Source of the DNA: Topomyia yanbarensis
Taxonomy: Eukaryota; Arthropoda; Insecta; Diptera; Culicidae
Assembly: GCF_030247195.1 (NCBI RefSeq)
Contig: NC_080672.1
Coordinates: forward strand, 366,536,271 to 366,600,270
Length of the DNA stretch: 64,000 bases
Direction: 5' to 3'
Each line of letters begins with the position of its first letter. Position 1 is the stretch's first letter. Shown piece by piece: positions 1 through 64,000 of this stretch. The position numbers and the translations under genes were made by a program. The notes beneath the pieces are model-generated. The model had not been told where the DNA came from. It ran no database searches and saw only the letters and a program-made list of their open reading frames with translations.

Positions 1-1697
1 CACTTGGAATGAATGCGACACGGCAGTCGACATTTGGGTGAACCGACTTTCCTCTCACGCCCACAAGGAACATCCAGAGTGGTACCACCGCATCTACACT
101 TAACCTGTGCCTTCAGATTGCACGGGTAGCATGGTCCATGGTGGCAAAGTGAATTACATTTATGTTTGCCACAAGGCAATGTTTTACCACACAGCTTATC
201 GCACGGGGGACAGTCGCCGTCGCAGCATTTTCTATTGCAAGGATGTTTATTGCAGCTTCTAACGTTCTTACACTTCGTTTCACAGATCAACTGCTTGTGG
301 CAAGCGACTTCTTTGTCCATATAACCGCATCGACAGGATTTCTTAACCAGCTCAAGACACTGACCACATTCCCCCGGATGACAACGTTCACTACAGCGAT
401 GCACCTGGCATTCTAGAAACTTTTGACACGTGTCACCGCAAGTTCCAATTTCCTCCGAGCAGGATGCAATGGAACTAGTTTTTCCACAAGGACATGTCCT
501 TGGCAAGCCTTGCGGACACTCACCACAACTGCCACTGTGACAAACTTTTTCGCAGCGATGTAACCCACAAGCATACTTATTACCACATTCTTTACCGCAT
601 TGCCAGTTTGACTCCGAACATTTCACCTCCTTGGTTTTACTGCCGCAAAGGCACTTCTGTCGACTTCGACTTTGACACGGAGGGCATTCGTCGGTGGAAT
701 GGCATATTTCACCGCATTCATGGATACCACAATTTCGTTTTTGTTTGCACTGCAAAACGATTAAACTTTATATTATCACTTACAATAAGACATTTTCATG
801 TTCAACACTTACCGTTTTAAGACAGGTCCAGTTCCGCTGCGAACAACGAATCGTTTTCGGCGCCGACTGACCACATTTGCAAGAGATAGCAACCGTCTGA
901 GGACACGGAGGACATGGTCCGGGGTGACAAAGCAGCACACAACTGTGACCACAATCCGGTACCAACCGCTTTCTGCACGTCTCACCACAGGAATGTGGAA
1001 TAAGCCACAGATGGTTCTGGGGATTTTGCTCCTTCGTGCAGAAACATTCATAGTGCCGTGGTATATCCACCGGTTCGTACTCCTTACGACACTTTGGACA
1101 GTCCCAGTGAATGGAAAGAGTCGGCTTCGGAACGTACTCACCCCGGTTATTGTAGTAGCCTTCCTGCTGTTCATGGCTGATACGTTTCAGCGAAATACTG
1201 TCATTGGCCCAGCGTTGAATACACAACAGATGGAAAAAGGTATAACAGCTCTTACAGGACCAAATCGAATCCGCTCGCTTTACTGCGCCGATACAAATTA
1301 AACAAACCGCCGAGCGGGACTCCAATAAATTTTGCAAATATTCTTGCGTCTTGCCAATATCTCCCCCGGATCCAGTGTAATTTTTCAGCACACCACCCAA
1401 TATATCCTGCGATGCAGATTCTTCCTCGTCCTCATCCTCGCTGGATTCGTACTGCTGGGTGTACTTTTTAGCCGACTCTAGATGCTTCCGTTGAGCACGG
1501 TTAAACTTTTCTTCCGACTGCTTCAGGAAGGTGTTATCATTCCCAGTGGATGCGGGTTGTTTGCTCGATTTCTGACCGTGTGCCGCTTTGGGTCGTTGCG
1601 GCTGATTGTTGCTAACAGTTTCTTCGATCTGATTGCGATTCCATGGATTGGACTGTTGGGTGGTACTTCGGTGATTGTTACGGTTACGATGAGCCAT
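1..1697 (-). CDS. stc: NF-X1-type zinc-finger protein (shuttle craft homologue), 5' part
   Basis: The visible part is two coding exons, 1697-813 and 749-1 (open at the window edge), joined across a 63-bp GT-AG intron (812-750) between complete codons. The start at 1697 is chosen because the in-frame Met at 1811 adds only an unconserved, 5'UTR-like extension. An acidic, low-complexity N-terminus (about residues 1-125) leads into a C4HC3 RING/PHD-like domain (about 132-205, CLIC...CPKC). After it come repeated NF-X1 fingers of the form C-x3-H-x3-C-x3-C, for example CGHSCVLLCHPGPCPPC and then many in exon 2. NF-X1 proteins are nuclear DNA-binding regulators with RING-type E3 ligase features; Drosophila shuttle craft is the insect member. 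The gene runs left out of the window, so the C-terminal R3H domain expected for the family is not seen. The family call is strong; orthology to stc is inferred from domain order. Confidence 0.92.
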
Positions 1698-1998
1698 ACT
1701 TTTAACGATTATTGAAGGATTATTTATGGATCTGCTGACTGAATACGTTACAGTTGTAAATTTGACGTTGATTTTTGTCTGTTTTCTCCTGATTTCACTG
1801 ACGTGGTTCATTCACATGACGTTTTGTACATATGCATGGGTGAATGGATGTCAAAGAAGTAATGTTGGTGCGAGAAGTCCCCTTTTGAAAGTGTATGTAG
1901 ACAAAAAGTAATCATCCAGTTATCACGGTACATATTTAAATTTTTAAAATGTGAATTTATAATTCTCTTTTCTAATATTATTTTCAATTTATTAAGGG

Positions 1999-2245
1999 CA
2001 GTGGCGGATCCAGGAAAAAAATCTGGAAGGGGTCTCAAATTCCGATTTTGAAATGTTCTTTGTAGAATAAGTAATCTGTAATAATCTCATTTAATTAAAA
2101 TCAGTTTTGTTGATCCAATCTAGAATGATCTTGAGCTTAGGACGAATTGAAGCAAACAGAAACTAATTTAAAATTTTGCAGCCAGTTAAAAATTTTTGAG
2201 GAGAATGGCCCGGACCCCCAGGATCTTCTCCTGGATCCGCCACAG
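1999..2245. mobile_element. hAT-like MITE
   Basis: The left end reads CAGTGGCGGATCCAGGA and the right end is its near-perfect inverted copy (TCCTGGATCCGCCACAG). The body is AT-rich and has no ORF. The CAGTG start fits hAT-superfamily termini. The flanking 8-mers (1991-1998 and 2246-2253) are only partly alike, so the target duplication is eroded or absent. Confidence 0.6.
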
Positions 2246-2619
2246 TTAAAAGGTTGCACCACTGTAGAATTTTTTACAAATAATATAGAAAAAAAAAATC
2301 GAAGGCTATATTAATAGCTAAATGTCCAAATTCCAATTCTGCCACCATGCTTCTTATGTGTACCCTGAAAACTTTATCCGCGTTTTTCTCGAAACGACAT
2401 TTTTTGAGTTGACCGAAAACGTAACTCGAACAAATGATTTATGATTGCTTTGAAATTTTCACAGTTTATTCAAAATTGATTTCTCCAGCGACGTACGCAG
2501 GATTCGATTTTTTTTATTGCTTAATTTTTTCATCAATTTTGTGTCGATTTTTACATTTTCAGTGTTTTTCACCTAAAAAGAGTGCCATTTCGCGATAAAT
2601 CAAAATATTGAAAAAAATC
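2246..2619. other. AT-rich spacer, no feature seen
   Basis: This is AT-rich DNA with poly-T/poly-A runs. No ORF, repeat or splice pattern supports a gene here. Confidence 0.5.
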
Positions 2620-5600
2620 TTATAGGATTAGACAGCCGCAAATACTCAACTTCCGTATCGCTGACCGTCTTAGTGACGAGTAAAGAATGCGGTTACTAAG
2701 CATTGCGTTTATGCTACCCGAAACACATGCAGATACCCCATCACTGCGCATCGCTTCCAGAATGGACTGAAAGGACACATTGTCAGCAGCGCCCTCAATA
2801 TCTAGGAATACATCCAAGCGCCCTCAATATCTCGGAATACATCCATCCAGTCGGTTGTCACGGTAAAGATGGACACGTCTATCGATACCAGGACACATGT
2901 TAGTGAACTCGGGTGATTCGTAGTTATACTGCCTAAGCTCGACCCTCATGAACAGAAGACAAAGATTAAGCCCGTACGATATTAAGCCTGTTCTAATGCC
3001 CCTGCCACTTCTAATTTTCCGATCTGTTTACTTCACATCCTTGCTCTCACTTGAGTACTATGGCTCTAATTTTTATAACTTTCCCTACCCAGTAATCTCT
3101 AGCTAATTGAATGTCGTTAAAACATTCAAGCTAGATTGCTTGAACGAGAAGGCCTTTTCAATGTCGTAAACAACATCGTGAAGCAAACTGATCATGGATT
3201 TTCCACACTGATATACATGTTCCATTTTGAGCAGTGTATATTCAACTAAACTAACGTTCCTGATGTGATGATCGATAATCAGTTCCAATGTTTTCAGATG
3301 AAAATAACTTCAGCTGATAGGCCTAAAACACTTGGCTTCGTTGTAGCTTAAGTTCCCCCCTTTGGGAATAAATTTAACAGTTATTTCTCGCCATACTTTC
3401 GGCATATACCCGGTAGCAAGACTGGGAAGCATAATCTTTTTCAAGACATGTTTGAGAGTATCATATCAGCAGCACGGGAAAGATTCCATCTTTACCAGGT
3501 GATTTGAATGGAGCAAAGCTGTCAACTGCCCATTTGATTGCTTCAGTGTGCATGCTAATGCATACAAGTCCGAATCATCAGAATGAGATCTGTGAATATT
3601 GTTCAGTTCCGTAACGATTGGAAAGCGTGCGTCGAAGAGACAATCAAGAACATCTTTTTCGTCCGTCACATAAACACCATCTCTGGTTTTTAAGGAGTTC
3701 ATCTGAAAATCTGTCGATTTTAAGAGAATTTTATTTTACCTGCTAGGCTTGCTCAGACTAGGAACAATTACTGCATAAACTTTGCCAGCCAGTTCGCCCT
3801 GCAGATCTAAGACATTTCTTATACGCCCTACGAGCTGACCTGATCACGCTAACTCCGGTTACAAGCTCTTCTCATGTTCTTCAGCTCAGCCCTCCACCAA
3901 GGGGGTCCACTAGTCGATTTAACAATACGAAGTGGACAAGCTTCTTCGTAGGACACTACTATGAATGAGTTCGTCGTATTCATGATGTCATCCAAGTCGT
4001 CTAGTTGATTAATTGTTAAAAAATATTCATGAAATTTAGTTGCCAAGTTAAGCATAAGCATAAGCATAAGAGATCGCCCGTAGTTGCTACTCCGTTATTG
4101 ACCAGAACAAAATTAGGTTGCAAAATGTTCATTGGAACAACATGCTTGGGAATAACATGATGAGCCACATTGTACAATCTATTTTGATCCCTGCATGCTG
4201 ATCAATACCGACGCCGGCCACGTCCGAATGCAGATCTTCTGGGAAAGGAAGGAATGTTAGTCCGATACATGTTGCTACTAGAGACCGAGGAATCCTCTGC
4301 ATCTCCACATGTATCACGGGAATGGAAGAGTTGTTAGTAAGTGTGCCAGTGGCGTTATCATGTAATAATTGCTCTGGGCAGCCATCATTTGTTGTTTTAA
4401 TACGATTAGCAAAATAAGCAACTTGAACTCTGGAAAGCCGGCTATAAGGAGCACTGCTTATATTTCTTAATAATATTCAATCACGCGACGAATTTTTTCG
4501 TGGTTTCTATCGTGTCGGTGCTGATTTTACCCGGTGATCGTTTGAATAAAATGAGGAATCTTATACAGAAGGTTCATCACACTCTTCCATAGGTGTCGCG
4601 AAGTTGGTGTTCTAGGATTCGCTCCATGCAAGCGATGCGACCTGTACATAGTTCATTAGGTAGTAGTTTAGTAAGTTTTCGAGAACACGATCGCTCGAAA
4701 AAGATCTTGTTTAGTTTTTGGTTCTTTTTAAACACTGGGTAGCCGGCTACCGATAGTATCCTATGTTTTCTAAACAAAAGCAATTTCAACTCCACACAGC
4801 CGATCGTGGGAGTATTGCCTAGAAAAGCTAATCTTATCTGCATAATAGGCCGGATCACTGTTTATTGCGACATTATTTAGACTAATTTCGCTATACCTTC
4901 TCCACAATATATTTTTTGGGTTGCAAACTACCGAGTGATAACACGTTATACACACAAAGAGTTATGATAGCTCGAGATGTTATAAATCAACGAAAGTATT
5001 TCCTATTTCTAATATCGGATTGTTTGCGAAATACACGTATACGAACGATTATATCGAACATTAAAGGGAAATACAGAGGCTCGTTAACTTGATGCACGGG
5101 CTTGCCACCAATAACGGAACTTGAAATTAGATTCTTTAAAACAGACCCGGCGAATTTTCAGTACGTATTGACCCGCGATCATCGATACTAGTCAAATTAA
5201 AGTCTTATTGGAGCTGATTTCCCAACAACTATTCATTTGAACGGTATTGTTTTCTCCGCTAGATCTGGTCGCACCCTCTCATTCTGCTACTATTGGCAGA
5301 AGGCTGATAGCACCCAGTCATCGCCGGTCTAAGGACCAAATGCCATTAATAAACTTAGACTCGCGTGGAGGCATGAGATAGAATTGAAAGCTGAATGAAC
5401 ATGACAGCAAAACACTTATTCTTCGTGCTGACATAACTGAAGGTAATTGCTTACCGGTCCCGGATTCCTCTCGCGAATTGTCAATTCTCAAACCTTATAC
5501 ATGATTGAAGTCATCATTCTACTCAAATAAGGCCATGTGTTTTCCCTAAGCACATTGAATGCTCTTTGGATCAGTTCCCCCGTTGGTAAAACAAACCCTA

Positions 5601-6640
5601 AAGAAACATAGAAATTAGTTTGCTCAGTCCAAAGAAAAGTTTGCCGACCGGCAGATACGTGTTCCCGAATATTAAAGAATCAAAACCTCTTCTCATACGC
5701 AATAAAATAAGAAAATAAAAAAAACAGTTGAATATCCAAGGCGGCTCATTTCCAAAGATAGCACCGCCTATGAAACACCCAATAAAACATAGGTGACAAG
5801 GGACGCGGACGGAATTAGCTGAGCACCGACTGGCTGGTTTGCCACCTATTTTTCGGGCGAAGAATTTTGGGGCGACACCTGGTAGTCGCTAGTCGCTGGT
5901 GAAACACCAATTATTTGAATGTGCTAATTTTTCTTATTGCCGTATCTTTTTTCACTTTTTGGATTGAATTTTTTTCTCTGAAAAACCATTTTTCACTATC
6001 TTTAGAATATACACTGTGTTTCTAGATGTTTTCTGTGCACTTTTATTGTCCTTGCATCGGGAATCGACGGCCCGTAATGCGAGGAAAAGATATTTTTTCA
6101 TTTGTCGGATTTCGATTTTCACAAACTGTCACCACTCGCGTCACTCAAAATTATGCCGAAAATGCTTTTATAAGCCACTTAACTTTGTATAATCGTTAAA
6201 TTGCACCCTTATTGACACTTTCTATAACCGGGAGGCAGTAAACTGCGCCGAAAATAATGAAAATTAACCGACTCGAAGGGAGCTCTACAAGAGTCAACCG
6301 CTCGCGACGAAGATACACACTCGAATCTCATGAAATTTAGTTGCCAAGTTTTCCAAAAAGAGATCCCAGTTGGTAGATTTAGGATTAAGATATGTTACCG
6401 CATTGAAGGTGATATCAAAATGATTGAAAAATATATATTTATGATCGGATAGAGACGGTTCAGTTTCATTTGGAACCTGCCAATCTCCCACCTCATGCGA
6501 AATTTTATCAGAGCCAAGCGTTATGTCTAACACCTCCTCTCTCTCAGACCTCGCAAAAGTTGGTCGGTTTCCTACAGTCAGAATATGGAGATGTGTTTAT
6601 GTACTCCATCAGATCAGAACCTCTCAGGGTGAGATCTGAG
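2620..6640 (-). pseudogene. Decayed non-LTR retrotransposon ORF2 (endonuclease-reverse transcriptase), split by a later insertion
   Basis: Reading 5' to 3' on the minus strand: the end of an APE-type endonuclease (6640-6294) with LMEYINTSPYSD, EVLDITLGSDKI and the catalytic SLSDHKY; after the nested insertion, a linker with GPPWWRAEL (3970-3849); a segment around 3700-3466; a palm-proximal segment ending EKAFSFKQSSL (3288-3103); and RT motif A VFLDIEGA (2817-2620). Stop codons and frameshifts lie between all the pieces. About 290 bp of unrelated sequence separates the last two, and a 29-bp tandem duplication (2790-2847) covers motif A. The motif order fits the Jockey/LOA/I group; the exact clade cannot be fixed by eye. 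It is non-functional. Confidence 0.75.
4050..6328 (-). mobile_element. 2.28-kb insertion of unknown family inside the decayed ORF2
   Basis: The insertion is bounded by an identical 22-bp direct repeat at 4028-4049 and 6329-6350; the host ORF2 reading (NLATKFHE) breaks off at one copy and resumes at the other. The left end carries a short tandem AAGCAT repeat (about 4050-4069). On the minus strand this would be a microsatellite-like 3' tail, as several non-LTR families have. A long, variable-length target duplication plus a simple-repeat tail suggests target-primed insertion. No RT, endonuclease or transposase motif was recognised in its short ORFs, so it may be non-autonomous or heavily decayed. 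Confidence 0.65.
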
Positions 6641-7300
6641 CTGCCCCATACAGGGTGCGCCATCTGGATGTATCCTATTTCAACATTGAACAACTCCGCC
6701 ATTTTCCAGCCGATTTTGACAGATAAACACAATTATGAAACGTCATTTAGTGCCATTTTAGCTATGAGTCGATTTACACCAAAAGAACGCGCTGAGCGTC
6801 GGAGTGTGCTCCAAAACAATCATCGGTCCTTATTTTTTCAAAAAGGGAGGAGACCATCGATGGTGCACATTACCGTTGGATTTTGGCGCACTTTGTCTGT
6901 CCACAAATGCAGAAAAAAGGTCTGAAAAACTTCTATTTTCAACAACCTTGCCACACCGCAGCCGCTACAATCAAGTTCTTGTAGAGCAAATTGCCAGGGC
7001 GCGTTGTCTCAGAAAATGGTGATTTGGAATGGCCTCCGGATTTAGCGGTACCAGACTTTTTTCTGTGGGGTTACTTGAAAAGTAAAGTTTATTCTAGCAA
7101 ACCTAAGAACCTTGACGAACACAAAGCTAATATACGAGCGGAAATTACTGCAATTAAGCCCGAAATGCTGTCCAATGTCATGCAAAATGCCCACCAATCA
7201 ACGTTGTATTCTAAACCTGGTTTATAATAAATGGCATAACATATCCTAAACAAACTTGTTTACTTGCGAAAATCGGCTGAAAATGGCGGAGTTGTTCAAT
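6640..7300 (+). pseudogene. Mariner-like element remnant with internally deleted transposase
   Basis: Imperfect inverted repeats lie at 6685-6717 and 7268-7300 (core: gaacaactccgccattttc). Inside are an N-terminal piece with MSRFTPKERAERR (from about 6764) and, in other frames, a C-terminal piece GDLEWPPDLAVPDFFLWGYL followed by KPKNLDEHKANIRAEI (about 7010-7225). The WPP-DL-PDFFLWGYLK block is typical of the mariner/Tc1 transposase region carrying the last acidic residue. Most of the catalytic core is deleted and frames are broken. The element interrupts the decayed ORF2 next to it. Confidence 0.75.
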
Positions 7301-7474
7301 TTATGCTACAATATGATAGAACTCTTTTGAAATTATCAGAAGGAGATGACTCGTTATGGGACAGATATGCTGAAGTAACTTTCCAATGTAAAGATTTCCT
7401 TTATCGAAGTACTGTTCTTGAGCTAATGCTATGGAATGCTTCTGCGTAAGTCGAGATAGATTCATAGTTGCGGT

Positions 7475-7582
7475 AATGAACTGGAATTCTGGCTGGCTCC
7501 AGTTCGCATTCCGGCTCCAGTGACACAACCGATTCTAACTATGCGGAATGCGAGCTGGAACCAGCCAGAATTCTGGTTCATT
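7475..7582. repeat. Inverted repeat, arms about 38 bp
   Basis: The left arm (7475-7514) and right arm (7543-7582) are imperfect reverse complements centred on a loop of about 28 nt; the arms include gaattctggctgg and its complement. It is a likely foldback MITE core; no gene is associated. Confidence 0.55.
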
Positions 7583-7865
7583 TACGGCTGAGCTTAACAG
7601 CCGTTTATGCTGGAGATGCATTTGTGCTATTCTAACCATTGTTCATTAGAAAACTCTACATTTTATTCCCAAAATATATTGCATAACAAACAGAGGATAC
7701 AAAGCAAATTGGGATGTAAACGCATATAGCGAGCCATATCAGGCTTAAATGGGACACGAATATAACGGTCCACTGTGTCAGAGATTCACAGAACACAGTA
7801 AGGGCAAACACCAAAATGCTCCGTGAGCAATTGGCACCTTTTAGACGCTCCAGCCGGTTGTACGT

Positions 7866-8040
7866 CATTTCGCGGAATACCATTACCCGGTATACCATAT
7901 TCCGGAAAACCATATCCCAGAATGTACTATTTCCCGGAAGACCATTTCCCGGATTGTACCATTTCCCAGAAAACCATTTCTCGGAATGTACCATTTCCCG
8001 GAAAAACCATTTCCCAGAATGTTCCATTTCCCGGAAAATA
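7866..8040. repeat. Minisatellite of TTCCCGGAA-containing units
   Basis: Degenerate units of about 13-17 bp alternate between CCATTTCCCGGAAAA and CCATTTCCCGGAATGTA. TTCCCGGAA is itself palindromic. A second array of the same family lies in opposite orientation at 12639-12803, and both are preceded by a related ttgtacgtc-type flank. ORFs across the array (GKWYIPGNGF-like repeats) are a by-product of the repeat. Confidence 0.8.
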
Positions 8041-8425
8041 AATCAAACCACGTACCTTGCCACCACTCATTTTGATTACACTTGCTACGAAGCAAATGTC
8101 AAACAAACTACGAAATTCGCTCTACTTTAGAACATAAAAAAAGTTTGGAAATATGTTTGGAATTTTATTGATTTTAAATGTAAGTTAGAATAACATATCA
8201 ACAATGCTTCAGATATATTTATTTTGGGATTTTTATGGATTATGCATCTAAAAAAACTGCGGTTTTTCTTTCTCATACATGCATGCTTCCTTGTCGTTAT
8301 TTTTGGCATGTTTTTGATTTATATGTACTTTCTATTTCTATGTAGTTTCACATGCTTTTAAGTACTCTTTCAAAATATTGTTGGTGTTTTATTGGATTTA
8401 AGTACTAGTGGTCCTAACATACCTT

Positions 8426-8811
8426 CCCCATAGAAAATTTGACAGTTCATAAATTTCACAGTCGACCGACGAAAACGGGAGCTTCGAGGTCGACAGATTA
8501 ATTAAACGACCAAGTTGGGTTTCGTCGGTGGACAATTTTTGTCACAATATTAATCGCCAGATTTAATCTGTGTGAATCTGGTTCCAGTTTTAGACTATCA
8601 ACTAATCGATCGATTTAATTGGTTGAAATAGACCGATTTCAACAGATTTCGTCTGTCATATTTAATCGGTTGTCGCGTCGGCTGACGTCCATGTTAAACC
8701 CCCATAAGAGTCGGTGCAACAATCGACCGATTAATTGGTGGCATAGTCGGCCGATTGTGCCGACGCAAGCCGATTTAGTCGGTGGGAAAATCGGGAGGAT
8801 TTTCTATGGGG
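8426..8811. mobile_element. MITE rich in ATTAATCGG/CCGATT motifs
   Basis: A 13-bp terminal inverted repeat (CCCCATAGAAAAT at 8426-8438 and its complement at 8799-8811) encloses 386 bp with many degenerate copies of AATCGGT/ACCGATT in both orientations. There is no ORF and no clear target duplication. Confidence 0.6.
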
Positions 8812-9182
8812 TTATAACTTTTTGAATTATAATTGTTATTCTATGAGCTTATTCGCCTTCTTTTGGAGATGAGCAAATCATGAAAAATATTTTTGAATTT
8901 TTCTTCTTTAAAATTTGAGTACTTTTTTTTTGGAAATTAATAATTCATAACAATCTTCTTTGAGACTGCCTTTTTAAGCATTATCTGTTTTCTGGTACTT
9001 TATTGGTTTATTTGAGCTTGTTTTTTTTTTATTAATATGATCAGAGAGCAAAGATAAGGTGTCAAGCGAACCAAACAAAAACTTGGAATGCAGAAGAATG
9101 TCATCATGTTCTATTGCAGCATACTCAATCAATATCTATAAAGCTTATCATATCTTGATTGTAAATTATATTTGTCGCGGAA
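8812..9182. other. AT-rich spacer
   Basis: Homopolymer-rich AT sequence between two MITEs. Nothing gene-like is seen. Confidence 0.5.
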
Positions 9183-9184
9183 TA

Positions 9185-10110
9185 GGGTAAGGTGGGGCAA
9201 ATCCGACCGTTGGGTAAACCCGACCCCCCTCTGTTATCGAAAATCGGAAGCACTACGCGAACTAATAACACTGTTCTCGTGTAGAGCATTGTAAATAATC
9301 ATAATGGTGGCATGACAGCATTTTATTAGGCTACATTGAGATGCTCAAACGACAATAAGTGTGTTTTTACAACTTTTGATTTTATTTTTGTGCATCATTG
9401 ACTTCAAGATATTTCTGATTGTTAAAGTGATAGCATAAAAAATGCATGTGGATTCAAATTTTTTGATTTAAGTCCTACAAAGTGCATAGATGAATTAAGG
9501 CCAACTTTTTTCATACTTTTTTTAATCGCGTCGTAATGAAAAGTGACGTGGTGGGGCAAATCCGACCTCTAAATAGTGGGGTAAATCCGACCGCTTTTTT
9601 GCTAAGAAAATGTTTATTTGTCAATTTGAAAAATATTTTTATTATTATTATTTATTATTTTTTCGCACAATGGTTCAGAATTACAAACGAAAAACAAAAA
9701 AACGTGATGAATATAGTATTCGTCGAGCAATTGCTCCGATGCAAATAGGAATATTTTTACGTGCTACTGCTCGTGATTCCAAGATTGACATTGGATTCTA
9801 TTTTCTTCATGTTGCAATTGAATAACATAACATTCATCGATTTATCATTGAACACCCATAAAATTTGGGTAATATCTGCACTAAATCAACCAAAAACATA
9901 GGCGGTCGGGTTTATCCCACCATTTTTGAAAACAGCAAAAATGAACTTTTTCGTAAAACGCTTTTACCTCCAAATTTTCTAAAGATGCAAATAAAATGCT
10001 ATATATAGAAAGTTGCCCAGAAGTCTAACCTTTAATTTGGTATATAAAACGACTTGATCCGATATGAAATGAGCATTTTACAGCCAAAACCATTTACTTC
10101 CACCTTACCC
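9185..10110 (+). mobile_element. Pogo-like transposon deletion derivative
   Basis: The terminal inverted repeat GGGTAAGGTGG (9185-9195 and complement 10100-10110) is flanked by TA (9183-9184, 10111-10112), the target site of the Tc1/mariner/pogo group. Subterminal GGGGCAAATCCGACC blocks recur at 9197, near 9550 and, inverted, near 9902. At about 9670-9825 a frame reads VQNYKRKTKKRDEYSIRRAI then LRATARDSKI, resembling the pipsqueak-type HTH at the N-terminus of pogo/Tigger transposases. No DDE core follows, so this is an internally deleted element. The superfamily rests on the TA sites plus the weak HTH match. Confidence 0.6.
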
Positions 10111-10717
10111 TAATGTGAAATAAATAATAGAGGAGAATAGGTTAGTTTAGTTTAAAAGTTGGTAGCTCTCTCGGTGTTCCATCTAAATATACGTAAATGG
10201 AATGACTCATACAAAAGGAAAAATATTTCTTTTTCACGGATTCCTTGTTAAAATAATTGAACAAATCCAAGATTACTCTTCTGTAACGACGAAAATGAAA
10301 TCCTTTGATTTCGACGATAAATTTAACCCATTCCTCTGGATCTCGAAGATCATTCACGAAAAAAAGTGGTTAATTGTAAACGCTCGTGATAATTAAAGTT
10401 TTTAGAAACCAGAATTCTCTCTATGTAACCAGGCCACGTGTATGCAGGTCCACAAACATCTTGGAAGGTAAAAATCACATGATTCGTTGGGCTGTTTTCA
10501 GCTCAAAATCTCTTGTGGATTGTTCATGATATTGCTTTCTATAAAATGATAAGATTTTGAATGCTATAGAATACATATATGGGTCATTCCATGCGAAGTG
10601 ATCAAGGCACGTGTAATCGACCTTCACGGATTTGAACCAAATTTGGAGGAATTGTTCATCTAAGCCAATATATAAAAACCCAAATTTTTGTGACAACCTT
10701 CGAGTCAAAACGGTATA

Positions 10718-11036
10718 GGGTGATGAGCCTATTTGCGCCATGTTTCTATTATCACCCTACCCATTTGAAGCCGTTGGTTAGAGCAGTGTCTGCCATCTTT
10801 GTTCAACGCATCGAGTCAAATGGTAGCGCAGCAATAGGGGCACTCGATTTGAGTTTTCATTGTGCTCAAACACGAGAATTTTACTGTTTTCAACGCATTT
10901 GTGTTATTATATTGGTTCTTAACAACGAAGCAAAGCGGTTGATGTCAAATTTTACGCATTCTATTGATTGTAAGGCAAGAAATTATCGAATTAGTGAGGC
11001 ACCTTGCTTAGTATGGTGAAAATAGGCTCATCACCC
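10718..11036. mobile_element. TA-flanked MITE (GGGTGATGAGCCTATTT family)
   Basis: The 319-bp element has inverted ends GGGTGATGAGCCTATTT/AAATAGGCTCATCACCC and TA on both sides (10716-10717, 11037-11038). A truncated copy in opposite orientation is at 27595-27715. Confidence 0.75.
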
Positions 11037-11135
11037 TATCTCAGGATACGCACATATTATATTGGGAAGATAAGTGTTTTTTATGTAAAAATGTCTGAGG
11101 AACGCGATGGCATTAAAATTTTCAAAATTAAAATA

Positions 11136-11431
11136 CACTCAAGTTTTTTTTACGCGGTTTTTTTTTTGAGCGGTATTTTTTACGCGGTTTTTTTTACGCG
11201 GATTTTGAAATTTACGCGGTTTTCATTTACGCGGATTTTGAAATTTACGCGGTTTTCATTTACGCGGTTTTTGAAATTTACGCGGTTTTCATTTACGCGG
11301 TTTTTGAAATTTACGCGGTTTTCATTTACGCGGATTTTGAAATTTACGCGGTTTTCATTTACGCGGATTTTGAAATTTACGCGGTTTTCATTTACGCGGC
11401 TCGTATCCCCCGCGTAAAAAAATCCTGAGTG
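11136..11431. mobile_element. MITE with internal TTTACGCGG minisatellite, copy 1
   Basis: The left end is CACTCAAGTTTTTTTTACGCGG-like and the right end CCGCGTAAAAAAATCCTGAGTG. The interior is a tandem array of about 35-bp units built from ATTTACGCGG and TTTTGAAATTTACGCGG. A TA precedes it at 11134-11135, but the right flank reads CA, so the target duplication is not intact. Translations of the array are repetitive artefacts. Confidence 0.75.
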
Positions 11432-12638
11432 CAAGCATGGGAAAAATCGCATCGTGAACCGATCGTTCGCGCTTCGCAAGCAAGCTTTCTTCAGTTGTGA
11501 TGCATTCTGTTAGCTTCGAAAATGATACCTAGCAACCTGTCGTTACGGACACATGCGATTCAAAGCTATAACAACCAACGAAGAAGCACATCAGTTGTGT
11601 TTTAATTGTTTCCTTCCCCAACGCGGATGGCTTCGTTCGCGAAGCTCTTCTCGAGCGGTTCGCGGTTTGCATAGGATTTTCATTATACAGTTTTATTTCA
11701 TTTTCATATACGCACAATATAATTAATACTTGGAAAACCATATACTATTTTAAAACTAGCTGATAATCAATGGTTTTAAAAATTTGCAACAATGCACTGC
11801 TAACAAATAGGCCGCAAGGACCTTCAGTAGATCAAATTGCTAGTAGTGTATCACAAAACTACCCATAACGCGATCTGTCAGCAAAAAAATCCAGTGCAAA
11901 AATAGGTACTATGTTTTAATCATGCATGAAGAAACCTTTGTGAGCTTCGCGAAGCTACGTGACAAACATTCACGAGCGAAGAATTGACGCTGCTCTTAAA
12001 TTTTTTAAGTTTCACTTTTGATTCGCAGTTTGCCCATCTAGTGACCTGCTCTGAAGTTATTTGACTTCTCCCTTCATGCGTTGATTATGGTTAATTAGTG
12101 AGCACAAAATTTTGACTACTTTGTGATCCACAGTTAGCAACAGTCGCGCGAGTGAACGAATTTTCCCATGCTTGCCTGAGTGTATATGTATTGAGAGAAA
12201 AACTAACTTTAAATATTTAACTGAAAAAATCGCATAGTTGGCAGCACTGCCGGCAAAAAATAATATTATTTCTAGACTCCTTGAACAATTTTCTTCAAAA
12301 GCCACGGTTTGATTCTAGAGTAAATAGAACCGGAGATATGATCAAAAGAAAATCAAGTGTTTTGGCAATTTACCATAACGGGGGGTGCTCCCATGACCCG
12401 AGGGGTGGTTCAATTGACACAAAAATTTGGGTTTTTATATATTGGCCCTAGATGAACAATTCTTTCAAATTTGGTTCAAATCCGTGAAGGTCGATTTCAA
12501 GTTTGCATCTTTTTTTTATCACTTCGCGTGGAATTACCCACATGTAAGTCAACATAGCTCTGGATTTGTTCTTAAAGTTCAAATTACATGTTTACTTTAG
12601 ATTTCAATAGTATAAATAATGACCGAGAAAAAGTACAT

Positions 12639-12803
12639 TCCGGGAAATAGTATTCCGGGAAATGGTACATTCCGGGAAATGATATTCTGGGAGATGGTAC
12701 ATTCCGGGAAATGGTTTTCCGGGAAATGGTACATTCCGGGAAATGGTTTTCTGGGAAATGACATTCCAGAAAATGGTTTTCCGGGAAATGGTAAACCGGG
12801 AAT
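12639..12803. repeat. Minisatellite of TTCCCGGAA-type units, inverted relative to 7866-8040
   Basis: Units read GGTACATTCCGGGAAAT and GGTTTTCCGGGAAAT. The outer flank (accgggaatcgacgtacaa) corresponds to the inverted flank of the array at 7866, so the two are copies of one repeat family. Confidence 0.8.
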
Positions 12804-13439
12804 CGACGTACAATCGCTCAAGCCACTAAGTCATTGACACGGAACTACACTTTGGCCTTGGGAACTACACCAGTTTTCAGTCACCTCCTGCAACATGGGA
12901 GCGGAAATCCAGTAGCTCAATTCTTGGCACAATGCCACACGGCCTATTTGATAATCGAAACCCAGCAAAACTTCACCGAACTACCATCAGCCGAAAGTCT
13001 CAACAAACCCTCAGCCAACAAAAATCCGGCAAAATAACGTCGAACATTATTGAGAATATTTTAAACCCACTCAACAATTTTAACCATAGCACGGGTCGCA
13101 TGCTACTATGGATTTGGGGTTCCCTGTTTGGAGGGTTTTTACCACCCTAACAGGTGGCCCGTAGAGTAATTTTTAGCCGGTTGAACCACTACCGACACTA
13201 CACGGCTTATCTAGGCTGCTCGGAGAAAGAAGCTAACTTTGAAGGACAGCTTGCGTAGATAGCCGAGCAACCGCCCGCATTTCTTCTTTTGTATTAATCG
13301 CTCGTGGTTTTCTCAATAGCTACTGTTTCTTGCCCGCTCGTCCTCGTTGTATGACAGATCTGCCGAGGTGTCAATTCATCCGGATCAGCCGTCCAATTTG
13401 ACGATTCCCGTGTGGAGGCACTCAATCGACTAGCGGAGA
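12804..13439. other. Unassigned intergenic DNA
   Basis: Short ORFs only, with no recognisable domain. No clear terminal repeats. Confidence 0.4.
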
Positions 13440-13650
13440 CGGACCCCTTAGAAATCACCCTGGGTTGCTGCGGACCCCCACGAATAAACATCAATTTTGC
13501 ATGCTATCAAAATGTTATTTTCAGTTTGTTAGGAAACAAGACTTGAAATTTCAATATGCACTGGGTAAATACATTTTTGTTCGCGGACCCCCAACAACGA
13601 CTTCACGGCCCCCTAGGGGTCCGCGGACCCCAGGTTGAGAATCACTGATC
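13440..13650. mobile_element. hAT-type MITE remnant
   Basis: The right end reads GGGGTCCGCGGACCCC then AGGTTGAGAATCACTG, the form of a common hAT terminus (CAGTGATTCTCAACCT inverted). A related GCTGCGGACCCCC block lies near 13465. The outer left terminus is missing or degraded. Confidence 0.55.
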
Positions 13651-13739
13651 TAAATCATTGCGACATGGCACGGCAACTGTTGTGGTACTCAAGTTCTTTT
13701 TTATAACGGTGACTGGAATGAAGGCAATCCAAGTGATGG

Positions 13740-14092
13740 GCGGTTCCCCTGTCCAATAGTGTATAGAAGGCTTCGTGATCTCCAAGATCAACGGTATGTT
13801 ATAGGTCCCCTAGGTGGACACTAGAGCAATTGGATACTGGACGTACTAACCAACTCGTTAACCGGACGAATGCCGGTTGTTTTGGTAGTTGGCAGACTTC
13901 AACGCTTGGGTCATAGACTCGGGTAGCAGGCTCATCAACGTAAGAGGTTACAGCTTGTTAGTAGCTCCGGCGAAGCTGGATGTAAGGCTGTACAACGAAG
14001 TTTCCGCCAGCACATTACGTGAAGATGGTTGGGAATCCATCATCGATGTAACGTTCTGTAGTCCGTCGCTGATGAATAGCATTAATTGGCTA
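13740..14092 (+). pseudogene. Decayed R1-type retrotransposon, endonuclease part
   Basis: Broken frames resemble the endonuclease of the tandem elements at 38-53 kb: ISKINGM (about 13780), a DFNAWVIDSGSRLI block (about 13892), and IIDVTFCSPSLMNSINW (about 14040-14090). The reading stops at a 12-bp site (attaattggcta, 14081-14092) that is repeated at 20573-20584, where the same ORF resumes. It is therefore the left half of an element split by the I-clade insertion. Confidence 0.75.
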
Positions 14093-14917
14093 TTTTTTTT
14101 TTATTCAAATCGTTTATTTGATAAGGCACGTTGCGTTAGCTTAAAGGTGCCAATTTTGTTTTGTTTTACATTTTAAATTGCTTAAAACTAGGGGATTACA
14201 TATTGATTTTTTTAAAATGAAACTAATGCGATTTTATAGCTATCTTATATATCTACACAAGGGGATAATATTATTTTCGTAAGATTAGGGGGGTCATTTA
14301 GTTTTTGTGGCAATATGGTTTGACATTTTTATCAGTGAGATTATTGGAGCAAATAATGTTTAACTAAGGGGGACAATTTTTTACGACTAACTTAAAACTA
14401 GGAATAACTAGAGGGCATGATTGAATTTTGTAAAGATTCGTAATTATAGTTATTTTTGTGGGTAGTAGAGTTGGGCATTTTCAACGAGATTATATAATAT
14501 AATAGTTAAAACTAGAAGAGACAAGAAGAGCTAAATGCTTCGTGATGATATTGGGGGGGGGGAGGGGTAGGGGTGTTACTTCTGGGTATAAGAGTCAGGG
14601 GAGGGAGGGTAGACAAAGATGGCAGGGAGAGAAAATTATTTCAGTTTCAGGCATCGTGAGATCAACGGGTGGATCACAAACTCGGGTGGCCTTCATCAGG
14701 GGAATCATGTACTGGGACGCCGGGTGGTCCTCCTCAAGATGGCAGGGGTTTTTCCAAACGATTTCGTAGTACGGCTCAGATGTGGATCGGCTACATTTCG
14801 AGTTAAGCGTGTTATGTTCGTGCCGTAGGTCCCGTGTTTGTTGGCTCATTCGATACAGATGCTTTGATACAGGTGGAAGAGGGTTCTGAGAATGATAAGG
14901 AAAATAACAAGGGGCAG

Positions 14918-17900
14918 TTAGACTTGTATATTGATGGTTTTCACAAAGGTGTATATAAGGGACATATAGAGGACATCGCGGCTTGCCAGCACATCTCGAA
15001 CCGGGACGTTGGTTGGTCTTCCTCGGGCCCGCAGGGTATCCATTAGCCGAGACCTAGCGGAACTGTACTCGGTGCACGCCCAGACAATGTGCTCGATGTC
15101 GTGATAGCCGTCGCCACAAGCGCAGATACCACTATCCACGAGCCCAATACGCCGGAGATGTGCATCCAGCGTGTAATGGTTTGCCATGAGTCGGGACATC
15201 ACACGAATGAAGTCACGACCCACATCCATCCCCTTGAACCAAGGTTTCGTCGATACCTTAGGGATTATCGAATGTAGCCACCTTCCCAGCTCTCCACTGC
15301 TCCACGAAGTTTGCCAACTTTCGAGGGTTCTCTGATGAGTAATACTGAAAAATTCGCTGAAGCAAATTGGTCTTTCGTAAACGTCTCCTTCTAAGGCACC
15401 CACCTTAGCTAAGGAGTCTGCCTTCTCATTGCCCGGAATGGAGCAATGAGAAGGGACCCATACCAAGGTAATCTGGAAAGAGTTGTCAGATAAAGCACTC
15501 AGTAGCTCCCGTATTTTCCCCAAAAAATACGAGGAGTGCTTTCCATGTTTCATCGAGCGAATAGCGTCAATGGAACTGAGGCTATCCAAAACGATGAAGT
15601 AATGGCCTGCGGGTAATGTTTCAATGACTCCAAGGGTATACACTCAAGTTTTTTTTACGCGGTTTTTTTTTGCGCGGTATTTTTTACGCGGTTTTTTTTT
15701 ACGCGGATTTTGAAATTTACGCGGTTTTCATTTACGCGGATTTTGAAATTTACGCGGTTTTCATTTACGCGGTTTTTGAAATTTACGCGGTTTTCATTTA
15801 CGCGGATTTTGGAATTTACGCGGTATCCATCAATGAGGTTCCCTTTATCGCGGATTCTTAAATTTAAGTGGTCTTCATTTACGCGGATTTAGAAATTTAC
15901 GCGGTTTTCATTTACGCGGATTTTGAAATTTACGCGGTTTTCATTTACGCGGATTTTGAAATTTACGCGGTTTTCATTTACGCGGATTTTGAAATTTACG
16001 CGGTTTTCATTTACGCGGCTCGTATCCCCCGCGTAAAAAAAAACCTGAGTGTACTGAATGGCAGCTAGTTCTGCGGCGTAAACTGAAGCAGGGTCACTGA
16101 GTTTGTAGGAGGTGGTGAACTTTTGATTGAAAATACCGAAGCCAGTGGATCCTTCGAGTTTTGATCCGTCAGTATAAAACATCTTAGAACAGTCGACTTC
16201 TCGGAATTTATTAAAAAAAATGTTTGGAACCACTTGTGGGCGTATGTGGTCCGGAATTCCACTAATCTCGTCTTTCATGGATGTGTCGAAGAAAACAGTA
16301 GATTCAGAAGTATTTATGAAATGCACACGGTTGGGATTGTAAGAAGAAGGGTTAATATTCTGCGCCATGTAGTCAAAGTACAGGGACATGAAACGGGTCT
16401 GAGAATTGAGCTCAACAAGCCTTTCGAAATTTTCAATCACGACCGGGTTCAAGATATCGCATCGAATGAGCAATCGATATGAGAGTTCCCAAAATCGATT
16501 TTTCAACGGGAGAACGCCCGACAGCACTTCGAGACTCATCGTATGGGTCGACTGCATGCACCCTAAGGCGATACGCAAACAACGATACTGAATTCTTTCG
16601 AGTTTGATGAAATGTATGTTCGCGGCGGAGCGAAAGCAGAAGCATCCGTATTCCATTACCGACAGTATCGTTGTTTGATACAACCTAATTAGGTCTCCTG
16701 GGTGGGCACCCCACCATGTTCCGGTTATTGTACGAAGAAAGTTGATCCTTTGTTGGCATTTCTGTTTCAGATACCGAATATGGCATCCCCAAGTACCTTT
16801 CGAGTCGAACCAGACCCCTAGATATTTTACTGTGAAGACCTGAGCGATAGTTTGACCCATTAATAGAAGCTGTAGTTGTGCTGGTTCACGCTTCCTTGAA
16901 AATACAACTAGCTCAGTTTTCTCCGTGGAGAATTCGATACCCAGCTTAATAGCCCAAGCAGACAAATTGTCCAAGGTATTCTGTAATGGTCCTTGTAGAT
17001 CGACAGCTTTGGGTCCCGTAACAGACACCACGCCATCGTCTGCAAGTTGCCTTAACGTGCAGGAATTGTCAACATTCATCAATGTTGTTGACATAGAAAT
17101 TGTATAAAAGGGGGCTTAGACATGAGCCCTGGGGAAGGCCCATGTAGCTAAATCGTGATGTCGATAAGTCACCATGCGAAAAATGCATGTGCTTTTCCGA
17201 CAACAAGTGGTACAGCTTCTCTGAATGAATGTTGATCGAAACTGAATCAAAAGCCCCCTTAATATCTAGGAACACTGATGCCATCTGCTCTTTGCTATCA
17301 TAGGCCATTTGAATTTCAGTTGAGAGCAACGCAAGACAATCGTTCGTCCCTTTGCCTTTGCGAAAACCAAATTGTGTATCTGACAGTAAGCCATTTGCTT
17401 CAACCCAATTGTCGAGGCGGGATAGGATCATTTTCTCGAACAACTTCCGGATACAGGATAGCATTGCGATCGGACGGTACGAATTGTGGTCGGAGGCTGG
17501 TTTTCCTGGTTTTTGGATGGCGATGACCTTCACTTGTCTCCAATCGAGTGGGACAATGTTAGCCTCGAGAAACTTATTAAATAAGTTCAACAAGCGTCTC
17601 TTGGCAGAGTCAGGCAGATTCTTCAACAAGTTGAATTTGATTCTGTCTGGCCCTGGAGCTTTATTGTTACACGACAAGAGAGCAAGTGAGAACTCCACCA
17701 TCGAAAAAGGTGTTTCGTTCGCGCTATCGTGAGGAGACGCGGCGCGGTAAATCTTCTGTGCCGGGGCGGAATCCGGACAAACCTTCTTGGCGAAATCGAA
17801 TATCCAACGGTTTGAATATTCCACGCTCTCATTAGTACTGTTTCGATTTCGCATACGTCGGGCTGTTCCCCAAAGAGTGCTCATCGATGTTTCTCTCGTT

Positions 17901-18988
17901 AATCCGTCGACGAACCGGCGCCAATAACCGCGTTTTTTGGCTTTCATCAAACTCTTCATTCGCTTGTCTAACGTCGCGTACTGTCGAAAACTAGCGGGTA
18001 ACCCGTCGTTCCGGAAGGTCTTAAACGCGGCGGCCTTCTCTGCGTACATGTCTGAGCACTCTTTATCCCACCAGGGATTGGGAGAACGTTTTTGCATGTT
18101 CGCGCCGGGTACTGGCCTAGTCTGAGCTTGATTCGCGCTGTCGAGAATCAAGCCAGCCAAAAAGCTGTACTCTTCCTCCGGAGGAAGTTCTTGGGTAGAT
18201 TCGATGTTGTCGGATATCGCGGCAGCATAGCTCTTCCAATCGATATTTCGTGTGAGGTTATACGAAATATTGATTGATTTTAATGGCCTTGAACCGTTAT
18301 TGATTGAGACTACAATCGGCAGATGGTCGCTGCCGTGGGGATCAGGAATTACCTTCCACGTGCAATTTAACCGCAGCGATTTTGAGCAAAGGGACAAGTC
18401 TAAGGCGCTCGGGCGCGCTGGAGGAGCAGGAATCCGTGTCATTTCACCCGTGTTTAAAATTGTCAAATTGAAGTTATCGCAAAGATCCTGAATTAAGGAA
18501 GACCGGTTATCATCATAGAGGCAACCCCATGCTGTACCGTGAGAGTTAAAGTCTCCTAAAACTAGTCGCGGTGCTGGCAGGGATTCTAAGATGTCTTGTA
18601 GCCGTCGGTGCCCAACCGCGGTGTTGGGGGGAATATATATGGAAGCTATGCAAAGGCTTTTGCCTTTGGTTGTTACTTGACAAGCGACAACTTCAATACC
18701 TGTTATCGAGGGAAGGTTAATTCTGTAGAAGGAATAGTACTTTTTGATCCCCAAAAGCACTCCTCCATAAGGGGTGTCTCGATCCAGGCGAATAATATTA
18801 AAGTCGTGGAAGTTGAGATCGATGTCGGAAGTTAACCAAGTTTCACATAATGCAAATGCATCGCAACTCAAATTATTTATTAAAATTTTGAAGGAATCGA
18901 TTTTCGGGATGATACTTCTGCAATTCCACTGTAGAACAGTGATCAAATCCGTGACCTCGTTCGATGAGTTAGCCATCGAAGGATACAA
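14918..18988 (-). pseudogene. I-clade ORF2: endonuclease, reverse transcriptase, RNase H (frameshifted and interrupted)
   Basis: Translation starts at 18988, overlapping the end of ORF1. Endonuclease residues visible are QWNCRS, CETWL, LGDFNSHGTAWG and GSDHLPI. RT motifs include APGPDRIKFNLLK, FGFRKGKGTNDCL, FLDIKGAFDSVS (motif A Asp), GLPQGSCLSP and LADDG (catalytic pair). RNase H shows FYTDGSKLEGSTGFGIF, AAELAAIQ, LDSLSSIDAI and WVPSHCSIPGNEKADSLA, so its acidic residues and His are kept. A single-base-type frameshift sits at about 17070-17094, between PQGS and LADD. A 411-bp MITE splits RNase H at 15641-16051. Apart from these two lesions the frame is open, so it is a young loss. Confidence 0.9.
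15641..16051. mobile_element. MITE with internal TTTACGCGG minisatellite, copy 2
   Basis: The ends CACTCAAG.../...CCTGAGTG match the copy at 11136-11431. TA occurs on both sides (15639-15640 and 16052-16053). The interrupted RNase H reading continues in frame across the site if one TA is counted once, so the borders and the TA duplication are exact. It has more internal repeat units than copy 1 (411 against 296 bp). Confidence 0.9.
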
Positions 18989-20297
18989 TCGCTGAGAGGA
19001 GGGGCCATTTAGCAGTCAACTGCTTCAAAAATGTTCTCACTGTAGGGAGAAAAGCTAACATAAGACTTTTAATAGGATCAGTAATATTGAAAGTTTTTAT
19101 TATCCACTCCACTATGTCCGAGAGTTTTATAATTCCAGTGCTGTGATTACTCTCGAACTGAAACAAAGGAACACTTGGGATTTTTGATGTTCCTGGAAGT
19201 GCTGGGAACTCCTCTGAGCTTAATCCTCCGAGACCAGGAGCTAATTGCTTCGGTTTGGTTGCAACACTTCCAATAGATGTGACTTTCGGAGCCCCCTCAA
19301 GGGACACCTTCTGGCCTTTACAAGGAACTTTACGAGAGGAAATGTTCCTCCTCTTCCTATAAATTCTAGGCACCCTGGTAGATGTTCCCTCTTGTGGGTT
19401 ACCAGCCTCGCCCTCGTCAGGAGGCAAGTGAGTATAGATGTTTGCTGAGGATGGTGGCGTAGCATTCTTTAACATTTCTGCGAAAGAATGTTTGGATCGT
19501 CCCGCAAGGGAACGTTTCAGTTTATCCCCGCGTAGTTTGTACGCGGGACATGCCGAGATATCATGCAGACTCTCCGCACAGTAAGGACACTTTTCGGCTT
19601 GCCTACTGCACGAATCATCTAGATGATTCTCCCCGCATTTTCCACAGCGGGCCTTATTGCTACAATGGGTGGCTGTGTGACCCAGTTGTTTACACTTTGT
19701 GCAATTCATGACCCGCGGCACAAACAGACGCACAGGCAGACGAACCCTGTGCAAGAGGACGAAATTTGGCAAAGCGGTACCAGCGAAGGTCACCCGATAA
19801 GAGTTTGATTGGGGGTACGTTTTTGAACCATCCCCCGCAACTACTACTGAGTGCAAACGTTTGCACTCAAGTATTTTAACTGGCTGAAGTAAGCGGTCTC
19901 TGAATCGGCCAACCCCGTACTTCAGCAGATCCTCGCACGTCAAACTCTCATCGGTTACGACGCCTTCGGATTGTACTCTTACCGCCGGAATATACACGTT
20001 ATAATCCCGCGTAAAGTGCTCACAGCAAGCAATATCGTTTGCCTGCTTTGAGTTGGCTAGCAACACCCTTATCTTGTCCGAGCGGACCTTTGAAATTTCG
20101 GTCACAGCCGAGAACCGTTCCGTCAGGTCTCTAGAAATCTGAAGAAGATTCAGTGATTTAGTGTTGGGCCGAAAGAAGACCACAAATGGACCAGTTGAGA
20201 GTTCTGGATAGCATTTGGGCCGGGGGGGAGTCTTACAAGTTGAACCCGATTCAACTTCCATTTGACCATCCGGAGAGGGAACCATAGAAAACGTCAA
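18969..20297 (-). CDS. I-clade ORF1 (Gag-like nucleic-acid-binding protein, 442 aa)
   Basis: The open frame of 442 codons has no visible lesion. Residues 1-190 are the expected RNA-binding-like region. Residues about 199-250 hold three CCHC-type zinc knuckles (CTKCKQLGHTATHC, CGKCGENHLDDSC, CPYCAESLHDISAC), the hallmark of non-LTR ORF1 proteins. The C-terminal part is basic and Pro/Ser-rich, with LSSEEFPALPGTSK. It would form ribonucleoprotein with the element RNA. The stop lies inside the start region of ORF2 (20-bp overlap, 18969-18988), suggesting coupled translation or reinitiation as in I elements. The start Met at 20297 is the first in frame. Confidence 0.88.
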   Translation of the reverse strand: MTFSMVPSPDGQMEVESGSTCKTPPRPKCYPELSTGPFVVFFRPNTKSLNLLQISRDLTERFSAVTEISKVRSDKIRVLLANSKQANDIACCEHFTRDYNVYIPAVRVQSEGVVTDESLTCEDLLKYGVGRFRDRLLQPVKILECKRLHSVVVAGDGSKTYPQSNSYRVTFAGTALPNFVLLHRVRLPVRLFVPRVMNCTKCKQLGHTATHCSNKARCGKCGENHLDDSCSRQAEKCPYCAESLHDISACPAYKLRGDKLKRSLAGRSKHSFAEMLKNATPPSSANIYTHLPPDEGEAGNPQEGTSTRVPRIYRKRRNISSRKVPCKGQKVSLEGAPKVTSIGSVATKPKQLAPGLGGLSSEEFPALPGTSKIPSVPLFQFESNHSTGIIKLSDIVEWIIKTFNITDPIKSLMLAFLPTVRTFLKQLTAKWPLLSAIVSFDG

Positions 20298-20584
20298 CGC
20301 ACGGGGTCAGCGCCCGCGCAGACGAAAGAAAGCAATAAATGTGTTACAAAAGACAAAAAACACTTAGCTTTAAACTGGTGTCCAACGACGAACCGATCCA
20401 GCTTATATAGCTGGCTATTGTTTAATCCTCACACGCGAACAAAAGACTGAGGACCGAACCGAACTGGCAAAATAACCTTGAATGCGGATTAACACTATTC
20501 TTTATCGCCTCACACAGCACTACGGACTAGAAAAAACAACCTCTGTCTCGATGGAGAGCTCGAAAACGAATGATTAATTGGCTA

Positions 20585-22640
20585 GTTAGTGAGCAGTACA
20601 CACATAGTGACCACCAAGCGATCCACTACATCATTTGGTGGCGAAATTGTACGGTAACGCCGAGAGTGAGGACTGGCGAGCGGAAGTGGAAAATAAAGGA
20701 CTTCGACAAGGATATTTTTGTTGAAGCAGACAGCATCGCTCCAACTCCGAAGAGCATCCGGCGTATTGGTGGAACACCCTCTGTGCTGCCTGCAGAAAAG
20801 CCAGAATACACGTTCAGAGAATAAGATCTGAAGTAATCAGATAAGAGCCTAAGGTGACATTCCGAGCTACCACAACCGATTTTAAACTTGAGATTGTGCT
20901 GAGCAAGTCCACCTGCTAATTGTAACAGTGCAGAGCAGTCGCCAACCCTAAGGATCCAACAATGCCATATGACGAAAAGTGCGCTGATAAATTGAAGATT
21001 ATCGTGGAGGGCCTCTTCCCAAAGTATTACCCAACCGCAAGGCCACCTACACCGTACGTCGATGCAGATGGTGGAAAAATTGGTGGCAAGCGGGTCTGCA
21101 ACGACGAGCTCCTTACAGTGGCAAAAAGACTGAAGAAGAACAAAGCTCCCGGTCCGGGCGGTATCCAAACCTTAACAACTTCTATGAAAAGCGTCATCCT
21201 CAACAGGTTGGCGAGCTACGCGAATAGTGAGAACGGGCTATCGCAGAGGCAGTTCGCATTCCGGAAAGGTATCTCGACGGTGGATGTAATTCGCACAGTC
21301 ATCGCGAGCACGGAGAAGGCATCGAAGCAACAGAGAACGGGTAATCGCTACTGTGTCGTGATAATGATCGACGTGAAGGATGCGTTCAACTACGCCACCT
21401 GTGCAAGGTTCAGAGAAGCCACCTTCAAAACCGAGTGCTGGTCTACGATACGATCATGTGAAAGATGCCGATTAGGGTCAAGTGGGGGTAGCTTAGGGCT
21501 CCATACTCGGCCTAGCACTGTGGAATATGATGTACAACAGTGTTAATACTGGAACTGCCTAGGAGAGATCTTTCCTGGTGGGTGTCACATCATCAAAACC
21601 GAGGTATGGCGTTTCGACCTGGACTGCTGCACTGAACTTGTAGGAAAATGTAGTTGGCATTATTAGCCCAAATCTAAGAGATGAATGAAATGATCCAACC
21701 GGCATGCAGTGGCAAGTGAAATAGTATGATAGTGTGCACGCTCACCCGATTGTTGCTGACATCACGGACTTATGCAGGATACCCATTCGCACGTCGCCGG
21801 TACGATCGATGTTCCGGTGCTAGATCTGTGATAAGACATCGTGCGCGTAATTCGACGTGGATACTCCTTCGGAAGTACAGGTGTGCCTTGAAGAAACCGC
21901 ACTCGTGTGGCGTGTCTAAAGGTTTCAATGCGTGGTACGCTTTGGATATCCGAAACAGTTATTAGTGGCCACACGTTTCAGCACATTGGCCACTGTTCAC
22001 TCTCATGCAGCCGATGTCTGGATTCTGAGGTGGGCTTGAACCGAATTCACTAGAGATTCTGCTTCTGGAACTATGCCGCTTCACGTCGAACTATACAATC
22101 GACACACTCCTTATTTCGGTGAACAAAAAAACGCAATGGTGGACGATTGAGCGTGCTCACTATTGGCTACCGTCCTGCGAGCCTTCACACAGCCGAACAA
22201 CAAATGAGTCGCTAAAAATTCCAAAAGGCTAGTTTACAGTTCGGGAAACGTGCAACGGGATTTGGGTCCCTGTGTATTTTAAATGGAGCTCGGGATTTCA
22301 AATCTCGTGGCGGGAAATAAGTCTTCACAAAAGTGACAGCTTTCATGAAGTGTAAATCCAACCGCGGGAAACATCACGGGATTTCAAAAGTCTCCACACA
22401 AAAATCCGGACGGGAACAATTCAACAAAAATGGAAGAATGGAATAACGCAGAGAATGGAAGGTGCACTCACCGATTGTCCCAAATGTGCATAGCAAGCAT
22501 GGAGTGGTGAACTAGCATATGACGCAGTTCTCTCCGGACATGGCTACGTCTGGTTGGGACATGCTTCGTTACTCCTTTGCCCGGAGTGTGTAAATGTGCA
22601 AGAGGCACCGGAACACGTGGGCTTCGAGTTCGAGGATCTT
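20585..22640 (+). pseudogene. Decayed R1-type retrotransposon, endonuclease end to C-terminal finger
   Basis: The frame resumes after the I insertion with YTHSDHQAI (the endonuclease SDH motif). At 20962-21420 the RT start follows: CADKLKIIVEGLFP, NKAPGPGGIQ, FAFRKGISTVDVIR and MIDVKDAFNYA. From about 21430 it is riddled with stops. Near 22495-22640 a frame reads YDAVLSGHGYVW then LCPECVNVQEAPEHVG, the C-terminal zinc finger of R1-type ORF2. It is more diverged than the tandem copies at 38-53 kb. Confidence 0.75.
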
Positions 22641-22985
22641 CCATAGCTATCCATATTTTCACCTGACGAAAAATGTTGAGGAAATCCACTCGCCACGCTA
22701 GGTCATTATCTTCGAATGCCGCATCCAGTTTCGTCTCCCACACTTCACGAGCTGTTCTCACTTCTTTCGCACGAACTATTGCACATTTCCGCTGGTCAAC
22801 GGCTGGTACCGTTCCGTCTGCATTCGGGACAGGCTTCACCGCTGCCGAAAGCTCTCTACCTCCAAATACGCATCGACAGCGAACATCCAGGCTGACCAAT
22901 TTTCTTGACCCTTCATACGTTCGATTGATGGTAGACTAGAGAGATTCTGGACTTGCTACGGGATCAGTCGATGATTTCTGCTCCT
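22640..22985 (-). pseudogene. Ty1/copia-type gag remnant
   Basis: Across two minus-strand frames the sequence resembles the N-terminal gag region of copia elements: MKGQENWSAWMFAVDAYLEV, then AAVKPVPNADGTVP and TAREVWETKLDAAFEDNDLA. This matches the usual pattern of a G-x-NW/Y-x-W-x-F motif and a later A-x-E-x-W motif. Frames are broken; no protease, integrase or LTR was found nearby. Confidence 0.55.
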
Positions 22986-23681
22986 GTAAGGAATTTTAAA
23001 TTAATAACTACGACGAGTATTTCTTAAGTTTCGCATTTCAGAAAAAAAAAACATGGTCAAGCTTCTAAATAGTGTATTACTGATTTATATTCTTTCTTTC
23101 AAACTATTCTTGGGCCACATTTTAAAATGTTCAATCACAAAAATATTTCATCTGAAGATCCTCTTCATAGTTTCGGTTCTATTAATCGCCGTAGACCTCA
23201 TACCGATGATTCCCAAAAGAGTTCATGTTATGAGTAATGTAGATTCCGATGACTCTGAGGGTAATATAGTTTGAAATTGAACAAGTCAGTCGCTAACGCT
23301 ATCTTTCGATGAAATCCATACCTTGCTAACATTGAGTTGTGAATGTTTTTAGTCCTATTGCAAGCAATCTTAAAATCTACCAATAAATAGTTGAGAGTGT
23401 CGCTTCTATTGCCACTGTAGTAGCTTAATTTCAGTTAATATGCGGAACGCAGTAAAACTATTCTCCAATATGCACCATTGAATGAAACTTTAGTATCTGA
23501 CGCTATTCCCAATGCCACAAATAGTAATTTTTTGAAAACATTACATAAACATACCTTATACCAAATTTCGTTTTTTTTTCTTCTAATTTTTATACCTTAG
23601 CAATTGAGAATAGTACTGGAACGTAATCGTCTAGTGTTGCGGTACGGCATATTTTGGACGCGTTTCGAAAACCTTTCAGGC
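22986..23681. other. Spacer 3' of the ABHD16 gene
   Basis: AT-rich sequence. A 73-codon plus-strand frame at 23053-23274 follows an A-run and has no recognisable feature beyond a hydrophobic stretch, so it is not called. The region probably includes the 3'UTR of the minus-strand lipase gene. Confidence 0.4.
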
Positions 23682-25900
23682 TTATGTGAAAACGAAATCG
23701 GTATCATTTGGAATTTCCCACGGTGACAGGAAGTGCTCACCGGGAAGTGGGGTGCAGTGAGTGGACTTATAGTCGTGTAGATGTTTTTTAATCTAATGAA
23801 ACAACCAGATTGTTAGAGTGGGGAAGAAAAAAGAAATATAACTGTTATCGCTTACCAAAAACTTAGCCATGGAATCTCGTTGCTCACTGGTATAATCTTC
23901 TCCGATTTCGATGGGATAACTTCGCGAGTTTCCGTTATCCGTTAAATAGGACATCAATAGAGAGAGGCAGAGTTCATTCGAATCTGCGAAATTTCAAATT
24001 AAATTTTATAGTTACAATATTAATAGATTTCCCAAAAAAAAGACTGTTTCAAAATGTTCCATCGAGGGCCCTTCTATTATCCAACGAATTGTTATTAGCT
24101 GGCGTACAGAATGCAACCCATGTTGGACGATTTTAACACTTTTTGTGATTTCCCGGGCTAGATAATGATTGCTTACCACTTCTAATGAATTCAACGGGCT
24201 TCGCTAAAATCTCTTTTGAAAGATTTTCTTGTTCGGGTTTGAAGATATTAGGGAAACGATGTTTAAGCATATTGATTAGTAAGAAGTTGCCGCGATTCGT
24301 ACCAAGATTGCCATCTCTGGAATAGTAAAAACCCCGTTGAATCTCACTTCATTTATCAGTTAAATATATCTTACTCCGAGCAAATGATCTCATCTTCTGT
24401 ACGTCTAATTAGCAATACGGGGCCGTTGTACTGCGAGATCAATTCCGTGTTATTAAGATTTACATAGTCTCTAACGGCAATCTTTACGATGTTGGAAACG
24501 CTTTCTGGCATCCGAGGCAGTGCCAGTTGCAGTACGTCGTCGAAAGTGGCATCCAGAATAACACCCTTTACGTCCGGATATTGCGAAGCTGCGTACAACG
24601 TAGAATAACCCCCAATACTCCAACCATATAAAATGATGTTCTCGGGTGTGAAACCCAAATCAGTAAGCGCAAACTGTAGCACTGCATCAACTGCGTTCTG
24701 ATCCTGGTCGGGATATGGACGGCCCTGTCAAGTAGAAAATTAATTTGTGAACCTCGATCCGTTCAGATTCAGAAATGCTCAAACTGACACTACTTCCTGC
24801 AAATCCAGGATGGTTCCATCCGAGCACCGAGTATCGCAAATCAAGCGGGGTTGACATGATACCGATTTCGTAGAAACCAGCGTTACCCTCCGAGCAGATT
24901 ACTAACGTACGACCATTGCTGCTTTTGTTACGATTGTCAACAAACACCGTATCGATTTCATTGCCATCTGCCGTTTTAACCTTGTTACGTTTGCCGCCGT
25001 TTTCAGTGATCAGCTTAGTGCGACCCTGGAGCAGCATTGGCTCTAGAATATCATGTACATTAACGTTTTTTGTGCCAAATAAAGTAAAAATCGATACGTA
25101 CCGATATAACTCTGCACCAAACGTACCGATCCAGGGTATATCATTCGAATACCAAAACTATGAATCGCCAAATAAGCTACAATCTGGCAAGGTAAGGATG
25201 AGATCCACAGTGGCTTATTACGAGACAATTGCACCCGTTGTCTGTAGATAAGGATCACATTAATATGCCGCCCGAGTACCGCACCCGAACAACCTATAGA
25301 TACTCACACACTGTTCGTCACGGTAAAGTCCACCGGCCAATGTTTGAAGTCAAAGTCATACTTTCGAATGTGGTTCTTCTCCTCCGAGGATTTCTCGTTA
25401 CGTTTGGCGCTCTCGAGACACTCGGCGAATCGGACGTAGACTAAGTTCATGGACCGACCAAGTCCACGCATGCACAGGGATACAGCCACTAGCAGTCCAA
25501 TGCCGGTCGTGAACTTGGCCAACGTACCGACGGAATCCGCCACAAAGTAACCCCGCCGGTAGAGGAATGTGATTAACAGCGGCGATGTGTAGTATCCAAA
25601 GCTCCACATCAAATTCAGCTATGGAATAGTGATTATATGAGTATCATACAGAATTATAGTGAATAAATTATAATTTTGTAATAATTGCCAGCTCATCGTA
25701 TCATGCAAGACTACTAACAGCTGTCAGCAGTTGATCTCCATATTTTTCCAATGGTCCTGGTTCATACACCTCCTATTTGATGTGGAAAATAAAACCGATT
25801 GTTGATAGGATTTAAGTGGTATTGTTAACAAAAAAAACACCTTTGTTCCGTCGTACTCTTTGAAGAGTTTCGGGGAGAAGAGGTACTTGTAGAATGGCAT
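23682..25900 (-). CDS. ABHD16-type alpha/beta-hydrolase (phosphatidylserine lipase family)
   Basis: Eight exons splice in phase through GT-AG introns: 25900-25841, 25618-25308, 25241-25102, 25042-24789, 24724-24375, 24316-24177, 23983-23856, 23792-23682, giving 497 codons plus stop. The N-terminus (MPFYKYLFSPKLFKEY) and two hydrophobic segments in exon 2 (SPLLITFLY; GIGLLVAVSLC) fit a membrane-anchored enzyme. The hydrolase fold has WNHPGFAGSS, the nucleophile elbow GWSIGG (Ser about 291), ILDATFDD and the acidic RRTEDEI segment. Family members (vertebrate ABHD16A/BAT5) hydrolyse phosphatidylserine to the lyso-lipid at intracellular membranes. The Met at 25951 is in frame but adds an unconserved 17 residues. 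The internal splice sites are mutually consistent in phase; exon 1 is least certain. Confidence 0.9.
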
Positions 25901-25951
25901 AGTTCCTACCGATGATAGAGTTTTTTTCTGTAGTACTAAGGAAAGTGCCAA

Positions 25952-26380
25952 TTACAGATATGTGACACCATAAATACAGGCTCCTTCGAAATCGTAATGC
26001 AATCTCACTTTTTCGAATAGCACAAGTTTACTCGGATTAATTATCAAAGTGTACAACTTTGTTTCTTAGCTCACTCGAATATATTAATAAAAACACGACT
26101 TTCTGTAGTGCTGCTGTAAGTAAAATCCACCAACAGCACAACAATTATTGACGACTTATCTAACAACATGACACATGGGGAAAATAAATTATCCAACACT
26201 ACTATGCGTATGCATACAGCAAATTCATTCACAATTTCAGTGTTCACGATAGAAACCGTAATCAAAAAACGCTACAGTTGTTATAACTGTTATACCGAAC
26301 CAAGGGAGATCCTTTATGAAGTTTATGAATGAGAAGGAATGTTTTGGAGTTTGGAACAGGGTTGGCGCACATATCAGATA
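25952..26380. other. Upstream region of the ABHD16 gene
   Basis: AT-rich sequence without convincing ORFs. It should contain the 5'UTR/promoter of the minus-strand lipase gene, but no promoter element stands out. Confidence 0.4.
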
Positions 26381-27160
26381 TACGCGGTAAAAAAACTTTA
26401 CCCATTTTATGTATTCAAATTGCCCATTTTCGGAAGTTATTCGAGCTATCAAAAAATGGGTATTTTTTTGTTTCTAACAATGAGTACTTTTTATCCATTT
26501 CACAACTACTCGATGAGGTAATGTCAATGGGTATATTGATCTTGATAATGGGTGAAAAATTCTTAAGCATTATTTCAAGCGAGTTAACCTGCAAACTAAG
26601 GATCGTAGTGGAACCTGCAAATTATCGCCCTGCATCGGAGTCCGTGGCGGAAACGGAATATTTCGGCAATGCTCCGAAAACAACGTCTGTTTAGACTACT
26701 GAGGATGTTGAAAAAATGTGCCAGTTCGGCATTTTTAGAGCAGCCAAAAGATCCAGCCATCAAAAATATATCCAGTTGGCGGTTTTATTTTGTTAAGTAG
26801 TTTTAGAATAGGATTTCTATCTAGATTCCTATACTTTTATAGGGAAACAATAATGTGAAATGAATGTTATTCCTATACTTTTATAGGGAAACAATAATGT
26901 GAAATGAATGTTATTTTATGTTTTTTTTTTTAAATTCAGAAATAATTCTGGCGCGAATTTCATGAATGTGTATTTTTTACGCATTTTGTTGTAACAGTTC
27001 TGCGAAAAATAATGGGTGAAACATACCCAGGTTGACGTATAAGGTCTGTACTCATTTATGGGTACAAACGCTTTACCCATTTAATGGGTTATTCCACTTT
27101 TATTGAAAATGAGTAGTTTTCTACGCATTAATGGGTACTTGATTTTATCAGTGTATACGA
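26381..27160. mobile_element. MITE-like region with repeated ATGGGTA/TACCCAT motifs
   Basis: The ends are approximate inverted repeats (ACGCGGTAAAAAAACTTTA then CCCATTT on the left; AATGGGTACTTGATTTTAT on the right). Many ATGGGT/ACCCAT words lie inside. An approximately 43-bp tandem duplication is at about 26834-26911. No ORF is credible. Confidence 0.45.
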
Positions 27161-27594
27161 ATATGCCAAACTCTTCAGTGACTGCAGTGCTGTCCAAGTG
27201 GCAAGCATAGTACTGAAAAATGTTGAGGATTTCCGTTTAAAAGACGTCCATCGTTGAACCCGTGTTGAAAGTTCTTGAATTGGAATACTTAAGTTTTAAT
27301 ACGGGGGTACCGCTTCAAACATTTCTGCTGAGTTATTTTTCCAGTTTTCAAATGCAAATGATTTCCATTGTACTGAACGAAAACACTACATTTTTGCACT
27401 ATCTGATCGGAAATATGCGTAATTTTATTTGATTGCGTAAAATGTAGGGAGAACTGGGGCTGGTTGGCCGAGTTTTGCTTTCGGGATTTCTGTACTCATT
27501 CTGGTTACACTTTTTGATCGTAATTATATCGTGCTTGAAAACGTAAAAATATTTAAAAAAAAACTACAACTTGTGATGTGCTGCTAAAATAATC

Positions 27595-27715
27595 GAATCG
27601 AGTGCCCCTATTGTTGCTTTACCATTTGACTCAAACAAAGATGGCAGACACTGCTCTAACGACTACAAATGGGTAGGGTGATAATGGAAACATGGCGAAA
27701 ATAGGCTCATCACCC
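27595..27715. mobile_element. Truncated copy of the GGGTGATGAGCCTATTT MITE
   Basis: The reverse complement matches the left part of the element at 10718-11036 (shared GTGTCTGCCATCTTTGTT and GGGGCACTCGATT). Only one terminus (CTCATCACCC, 27715) is present. Confidence 0.7.
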
Positions 27716-27807
27716 TAGTATACTATCTTTTTGTATTAGTAACATTTTATTTGAGCAGCACGTGCATTGTCATTGTCATCTCATTTTATTATATTGATGT
27801 CATGTAT

Positions 27808-28226
27808 TAACATAGAGAACAGACATCCATCTTCACTTGTGTAAAAATTCATAACGTTTTCGACTGTAGTTGGGATGTCTCCACCAGGCGCACTACTGTC
27901 ATGTTTTTAGTGGCTGAGTTCGACTGAATTGACAGCGGTTATACCTCTACCCAGTCAAACCGGTTCGGACTTCTGAGTGGATTCAGTATGAATTCCAGCT
28001 CAAATGCATCAACCGATTGAGTCGGAATCGGTTGTCTTCTTTAAGGCAGGTTCCATATACTGAATCCATTCATTTAGGATTCCGAACCAGTTCCGAAATA
28101 GATTGAACGGGTAGTTGGGATAAGTTAGTGTGGTGGCGCTAGTGTTACATCGTATATTAATTCAAATGTTTACACACGTTTCATTATTAGATTTGTTCGA
28201 TCATGGATGTCTGTTCTCTGTGGTAT
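27808..28226. mobile_element. MITE with AGAGAACAGACATCCAT ends
   Basis: AGAGAACAGACATCCAT at 27814-27830 is repeated inverted at 28203-28219. A second, inner imperfect inverted repeat (ccggttcgga.../...ccgaaccagttcc, about 27958-28100) makes the element foldable. No ORF. Confidence 0.6.
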
Positions 28227-28533
28227 TACTTTCAATGTGCTATATTCCTTTTATTTTACGTACTGCTTACGTATTAAAATAAACAATTTTCTACTTGCGT
28301 TACGCTTGATTGTATTGTAGTGTGGAGCCGTTAAGATCGGATGCGGGTTTAATCCTTTACATGTTATAATTTTTTTTTATTATATTCATACATTATTCAT
28401 TTATTTATTATTTGATAAATTGCATTTTATTACTTTTTATTATCATAATTTGAACTATGTCCATTACATATGTTATACGCATTTTTCCATTATTTGGGTA
28501 GGGTAAGGTAGATTATGTGGATCGCCTATCTCT

Positions 28534-28584
28534 CAGTGCATCACATCATTATTAGAGAGTCTCTAATAATGATGTGATACACTG
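28534..28584. repeat. Near-perfect 51-bp palindrome
   Basis: Arms 28534-28558 and 28560-28584 are reverse complements with one mismatch in 25 and a one-base spacer. The core is TTAGAGAGTCTCTAA. Confidence 0.85.
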
Positions 28585-29124
28585 ACTTCCTAATTCTTCG
28601 AAAATATGTAGTTATTGTTGATGTTTCTATCTGCTACGGCACGGTAAGTTGGACGCTTTTCTCACACAAACCATCAGGTAGTGCCTTAACAAGTATTGCA
28701 AATGCCGCTATTCAAACGTCAGTATTGTATTGTCGGAAGGAAATTCATTGTATTGTCTCTGTGGAGTGCGCATAAGAACTTCTGCTTATGGATCCATCCC
28801 TTTTTGGCCCTTCATACAGCAATAAATTGAAAGTCGTTTGCTAGCAACGTTTGGCTTTGCTGATAAAAGCAACTGCAGCCACCGGCGTAGCACTTGCACT
28901 GATGGTGGATTCGCTTTATCATCATCATTCTGGTTAGACTTGTCGCTGTCATGAAGATACAACCTTTGAGCACATATATGAATTCATAGAATAAAATCAG
29001 AGAAAAAGCTATTAACAATCAAATGCGGTGTGAAAAATCGGCCAACTAACCCCAGGGCTGGGGTAGGTTGGCCGAGTTTGTTAAAATAAGTGAATCTCAT
29101 CAAATACACGTATATTAGTGAAAA

Positions 29125-29350
29125 AAAACTCGTTTTAATCCACCTAGTGGTGCGATTGTACCTTTCTCATTTATCCAAACTATGATTCATTAGGTTTTGT
29201 TCAATAAAATTGTGGAAATGTGTATTACATTCTTATTATATTTAGCACGTATCCCACGAAAGTAGAGACTGACTCACCTTAAACAAAAATGTATAAAATT
29301 TAATTAGCTTAATCAGCATAAATTCCATGTGATCTTCATGTGATAATATT
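29125..29350. repeat. Dispersed-repeat-like sequence
   Basis: The stretch containing TTTTAATCCACCTAGTGG and ACCTTTCTCAT resembles a repeat common in culicine mosquito DNA (from memory, unverified). A complementary-looking ATGAGAAAGGCAAAA occurs at about 31707. Confidence 0.3.
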
Positions 29351-29559
29351 TTTAAATGTTAGTGGAATGGGTTTGGAAGTGGAGGGTGCATCAGAGATCC
29401 TTCATCTTATTTCGGTATACGGGGTGGATAAAGGAAATGCGGGTGTGAGGGTGGTCCAGTCCAAGGGACGGAGACTGATGAAGGAGGGTAGTGTAAGGTT
29501 AAGGAGGGGGGGGGGGGGTGGCGACGCAATACTCAACTGTATATTTTGCCTTCCTTGGT

Positions 29560-30275
29560 TTGAGAAAATCGGTTTAGTCATCGCCGAAGAACCAATGCGA
29601 GTTTAATTGGAATTGGAATTTGCCCGGAATCCGGGACTTCCGGAATCGTCGATAATGGATAATATATTCAAGGAATGTTTGATTGGTAATCAGTGATCTC
29701 GACGTGCGAATCGAAGTAATTTGGTGACCATTTCAATAGCTGAGGTATTACGATTGTACCGATTTTTGCGGGAAATTCCAATGTAACCTTACCTACCAAC
29801 CTGTAACTCCAGAACCAAGAGTCAGAACCGAATGAAATTCCGCAGCAGTCAATGGTATTACTGTATCTTTCATTTGAAATCAAGTATGTAAAAATCGGTA
29901 GAGAATTCGCTGGGAGGTATGTGTGATATTAGCTTAGGAACTTGGCGAGCTCCCCGGAGACATCATGAACCATAATAGGTGGCCAATGGGGTAAAAACTG
30001 CTTTGATTGATCACTAGTGATCCAGACCCGCAAACTAGAATAATGTTACGCCCATTTTAATATGTTTTACATCATTTGGACATCATGGTTGTACCAGTTT
30101 ATGTGGGAATTTGCTGTGTGACTGCACTCTTCAACCCGTAACTACTCCGGAGCCGGAAGTCGGATCAACTAAAAATTCAATAGCAGCTTATGGGAGCGTT
30201 ATACTTTTCAGTTAAAACTGAAATGATGAAAATCGGTTCAGCCATCTCTGAGAAAATTGTGTGAGTTTAAATGAC
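29560..30275. repeat. Degenerate tandem repeats of about 310-350 bp
   Basis: Similar blocks recur: AAAATCGGTTTAGTCATC (29567), AAAATCGGTAGAGAATTC (29891) and AAAATCGGTTCAGCCATC (30230), each preceded in the last two copies by ...ccagaaccaagagtcag/...ccggagccggaagtcgg and ...gtaccgatttttgcggga/...gtaccagtttatgtggga. No coding content. Confidence 0.5.
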
Positions 30276-30429
30276 ACACACATAGCGGAAGATGACGAAT
30301 GCTATAAGCGGAAGGGGACTAGGGGAATACGGAAAATAATGAGAGCTGACTAAATGGCCAAATGACTGCATGATTAGAACTCGTCGGAAAAAGGAAGGTG
30401 GACTCACAGACTCATACCGGTTCTCTCGA

Positions 30430-31553
30430 TCTGGGTAAATAGGAGGCATGGTGAAGTGACCTTCTATCTGACGCAGTTCCTGTCTGGGCATGGTTGTTTT
30501 AAACAGTACCTGCATCGGTTCGAACACGCTGTGTCACCTTTTTGTCCGGAGTGCATAAACGTCGAGGAAACGCCGGAGCATGTGATCCTCGTTTGTCCTA
30601 GATTTGACACAGCGTTTAATGTAGAGAATATTGTGGCAGAGATGTGTCGGGACGAGGGCACATAGAATTCCGTCGGCAGCGTAGTGACACTAATACTGTC
30701 GGAACTGCAGAGAAAGTGGCGAATAGAACAGCAAGCTGGCAACGCCAACTAGCAAGATGTGGGCGAGTGGTTCAAGTCTGTTACAAACCCTATGAGTGTG
30801 ATCGTGAAGGGACGCGAGTCAGGTCTTATGGCTTACAGATTCTAGCGTGGCGAAAGTCGTATGCGAGAAACGAGCACCAATTTAGCAATACCAACAAGTA
30901 GTTTCACGTCGGTTAAAAATTCTGCGAGGGTGGCTGTGATTCAAGTGGGATGCGATTCAAGTTTCGGCATCTCCAGTTCGGTTCACGTCTCGACGGGTTC
31001 CAATGTTGGCGACCGGTTACGTAGCAAGGGTTGGATAGCGTGCTGACTCAACGGACACAGGGGAGCCGACGGGCTCAGGGACATCTGGAAGCTAATGACA
31101 GTAACATTAATTCTGTTGGAGCTTTAGCGCAGCGGAGATACGAGCATTAAATTGGCAACAACAACAAGCAATTTCACGTCGGTTAAAAAAATCCTCCAAG
31201 GGTGGGGGTGAATGGATGCGAGTTACGTTTCGGTATCTCTATCAGTTCACGTCTCGACGGGTTCCGACGTTGGCGACGGCAACAGGTAACGTTGCAAGCT
31301 TTACGAGGGTAAAAAGAACAAAACTAAAAAAATGATAATAAATTGATAAAACACACACACAGTGAACAGGCGCAGTCGAGGAGTCGAGGGACTCTAAGAA
31401 AGAAGAGGTGAAAGAGCACAATCTCCTCCCGAAGTAATACTCAACGGTGGTCCCGGGAGGAAGAGGATACGGAGATACAGAAGGTTGAGGTTTAGTCGGT
31501 AGGCTTGCTGGAGCAAGAGCTGCAGTAAGAATCCGATGGTACCACGGCAAAAA
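30430..31553 (+). pseudogene. 5'-truncated R1-type retrotransposon (C-terminus and 3'UTR)
   Basis: At 30456-30665 a frame reads LTQFLSGHGCFKQYLHRFEH then CPECINVEETPEHVILVC, the R1-type ORF2 C-terminal CCHC finger seen in the tandem copies (CPDCPGVDETAEHILFVC). The continuation to about 30740 is in broken frames. The 3'UTR holds a duplicated segment (about 30885-31015 and 31160-31280, both with TTTCACGTCGGTTAAAAA). It ends in a CTCCCGAAGTAATACTCAACG block like the tandem copies' 3' end, then an A-rich tail (31545-31553) and ACAT/ACAC microsatellite. The left flank (30269-30283) is also ACAC-rich. Confidence 0.75.
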
Positions 31554-32824
31554 AAAGTAAAAAATTCCCCCTCGATAAAAAAAACATACATACACACACA
31601 GACATTTTCTGATCTCGACGAACTGAATCGAATGGTATACAAAATCGATTTTAATCGAGCACAAAAAATCAATTTTTACAGTGATTGCAAAACTTTTCTT
31701 TATATGAGAAAGGCAAAACATCCGAATTTTATTTTATCAGAAAGAACAGCTGCTACAGCTTCGTTTATCGCTTCTGGCAACGTTTCGCCTTTCTTTGACT
31801 TTTGTTTGTATGTCCTCATTTTCTGCTCGAATCAATTTGAAAACGAAAAATACAGTGCCAATTCGTTAGTTGCGACTCGATTAAAAGATGCTGCTATGTC
31901 AAAATCACATGTCAAATTGACTTTGACATTTAAAAAGACAATAGCCAATGATGTGAACAGATGCATTTTACACTACCACCATCCCCTTTGGAGAGTTTTT
32001 GACATCTGTCACCCAACCCAACTAACGAATCGGATTTTTTTAGTTGGGGTTTCAGTTTTTAGTTGGTCGTGACAATTAAAATGCGAAAAGTTTTGATAGC
32101 ATTTAATTCATAAAATATTAGACTCATCCTTTTTATAAACAATTTCCAACTTTTAATGATTATAATCCAAGATCCCGCAATAATAATCTGCTTTAGAAAT
32201 ATAATAATTCACATACACCTAAAGGATGCTATACAACCGATCCTGACGTACTACACGGGTAACATGGATCCAACGATGAACGTATGTTGAACGGTGATTT
32301 GGACGTCATCCTTCATATAGGACAATTTTGAGACCAACTGTTCTTAGGGTTCTTCTACCGATACAAACGAAAACGCCATTTTTTAACGTTTTCCAAAAAA
32401 TATCGCAATTTCAACGCAATCAAGTTGGTTTTTTTGTGGAACAGTGTTATAGAGGATAATTTTATAGCATGCTTCACGAATGAAATGATTTTGCTGCCTT
32501 CACAGTGAATTTTACCGTGTAGAGCCAAGCGTTTCAACGGTATTTTCCCCCGCTTGGCCCTTTTTGCCGAATGAGCGAGCAAAAGAAAAGCCGAAAAAGA
32601 CGCCATCAAAACAATAAACACCCTCTCAACCATTAGTGCCAAATATTCAGCTCTTATACGGTGAACAAGCGGCAGTGCCCGACAAGTGCGTCATCCAGAT
32701 GGAATTTTCAGTGAAAAAGTGGTGCTAATTTAGTAGAAACGACTGTCCAGTACTCAAAACGTTGCAAATAGTGTAATAGCATCGAAAAGCGATTCCTCAG
32801 TAGATTTGAGTATTACCGTCAGTG
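31554..32824. other. Region upstream of the CTL gene
   Basis: It begins with ACATACATACACACAC microsatellite and dispersed-repeat-like sequence, then AT-rich DNA. A TTCAGTGA at 32707-32714 resembles an arthropod initiator (TCAGT) and may lie near the CTL transcription start about 120 bp upstream of its ATG. This is inference only. Confidence 0.4.
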
Positions 32825-35800
32825 ATGGGGTGCTTCGAAAGTAAACCCAGCGATGATCAGCATCAGCCTACGGCTGTGCGAGGCTGTACCGATATATTTT
32901 GGCTAATTGTTTATGTTATATTCTGGGCTGCGTTGGTAAGTACAAAACAGAGTTATTACAGGTTTAAAATCAGATTAGAGTAATCAGTTGTTATGAGTTA
33001 GCTAGCAACTGTTTTGGATTGCAAAATTGACCACACCCGGTTGGTTGCTTATCGTAAGAAATATTAGAATACGAGAAAAACTAAAACAAAATGTAGTTAA
33101 TATGCGTTGGGCTTTTAAACGTAAGCGCTAGTTTTCGGTAGTTTTTTCCATTTCTTGATCTTTGCAGACGGATACTGGAAGTGATTGATTGAATACTGAT
33201 GGTACTTGTTGATATTTATAGAAACACCTGTTTGAACGTTTACTGTATACTTATGTACCTTGAAAAACTCCGGAATTTTCGCGTGGTTATTGAAAAGTGT
33301 CAATTGGTGGTCTAACGTCGGTAGTATTGTTGAAAACTATTTCCAGTAAACTGCCTGGTAAAGGTTGAAATACGGTCTGGACTCGTTCTTGAAATTTGTA
33401 TTTTATTTATCAGCAGAGCGTAATTGTAATTTATTAGTTCGCGATACCCTGTTGGTCACATTTGTGTGCCTTATGCCAGGTTAAAGAAAAATCAGTAAAA
33501 TTATCAGTTGCAGAAACTTTGTATCAAGTCGTTTCCGATCTGTTGAATGCGTTCCCAAGACAGCATTCTCATTAGATCTGTTATGCACCGTATCTTGGAC
33601 ATGACACGTCGTCTTGTTCAGAAATCTACAATAGAAATTTGATTCAACAACCTTGAATTGACCGATCCCGGTGCTGTTCCGTAGTGTGTACGGAACGTTT
33701 TTGAGGCGTGGTACATCACAATTACAAATTCTTGAGAAGTTCACATTGCATATCTAATTGATATTTTTTATTAGCAATTCCATTGCTATAGGAAATGACT
33801 TAATACATACCTTCATCCACAGTACCGTATATAACGATCTAATTTATAAACATTCCGTGACTCATATGTGACGCATTTTACACCCGACATAGAAACAATT
33901 AGTGTTGAAAATCCTAATCATACACGTTCGTTACATTCTAATTCTGTTTCCTCTTACCCCACAGCTGGTGATCGCAGTATTCTCCTTCGTATACGGCAAC
34001 CCGCTGCGTATCATCAATGGCTACGATTCCTTCGGCAACACATGTGGCGTTGAGAGCAACGAAAAATTTTCCCACTTCCCATTGTCTGGCATGAACACGC
34101 TGGACAAGCCGTACGTATTTTTCCTGGATCTAAAGGAACTCCGGCAGACGCTGAAGATCTGCGTCAAAGAATGCCCCAAAAAGGATATCGAAAATGCTAT
34201 GGAACTGTATCGGTACTATGAGGAAAGAGGAAGCAAGTACTGTCGGTACGATTTCAACATGAGTCTGCTAGCGACACAGGAGGCCACAGGACCGAAGTAC
34301 TTTGCGTTTGCGGGGCCGTGTCCGAAGTTTCCGGTTTACGAGGCAAAACCGGTGCTTCATCGTTGCATACCGACTGGGAAAAATGCTCCCCTGCATCATG
34401 TGAAGGATATGTATGCACTGATCAATTCCTGGGGAGCTGCACAGCAGGTGTTCAGCGATTTGTACAAGACTTGGCCAACGGTTGTGCTGATTTGTGGGCT
34501 CAGTTTAGTTTTTTCGATAATTCTAATCACCATGTTGCACTGGTTAACGGCTATTATATCGTGGGTTATTTGCATTTTTGTTGCTGTAGCGAGTATTGCG
34601 ATCACTGCGTTACTATGGTGGAGTTACTACAAGACGAAACACAATATGGATGTTGATCCGAAGCTGTCGTATCTGGAGGAGTTGGTGCGAAATGAAACCA
34701 CTATCTATGTACTAGCAATAGCGGCTACATGTATAATGATTATACTGCTGGTTATCATTTACTATCTTCGGGAAAAATTAAGTGGTTTAGCGGCATTGTT
34801 TGAAGAGGCTGGCAAGTGCATGATTGAACTCCCCGGACTAGCAGGACCCCCGGTTCTGGCTTTTATTTCGTTGGCTCTATTTCTTACATTTTGGGTAGTG
34901 GTAATTGTTTGTTTGGCTACTGCCAATTACCCCAATGTAAGACCGCTACTGCCATTCACTCAATTGAAGGAGAATCCGAACAAGACTGAAGCTGACGTAA
35001 AGCCGGACATGCCAGCGAACAACAACACGTACAAATGTAGGATAAGTTTAATTGTTTGCTCTTGATCATTAGTTAATAAATATCGACATTTCCAGCATTC
35101 GACCTAGTTGAATACCCTGAGGCTGACTACCTTCGTCACATGCTCTGGATCTACATTATTGGACTGATTTGGACAACGGAATTTATTTTCGCCTGCCAGC
35201 AGCTAGCTATTGCAGGAGCCGTAGCGTACTGGTACTTCCGTAAGCCGACCGACGCCCCGGTTCTGCAAGCTATCGGCAAACTAATCAAGTATCATCTGGG
35301 CTCGGTTGCAAAAGGATCGTTCATCATTACCATCTTCAAGATTCCCCGTTTGATACTGACCTATTTATACACGAAGTAGTTCATTTCAAACAATTGCTAA
35401 AGTATTTGCCATAATTCATGTTTATTTTAGATTGAAACGACATCAGCAAGAGGGATCGGAATGTGCAAGCTGCTGTCTTAAGTGTTGCATCTGTAGTTTC
35501 TGGCTACTGGAGAAATTCATCCGCTATCTGAATCATAATGCCTACACGGTCATTGCAATCGAAAGTGTCAATTTCTGTCCAGCTGCCAAAATTGTAAGCG
35601 AACGCATTTCGTCATTCGTAAATTATCTATTGACCCATTTCTAATTATTCTCTTATCTCGAAGGCCTGGAATGCACTGGTGACAAATGCTCTGCAGGTAG
35701 CAACCATCAACGGTATCGGCGATTTCGTGCTGTTTTTAGGAAAATTGGCCGTAGCAGCATTGTGCGGGGTGATCAGTATTCTGCTGCTACGCGACAACCC

Positions 35801-36169
35801 GAACGTACACTTCTACATGGCGCCAGTCATAATCATCACCATCTTTTCATTTTTCATCGCTCACATTGTCCTGTCGCTGTATGAGGTTAATATGCAGTAT
35901 TATCACCACATCGAACTGCATTGTTTCATTGAAATATTTTCTTGTAGATGGTTGTGGATACCTTGTTCCTGTGCGTCTGCGAGGATCGTACAATCAACGG
36001 AAACTCGGGTCGCTGGAAGGAAAGTAACCTGGCTCGGCTTTTGGGCGAAGCTCCTGAAGTAGATGCAGTCGAAGCTCCGATGCAGGTCGTGGAAATGACT
36101 CCGATTACCAAGCAGCCGTTCTCGATGCAAACTCTGCAACTGACTGAGATCGAAAATAACAAAGCATAG
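32825..36169 (+). CDS. Choline transporter-like protein (CTL/SLC44 family)
   Basis: Six exons join in phase: 32825-32935, 33965-35036, 35096-35375, 35431-35593, 35664-35885, 35948-36169 (689 codons plus stop), the usual CTL length. Exon 1 gives a Cys-containing N-terminus (MGCFESKPSD) and the first membrane helix (FWLIVYVIFWAALVIAVFSF). A long extracellular loop follows with paired cysteines (NTCG, CVKECP, YCRYDF, CPKF, HRCIP), then a row of hydrophobic helices from LICGLSLVFSIILITML onward. Conserved family blocks are GSVAKGSFIITIFKIPR, SCCLKCCICSFWLLEKFIRY, NAYTVIAI and the C-terminal DTLFLCVCED. CTL proteins are multi-pass carriers linked to choline/ethanolamine transport; the substrate is inferred from family. 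It is divergent from the ABHD16 gene. A possible AATAAA is at 36911-36916. Confidence 0.93.
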
Positions 36170-37497
36170 AGTTTCCTCAGCGCGAGGCAAGCGCAACGTG
36201 CAAGCACAAAAGACGTCACATTTATTTTTTGGTAATACGAATAGGCGATCGGTATATGAGTCTCTTCGCCTATATTTGATATAAGGCAGTTTATAAAGCG
36301 TTAAGCGGCTTCACAGAAACGAAGTTTCTACGTTTTGCAACAGTAAGCTTTTCTTGCTTAAACAGAAAAAAATGTATTTTTTCTGATACAAAAATAACAA
36401 GAGAGAAGTGTTGACTGTTGGTAGCTTACCAGCATCTATTTACAAGATGGCATTTCATCTATTTAAGCTGATTCCATCCAGAATTTTGTAAAATGTTTAA
36501 GTATTCAAACCATCTTAAATCTCACGCACAAAGACGATGTTTAAACTATTTGAAGAAAGAAAACAATGCTTAAATGTTGTATTTAATATTTATTGTATGC
36601 ATTTTTAAATCACACAAATATCTCCTCTATCAATTGGGCCAAATTAAATATTAACGTTCGCTCCACCAAGAACATTAACACATTGAAACTCACGTTCAAA
36701 ATACCATAATTAAATGTAGCTACTCATAATAATCGGTTGATTCATTGTTGAAAAAGTTAGTTTTGCCAGATTTTATTCCCATATTGATGTTTATAACGCC
36801 AGTTCAGATTATAAAAAAACAGTTTAGAGATGAGTACAGATTTGCTATATTATATATACTAATTAGTAACATGATATACACCAACAATCTGATGTAATAA
36901 TTGGACTATAAATAAAATCGCTAATTGTGAGCTCAAACAATTGCCATTGCGTATTTTTATGTTTATTTGTTGTATCATCACCAACAGACCCCTTGGCCCG
37001 GGTCTGGGTCATTTGGAATAAAGCTGTGGCGGCAACATTCCTGGCCACCCTGTCTGAGATCTGCCCGCCAACTACTGAAAACCCAGAGAGAAGAGAGAGC
37101 GAGAAGACAGAAAAAGTAATACCTAATATAAAAGTGATCAATCACCCTAGGGGTTCGTAGACCTTAAGGACCATTCATAAATTACGTAACGCTTTTAGTG
37201 GAAGGAGGCGCTATAACAAAATGTGATATGTTGTGACATATGGGGAAGGGGGAGTAAGGTAGAACGTTGTTTTTGCAGAAGAAATTTTTTAACATCTTTG
37301 TTAAGTAATAGGGGAGGGAGGGTTACAGAAATTTGTGACAATTTGTTACATGAAGAGAGGGGGAGCCCCCAGCAACACCGTTTGTTGACTAGCACTTTCT
37401 GCAACATAATTCGTTGAAAAGAAGTTATTGTTATTTGTTATTTATCAGTGTGCAATCGGGCTGTCTCAACAACCTATTTCTGCAACCTATGTGCATT
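36170..37497. other. 3' flank of the CTL gene
   Basis: AT-rich sequence that probably includes the CTL 3'UTR. At 37170-37195 a CCATTCATAAATTACGTAA block resembles a dispersed insect repeat, also seen in part at 60220. No other gene is supported. Confidence 0.4.
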
Positions 37498-37702
37498 AAA
37501 GTTGGACAGAGAAAGGGTCAAATTCGCAAACGAAAAAAGCAGTTTTTTTCCACACCGTATGTCAGATCTTCATAAAAATCAATCAGCAGTACTGTAACAA
37601 CATTCTACATACGCTGATTGATTTTTATGAAGATCTGACATACGGTGTGGAAAAAACTGCTTTTTTCGTTTGCGAATATTGCGCATTCTCTGTCCAACCT
37701 TA
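37498..37702. mobile_element. Foldback MITE, arms about 90 bp
   Basis: The left arm (37498-37587) and right arm (37612-37702) are near-perfect inverted copies (shared words TTGGACAGAGAA, CGCAAACGAAAAAAGCAG, ACACCGTATGTCAGATCTTC) around a loop of about 24 bp. No ORF. Confidence 0.8.
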
Positions 37703-38226
37703 ACTGTACACCTACCGTCTCTCCGTTGCACTTGACAGTGTGTGCAGTGCTTTATGGTCACACCTACGACCGCGCACCCGGCTTCCTATGAGCGTTTTAG
37801 CGGCTCAGAGGCTGTCCTTCCATGTTGCTCAGGGATACATTGGTCCTATACACATCCATGCATACATACGGGCTTACATAACTCCGCTAGCGAATGGCGG
37901 ATCTCAATAGTAGCATGTCTGTAATAATATACGTACATGGAACTATTGAGAACCAGAGCTACAGGTCCAAAGCCCTGGTAAAGGAGGATGGTTGTTATGA
38001 TCTGGGCCGCGGTCACCACGTAAAGCAAGATTGGTCATAACCCCAATTCCAAGGCGTGAAGCGACCCTGCCGAGGGATGAGTGATCGAGGGGGTGAAAAA
38101 GATGCTCGATCGTTAACGGAACCTGTGGGGTACCTGGGCAACCCCCACAGTAAGCGTCCCTTACCACGTTAATGCGGAGCTCTGGCGTGGCGGACATTTA
38201 TTCTCGCGCTACTTGTGGGAACTGAA

Positions 38227-39689
38227 ATGGAGAACAAAAACAAAAACTATAATAAACAAACGGAGGTGCCAAACCCCTTTGCTAGAGGTGGTTTGGCGAG
38301 GTCTCCCCCCCGTGGGGAGAGTAGTGGAGCGACGAGTGCTGCATCTGATAACACCAGTGACCCCCCAGTAGTGGTAGGAAGTAGCCCTACCAACGCACTG
38401 GATGGGCCACTATCCGCGATGCGCAAAGTGGTGGAGCAGTTCGATTCAATAATAGAGTTCACTAGCGCAAAGCAAAACATAAGCAAGTAGTTGAAGCAGA
38501 GCCTCCTGGTGCTCCGGAAAACTGTTCGTGTCGCAAGACAGGAACAGCAGGCTTATGCCAAGAGGGTGGAATGTCGGGAGAAGTCCGACAGAGAAACCCA
38601 GACAGTGGCCTCCAAGAGGGAGGGAAGAGAGAAGGTCGATACAGGCACTCAGACAGTGGCCTTCACCTTCTATGGAGAAGCCATGTCGCTCGGAGCGGCG
38701 GCCGAGTTCCCCTCAAAGGGAAAAGGCAAGGGCAATCGTAAGACGGCGCCGAACGCGAAGCGCCCTAGGAAGTCGCCAGGCGAGGGTGCAAAAACCGACA
38801 CCACACGGCGTGCAACCGTTAAGGCCAGACGTCGTTTGGTCGAGGTGAGCGAGAGTGACCTCGCTGGGCAGAGCGTTGGTACCAGCAACCCGGCGCGATC
38901 GGGGCAGGGGGGCGTTAACCCCTGGACGCTGGTCACCAGGAAGAAGCCGGCACCGACACCGGAGGTACCGCGGCCCGCGAAGAAGGCCAAGGACAGAGGC
39001 GAGGCCTTGTGGTTAAAAACCGATAAGGACAAATACGCCGACGTCCTAAAGTCGATGAAGGCGGCCGAAAGCCTTTCGGCCCTTGGGCAAAATGTGCTTA
39101 GCGTGAGACGCATCAACACGGGAGAAATGCTTCTGGTGCTGCAGCGAGGCGCACAATCTAGTGCGGTGTACAAGGCCTTGGCCCAAGAGGTCCTTGGTGA
39201 GGGCGCCCAATGACTCTCCAGTACAAGCATCTGGACGAGTTCACGACCGCAGAAGATGTCGTCGCAGCCGTTAAGGAGCAATGCGACGTCACAATCGAGC
39301 GGGCCTCTGTGCGATTTAGAGAGGGACCCTCTGGCACCCAAGTAGCCTACCTCAGGCTACTGTAGGCGGATGCCAAAAAGGTAACCGAGAAAGGTAAGCT
39401 GAAGATCGGCTGGTCGGTATGTCCAATTAGCATACCCCAGCCGCCTTCAGTGGATAGGTGCTATCGGTGCCTTGAGTCCGGCCACAAAGCCTACGAGTAC
39501 AAGGACATAGACAGGAGCAAACTATGTCGTCGCTGCGGCGAGGAGGGGCATAAGGAGCGGGATTGCACTAAGGCGCATAAGTGCCTTATCTGCACCGCTA
39601 AGAAGCAAGCTCATAAACATGCTATGGGCGGACCTTCGTGTCCCTTCGGTGAGGTAAATAAGAAGAAGCCGCGAACGTCACACAGCTAA
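38227..39689 (+). pseudogene. R1-type ORF1 (Gag-like), copy 1
   Basis: The start is set at the ATG opening MENKNKNYNKQTEV. In-frame TAG codons lie at 38488-38490 and 39363-39365. A frame change at the ATGA near 39210 joins a Lys/Arg-rich region and ALAQEVLGEGAQ to the DEFTTAEDVVAAVKEQC segment. The C-terminus has zinc knuckles CYRCLESGHKAYEY (last Cys of the CCHC replaced by Tyr), CRRCGEEGHKERDC and CLIC, as in R1 ORF1. It would bind element RNA if intact. Confidence 0.85.
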
Positions 39690-42551
39690 ATCTTAACCAT
39701 TGTGCAGCAGCCCAACAGCTGCTGTAGCAGTCGGTCTCGGAGTCGAGGACAGATGTCGCCCTCCTATCAGACCCGTACAACATCCCTGCCGGCAACGGCA
39801 TTTGGGTGTCGGACGGGTCTGGAATGGTGGCAATCTGTACAACGGGAAGGTGCCCGGTTCAAGAGGTAATACACCCCTCCGCCGAGGGTGTGGCGATTGC
39901 CAAGATCAATGGTGTGTTCTATTGCAGCTGCTACGCCCCACCAAGGTGGCCAATAGAACAGTTCTACCAGATGATCGACAGGCTCTCGTCGGACCTCGTG
40001 GGCCGGAAACCGGTAGTAATAGCGGGAGACTTTAACGCTTGGGCAGTGGAGTGGGGCAGCCGCTGTACAAATAGCAGGGGTCAAGCGCTAATGGAGGCGC
40101 TTGCGAAACTCGATACTGTGCTAGCTAATAATGGCTCCGCTAGTACATTCCGTAGAAACGGGATGGAGGCGTGGTTTGACGTAACATTTGCCAGCCCGAG
40201 TCTGGCTCCAGGCATGGAATGGAGGGTAGACGAAGGCTACTTCCATAGCGATCATTTAGCAATCCGCTTTAGGATCAACTATGGTGTGCAGCATCCGAGG
40301 GCGGGAGATCCCTGTCAGGTACGCGGGTGGAAGTCCAATCACTTCGACAGCGAAGCTTTCACCGCGGCCCTGGCACTGGAGGCCAACACCGACAGTCTAA
40401 GCGGGGATGCGCTGGTAGCTGTTCTATCACGCGCGTGCGACGCCACTATGCCGAGAAAAACACTGCCAAGAAACGGTAGATGCCCGGTATACTGGTGGAG
40501 TGCCGAGATTGCAGCTCTACGGTCAGCCTGTCTCAGAGCTAGACGTAAGATGCAAAGAGCTCGCACCGAGGATGCAAGAGAGAACCGCCGTGAAGTGTTT
40601 CGAGCTGCGAAATTGACCCTTAACAAGGCTATTAAAAGCAGCAAGAGAGCGTGTTTCGACAACCTGTGTGAGAGTGCCAACGCGAATCCGTGGGGTGACG
40701 CCTACAGGATAGTGATGGCCAAGACCACCCCCAGAACGGTCTCCGGCCCGGTTGGCAACGATTATCGAAGTACTCTTCCCGTCTCGAGCCACAAGCCCCT
40801 GGCCACCTGCACTACGAGACAGTGTGGGCACGGCCGAAATGGTGGCTCCAGTGACGAATGAAGAACTACTCGCAGTGGCTAAATCCCTAGCAATGAACAA
40901 AGCTCCAGGGCCGGATGGAGTTCCAAACAACGCTCTCAAGGCAGCGATCATAGCGAACCCGAACATTTTCAGGCTTGTTATGCAGAGATGCCTTGACGAG
41001 TGCCGTTTCCCCGATAGATGGAAAAGGCAGAAATTGGTGCTGCTGCCGAAGCCCGGGAAGCCGCCAGGCGACCCATCGGCGTACAGACCAATCTGCCTGA
41101 TCGACACGATTGGCAAACTTCTTGAGAGGATCATCCTCAACAGGCTAACCCCGTACGCGGAAGGTACGGACTGCCTGTCAAGCAACCAGTTTGGCTTTCG
41201 GAAGGGTAAGTCCACAGTGGACGCTCTCAACTCAGTGATAAATACTGCCGAGATAGCGATCCAACGGAAAAGGCGAGGCATTCGATACTGTGCGTTAGTG
41301 ACACTTAACGTGAAGAACGCATTCAACAGCGCAAGCTGGGATGCCATCGCGCTCTCGTTACATCGGCTTAGCCTACCGGTGGGTCTGTACCGGATCCTGG
41401 AAAGTTACTTCCAGAACCGCGTACTGCTATACGAGGCCGATGCCGGTAAGAAAAGGGTTCCGATTACCGCCGGAGTCCCGCAGGGCTCGATCCTAGGCCC
41501 GGTGCTATGGAACCTCATGTATGACGGGGTTCTGAGACTGAAGTTCCCTCCTGGGGTCAAGATCGTCGGCTTTGCCGACGATGTAACCTTGGAGGTCTAC
41601 GGGGAGTCAATTCCTGAGGTAGAACTAACCGCAGAACACGCGATTAGCACGGTGGAGGAATGGATGAGCGCGAGAGGCCTGGAGCTCGCTCATCATAAGA
41701 CGGAGGTAGTTATCGTCAACAACCGCAAGTCGGTACAACATGCAGTTATCCATGTGGGAGAATTCGCGATCACTTCACAGCGAAGTCTGAAGTCTCTCGG
41801 AGTCATTATAGACGACAAGCTGACCTTCGGCAGCCATGTCGACTATACGTGCAAGAGAGCGTCGACTGCTGTTGCGGCACTATCGAGAATGATGTCCAAC
41901 AGCTCAAAGGTGTGCGCCAGTAGACGTAGGTTACTGGCAGGCGTTGCCGTATCTATCCTCAGGTACGGCGGCCCGTCATGGTCAAGAGCACTGAGGGTAA
42001 CCAGTTACCTACAGAAACTGGAGAGCACCTACCGCGTGATGTGCCTCAGAGTGATATCTGCCTACCGCACGGTATCACACGATGCATCCTGCGTGATAGC
42101 GAGCATGATGCCAGTCGGGCTGGTCATTCGGGAAGATGAGGAGTGCTTTGAGCTACGTGGAAATAGGGGAGCCCGCGAGCGCACCAGGGTGACCTCGGTC
42201 GCCAGATGGCAGCGTGAGTGGGACAACTCCTCGAAAGGTAGGTGGACCCACCGGCTGATACCTAGCATATCGAGCTGGTTGGGAAGACCCCATGGGGAAG
42301 TTCACTTCCACCTGACACAATTCCTGTCAGGCCATGGCTGTTTCCGTCAGTACCTCCACAGGTTCGGGCACGCGGAGGTCCCAGTCTGCCCGGACTGCCC
42401 AGGTGTAGATGAAACTGCCGAACACATACTGTTCGTATGTCATCGGTTCGACGTCGAAAGAAGAGCAATGCTTGACGTCTGTGGCTGGGACACAACCCCG
42501 GATACCCTTATTCAGCGGATGTGGAGAGAGACAATAGAGTGGCACGATTGA
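39683..42551 (+). pseudogene. R1-type ORF2 (endonuclease-RT), copy 1
   Basis: The endonuclease starts at about QLNLNHCAAAQ (39683). An in-frame TAG is at 39725-39727. Motifs: LLSDPYN (an Asp where the catalytic Glu is expected), VVIAGDFNAW, FHSDHLAI. The frame changes near 40750 into the RT: NKAPGPDGVPNNAL, SAYRPICLIDT, NQFGFRKGKSTVDAL, then motif A reads LVTLNVKNAFNSASW with Asn in place of the catalytic Asp (codon 41307-41309). GVPQGSILGPVLWN and GFADDVTLE are intact. The C-terminal finger CPDCPGVDETAEHILFVC supports the R1 clade; no RNase H is present. Confidence 0.9.
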
Positions 42552-42559
42552 GAGTGAAT

Positions 42560-42770
42560 CAGGTGATAGGGTGAGCACCCAAGTCAGCCTCACATGGATG
42601 GGTAGGGCGAGCACAAAAGTAAGCCTAGCAAGGAATGAGTAAGGTGAGCACACAAGTCAGCCTCGCATGGAACGTAAAAGGTGAGCACAAAAGTCAGCCT
42701 CATGTGGGAGTGTTTGAGAGTGAATCAAAGTGTGATTGAGAGAGCACCCAAGTAAGCCTCATACAGGATG
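42560..42770 (+). repeat. 3'UTR degenerate tandem repeats, copy 1
   Basis: Units of about 37-40 bp share GTGAGCACAAAAGTCAGCCT and CATGG. Copy 1 has one more unit than copy 2 (the extra 37 bp near 42660-42698), which accounts for most of the length difference. Confidence 0.75.
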
Positions 42771-43382
42771 TATGATCGCGTGAGTGAGAGTGAATGAGTA
42801 CACTTAGTACAGCCATCCCCCCAGAAGTAATACCGAGAGGTAGTTCCTGGGAGGAATGATGGCGGAGCCCAATGGAGTTTAGTCGGTATTAATGGCTGGT
42901 CACCATTCGAGTCCGACACGCCCCCAGTGCACCCCGTGTGGTAGATTGGACCCTACCGTTAGCACGTGTACTGGGCTAGGACATAAAGGTCTTCTCCATT
43001 GTAAAAAAAAAAAAAAAAAAATACGGGCTTACATAACTCCACTAGCGAATGACGGATCTCAATAGTAGCATGTCTGTAATAATATACGTACATGGAACTA
43101 TTGAGAACCAGAGCTACAGGTCCAAAGCCCTGGTAAAGGAGGATGGTTGTTATGATCTGGGCCGCGGTCACCACGTAAAGCAAGATTGGTCATAACCCCA
43201 ATTCCAAGGCGTGAAGCGACCCGTACCGAGGGATGAGTGATCGAGGGGGTGAAAAAGATGCTCGATCGTTAACGGAACCTGTGGGGTACCTTGGCAACCC
43301 CCACAGTAAGCGTCCCTTACCACGTTAATGCGGAGCTCTGGCGTGGCGGACATTTATTCTCGCGGTACTCGTGGGAACTGAA

Positions 43383-44846
43383 ATGGAGAACAAAAACAAA
43401 AACTATAATAAACAAACGGAGGTGCCAAACCCCTTTGCTAGAGGTGGTTTGGCGAGGTCTCCCCCCGTGGGGAGAGTAGTGGAGCGACGAGTGCTGCATC
43501 TGATAGCACCAGTGACCCTCCAGTAGTGGTAGGAAGTAGCCCTACCAACGCACTGGACGGGCCACTATCCGCGATACGCAAAGTGGTGGAGCAGCTCGAT
43601 TCAATAATCGAGTTCACTAGCGCATAGCAAAACATAAGCATAAGTAGTTGAAGCAGAGCCTCCTGGTGCTCCGGAAAACTGTTCGTGTCGCAAGACAGGA
43701 ACAGCAGGCTTATGCCAAGAGGGTGGAATGTCGGGAGAAGTCCGACAGAGAAACCCAGACAGTGGCCTCCAAGAGGGAGGGAAGAGATAAGGTCGATACA
43801 GGCACTCAGACAGTGGCCTTCACCTTCTATGGAGAAGCCATGTCGCTCGGAGCGGCGGCCGAGTTCCCCTCGAAGGGAAAAGGCAAGGGCAATCGTAAGA
43901 CGGCGCCGAACGCGAAGCGCCCTAGGAAGTCGCCAGGCGAGGGTGCAAAAACCGACACCACACGGCGTGCAACCGTTAAGGCCAGACGTCGTTTGGTCGA
44001 GGTGAGCGAGAGTGACCTCGCTGGGCAGAGCGTTGGTACCAGCAACCCGGCGCGATCGGGGCAGGGGGGCGTTAACCCCTGGACGCTGGTCACCAGGAAG
44101 AAGCCGGCACCGACACCGGAGGTACCGCGGCCCGCGAAGAAGGCCAAGGACAGAGGCGAGGCCTTGTGGTTAAAAACCGATAAGGACAAATACGCCGACG
44201 TCCTAAAGTCGATGAAGGCGGCCGAAAGCCTTTCGGCCCTTGGGCAAAATGTGCTTAGCGTGAGACGCATCAACACGGGAGAAATGCTTCTGGTGCTGCA
44301 GCGAGGCGCACAATCTAGTGCGGTGTACAAGGCCTTGGCCCAAGAGGTCCTTGGTGAGGGCGCCCAATGACTCTCCAGTACAAGCATCTGGACGAGTTCA
44401 CGACCGCAGAAGATGTCGTCGCAGCCGTTAAGGAGCAATGCGACGTCACAATCGAGCGGGCCTCTGTGCGATTTAGAGAGGGACCCTCTGGCACCCAAGT
44501 AGCCTACCTCAGGCTACTGTAGGCGGATGCCAAAAAGGTAACCGAGAAAGGTAAGCTGAAGATCGGCTGGTCGGTATGTCCAATTAGCATACCCCAGCCG
44601 CCTTCAGTGGATAGGTGCTATCGGTGCCTTGAGTCCGGCCACAAAGCCTACGAGTACAAGGACATAGACAGGAGCAAACTATGTCGTCGCTGCGGCGAGG
44701 AGGGGCATAAGGAGCGGGATTGCACTAAGGCGCATAAGTGCCTTATCTGCACCGCTAAGAAGCAAGCTCATAAACATGCTATGGGCGGACCTTCGTGTCC
44801 CTTCGGTGAGGTAAATAAGAAGAAGCCGCGAACGTCACACAGCTAA
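43383..44846 (+). pseudogene. R1-type ORF1, copy 2
   Basis: As copy 1 with a few substitutions. A TAG at about 43624-43626 replaces the Lys codon in the SAKQN segment, and a 2-bp insertion near 43636 (cataagcataagtag) adds a frameshift. The TAG at 44520-44522 is shared with copy 1. Confidence 0.85.
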
Positions 44847-47708
44847 ATCTTAACCATTGTGCAGCAGCCCAACAGCTGCTGTAGCAGTCGGTCTCGGAGT
44901 CGAGGACAGATGTCGCCCTCCTATCAGACCCGTACAACATCCCTGCCGGCAACGGCATTTGGGTGTCGGACGGGTCTGGAATGGTGGCAATCTGTACAAC
45001 GGGAAGGTTCCCGGTTCAAGAGGTAATACACCCCTCCGCCGAGGGTGTGGCGATTGCCAAGATCAATGGTGTGTTCTATTGCAGCTGCTACGCCCCACCA
45101 AGGTGGCCAATAGAACAGTTCTACCAGATGATCGACAGGCTCTCGTCGGACCTCGTGGGCCGGAAACCGGTAGTAATAGCGGGAGACTTTAACGCTTGGG
45201 CAGTGGAGTGGGGCAGCCGCTGTACAAATAGCAGGGGTCAAGCGCTAATGGAGGCGCTTGCGAAACTCGATACTGTGCTAGCTAATAATGGCTCCGCTAG
45301 TACATTCCGTAGAAACGGGATGGAGGCGTGGTTTGACGTAACATTTGCCAGCCCGAGTCTGGCTCCAGGCATGGAATGGAGGGTAGACGAAGGCTACTTC
45401 CATAGCGATCATTTAGCAATCCGCTTTAGGATCAACTATGGTGTGCAGCATCCGAGGGCGGGAGATCCCTGTCAGGTACGCGGGTGGAAGTCCAATCACT
45501 TCGACAGCGAAGCTTTCACCGCGGCCCTGGCACTGGAGGCCAACACCGACAGTCTAAGCGGGGATGCGCTGGTAGCTGTTCTATCACGCGCGTGCGACGC
45601 CACTATGCCGAGAAAAACACTGCCAAGAAACGGTAGATGCCCGGTATACTGGTGGAGTGCCGAGATTGCAGCTCTACGGTCAGCCTGTCTCAGAGCTAGA
45701 CGTAAGATGCAAAGAGCTCGCACCGAGGATGCAAGAGAGAACCGCCGTGAAGTGTTTCGAGCTGCGAAATTGACCCTTAACAAGGCTATTAAAAGCAGCA
45801 AGAGAGCGTGTTTCGACAACCTGTGTGAGAGTGCCAACGCGAATCCGTGGGGTGACGCCTACAGGATAGTGATGGCCAAGACCACCCCCAGAACGGTCTC
45901 CGGCCCGGTTGGCAACGATTATCGAAGTACTCTTCCCGTCTCGAGCCACAAGCCCCTGGCCACCTGCACTACGAGACAGTGTGGGCACGGCCGAAATGGT
46001 GGCTCCAGTGACGAATGAAGAACTACTCGCAGTGGCTAAATCCCTAGCAATGAACAAAGCTCCAGGGCCGGATGGAGTTCCAAACAACGCTCTCAAGGCA
46101 GCGATCATAGCGAACCCGAACATTTTCAGGCTTGTTATGCAGAGATGCCTTGACGAGTGCCGTTTCCCCGATAGATGGAAAAGGCAGAAATTGGTGCTGC
46201 TGCCGAAGCCCGGGAAGCCGCCAGGCGACCCATCGGCGTACAGACCAATCTGCCTGATCGACACGATTGGCAAACTTCTTGAGAGGATCATCCTCAACAG
46301 GCTAACCCCGTACGCGGAAGGTACGGACTGCCTGTCAAGCAACCAGTTTGGCTTTCGGAAGGGTAAGTCCACAGTGGACGCTCTCAACTCAGTGATAAAT
46401 ACTGCCGAGATAGCGATCCAACGGAAAAGGCGAGGCATTCGATACTGTGCGTTAGTGACACTTAACGTGAAGAACGCATTCAACAGCGCAAGCTGGGATG
46501 CCATCGCGCTCTCGTTACATCGGCTTAGCCTACCGGTGGGTCTGTACCGGATCCTGGAAAGTTACTTCCAGAACCGCGTACTGCTATACGAGGCCGATGC
46601 CGGTAAGAAAAGGGTTCCGATTACCGCCGGAGTCCCGCAGGGCTCGATCCTAGGCCCGGTGCTATGGAACCTCATGTATGACGGGGTTCTGAGACTGAAG
46701 TTCCCTCCTGGGGTCAAGATCGTCGGCTTTGCCGACGATGTAACCTTGGAGGTCTACGGGGAGTCAATTCCTGAGGTAGAACTAACCGCAGAACACGCGA
46801 TTAGCACGGTGGAGGAATGGATGAGCGCGAGAGGCCTGGAGCTCGCTCATCATAAGACGGAGGTAGTTATCGTCAACAACCGCAAGTCGGTACAACATGC
46901 AGTTATCCATGTGGGAGAATTCGCGATCACTTCACAGCGAAGTCTGAAGTCTCTCGGAGTCATTATAGACGACAAGCTGACCTTCGGCAGCCATGTCGAC
47001 TATACGTGCAAGAGAGCGTCGACTGCTGTTGCGGCACTATCGAGAATGATGTCCAACAGCTCAAAGGTGTGCGCCAGTAGACGTAGGTTACTGGCAGGCG
47101 TTGCCGTATCTATCCTCAGGTACGGCGGCCCGTCATGGTCAAGAGCACTGAGGGTAACCAGTTACCTACAGAAACTGGAGAGCACCTACCGCGTGATGTG
47201 CCTCAGAGTGATATCTGCCTACCGCACGGTATCACACGATGCATCCTGCGTGATAGCGAGCATGATGCCAGTCGGGCTGGTCATTCGGGAAGATGAGGAG
47301 TGCTTTGAGCTACGTGGAAATAGGGGAGCCCGCGAGCGCACCAGGGTGACCTCGGTCGCCAGATGGCAGCGTGAGTGGGACAACTCCTCGAAAGGTAGGT
47401 GGACCCACCGGCTGATACCTAGCATATCGAGCTGGTTGGGAAGACCCCATGGGGAAGTTCACTTCCACCTGACACAATTCCTGTCAGGCCATGGCTGTTT
47501 CCGTCAGTACCTCCACAGGTTCGGGCACGCGGAGGTCCCAGTCTGCCCGGACTGCCCAGGTGTAGATGAAACTGCCGAACACATACTGTTCGTATGTCAT
47601 CGGTTCGACGTCGAAAGAAGAGCAATGCTTGACGTCTGTGGCTGGGACACAACCCCGGATACCCTTATTCAGCGGATGTGGAGAGAGACAATAGAGTGGC
47701 ACGATTGA
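44840..47708 (+). pseudogene. R1-type ORF2, copy 2
   Basis: It shares every lesion of copy 1: TAG at 44882-44884, Asp for Glu in LLSDPYN, the endonuclease/RT frame change near 45907, motif A Asn (46464-46466), and the same 3' deletion. Predicted RT protein is unchanged from copy 1. Confidence 0.88.
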
Positions 47709-48505
47709 GAGTGAATCAGGTGATAGGGTGAGCACCCAAGTCAGCCTCACATGGATGGGTAGGGCGAGCACAAAAGTAAGCCTAGCAAGGAATGAGTAAG
47801 GTGAGCACACAAGTCAGCCTCATGTGGGAGTGTTTGAGAGTGAATCAAAGTGTGATTGAGAGAGCACCCAAGTAAGCCTCATACAGGATGTATGATCGCG
47901 TGAGTGAGAGTGAATGAGTACACTTAGTACAGCCATCCCCCCAGAAGTAATACCGAGAGGTAGTTCCTGGGAGGAATGATGGCGGAGCCCAATGGAGTTT
48001 AGTCGGTATTAATGGCTGGTCACCATTCGAGTCCGACACGCCCCCAGTGCACCCCGTGTGGTAGATTGGACCCTACCGTTAGCACGTGTACTGGGCTAGG
48101 ACATAAAGGTCTTCTCCATTGTAAAAAAAAAAAAAAAAAAAAAATACGGGCTTACATAACTCCACTAGCGAATGACGGATCTCAATAGTAGCATGTCTGT
48201 AATAATATACGTACATGGAACTATTGAGAACCAGAGCTACAGGTCCAAAGCCCTGGTAAAGGAGGATGGTTGTTATGATCTGGGCCGCGGTCACCACGTA
48301 AAGCAAGATTGGTCATAACCCCAATTCCAAGGCGTGAAGCGACCCGTACCGAGGGATGAGTGATCGAGGGGGTGAAAAAGATGCTCGATCGTTAACGGAA
48401 CCTGTGGGGTACCTTGGCAACCCCCACAGTAAGCGTCCCTTACCACGTTAATGCGGAGCTCTGGCGTGGCGGACATTTATTCTCGCGGTACTCGTGGGAA
48501 CTGAA

Positions 48506-49982
48506 ATGGAGAACAAAAACAAAAACTATAATAAACAAACGGAGGTGCCAAACCCCTTTGCTAGAGGTGGTTTGGCGAGGTCTCCCCCCGTGGGGAGAGT
48601 AGTGGAGCGACGAGTGCTGCATCTGATAGCACCAGTGACCCTCCAGTAGTGGTAGGAAGTAGCCCTACCAACGCACTGGACGGGCCACTATCCGCGATAC
48701 GCAAAGTGGTGGAGCAGCTCGATTCAATAATCGAGTTCACTAGCGCATAGCAAAACATAAGCATAAGTAGTTGAAGCAGAGCCTCCTGGTGCTCCGGAAA
48801 ACTGTTCGTGTCGCAAGACAGGAACAGCAGGCTTATGCCAAGAGGGTGGAATGTCGGGAGAAGTCCGACAGAGAAACCCAGACAGTGGCCTCCAAGAGGG
48901 AGGGAAGAGATAAGGTCGATACAGGCACTCAGACAGTGGCCTTCACCTTCTATGGAGAAGCCATGTCGCTCGGAGCGGCGGCCGAGTTCCCCTCGAAGGG
49001 AAAAGGCAAGGGCAAGGGCAATCGTAAGACGGCGCCGAACGCGAAGCGCCCTAGGAAGTCGCCAGGCGAGGGTGCAAAAACCGACACCACACGGCGTGCA
49101 ACCGTTAAGGCCAGACGCCGTTTGGTCGAGGTGAGCGAGGGCGAGAGTGACCTCGCTGGGCAGAGCGTTGGTACCAGCAACCCGGCGCGACCGGGGCAGG
49201 GGGGGCGTTAACCCCTGGACGCTGGTCACCAGGAAGAAGCCGGCACCGACACCGGAGGTACCGCGGCCCGCGAAGAAGGCCAAGGACAGAGGCGAGGCCT
49301 TGTGGTTAAAAACCGACAAGGACAAATACACCGACGTCCTAAAGTCGATGAAGGCGGCCGAAAGCCTTTCGGCCCTTGGGCAAGATGTGCGCAGCGTGAG
49401 ACGCATCAACACGGGAGAAATGCTTCTGGTGCTGAAGCGAGGCGCACAATCTAGTGCGGTGTACAAGGCCTTGGCCCAAGAGGTCCTTGGTGAAGGCGCC
49501 CAATGACTCTCCAGTGCAAGCATCTGGACGAGTTCACGACCGCAGAAGATGTCGTCGCAGCCGTTAAGGAGCAATGCGATGGTACAATCGAGCGGGCCTC
49601 TGTGCGATTTAGAGAGGGACCCTCTGGCACCCAAGTAGCCTACCTCAGGCTACTGAAGGCGGATGCCAAAAAGGTAACCGAGAAAGGTAAGCAGAAGATC
49701 GGCTGGTCGGTATGCCCAATTAGCATACCCCAGCCGCCTTCAGTGGATAGGTGCTATCGGTGCCTTGAGTCCGGCCACAAAGCCTACGAGTGCAAGGGCA
49801 TAGACAGGAGCAAACTATGTCGTCGCTGCGGCGAGGAGGGGCATAAGGAGCGGGGTTGCACTAAGGCGCATAAGTGCCTTATCTGCACCGCTAAGAAGTA
49901 AGCCCATAAACATGCTATGGGCGGACCTTCGTGTCCCTTCGGTGAGGTAAATAAGAAGAAGCCGCGAACGTCACACAGCTAA
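48506..49982 (+). pseudogene. R1-type ORF1, copy 3
   Basis: It shares the 5' TAG (about 48747-48749) and nearby 2-bp insertion with copy 2. It has small in-frame length changes (an extra GK pair near 49014 and an extra GE near 49140). An extra G in the G-run near 49198-49206 shifts the frame. The ATGA frame change is at 49503-49506. Unlike copies 1 and 2 it keeps LLKADAKK (no TAG) and the first CCHC knuckle CYRCLESGHKAYEC, but gains TAA at 49899-49901. Confidence 0.85.
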
Positions 49983-52924
49983 ATCTTAACCATTGTGCAG
50001 CAGCCCAACAGCTGCTGTGGCAGTCGGTCTCGGAGTCGAGGACAGGTGTCGCCCTCCTATCAGACCTGTACAACATCCCTGCCGGCAACGGCAATTGGGT
50101 GTCGGACGGGTCTGGAATGGTGGCAATCTGTACAACGGGACGGTTCTCAGTTCAAGAGGTAATACACTCCTCCGTCGAGGGTGTTGCGATTGCCAAGATC
50201 AATGGTGTGTTCTATTGCAGCTGCTACGCTCCACCAAGGTGGCCAATAGAACAGTTCAACCAGATGATCGAAAGGCTCTCGTCAGACCTAGTGGGCCGGA
50301 AACCGGTAGTCATAGCGGGAGACTTTAACGCTTGGGCAGTGGAGTGGGGCAGCCGCTGTACAAATAGCAGGGGTCAAGCGCTAATGGAGGCGCTTGCGAA
50401 ACTCGATACTGTGCTAGCTAATAATGACTCCGCTAGTACATTCCGTAGAAACGGGATGGAGGCGTGGTTTGACGTAACATTTGCCAGCCCGAGTCTGGCT
50501 CCAGGCATGGAATGGAGGGTAGACGAAGGCTACTTCCATAGCGATCATTTAGCAATCCGCTTTAGGAACAACTATGGTGTGCAGCATCCGAGGGCGGGAG
50601 ATCTCTGTCAGGTACGCGGGTGGAAGTCCAATCACTTCGACAGCGAAGCTTTCACCGCGGCCCTGGCACTGGAGGCCAACACCGACAGCCTAAGCGGGGA
50701 TGCGCTGGTAGCTGTTCCATCACGCGCGTGCGACGCCACTATGCCGAGAAAAACACTGCCAAGAAACGGCAGATGCCCGGTATACTGGTGGAGTGCCGAG
50801 ATTGCAGCTCTACGGTCAGCCTGCCTCAGAGCTAGACGTAGGATGCAAAGAGCTCGCACCGAGGATGCAAGAGAGAACCGCCGTGAACTGTTTCGAGCTG
50901 CGAAATTGACCCTTAACAAGGCTATTAAAAGCAGCAAGAGAGCGTGTTTCGACAACCTGTGTGAGAGTGCCAACGCGAATCCGTGGGGTGACGCCTACAG
51001 GATAGTGATGGCCAAGACCACCCCCAGAACGGTCTCCGGCCCGGTTGGCAACGATTATCGAAGTACTCTTCCCGTCTCGAGCCACAAGCCCCTGGCCACC
51101 TGCACTACGAGACAGTGTGGGCACGGCCGAAATGGTGGCTCCAGTGACGAATGAAGAACTACTCGCAGTGGCTAAATCCCTAGCAATGAACAAAGCTCCA
51201 TGGCCGGATGGAGTTCCAAACAACGCTCTCAAGGCAGCGATCATAGCGAACCCGAACATGTTCAGGCTAGCTATGCAGAGATGCCTTGACGAGTGCCGCT
51301 TACCCGATAGATGGAAAAGGCAGAAATTTGTGATGTTGCCGAAGCTCGGGAAGCCGCCAGGCGACCCATCGGCGTACAGACCAATCTGCCTGATCGACAC
51401 GACTGGCAAACTTCTTGAGAGGATCATCCTCAACAGGCTAACCCCGTACGCGGAAGGTACGGACGGCCTGTCAAGCAACCAGTTTGGCTTTCGGAAGGGT
51501 AAGTCCACAGTGGACGCTCTCAACTCAGTGATAAATGCTGCCGAGATAGCGATCCAACGGAAAAGGCGAGGCATTCGATACTGTGCGTTAGTGACACTTG
51601 ACGTGAAGAACGCATTCAACAGCGCAAGCTGGGATGCCATCGCGCTCTCGTTACACCGGCTTAGCCTACCGGTGGGTCTGTACCGGATCCTGGAAAGTTA
51701 CTTCCAGAACCGCGTACTGCTATACGAGGCCGATGCCGGTCAGAAAAGGGTTCCGATTACCGCCAGAGTCCCGCAGGGCACGATCCTAGGCCCGGTGCTA
51801 TGGATCCTCATGTATGACGGGGTTCTGAGACTGAAGTTCCCTCCGGGGGTCAAGATCGTCGGCTTTGCCGACGACGTAACCTTGGAGGTCTACGGGGAGT
51901 CAATCCCTGAGGTAGAACTAATCGCAGAACACGCGATCAACACGGTGGAGGAATGGATGAGCGCGAGAGGCCTGGAGCTCGCTCATCATAAGACGGAGGT
52001 AGTTATCGTCAACAACCGCAAGTCGGCACAACATGCAGTTATCCATGTGGGAGAAGTGCGATCACTTCACAGCGAAGTCTGAAGTCTCTCGGAGTCATTA
52101 TAGACGACAAGCTGACCTTCGGCAGCCATGTCGACTATACATGCAAGAGAGCGTCGACTGCTGTTGCGGCTCTATCGAGGATGATGTCCAACAGCTCAAA
52201 GGTGTGCGCCAGTAGACGTAGGTTACTGGCAGGCGTTGCCGTATCTATCCTCAGGTACGGCGGCCCGTCATGGTCAAGAGCACTGAGGGTAACCAGTTAC
52301 CTACAGAAACTGGAGAGCACCTACCGCGTGATGTGCCTCAGAGTGATATCTGCCTACCGCACGGTATCACATGATGCATCCTGCGTGATAGCGAGCATGA
52401 TGCCAGTCGGGCTGGTCATTCGGGAAGATGAGGAGTGCTTCGAGCTACGTGGAAATAGAGGAGCCCGCGAGCGCACCAGGGTGACCTCGGTCGCCAGATG
52501 GCATCGTGAGTGGGACAACTTCTCCAAAGGTAGGTGGACCCACCGGCTGATACCTAGCATATCAAGCTGGGTGGGAAGACCCCACGGGGAAGTTCACTTC
52601 CACCTGACACAATTCCTGCCAGGCCATGGCTGTTTCCGACAGTACCTCCACAGGTTCGGGCACGCGGAGGTCCCAGCCTGCCCGGACTGCCCAGGTGTAG
52701 ACGAAACTGCCGAACACATACTGTTCGTATGTCCTCGGTTCGACGTCGAAAGAAGAGCAATGCTTGACGTCTGTGGCTGGGATACAACCCCTGATACCCT
52801 TATTCAGCGGATGTGTCAATCGGTGGAGAAGTGGAACGCAGTCTCGGCTGCTACCATCCAGATTGCCTGTAGGCTACAGGTAATCTGGCGAACCGAGCAA
52901 CAGACGACGGGCACGGCTAACTAG
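49976..52924 (+). pseudogene. R1-type ORF2, copy 3
   Basis: It keeps Trp where copies 1 and 2 have TAG (QLLWQSV) and the RT motif A Asp (LVTLDVKNAF, codon 51600-51602). Shared with the others: Asp for Glu in LLSDLYN (50063) and the frame change near 51043. Private changes: APWPDG for APGPDG, RVPQGT for GVPQGS, and a frameshift at about 52053-52083 (GEVRSLHSEV). The C-terminus runs on to RTEQQTTGTAN before the stop at 52924. Confidence 0.88.
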
Positions 52925-53612
52925 TGATTGGTTAGCTGGAGCGAAAAAGGCCAAGCGCAAAAAAGGGAGTGAATGGTCTGTTCATGCTGAGGCAGGTTTG
53001 GCGCAGCGACTGGCAACCGCGTAAGGGGTAAACCCAGCCACCCCGAAGCAAGACAGAAAGTGAGTGTATAGGCGTATAAGTGGACTGCCTCATGCCAAGA
53101 CGGGAGGGTCGTAGCGTAGTATGTTGGGACTTAGTTATCGATGCCTCATGGCGTGGCAGAGGAGTGAAAGGGTGAGCATCCAAGTCAGTCTCACACGGCA
53201 TGTTAAGGGTGAGCACAAAAGTCAGCCTCACATGGTATGTCAGAAGTGGGGCCTAAGAAAAATGTCCCACATGGGATGCCAGGGGGAGTGACAGAGGTAC
53301 AATAGAGTGGCACGATCGAGAGTGAACCAGGTGATAGGGTGAGCACCCAAGTTAGCCTCACATGGTATGGGTGGGGCGAGCACAAAAGTAAACCTAGCAA
53401 GGAATGAGTAAGGTGAGCACACAAGTCAGCCTCATGTGGGAGTGTTTGAGAGTGAATCAAGGTGCGATAGAGAGAGCACCCAAGTAAGCCTCATATAGGA
53501 CGTATGAACGCGTGAGTGAGAGTGAATGAGTACATTAAGTACAGCCATCCTCCAGAAGTCTGGGCTAGGACGTAAAGGTCTTCTCCATCGTAAAAAAAAT
53601 ACGGGCTTACAT

Positions 53613-54629
<1,017 letters not shown>

Positions 54630-54851
54630 TAGCTATAAAGCCCCAAACAAAGAATTATGTTCGGCACTATGCTCGATATTCAAGCATTCCACACGACGTT
54701 TTGCATCTTGTGGGATGATTTAAGATCATATCATTCAGAAAATCGACATTTTGTAACTAAATACAGCGTCTAATCATTCGGTTCAAAATCAATGTTTTGC
54801 TTTCATGGCAGTGATGCTGGCTGTACAGAGACGTCGTCCTTGACAGGGAGC

Positions 54852-54975
54852 TGGTTGGCAACGAAGGCCGTGTAAAAGTGCCCCAGTCACGGTTGGCGTT
54901 AAGAAGCCTCATCGCTACCGAACAGAAACTATCGCCCTGCGAAAAATTCACAGCTATCAGAAATCGAGCGGGCCT
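54852..54975 (+). pseudogene. Histone H3 internal fragment
   Basis: A decayed H3 stretch after the tail: LATKAV-stop, then in shifted frames KCPSHGWR (for the APATGG region), KKPHRYR-like bases and a YQKS-like end. It lies about 280 bp downstream of the tail fragment, as if the gene were split by unrelated DNA. Confidence 0.75.
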
Positions 54976-55701
54976 AAATTGTGACCCAAAATAAACCACA
55001 AACCAACAAGTTGTTTTCAGAACCAGCCAATTATAAAGTATTATTATTATACATGAAATTTTCCATTGCCTTACAACCTCCCTCCCCCTTTCCTCCCGGC
55101 TTGAATAACTATCAATCTTGATGATGCTGTGCGGTGGGGGCACTAATTTTGATTATAATGGAAAATTTAGGTTTGCGCGTTTTTTCCAAAAGTTTTTTAG
55201 CTGTGCTGTTTTCAAGGAAGTTGCAGTTGAATTCAAAATAAAATAGTTTATTTCTATTGTCAGAGATGGACCTTCCAACGAAAACTAGTCTGGCTCGCTT
55301 GGAATCGAATTGTATGGACCAACCACTGCTTTCATAAAATCTGTTATTTTCAGTAATTGAACATTCTACACAACTAGTCACAACTATTTCCAATCAGCGC
55401 AAAAATCGAAGGTTTTCATTCAGTACAATAGCAGATTTTCACTTTTAGAAAAACAGGCAACATTCTGGCCGAAATTTTTGAAACGGAGCACCTATATCGA
55501 ATCGTTAGAAAACGTTCGATTTTTGTAAATTGAATCATTACACTAACCTGTCTACAAATAACTTTTGATTTTGTGCCATTCTACATGAAAGCGACGGTAT
55601 TGTTTACAAGTGGCTCACTTACCATCCAACGCTCTTGACAAGCCACTTTCTGCTGCTTGTAATAACAAAATTTCAATTTCATTCTTTGTCGATAAGTTGA
55701 T

Positions 55702-55717
55702 GGCCCTGAAAAGGGCC
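55702..55717 (-). terminator. Histone mRNA 3' stem-loop, H2B copy A
   Basis: Minus strand GGCCCTTTTCAGGGCC, a 6-bp stem and 4-base loop as in replication-dependent histone mRNAs, 24 bp after the H2B stop. An AAAGAA purine element (histone downstream element-like) follows about 15 bp on. Confidence 0.92.
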
Positions 55718-55741
55718 TTTTGTTTGGGCAGTGTTCGAAAT

Positions 55742-55852
55742 TTACTTGGAGCTGGTGTATATGGTAACAGTTTTGGTGCCATGGAAGACGGCGTGCTTGG
55801 CCAACTCTTCTAACAGCAGCAAACGGACGGCGGTTTGAATTTTGCGGGAGAT
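55742..55852 (-). pseudogene. Histone H2B C-terminal relic, copy A
   Basis: Minus strand reads [30 protein letters not shown] and IYTSSK before TAA, the last 36 residues of H2B with several substitutions. Directly upstream is H2B-like promoter/5'UTR sequence (TATAAA on the minus strand near 55921), so most of the coding region has been deleted. Confidence 0.88.
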
Positions 55853-56318
55853 ACTGCAAACGAACTGCTGTATGCTGATGCTGGAAACGAACTGATCGTG
55901 AACAACAGCATGCTGAGTTTTTATACCTGACTACAGCACAATGTAAGCTCGTCCTTTTTTGTGTTGTCCTCAATATGTGTTCTTCGTAGCTCCACCCTTT
56001 CGTTGGTCGACCACATATTTTTGATAAAGAGCAAAATTGAAATTGTGTTTCCAATACGGAGGTTATCGAACACTCAGGGTAAAAAGTGTAATGTAATACG
56101 ACACCTTGGTAAAATGTTTGAGAATTGAAACCTTTTTTGAATGCGCCTAGTAAACACGAAACTGTAAACAAACACACAAATGATAACTTTATTTTGTGTC
56201 ATTCTACGTGAAATCTACGATATTGTTCACAAGTAGCTCACTTGCCATCGAACGCTCTTGGCAAGCTACTTTCGGATGCTTCTAATAACAAAATTTCAAT
56301 TCGATTCTTTGTGGATAA

Positions 56319-56490
56319 ATGGCCCGTACCAAACATACCGCTCGTAAGTCCACCGAAGGAAAGCCTCCCCGCAAGCAGTAAGCAACGAAGGCCGTGTAAA
56401 AATGCCCCAGTCACGGTTGGCGTTAGGAAGCCTCGTCACTACTGAACAGAAACTGTCGCCCTGCGAGAAATTCACAGCTATCAGCAATCG
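56319..56490 (+). pseudogene. Histone H3 pseudogene
   Basis: The ATG opens MARTKHTARKSTEGKPPRKQ, then TAA, followed by ATKAV and further H3-like codons in shifted frames to about YQQSS. Upstream sequence matches the H2B 3' flank (55560-55700) rather than an H3 promoter; the join is at the shared word ATGGCCC. Confidence 0.88.
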
Positions 56491-57222
56491 AGCAGGCCTA
56501 AATTGTGACCCCAAAATAAACCACAAACCAATAAGTTCTTTTCAGGACCAGCCAATTATATTCCAGTAAGATATAAATGAAATTTTCGTTTTCCATTGCC
56601 TTACAACCTCTTTCCTCCCGGCTTGAATTACTATCAATCTTGATGATGCTGTGCGGCGGGGCACAGGCAGTTTCCATTATAGTGAAAAATTTAGGTTTGC
56701 GCGTTTTTCCCAAAAGTTTTTTAACTGTGCCTTTTTCAAGGAAGTTAGTTGAATTCAAAATAAAATAGTTTACTTCTATTGTCAGAGGTGGACCTTCCAA
56801 CGAAAACTAATCTGGCTCGCTTGGAATCGAATTGTGCGGACCAACCACTGCTTTCACAAAATCCGTTATTTTCAGTAATTGTACATTCTACAGAAATAGT
56901 CACAACTATTTCCAATCAGCGCAAAAATCGAAGGTTTTCATTCAATACAACAGCAGATTTTCACGTTTGAAAAAACAGGGGCATTCTGGCCGAAAATTTT
57001 GAAACGAAACACCTATATCGAAACGTTAGAAAACGTTCGATTTTTGTAAATTGAATCATTACACTAACCTGTCTACAAATAACTTTTGATTTTGTGCCAT
57101 TCTATTTGAAAGCGACGGTATTGTTTACAAGTGGCTCACTTACCATCCAACGCTCTTGACAAGCCACTTTCTGCTGCTTGTAATAACAAAATTTCAATTT
57201 CATTCTTTGTCGATAAATTGAT

Positions 57223-57238
57223 GGCCCTGAAAAGGGCC
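57223..57238 (-). terminator. Histone mRNA 3' stem-loop, H2B copy B
   Basis: GGCCCTTTTCAGGGCC on the minus strand, intact, 24 bp after the stop. Confidence 0.92.
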
Positions 57239-57262
57239 TTTTGTTTGGGCAGTGTTCGAAAT

Positions 57263-57373
57263 TTACTTGGAGCTGGTGTATATGGTAACAGTTTTGGTGC
57301 CATGGAAGACGGCGTGCTTGGCCAACTCTTCTAACAGCAGCAAACGGACGGCGGTTTGAATTTTGCGGGAGAT
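57263..57373 (-). pseudogene. Histone H2B C-terminal relic, copy B
   Basis: Same 36 codons as copy A, in the second unit of the duplication. A TATAAA-type box on the minus strand lies near 57442. Confidence 0.88.
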
Positions 57374-57829
57374 ACTGCAAACGAACCGCTGTATGCTGAT
57401 GCTGGAAACGAACTGAGCGTGAACAACAGCATGCTGAGTTTTTATACCTGACTACAGCACAATGTAAGCTCGTCCTTTTTTGTGTTGTCCTCAATATGTG
57501 TTCTTCGTAGCTCCACCCTTTCGTTGGTCGACCACATATTTTTGATAAAGAACAAAATTGAAATTGTGTTTCCAATACGGAGATTATTGAACACTCAGGG
57601 TAAAGAGAGTAATGTAATACGGCACTTTGGTAAAATGTTTGAGAATTGAAGCCTTTTTTGAATGCGCCTAGTAAAAATGTTTTCCACTTCACTCCAGTTT
57701 CTTTCTGACCATATTTGCAATTTGCGTACTGAAATAAATCATAATTTAGGGTTTAACCCAAATTGCTCTCCAGGGAGAAACAGTCCATGAAACAGAAAAT
57801 GCAAACTTATTCTTTGAAATGATTCTGGT

Positions 57830-57845
57830 GGCCCTGAAAAGGGCC
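57830..57845 (-). terminator. Histone mRNA 3' stem-loop, H4
   Basis: GGCCCTTTTCAGGGCC on the minus strand, 33 bp after the H4 stop, followed by CAAAGAATAAG, a histone-downstream-element-like purine run. Confidence 0.92.
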
Positions 57846-57878
57846 TTTTTTATAATGATACAAGTGAGTTCTACCTTT

Positions 57879-58125
57879 TCAACTTCCAAATCCATACAAA
57901 GTCCCTGCCGATTCAGAGTATAGACGACATTCATTGCGGTTTTGCGCGTGGCGTGTTCAGTGTAGGTCACGGCATCTCGGGTGACATTTTCCTGCACACC
58001 CTCAGCATTCGTAGATTAAATCAGAGATGCATTTTACACCACCACGACGAGCCAGACGCCGAATGGCAGATTTGGTGATTCCCTGGATTTTATCACGAAG
58101 AACCTTGCGATGACGCTTGGTACGG
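57879..58125 (-). pseudogene. Histone H4 pseudogene
   Basis: Minus strand reads [20 protein letters not shown] and [18 protein letters not shown], hits a stop, and continues in another frame with [30 protein letters not shown] and, after a further shift, TLYGFGS then TGA (57879-57881). At least two small indels break it, and the extreme N-terminus (the GKGGKGLGKGG region) is missing or scrambled. A TATATATA box (58216-58223) and a TCAGTG initiator-like word (about 58174-58179) remain upstream. Confidence 0.9.
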
Positions 58126-58239
58126 GAACGCAAACATGATACCGCTCATTGGACGAGCATGTTGCTCGTGTGGTAAGCGAGCACCCACTGATACAAAACA
58201 AGCTCGCGTGACCTGTATATATAACATTCCCGTATGTAA

Positions 58240-60218
58240 TGAAACGCTTACATGCTCCTTTTTGACGGCTTTGCGTGGGATATGCTGGCAAATTGCGCAT
58301 TTTCCTCGCTGTTTCCGAAGGATTTTCTGAAAATCCTTGTTTTGGTTTATTTATAGTAGTCGCAGTAATTCCGAAATTTAATACGAAATACGTGCACAAA
58401 TTTCCGATCAGATAGTGCAAAAATATTGCGATTTCATCCAGTAGAACGGAAGATATTCGCATTTCAAATCTGGGAAAATTTCTCAACTGAAATTTTTGAA
58501 ACGGCACCCCATATTGAAACGTTAGAAGTATTCTACTTCAAAAATCAGGATGAAATTTCCATTATTTTGTTATGAGACACAGTTAAGCCCACACTGGTAG
58601 ATATATTTTTCATGGGTGTGGTTGAAGTTACTGGAACATCAATTATTAAAATTACCTGCTACGATTTACTTCCAGTTTCGAACCTGAGATCTTCATATTC
58701 CCAGCATAGCCGCTATGTACTCATCTATTTATACACTGTCAAGCAACGATTATATTTGATCATTTTTATCGCTTTATGATTACGATCTAAAAATACCATA
58801 ATCCAACCTAAATATGGCACTCCAATGATACCTTCCATACCTGTCAAATCACAACCTACATACTGTACTCAAGCCATTTTTTATTGCTCAAATATTGAAC
58901 TAGTCTGGCAGAGAATTTGCGAAGTGCTATAAGGAGGTGACTATTTTTTAACGATTTTGCAGTTTAATCCAATTGCAAATTAATTTCTATACAGTGTTTC
59001 AAAATTGTCATTATTATTCCGCATGTACAATTTTGTTTTAAGTTGTAGTGGACTAATAAATAACTTCAAGTCAACATTGTATTTCGATCACAGATTTGCA
59101 TTTTATGTGAACTTTTTACAACAAAACATAATTTTTGCTTGCACTATTTGTAATTTTGATTTAGTCTGTCATTATTTGTAATTTATTGTAAACTTTTATA
59201 TACGATTGCTGGTTTGCTGGGATAACTCGATTATCCCTGTTCTAGTCAATATACATATTCAGTACATTATGGGCCAGGCAAACCCTTGATTTTTCTATTA
59301 TTATTATCCTGAGTAGCTATACCAGTGAAGGTATTTTAGGATTTCGCAAAAAGAATCTCTGCCAATAAAGGCGTAAGCAATATTTATCCACATAAAGTTT
59401 GCTCGAACCGAATATCCGCCTGGTTCGACTCGAATAGACCACACCGACCCGAAAGGGTTGCTTATCATTTCTGAGAGCCGGCTTGGTCCAGTTTTATAAT
59501 CATAAGAAAAAGTCCTGAATAATTAACTGCCTCTTAGGTGCCAGTCCTGCACTCCTTTCCTGAACTAGCCTCATACTCACGATCAAAAGAGTCGACAACT
59601 AGTAGGATCCACATGTCCCCCACCCAAGCGAATTGATCAACTTGCAAGTAGGAGCACATATCTACCAACCAGCCAAGAAGACTTCCGAATCAATGAGAAT
59701 GGACCATGCCAGTCGAAGGCCACAGGCCCAGCGCCATCTCGTACAGTGTCATTGTCATTTCTCAGCCCACCCCCTGGCAGACGTTCATCCGCCCATCTAG
59801 ACTCTGCCAAGATGAGAACCTACAAAGCCTAACTGTTCGTATGTGCTAGGCCGTATAGATTTTGGTTTGCTGAAACGAAACAAGAAAAGCAAAATAATTG
59901 TGATTAGTATCGTAGTTATAATAAATAAGTAAACGATTTCTCATCTGTTGTTTGTTCCCTTGTTCGTAGTCCTCCTTCCTGTTCCTGATCTGTTTGGGCC
60001 ACTGGCTTTCCGTTTCCTTGGCCGTCACGCTCGAGCCGCACATATTGTAGTAAGAGAAACAAATGAAGACAAAAAAAATGAAAATAAATGGACGTCTGCT
60101 ATCTGTGCATAAATTGGTGTTGCTTCTCAGTTTTGCACGACCCAGGGGGAACTTGATCTTGATCCCAATGCTCTGTCGCAGATGTTACGTGATATTCGTT
60201 ATGGAATATTCTTTGTTT
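58240..60218. other. Intergenic DNA without recognised features
   Basis: Mostly AT-rich. Short frames only (for example minus 58507-58034 and 60043-59846), none with a recognisable domain or splice context. No terminal repeats noticed. Confidence 0.4.
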
Positions 60219-60358
60219 GGGGGCCATTCATAAACAATGTTGTTCGTTTTTTATCCCTGATCCGCTTATACGTCTAAAATTTATTTTTGGTTTTTATCTC
60301 GTTACGTGACGCGCTTCCCCTATTGTCAATATTCGATATCATTTATGAATGGTCCCCT
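60219..60358. mobile_element. Short MITE-like element
   Basis: GGGGCCATTCATAAA on the left and TTTATGAATGGTCCCC on the right are imperfect inverted ends 140 bp apart. Related to the CCATTCATAAATTACG block near 37172. Confidence 0.5.
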
Positions 60359-61134
60359 GGTGATATGTTCAGAGCAGACAATCCAATGAAAAATAGGATT
60401 GACAGGATTTTAGTGCGCTCTTGGCGCCTTGTGTCACATCTTCATGTTTGTTATACATACTAAGAATACCAAAGCATGTGATGTGATGACCGGAAGATTA
60501 GAGAAGCTACTCCTTTCCTTCCCCCCATCTGGTTAATGCCCCAAACAGACAAAAATTACAAAATCAATTTTTCTTCTCTCCCTAAAAGTGTTACTTAATC
60601 TATCAATAGTCCCTTATTATAGGGATGGTTTGGGTAAATTGGCCGTAAATCGTTAATGGTGCTTGCCTGGGTGCACCCACAGAGATCACTCTCTTCGGTT
60701 TTAAAATGCCTTCTCAAAGTAGGAAAAGTCGGTAGTATATGTAACGACAATTACACTCACGATATGTAATCATTATCAAAAAATTATTTAAGAAAACTAC
60801 GTTTATATTTCTGAAGTTTTATGTAATTTATTTAACAAAATTCTAAAAAAAAATGATGAGCTTAACCAAAACAGCTTCGTTATCCCAGTCCGTGTAAGCT
60901 TTTGCTTCTTTTACCTACCGTATAAGCGCATCTCAGTAATAAGACGTGGCCCACATGTTGGCAGTCGATGCTAGAAACAATGATTCCCATGTCACTGCTT
61001 TTGTCAATCTTTGCAAATACTTCAAATTTGCACTTTCCTCGTGGGGTTTGGAATTTATACATGAAGCTGTACTGTTTATCATTGCTACCAGTTAGTTTAT
61101 CATTTAAACTTCGATCGTTTTATTTTAACAAATT
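60359..61134. other. Spacer left of the foldback element
   Basis: AT-rich; no credible ORF or repeat structure. Confidence 0.4.
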
Positions 61135-61143
61135 CAGCGGAAA

Positions 61144-63024
61144 GGATGTACTCCATATGGCATAATGGACGTTTGGCATAACGGGTTTGGCATAAAGACG
61201 TTTGGCATAATGGACATTTGGCATAATGCTTATTGAGAGGTAGCAACATTTGGCATAATGGACGTTTGGCATAATGGACATTTGGCATAATACCTATTGG
61301 GGGTTAAGGGACATTTGGCATAACGGACGTTTGGCATAATGGACATTTGGCATAATACCTATTGGGGGTAAAAAGACATTTGGCATAATGGACATTTGGC
61401 ATAATATTGGGGAGTGAATCCAAAATTATAATAATCAACTTTCGTCATATATATGATGTTTTATTTTGTTACTTGTTACAGAAAATAAATATTTTTCATA
61501 TTATATGAATCACGCAATCTGTAAGTAGTTAGATGGATCGCAAAGAAAAAATGATTAGAGATAGGCACATTTGAACATATTTTTAATAGGTTAAAAGGGT
61601 CCTTTGGATTACGTGATGTAAATTTAGCAAGTGAAATTTCCGTAATTCGATAGCTTGAATAATGAGTAACATGTAAACTGTACATTGTACAGTACTTCAG
61701 TAGAATACAGAAGTATAATTGCGCTCTTTGTAAAGAAGGGCGAATCACTATACTTTTCATATACTATTTACTTATTAATATGCACAGAATAGTATACATA
61801 TTGCGCGCACGAAAGGTTCCTCCATGCGCTTCGCACGCGCTGACGTGTAGAAACTCTTGCAGCCAAACCCGCGTGTTAGCGAAGAGTGTGGTGGTATGCT
61901 TCGTGCGCGCAGGGTTCGACTGAAAAATTCATAACGCCGAAAATACTCAAATGTTCTTTCCAAAATGTTAAAGGCGTTAAGAAAAATATTTTAAGAGAAA
62001 AAAAGGCATCCAACTTTTCAATATTTTACATTAAATAAGCAGCATGATTATTTTTAATAAACTTCATTCGAAAACTGAGAAAAGCACACATTACATGTTT
62101 TCAACAATTTTTAATATCTTCTTCAGTTATTGCAGTAGTGGAGATTAAATAAAAGTATTTTAAAAAAATTAAAGCAAATTACGACTATTTGAAAGAAAAA
62201 AATACGTGTCAAATATTTTAGACAGCCAAATCGAAACAAATGGTAAACAAAATTTGGGGTGGTAAATTTTATGTGGAATGATCTATATATAATGTAAAGT
62301 AGGGTGCATCACAATTCTGCGCATAATAGTAATTAAGTATTATATGGAAAGCATAGCGATGCAGCCTTCTTTACAAATAACACAATTATACATCTGTATT
62401 CTGCCGTACATGTTACTCTTTATTCAAGTTATCAAAAAACGGAAGTCTTACTTGCTGAATTTACACCACGTAATCCAAAGGACCCTTTTAACCCATTAAG
62501 AATAATGTGTGTAAATGTGCCTATATTTAATCGTTTTTTGCGATGATCCATCCAAATACTTATAGATTGCGTAATTCATACAAAATGAAAAATATTTTTT
62601 TGAGTTGATTCCAAATTACGAAATAAAACATCGTATATATGACAAAAGTTGATTGTGATAATTTTGGATTCACTCCCCAATAAATACTATGCCATTTTAT
62701 GCCAAATGTCCATTATGCCAAATGTCCCTTTACCTCCCAATAGGTATTATGCCAAATGTCCATTATGCCAAACGTCCATTATGCCAAATGTCCCTTCACC
62801 CCCCAATAGGTATTATGCCAAATGTCCATTATGCCAAACGTCCGTTATGCCAAATGTCCCTTAACCCCCAATAGGTATTGTGCCAAATGTCCATTATGCC
62901 AAACGTCCATTATGCCAAATGTCCCTACCTCTCAATAAGCATTATGCCAAATGTCCATTATGCCAAACATCTTTATGCCAAACCCGTTATGCCAAACGTC
63001 CATTATGCCATATGGGGTACACCC
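61144..63024. mobile_element. Foldback element with long, tandem-repeat-bearing inverted arms
   Basis: A 9-bp direct repeat (cagcggaaa, 61135-61143 and 63025-63033) brackets 1881 bp. The outer ends are inverted (TGTAC-N-CCATATGGCATAATGG). Each arm starts with tandem units of ATTTGGCATAATGGAC (left about 61157-61405, right, inverted, about 62690-63015) and continues with about 350 bp of inverted similarity (for example GGGTCCTTTGGATTACGTG at 61598 and its complement near 62471). Arms are about 630-690 bp; the central spacer (about 61775-62335) has no recognised ORF. Organisation matches foldback (FB)-type elements; a 9-bp duplication is also typical of Mutator-like elements. Confidence 0.88.
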
Positions 63025-63033
63025 CAGCGGAAA

Positions 63034-63346
63034 AAAGCTAAACTACATTCATTTAAATAATCGTAAATGCATCACGTGCTTTCGAATGTCAATTCCAGAG
63101 CACACGCTCAGTTAAAACATGTAAATGGAATTGGGTTTTTGGAAAGAGCTCCAAAAGGCATATTTTACGAAAACTTATTTAAGATATTGGGAGAAAGCTC
63201 TAAAGTATTTTGAATCAAGAAAAACAGTTCTAATCTTCTTTTAGTAAGGCCAGTAGAAATTGTCCTGAAAACTTTACAATAGTTCATATTGGGTTGGACG
63301 ATGCGTTAAAGAATCGACGGAGCCTTCTGTTTGAATCATGATTCAA
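63034..63346. other. 3' flank of the right-edge gene
   Basis: AT-rich sequence, presumably 3'UTR and flank of the minus-strand gene ending at 63347. Nothing else seen. Confidence 0.4.
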
Positions 63347-64000
63347 TTATTTCATTCTTAGCGTTGGTATTTTAGACCGTGGGAGCGATCGTCTATTGGC
63401 AACTACTTCCGTGCTGCTTCCTAAAGCCGCCGCACTTTGCTTCATCTGTGCAAGAAGTGTGGTCCTTCGTAGTTCACTGATACCGTTGCCCGGTGTCTTC
63501 ACATTCGTCACACAACCCAAAGGCGTACGTTGTGTGGCACTGAGAGCGCTTTTGCTGTTGACGATTTTATCCTTTTTTGGTGTTTCCACTCTATTTTCGT
63601 CCTGATAAATATTAGTTAACTTCGCATTTGTGGCATCTTCCCGTTTCTCTTCTTGTTTATCGCGTTCGTTATCCATGCCTTCTTCTTCCTCTTTTTCTTC
63701 TGTTTCGTCGAAAACAATCGGTGTCCTTTGGATTTGGGTCGAAGGAGAACGAGGATCTTTACCTGAATCATATAATTTCTGGACGATACAGTCTATCTCC
63801 ATTTTCAGTTCGGTATTTAAACTTATATCACTGAACAGACTAGCGACTTCTTCGGTGGGTGCTGTGATTGTTATTTCCGGAACATCTTCGCATTCTTTAA
63901 AAGACAGCGACTTCTCACCGAAAGAGAGTTCCTCTTCGCAACTGATTTCTTCATACTCGAGAGAAACTCCTCTGAGGCTTACGTTTGATGTATCGGTCTC
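63347..64000 (-). CDS. C-terminal exon of an unrecognised acidic protein
   Basis: The minus-strand frame is open from the window edge (64000) to a stop at 63347-63349, about 217 codons. Upstream of the Met at 63802 the frame still runs clean for 66 codons, so this is an internal part of a larger exon, not a start. The protein is rich in Glu/Asp and Ser/Thr (EETE..KEEEEG; SLRGVSLEYEEISCEEELSF), with several Ser/Thr-Pro sites (PRSPS, QRTPI, VETPK, QRTPLG, VKTPG) and a basic tail (RRSLPRSKIPTLRMK). Repeated S/T-P motifs suggest a proline-directed-kinase target, perhaps a cell-cycle or cytoskeletal protein, but no domain was recognised. No function is assigned. Confidence 0.7.
   Translation of the reverse strand, partial: ETDTSNVSLRGVSLEYEEISCEEELSFGEKSLSFKECEDVPEITITAPTEEVASLFSDISLNTELKMEIDCIVQKLYDSGKDPRSPSTQIQRTPIVFDETEEKEEEEGMDNERDKQEEKREDATNAKLTNIYQDENRVETPKKDKIVNSKSALSATQRTPLGCVTNVKTPGNGISELRRTTLLAQMKQSAAALGSSTEVVANRRSLPRSKIPTLRMK

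What the first reader, a model, noticed from the sequence alone, without database searches (positions are those of the whole stretch)
37867..53612. Three tandem R1-type retrotransposons separated by one 13-bp target sequence
The same 13-mer (tacgggcttacat) precedes, separates and follows three head-to-tail elements, each ending in poly-A directly before it. Non-LTR elements rarely form clean head-to-tail arrays outside rDNA-type targets. Either the site was hit repeatedly with exact reuse, or one insertion was amplified.
Basis: seen in the sequence. Interest (0 to 1): 0.75.

Follow-up and report, generated by a model that had tools for sequence, protein, structure and literature searches.

The report
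Tandem mosquito retrotransposons with crossover hybrid
A mosquito chromosome carries three dead jumping genes in a row, and the middle one is a hybrid of its two neighbours, which suggests that the row grew by a chromosome mispairing rather than by three separate jumps.

Summary
The 13-mer TACGGGCTTACAT occurs exactly at 37867, 43022, 48145 and 53600 and brackets three head-to-tail units (E1 5142 bp, E2 5110 bp, E3 5442 bp), each ending in poly-A. The units are decayed R1-type LINEs with Waldo-named relatives, in what is probably a culicine mosquito, at an ACAT microsatellite. E2 is a single-breakpoint hybrid. Up to column 838 it is E3 (0 of 838 sites differ; E1 and E2 differ at 15 of 835). 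From column 848 it is E1 (1 of 4260 differ; E3 and E2 differ at 111 of 4105). The polarity is that of a duplicating unequal crossover between E1 and E3. So an E1-E3 pair became a trio by recombination, recently compared with the 2.6% E1-E3 divergence. How the pair arose is unresolved: three shared disabling lesions favour DNA-level duplication across the target-site repeats; codon and decay asymmetries (p about 0.02) favour two insertions. TSD-spaced R1 arrays are known in rDNA; this is a new member outside it. The whole-genome search did not complete (18 attempts), and no reads were available.

The parts
37867..37879 (+). 13-mer copy 1 (5' target-site duplication; 14 bp if the preceding A is counted)
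37880..43021 (+). E1: dead Waldo-like R1-type element, poly-A 19, one extra 37-bp 3'UTR unit, 476 bp absent at the ORF2 C-terminus
43022..43034 (+). 13-mer copy 2
43035..48144 (+). E2: hybrid element; the first about 840 bp identical to E3, the rest identical to E1 apart from 1 substitution, the 37-bp unit and poly-A length (22)
43872..43882 (+). crossover breakpoint interval in E2 (up to 43989 if the 6-bp indel is discounted); matching places are 38715-38725 in E1 and 48995-49005 in E3
48145..48157 (+). 13-mer copy 3
48158..53599 (+). E3: dead Waldo-like element, poly-A 8, 142 bp absent in the 3'UTR, private frame-breaking indels, retains the ORF2 C-terminus
53600..53612 (+). 13-mer copy 4 (3' target-site duplication)
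53613..53630 (+). right flank, ACAT microsatellite (the left flank 37856-37866 ends GCATACA)
39728..40861 (+). E1 ORF2 part 1 (stop to stop): AP-like endonuclease (PF14529, PF03372)
40716..42551 (+). E1 ORF2 part 2 (stop to stop): reverse transcriptase (PF00078), in another frame than part 1
38488..38490 (+). in-frame TAG in ORF1 of E1, present at the same place in E2 and E3
39205..39215 (+). approximate place of the ORF1 frame change, the same in all three units
40727..40752 (+). interval of the EN/RT linker frame change, the same in all three units

Best explanation
A Waldo-like R1-type LINE inserted by target-primed reverse transcription into an ACAT microsatellite and left a 13-14 bp target-site duplication (inferred from anatomy). 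The locus became a head-to-tail pair E1-E3 sharing one copy of the 13-mer; the route is not settled. The pair then decayed as dead DNA. Recently a misaligned pairing of E1 on one chromatid or homologue with E3 on the other crossed over about 840 bp into the element (inferred from the single-breakpoint mosaic, which is shown). The product is E1 - (E3 5' / E1 3') - E3, exactly what is seen. The 13-mer is preserved at every junction because it lies inside the repeating unit, not because it was cut again for the extra copy. For the pair I slightly favour DNA-level duplication of an already dead element by exchange between its two flanking 13-mers; re-insertion into a 13-mer is almost as likely.
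For: Mosaic: of 140 substitution or indel events that set one outer unit apart, 18 of 18 up to column 838 group E2 with E3, and 120 of 122 from column 848 on group E2 with E1 (one of those 120 is a poly-A length difference; one more event, also poly-A, is private to E2). The chance of such an order is about 9e-21 if events are independent. The two exceptions are isolated. One is a substitution at column 1988 with E1-type markers in E2 4 bp before and 2 bp after it; there 49 of 50 relatives have Y or F and none has E1's C, so it is private to E1. The other is one 37-bp tandem unit extra in E1. The polarity fits the duplicating product. Post-crossover divergence is 1 of 5098 sites against 127 of 4949 for E1-E3 (0.8% of it, upper limit about 4%). 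The same ORF1 stop, ORF1 frame change and EN/RT frame change in all three units, against unbroken relatives P0241 and P0001, mean that the common ancestor of E1 and E3 was probably already dead. Arrays of units joined by short repeats, attributed to unequal sister-chromatid exchange, are described in PMC8831618 (outline and passages). Amplification of a degenerate R2 by unequal recombination rather than reverse transcription is the authors' preferred view in PMC4370867 (abstract).
Against: For the crossover: it rests on one assembly without reads; a mis-resolved repeat graph over an E1-E3 pair would give the same mosaic, though E2's three small differences from E1 argue against a simple re-walk. 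The breakpoint is not in the longest identical E1-E3 stretch (313 bp, columns 2731-3044). Recombinants between close R1 subfamilies can be rare (1 of 115 informative plasmid ends in D. grimshawi; PMC2718515, passage). For the DNA-level origin of the pair: 38 of 95 changed codons are synonymous, against 0.29-0.30 expected under neutrality (p 0.015-0.025), and at 241 invariant ORF2 sites the losses are 11 in E3 only against 2 in E1 only (p 0.022; Fisher test against variable sites p 0.040). Both suggest that E1 and E3 did not simply decay side by side from one dead parent. They also carry different large indels and tail lengths.
Confidence: 0.8

Rival explanations
1. The founding pair arose by two retrotranspositions into the same target: a second Waldo-like RNA was inserted at a 13-mer of the first element, as proposed for Drosophila R1 arrays in 28S genes. 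Only the extra unit came from crossover.
For: PMC2718515 section 13 (read): tandem R1s separated by the 14-bp TSD, inferred to be insertions into the 5' TSD. Excess of synonymous change between E1 and E3 (38 of 95; p 0.015-0.025) and 11:2 decay asymmetry. Upstream E1 has the longer tail (19 against 8), as expected if the upstream copy is younger.
Against: E1 and E3 share three disabling lesions, so two separate insertions need a dead source mobilised in trans, or gene conversion. Two of the three lesions lie in long identical stretches (163 and 313 bp), compatible with conversion, but 27% of the sequence lies in stretches that long, so this is not surprising; the third lesion lies between differences only 22 bp apart. 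Neighbouring ACAT phases offer other nick sites (inference), so exact re-use is less forced than in 28S.
Confidence: 0.42
2. The founding pair arose by DNA-level duplication of one dead element through exchange between its flanking 13-mers (first step of the best explanation).
For: Three shared lesions; total polarised amino-acid change not significantly different (28 E3, 23 E1, p 0.58); 13-14 bp flanking repeats fit the short-repeat amplification pattern of PMC8831618 (passages).
Against: Synonymous excess and 11:2 asymmetry at invariant sites, each about p 0.02 and not independent of each other.
Confidence: 0.48
3. Three insertions followed by gene conversion of about 840 bp between E2 and E3, or duplication of E1 followed by such conversion, rather than one crossover.
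For: Also yields a hybrid E2.
Against: Needs at least two events where one suffices, and the observed polarity is the one the duplicating crossover requires while conversion allows either.
Confidence: 0.1
4. Assembly artefact: a real E1-E3 pair (or two alleles) walked twice through a shared stretch.
For: From column 838 to 961 E1 and E3 differ only by a 6-bp indel after the breakpoint; no reads were available.
Against: E2 differs from E1 after the breakpoint by a substitution, a 37-bp unit and 3 A's, and the window has no N.
Confidence: 0.1

Closest known systems
Tandem R1 arrays in Drosophila 28S rDNA (PMC2718515; section 13 read, other passages)
   Same: R1 elements in tandem, separated by the target-site duplication (14 bp there, 13-14 bp here)
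   Different: Here the site is an ACAT microsatellite 2.8 kb from a choline-transporter-like exon, not rDNA, and one unit is a recombinant of its neighbours
Waldo elements (names 'waldo-6 aae' and 'waldo-3 aae' from the protein search; ACAY-repeat targeting is recalled, no source read)
   Same: ORF2 kinship (51-56% to the named proteins), poly-A end, insertion at ACAT/ACAC repeats here and in a relic of the window
   Different: E1-E3 are dead and arrayed; family criteria at DNA level were not tested, and the tree does not make them part of a named-Waldo group
Short-repeat-mediated tandem amplification, SRS-unit-SRS (PMC8831618, outline and passages)
   Same: unit flanked and separated by a short direct repeat
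   Different: here the repeat is a transposon's own target-site duplication
Degenerate R2 amplified by unequal recombination (PMC4370867, abstract)
   Same: dead LINE multiplying as DNA
   Different: there amplification of the inserted 28S gene is proposed, here only the element and its 13-mer repeat

Membership tests
R1 clade LINE | ORF2 with AP-like endonuclease followed by reverse transcriptase | tested here: met
   PF14529/PF03372 and PF00078, in two frames because of a frame change; most of the listed relatives carry both in one protein; only solved-structure match of the EN piece is TRAS1 (1wdu, E 1.4e-12)
R1 clade LINE | ORF1 with CCHC zinc knuckles | tested here: met
   By alignment: 66% over 186 residues to the knuckle end of P0241, which bears PF00098. 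The one frame of E1 ORF1 scanned gave no Pfam family; the knuckles lie in another frame
R1 clade LINE | about 14-bp target-site duplication | tested here: met
   13 or 14 bp; the R1 value is from PMC2718515 (passages)
R1 clade LINE | RT phylogeny with reference R1, TRAS and SART elements | not tested
   No reference set was held; the EN match to TRAS1 is the only direct link, and that TRAS1 is of the R1 clade is recalled
Waldo family | groups with named Waldo proteins in an RT tree | tested here: inconclusive
   (20 rows): E1 groups with unnamed P0001, P0002, P0006, P0010, P0025 (100/99); the three named Waldo rows fall elsewhere, and the only outgroup is very long-branched
Waldo family | insertion into ACAY repeats (recalled) | tested here: met
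   2 of 2 three-prime ends that I located in the window abut ACAY repeats; not tested genome-wide
Tandem R1-type array | copies head to tail separated by one TSD | tested here: met
Tandem R1-type array | located in 28S rDNA | tested here: not met
   flanks are an ACAT repeat, and a choline-transporter-like exon lies 2.8 kb upstream; no rRNA search was run

The most novel reading that the evidence does not exclude
Target-site duplications of microsatellite-targeting LINEs act as seeds for arrays outside rDNA. The short repeat lets one dead insertion become a pair without any retrotransposition, after which kilobase-long homology lets unequal crossover expand it, a two-step route from a lone transposon to a satellite-like array that is caught here at the two-to-three step.
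Probability: 0.3. Interest if true: 0.5.

Novelty: new member of a known kind. Interest (0 to 1): 0.35.

Why it matters
The array preserves the breakpoint of the event that enlarged it, so the usual ambiguity between repeated insertion and recombination can be decided for one of the copies. Because the trio is so recent compared with the pair, two-unit alleles may still segregate, which makes array growth testable in population samples. It also shows that identical spacers in a LINE array do not by themselves mean repeated precise integration.

Tried and rejected
Three independent insertions: rejected for E2, because a fresh insertion would not match two neighbours on either side of one breakpoint. 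Short gene-conversion patch at column 1988: rejected, since E1-type markers lie 4 bp before and 2 bp after it. A 13-mer that belongs to the element itself: not excluded genome-wide, but the joined flanks form an ACAT repeat with a single 13-mer. A scan of viral contigs for DNA relatives matched nothing, and that tool says that records of the window's own genome may be left out. Literature on Waldo's target: only 20, 14, 15 and 9 papers were listed; of these I opened PMC2718515, PMC4640811 and PMC2868851 as passages, and none of the passages shown states Waldo's target. Tandem LINE arrays were sought (listings).

Tests that came out ambiguous: codon positions of E1-E3 differences 22/30/46; longest identical E1-E3 stretch 313 bp, p 0.03; RT tree with named Waldo proteins. 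Polarised changes by ORF are uneven: ORF2 24 E3-derived and 16 E1-derived (50 relatives), ORF1 4 and 7 (3 relatives only); several rest on one or two relatives.
Full report
Observation. The exact 13-mer TACGGGCTTACAT occurs four times in the window, at 37867, 43022, 48145 and 53600. Between the four lie three direct repeats of 5142, 5110 and 5442 bp, here E1, E2 and E3. Each ends in poly-A (19, 22 and 8 A) directly before the next 13-mer. The left flank reads GCATACA into the first 13-mer, and the right flank continues as TCATACATACATAC. Joined, the flanks make one imperfect ACAT repeat with a single 13-mer. Because the first 13-mer is itself preceded by A, the duplication may be 14 bp.

What the units are. 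E1 carries an AP-like endonuclease (PF14529, E 4.3e-19) and a reverse transcriptase (PF00078, E 1e-32) in two overlapping frames. The only solved-structure match of the endonuclease piece is TRAS1 ORF2p; that TRAS1 is an R1-clade element is recalled. The protein search scored 7990 candidates, found 1032 matches and listed 120; the best is 70% identical (unnamed source), and three of those listed bear the names 'waldo-6 aae' (two) or 'waldo-3 aae' (one), in Anopheles, at 51-56%. A 20-row tree places E1 with unnamed relatives and does not by itself make it a named Waldo. The host is a culicine mosquito by inference: a choline-transporter-like exon at 33893-35065 is 87% identical to the Culex quinquefasciatus protein and 73-74% to two Anopheles ones.

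The units are dead. Against ORF1 relative P0241 and ORF2 relative P0001, both unbroken, all three units share an in-frame stop in ORF1, a frame change in ORF1 and a frame change between EN and RT. At the ORF1 frame change the relative P0241 also has about seven residues that the units lack. E1 and E2 lack 476 bp at the ORF2 end; E3 has private one-base indels and lacks 142 bp of the 3'UTR.

The middle unit is a hybrid. I classified every substitution and indel by which unit stands apart. Up to column 838, 15 substitutions and 3 indels set E1 apart and none sets E3 apart. From column 848 on, 111 substitutions and 9 indels set E3 apart, while one substitution and one 37-bp repeat unit set E1 apart. 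One further indel, a poly-A length difference, is private to E2. In sites: E2 against E3 is 0 of 838 before the breakpoint and 111 of 4105 after; E1 against E2 is 15 of 835 before and 1 of 4260 after. The breakpoint lies within 43872-43882 of the window, or up to 43989 if the 6-bp indel at column 848 is discounted.

Mechanism. When a pair A-B misaligns so that A on one strand faces B on the other, the longer crossover product is A - (B 5' / A 3') - B. That is the order seen. The reciprocal product would be a single A 5' / B 3' unit. One event therefore accounts for E2, its junctions and the additional copy of the 13-mer. It is recent: 1 difference in 5098 sites since the event, against 127 in 4949 between E1 and E3. 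The one substitution after the breakpoint is private to E1: 36 of 50 relatives have Y, 13 have F and none has E1's C, and E1-type markers lie 4 bp before and 2 bp after it in E2. Shown: the mosaic and its polarity. Inferred: that it was a crossover (not conversion plus duplication), and that the assembly is right.

Where the pair came from. This I could not settle. For DNA-level duplication of one dead element: the three shared lesions, and similar amino-acid decay overall (28 E3-derived, 23 E1-derived, 1 unpolarised, 44 positions with stop or gap set aside; p 0.58). For two insertions: 38 of 95 changed codons are synonymous where 0.28-0.30 is expected neutrally (p 0.015-0.025), and among 241 ORF2 sites invariant in at least 49 of 50 relatives, 11 are lost in E3 only, 2 in E1 only, 7 in both and 221 in neither (p 0.022, or 0.040 by Fisher test against the variable sites). 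Gene conversion could reconcile these. Two of the three shared lesions do lie in long identical stretches (163 and 313 bp), but 27% of the sequence lies in stretches that long, and the third lesion lies between differences 22 bp apart. I put DNA-level duplication at 0.48 and two insertions at 0.42.

Comparison with what is known. Tandem R1 elements separated by the 14-bp TSD are reported in seven Drosophila species, many and perhaps all of them in the rDNA loci, and attributed to insertion into the 5' TSD; tandem-like R1s of D. melanogaster are attributed to amplification of one event (PMC2718515, section 13). [quoted passage not shown] simulans, and found 1 recombinant among 115 informative plasmid ends between two R1 subfamilies of D. 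grimshawi (passages). Amplification of units between short repeats by unequal sister-chromatid exchange is described in PMC8831618 (outline and passages). A degenerate R2 that multiplies by unequal recombination is the preferred reading in PMC4370867 (abstract). Utopia is occasionally in tandem in U2 genes (PMC4640811, passage). The present locus looks like the first of these and may have grown like the second. It is not a 28S array. A decayed Waldo-like relic in the window also ends in poly-A directly on an ACAY run (31584-31599), which supports ACAY targeting in this genome, with two sites only.

Limits. The window's own genome could not be searched, so there is no tree of copies, no survey of junctions and no count of other arrays. 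No reads were available. The statistics at p about 0.02 are few and not independent.

Noticed in passing
13647-14089, 20573-21544, 30282-30749, 3' end at 31577-31599: Pieces of one or more decayed Waldo-like elements on the + strand; about 0.8 kb after the last piece a poly-A runs directly into ACATACATACACACAC, so again an ACAY target. That the pieces belong to one element is a guess.
   Followed up: partly
about 15000-20306, minus strand: A different non-LTR element with endonuclease and reverse transcriptase, broken into several frames.
   Followed up: no
37496-37703: A palindrome (arms 53 nt at 89% and 44 nt at 100%) about 160 bp upstream of the array, MITE-like.
   Followed up: no
61144-61405 and 62694-63024: TTATGCCAAA-type minisatellite in two arrays of opposite orientation, parts of a larger inverted repeat (225-nt arms 97% complementary).
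   Followed up: no
11145-11399 and 15648-16018; 7866-8038 and 12633-12802: TTTACGCGG and TTCCGGGAAATG minisatellites, each in two separate arrays, the latter on opposite strands.
   Followed up: no
42570-42701, 47724-47822, 53168-53240: 37-bp repeats in the element's 3'UTR vary between units (one extra unit in E1 against E2 and E3 at one place), a possible slippage marker for array age.
   Followed up: partly
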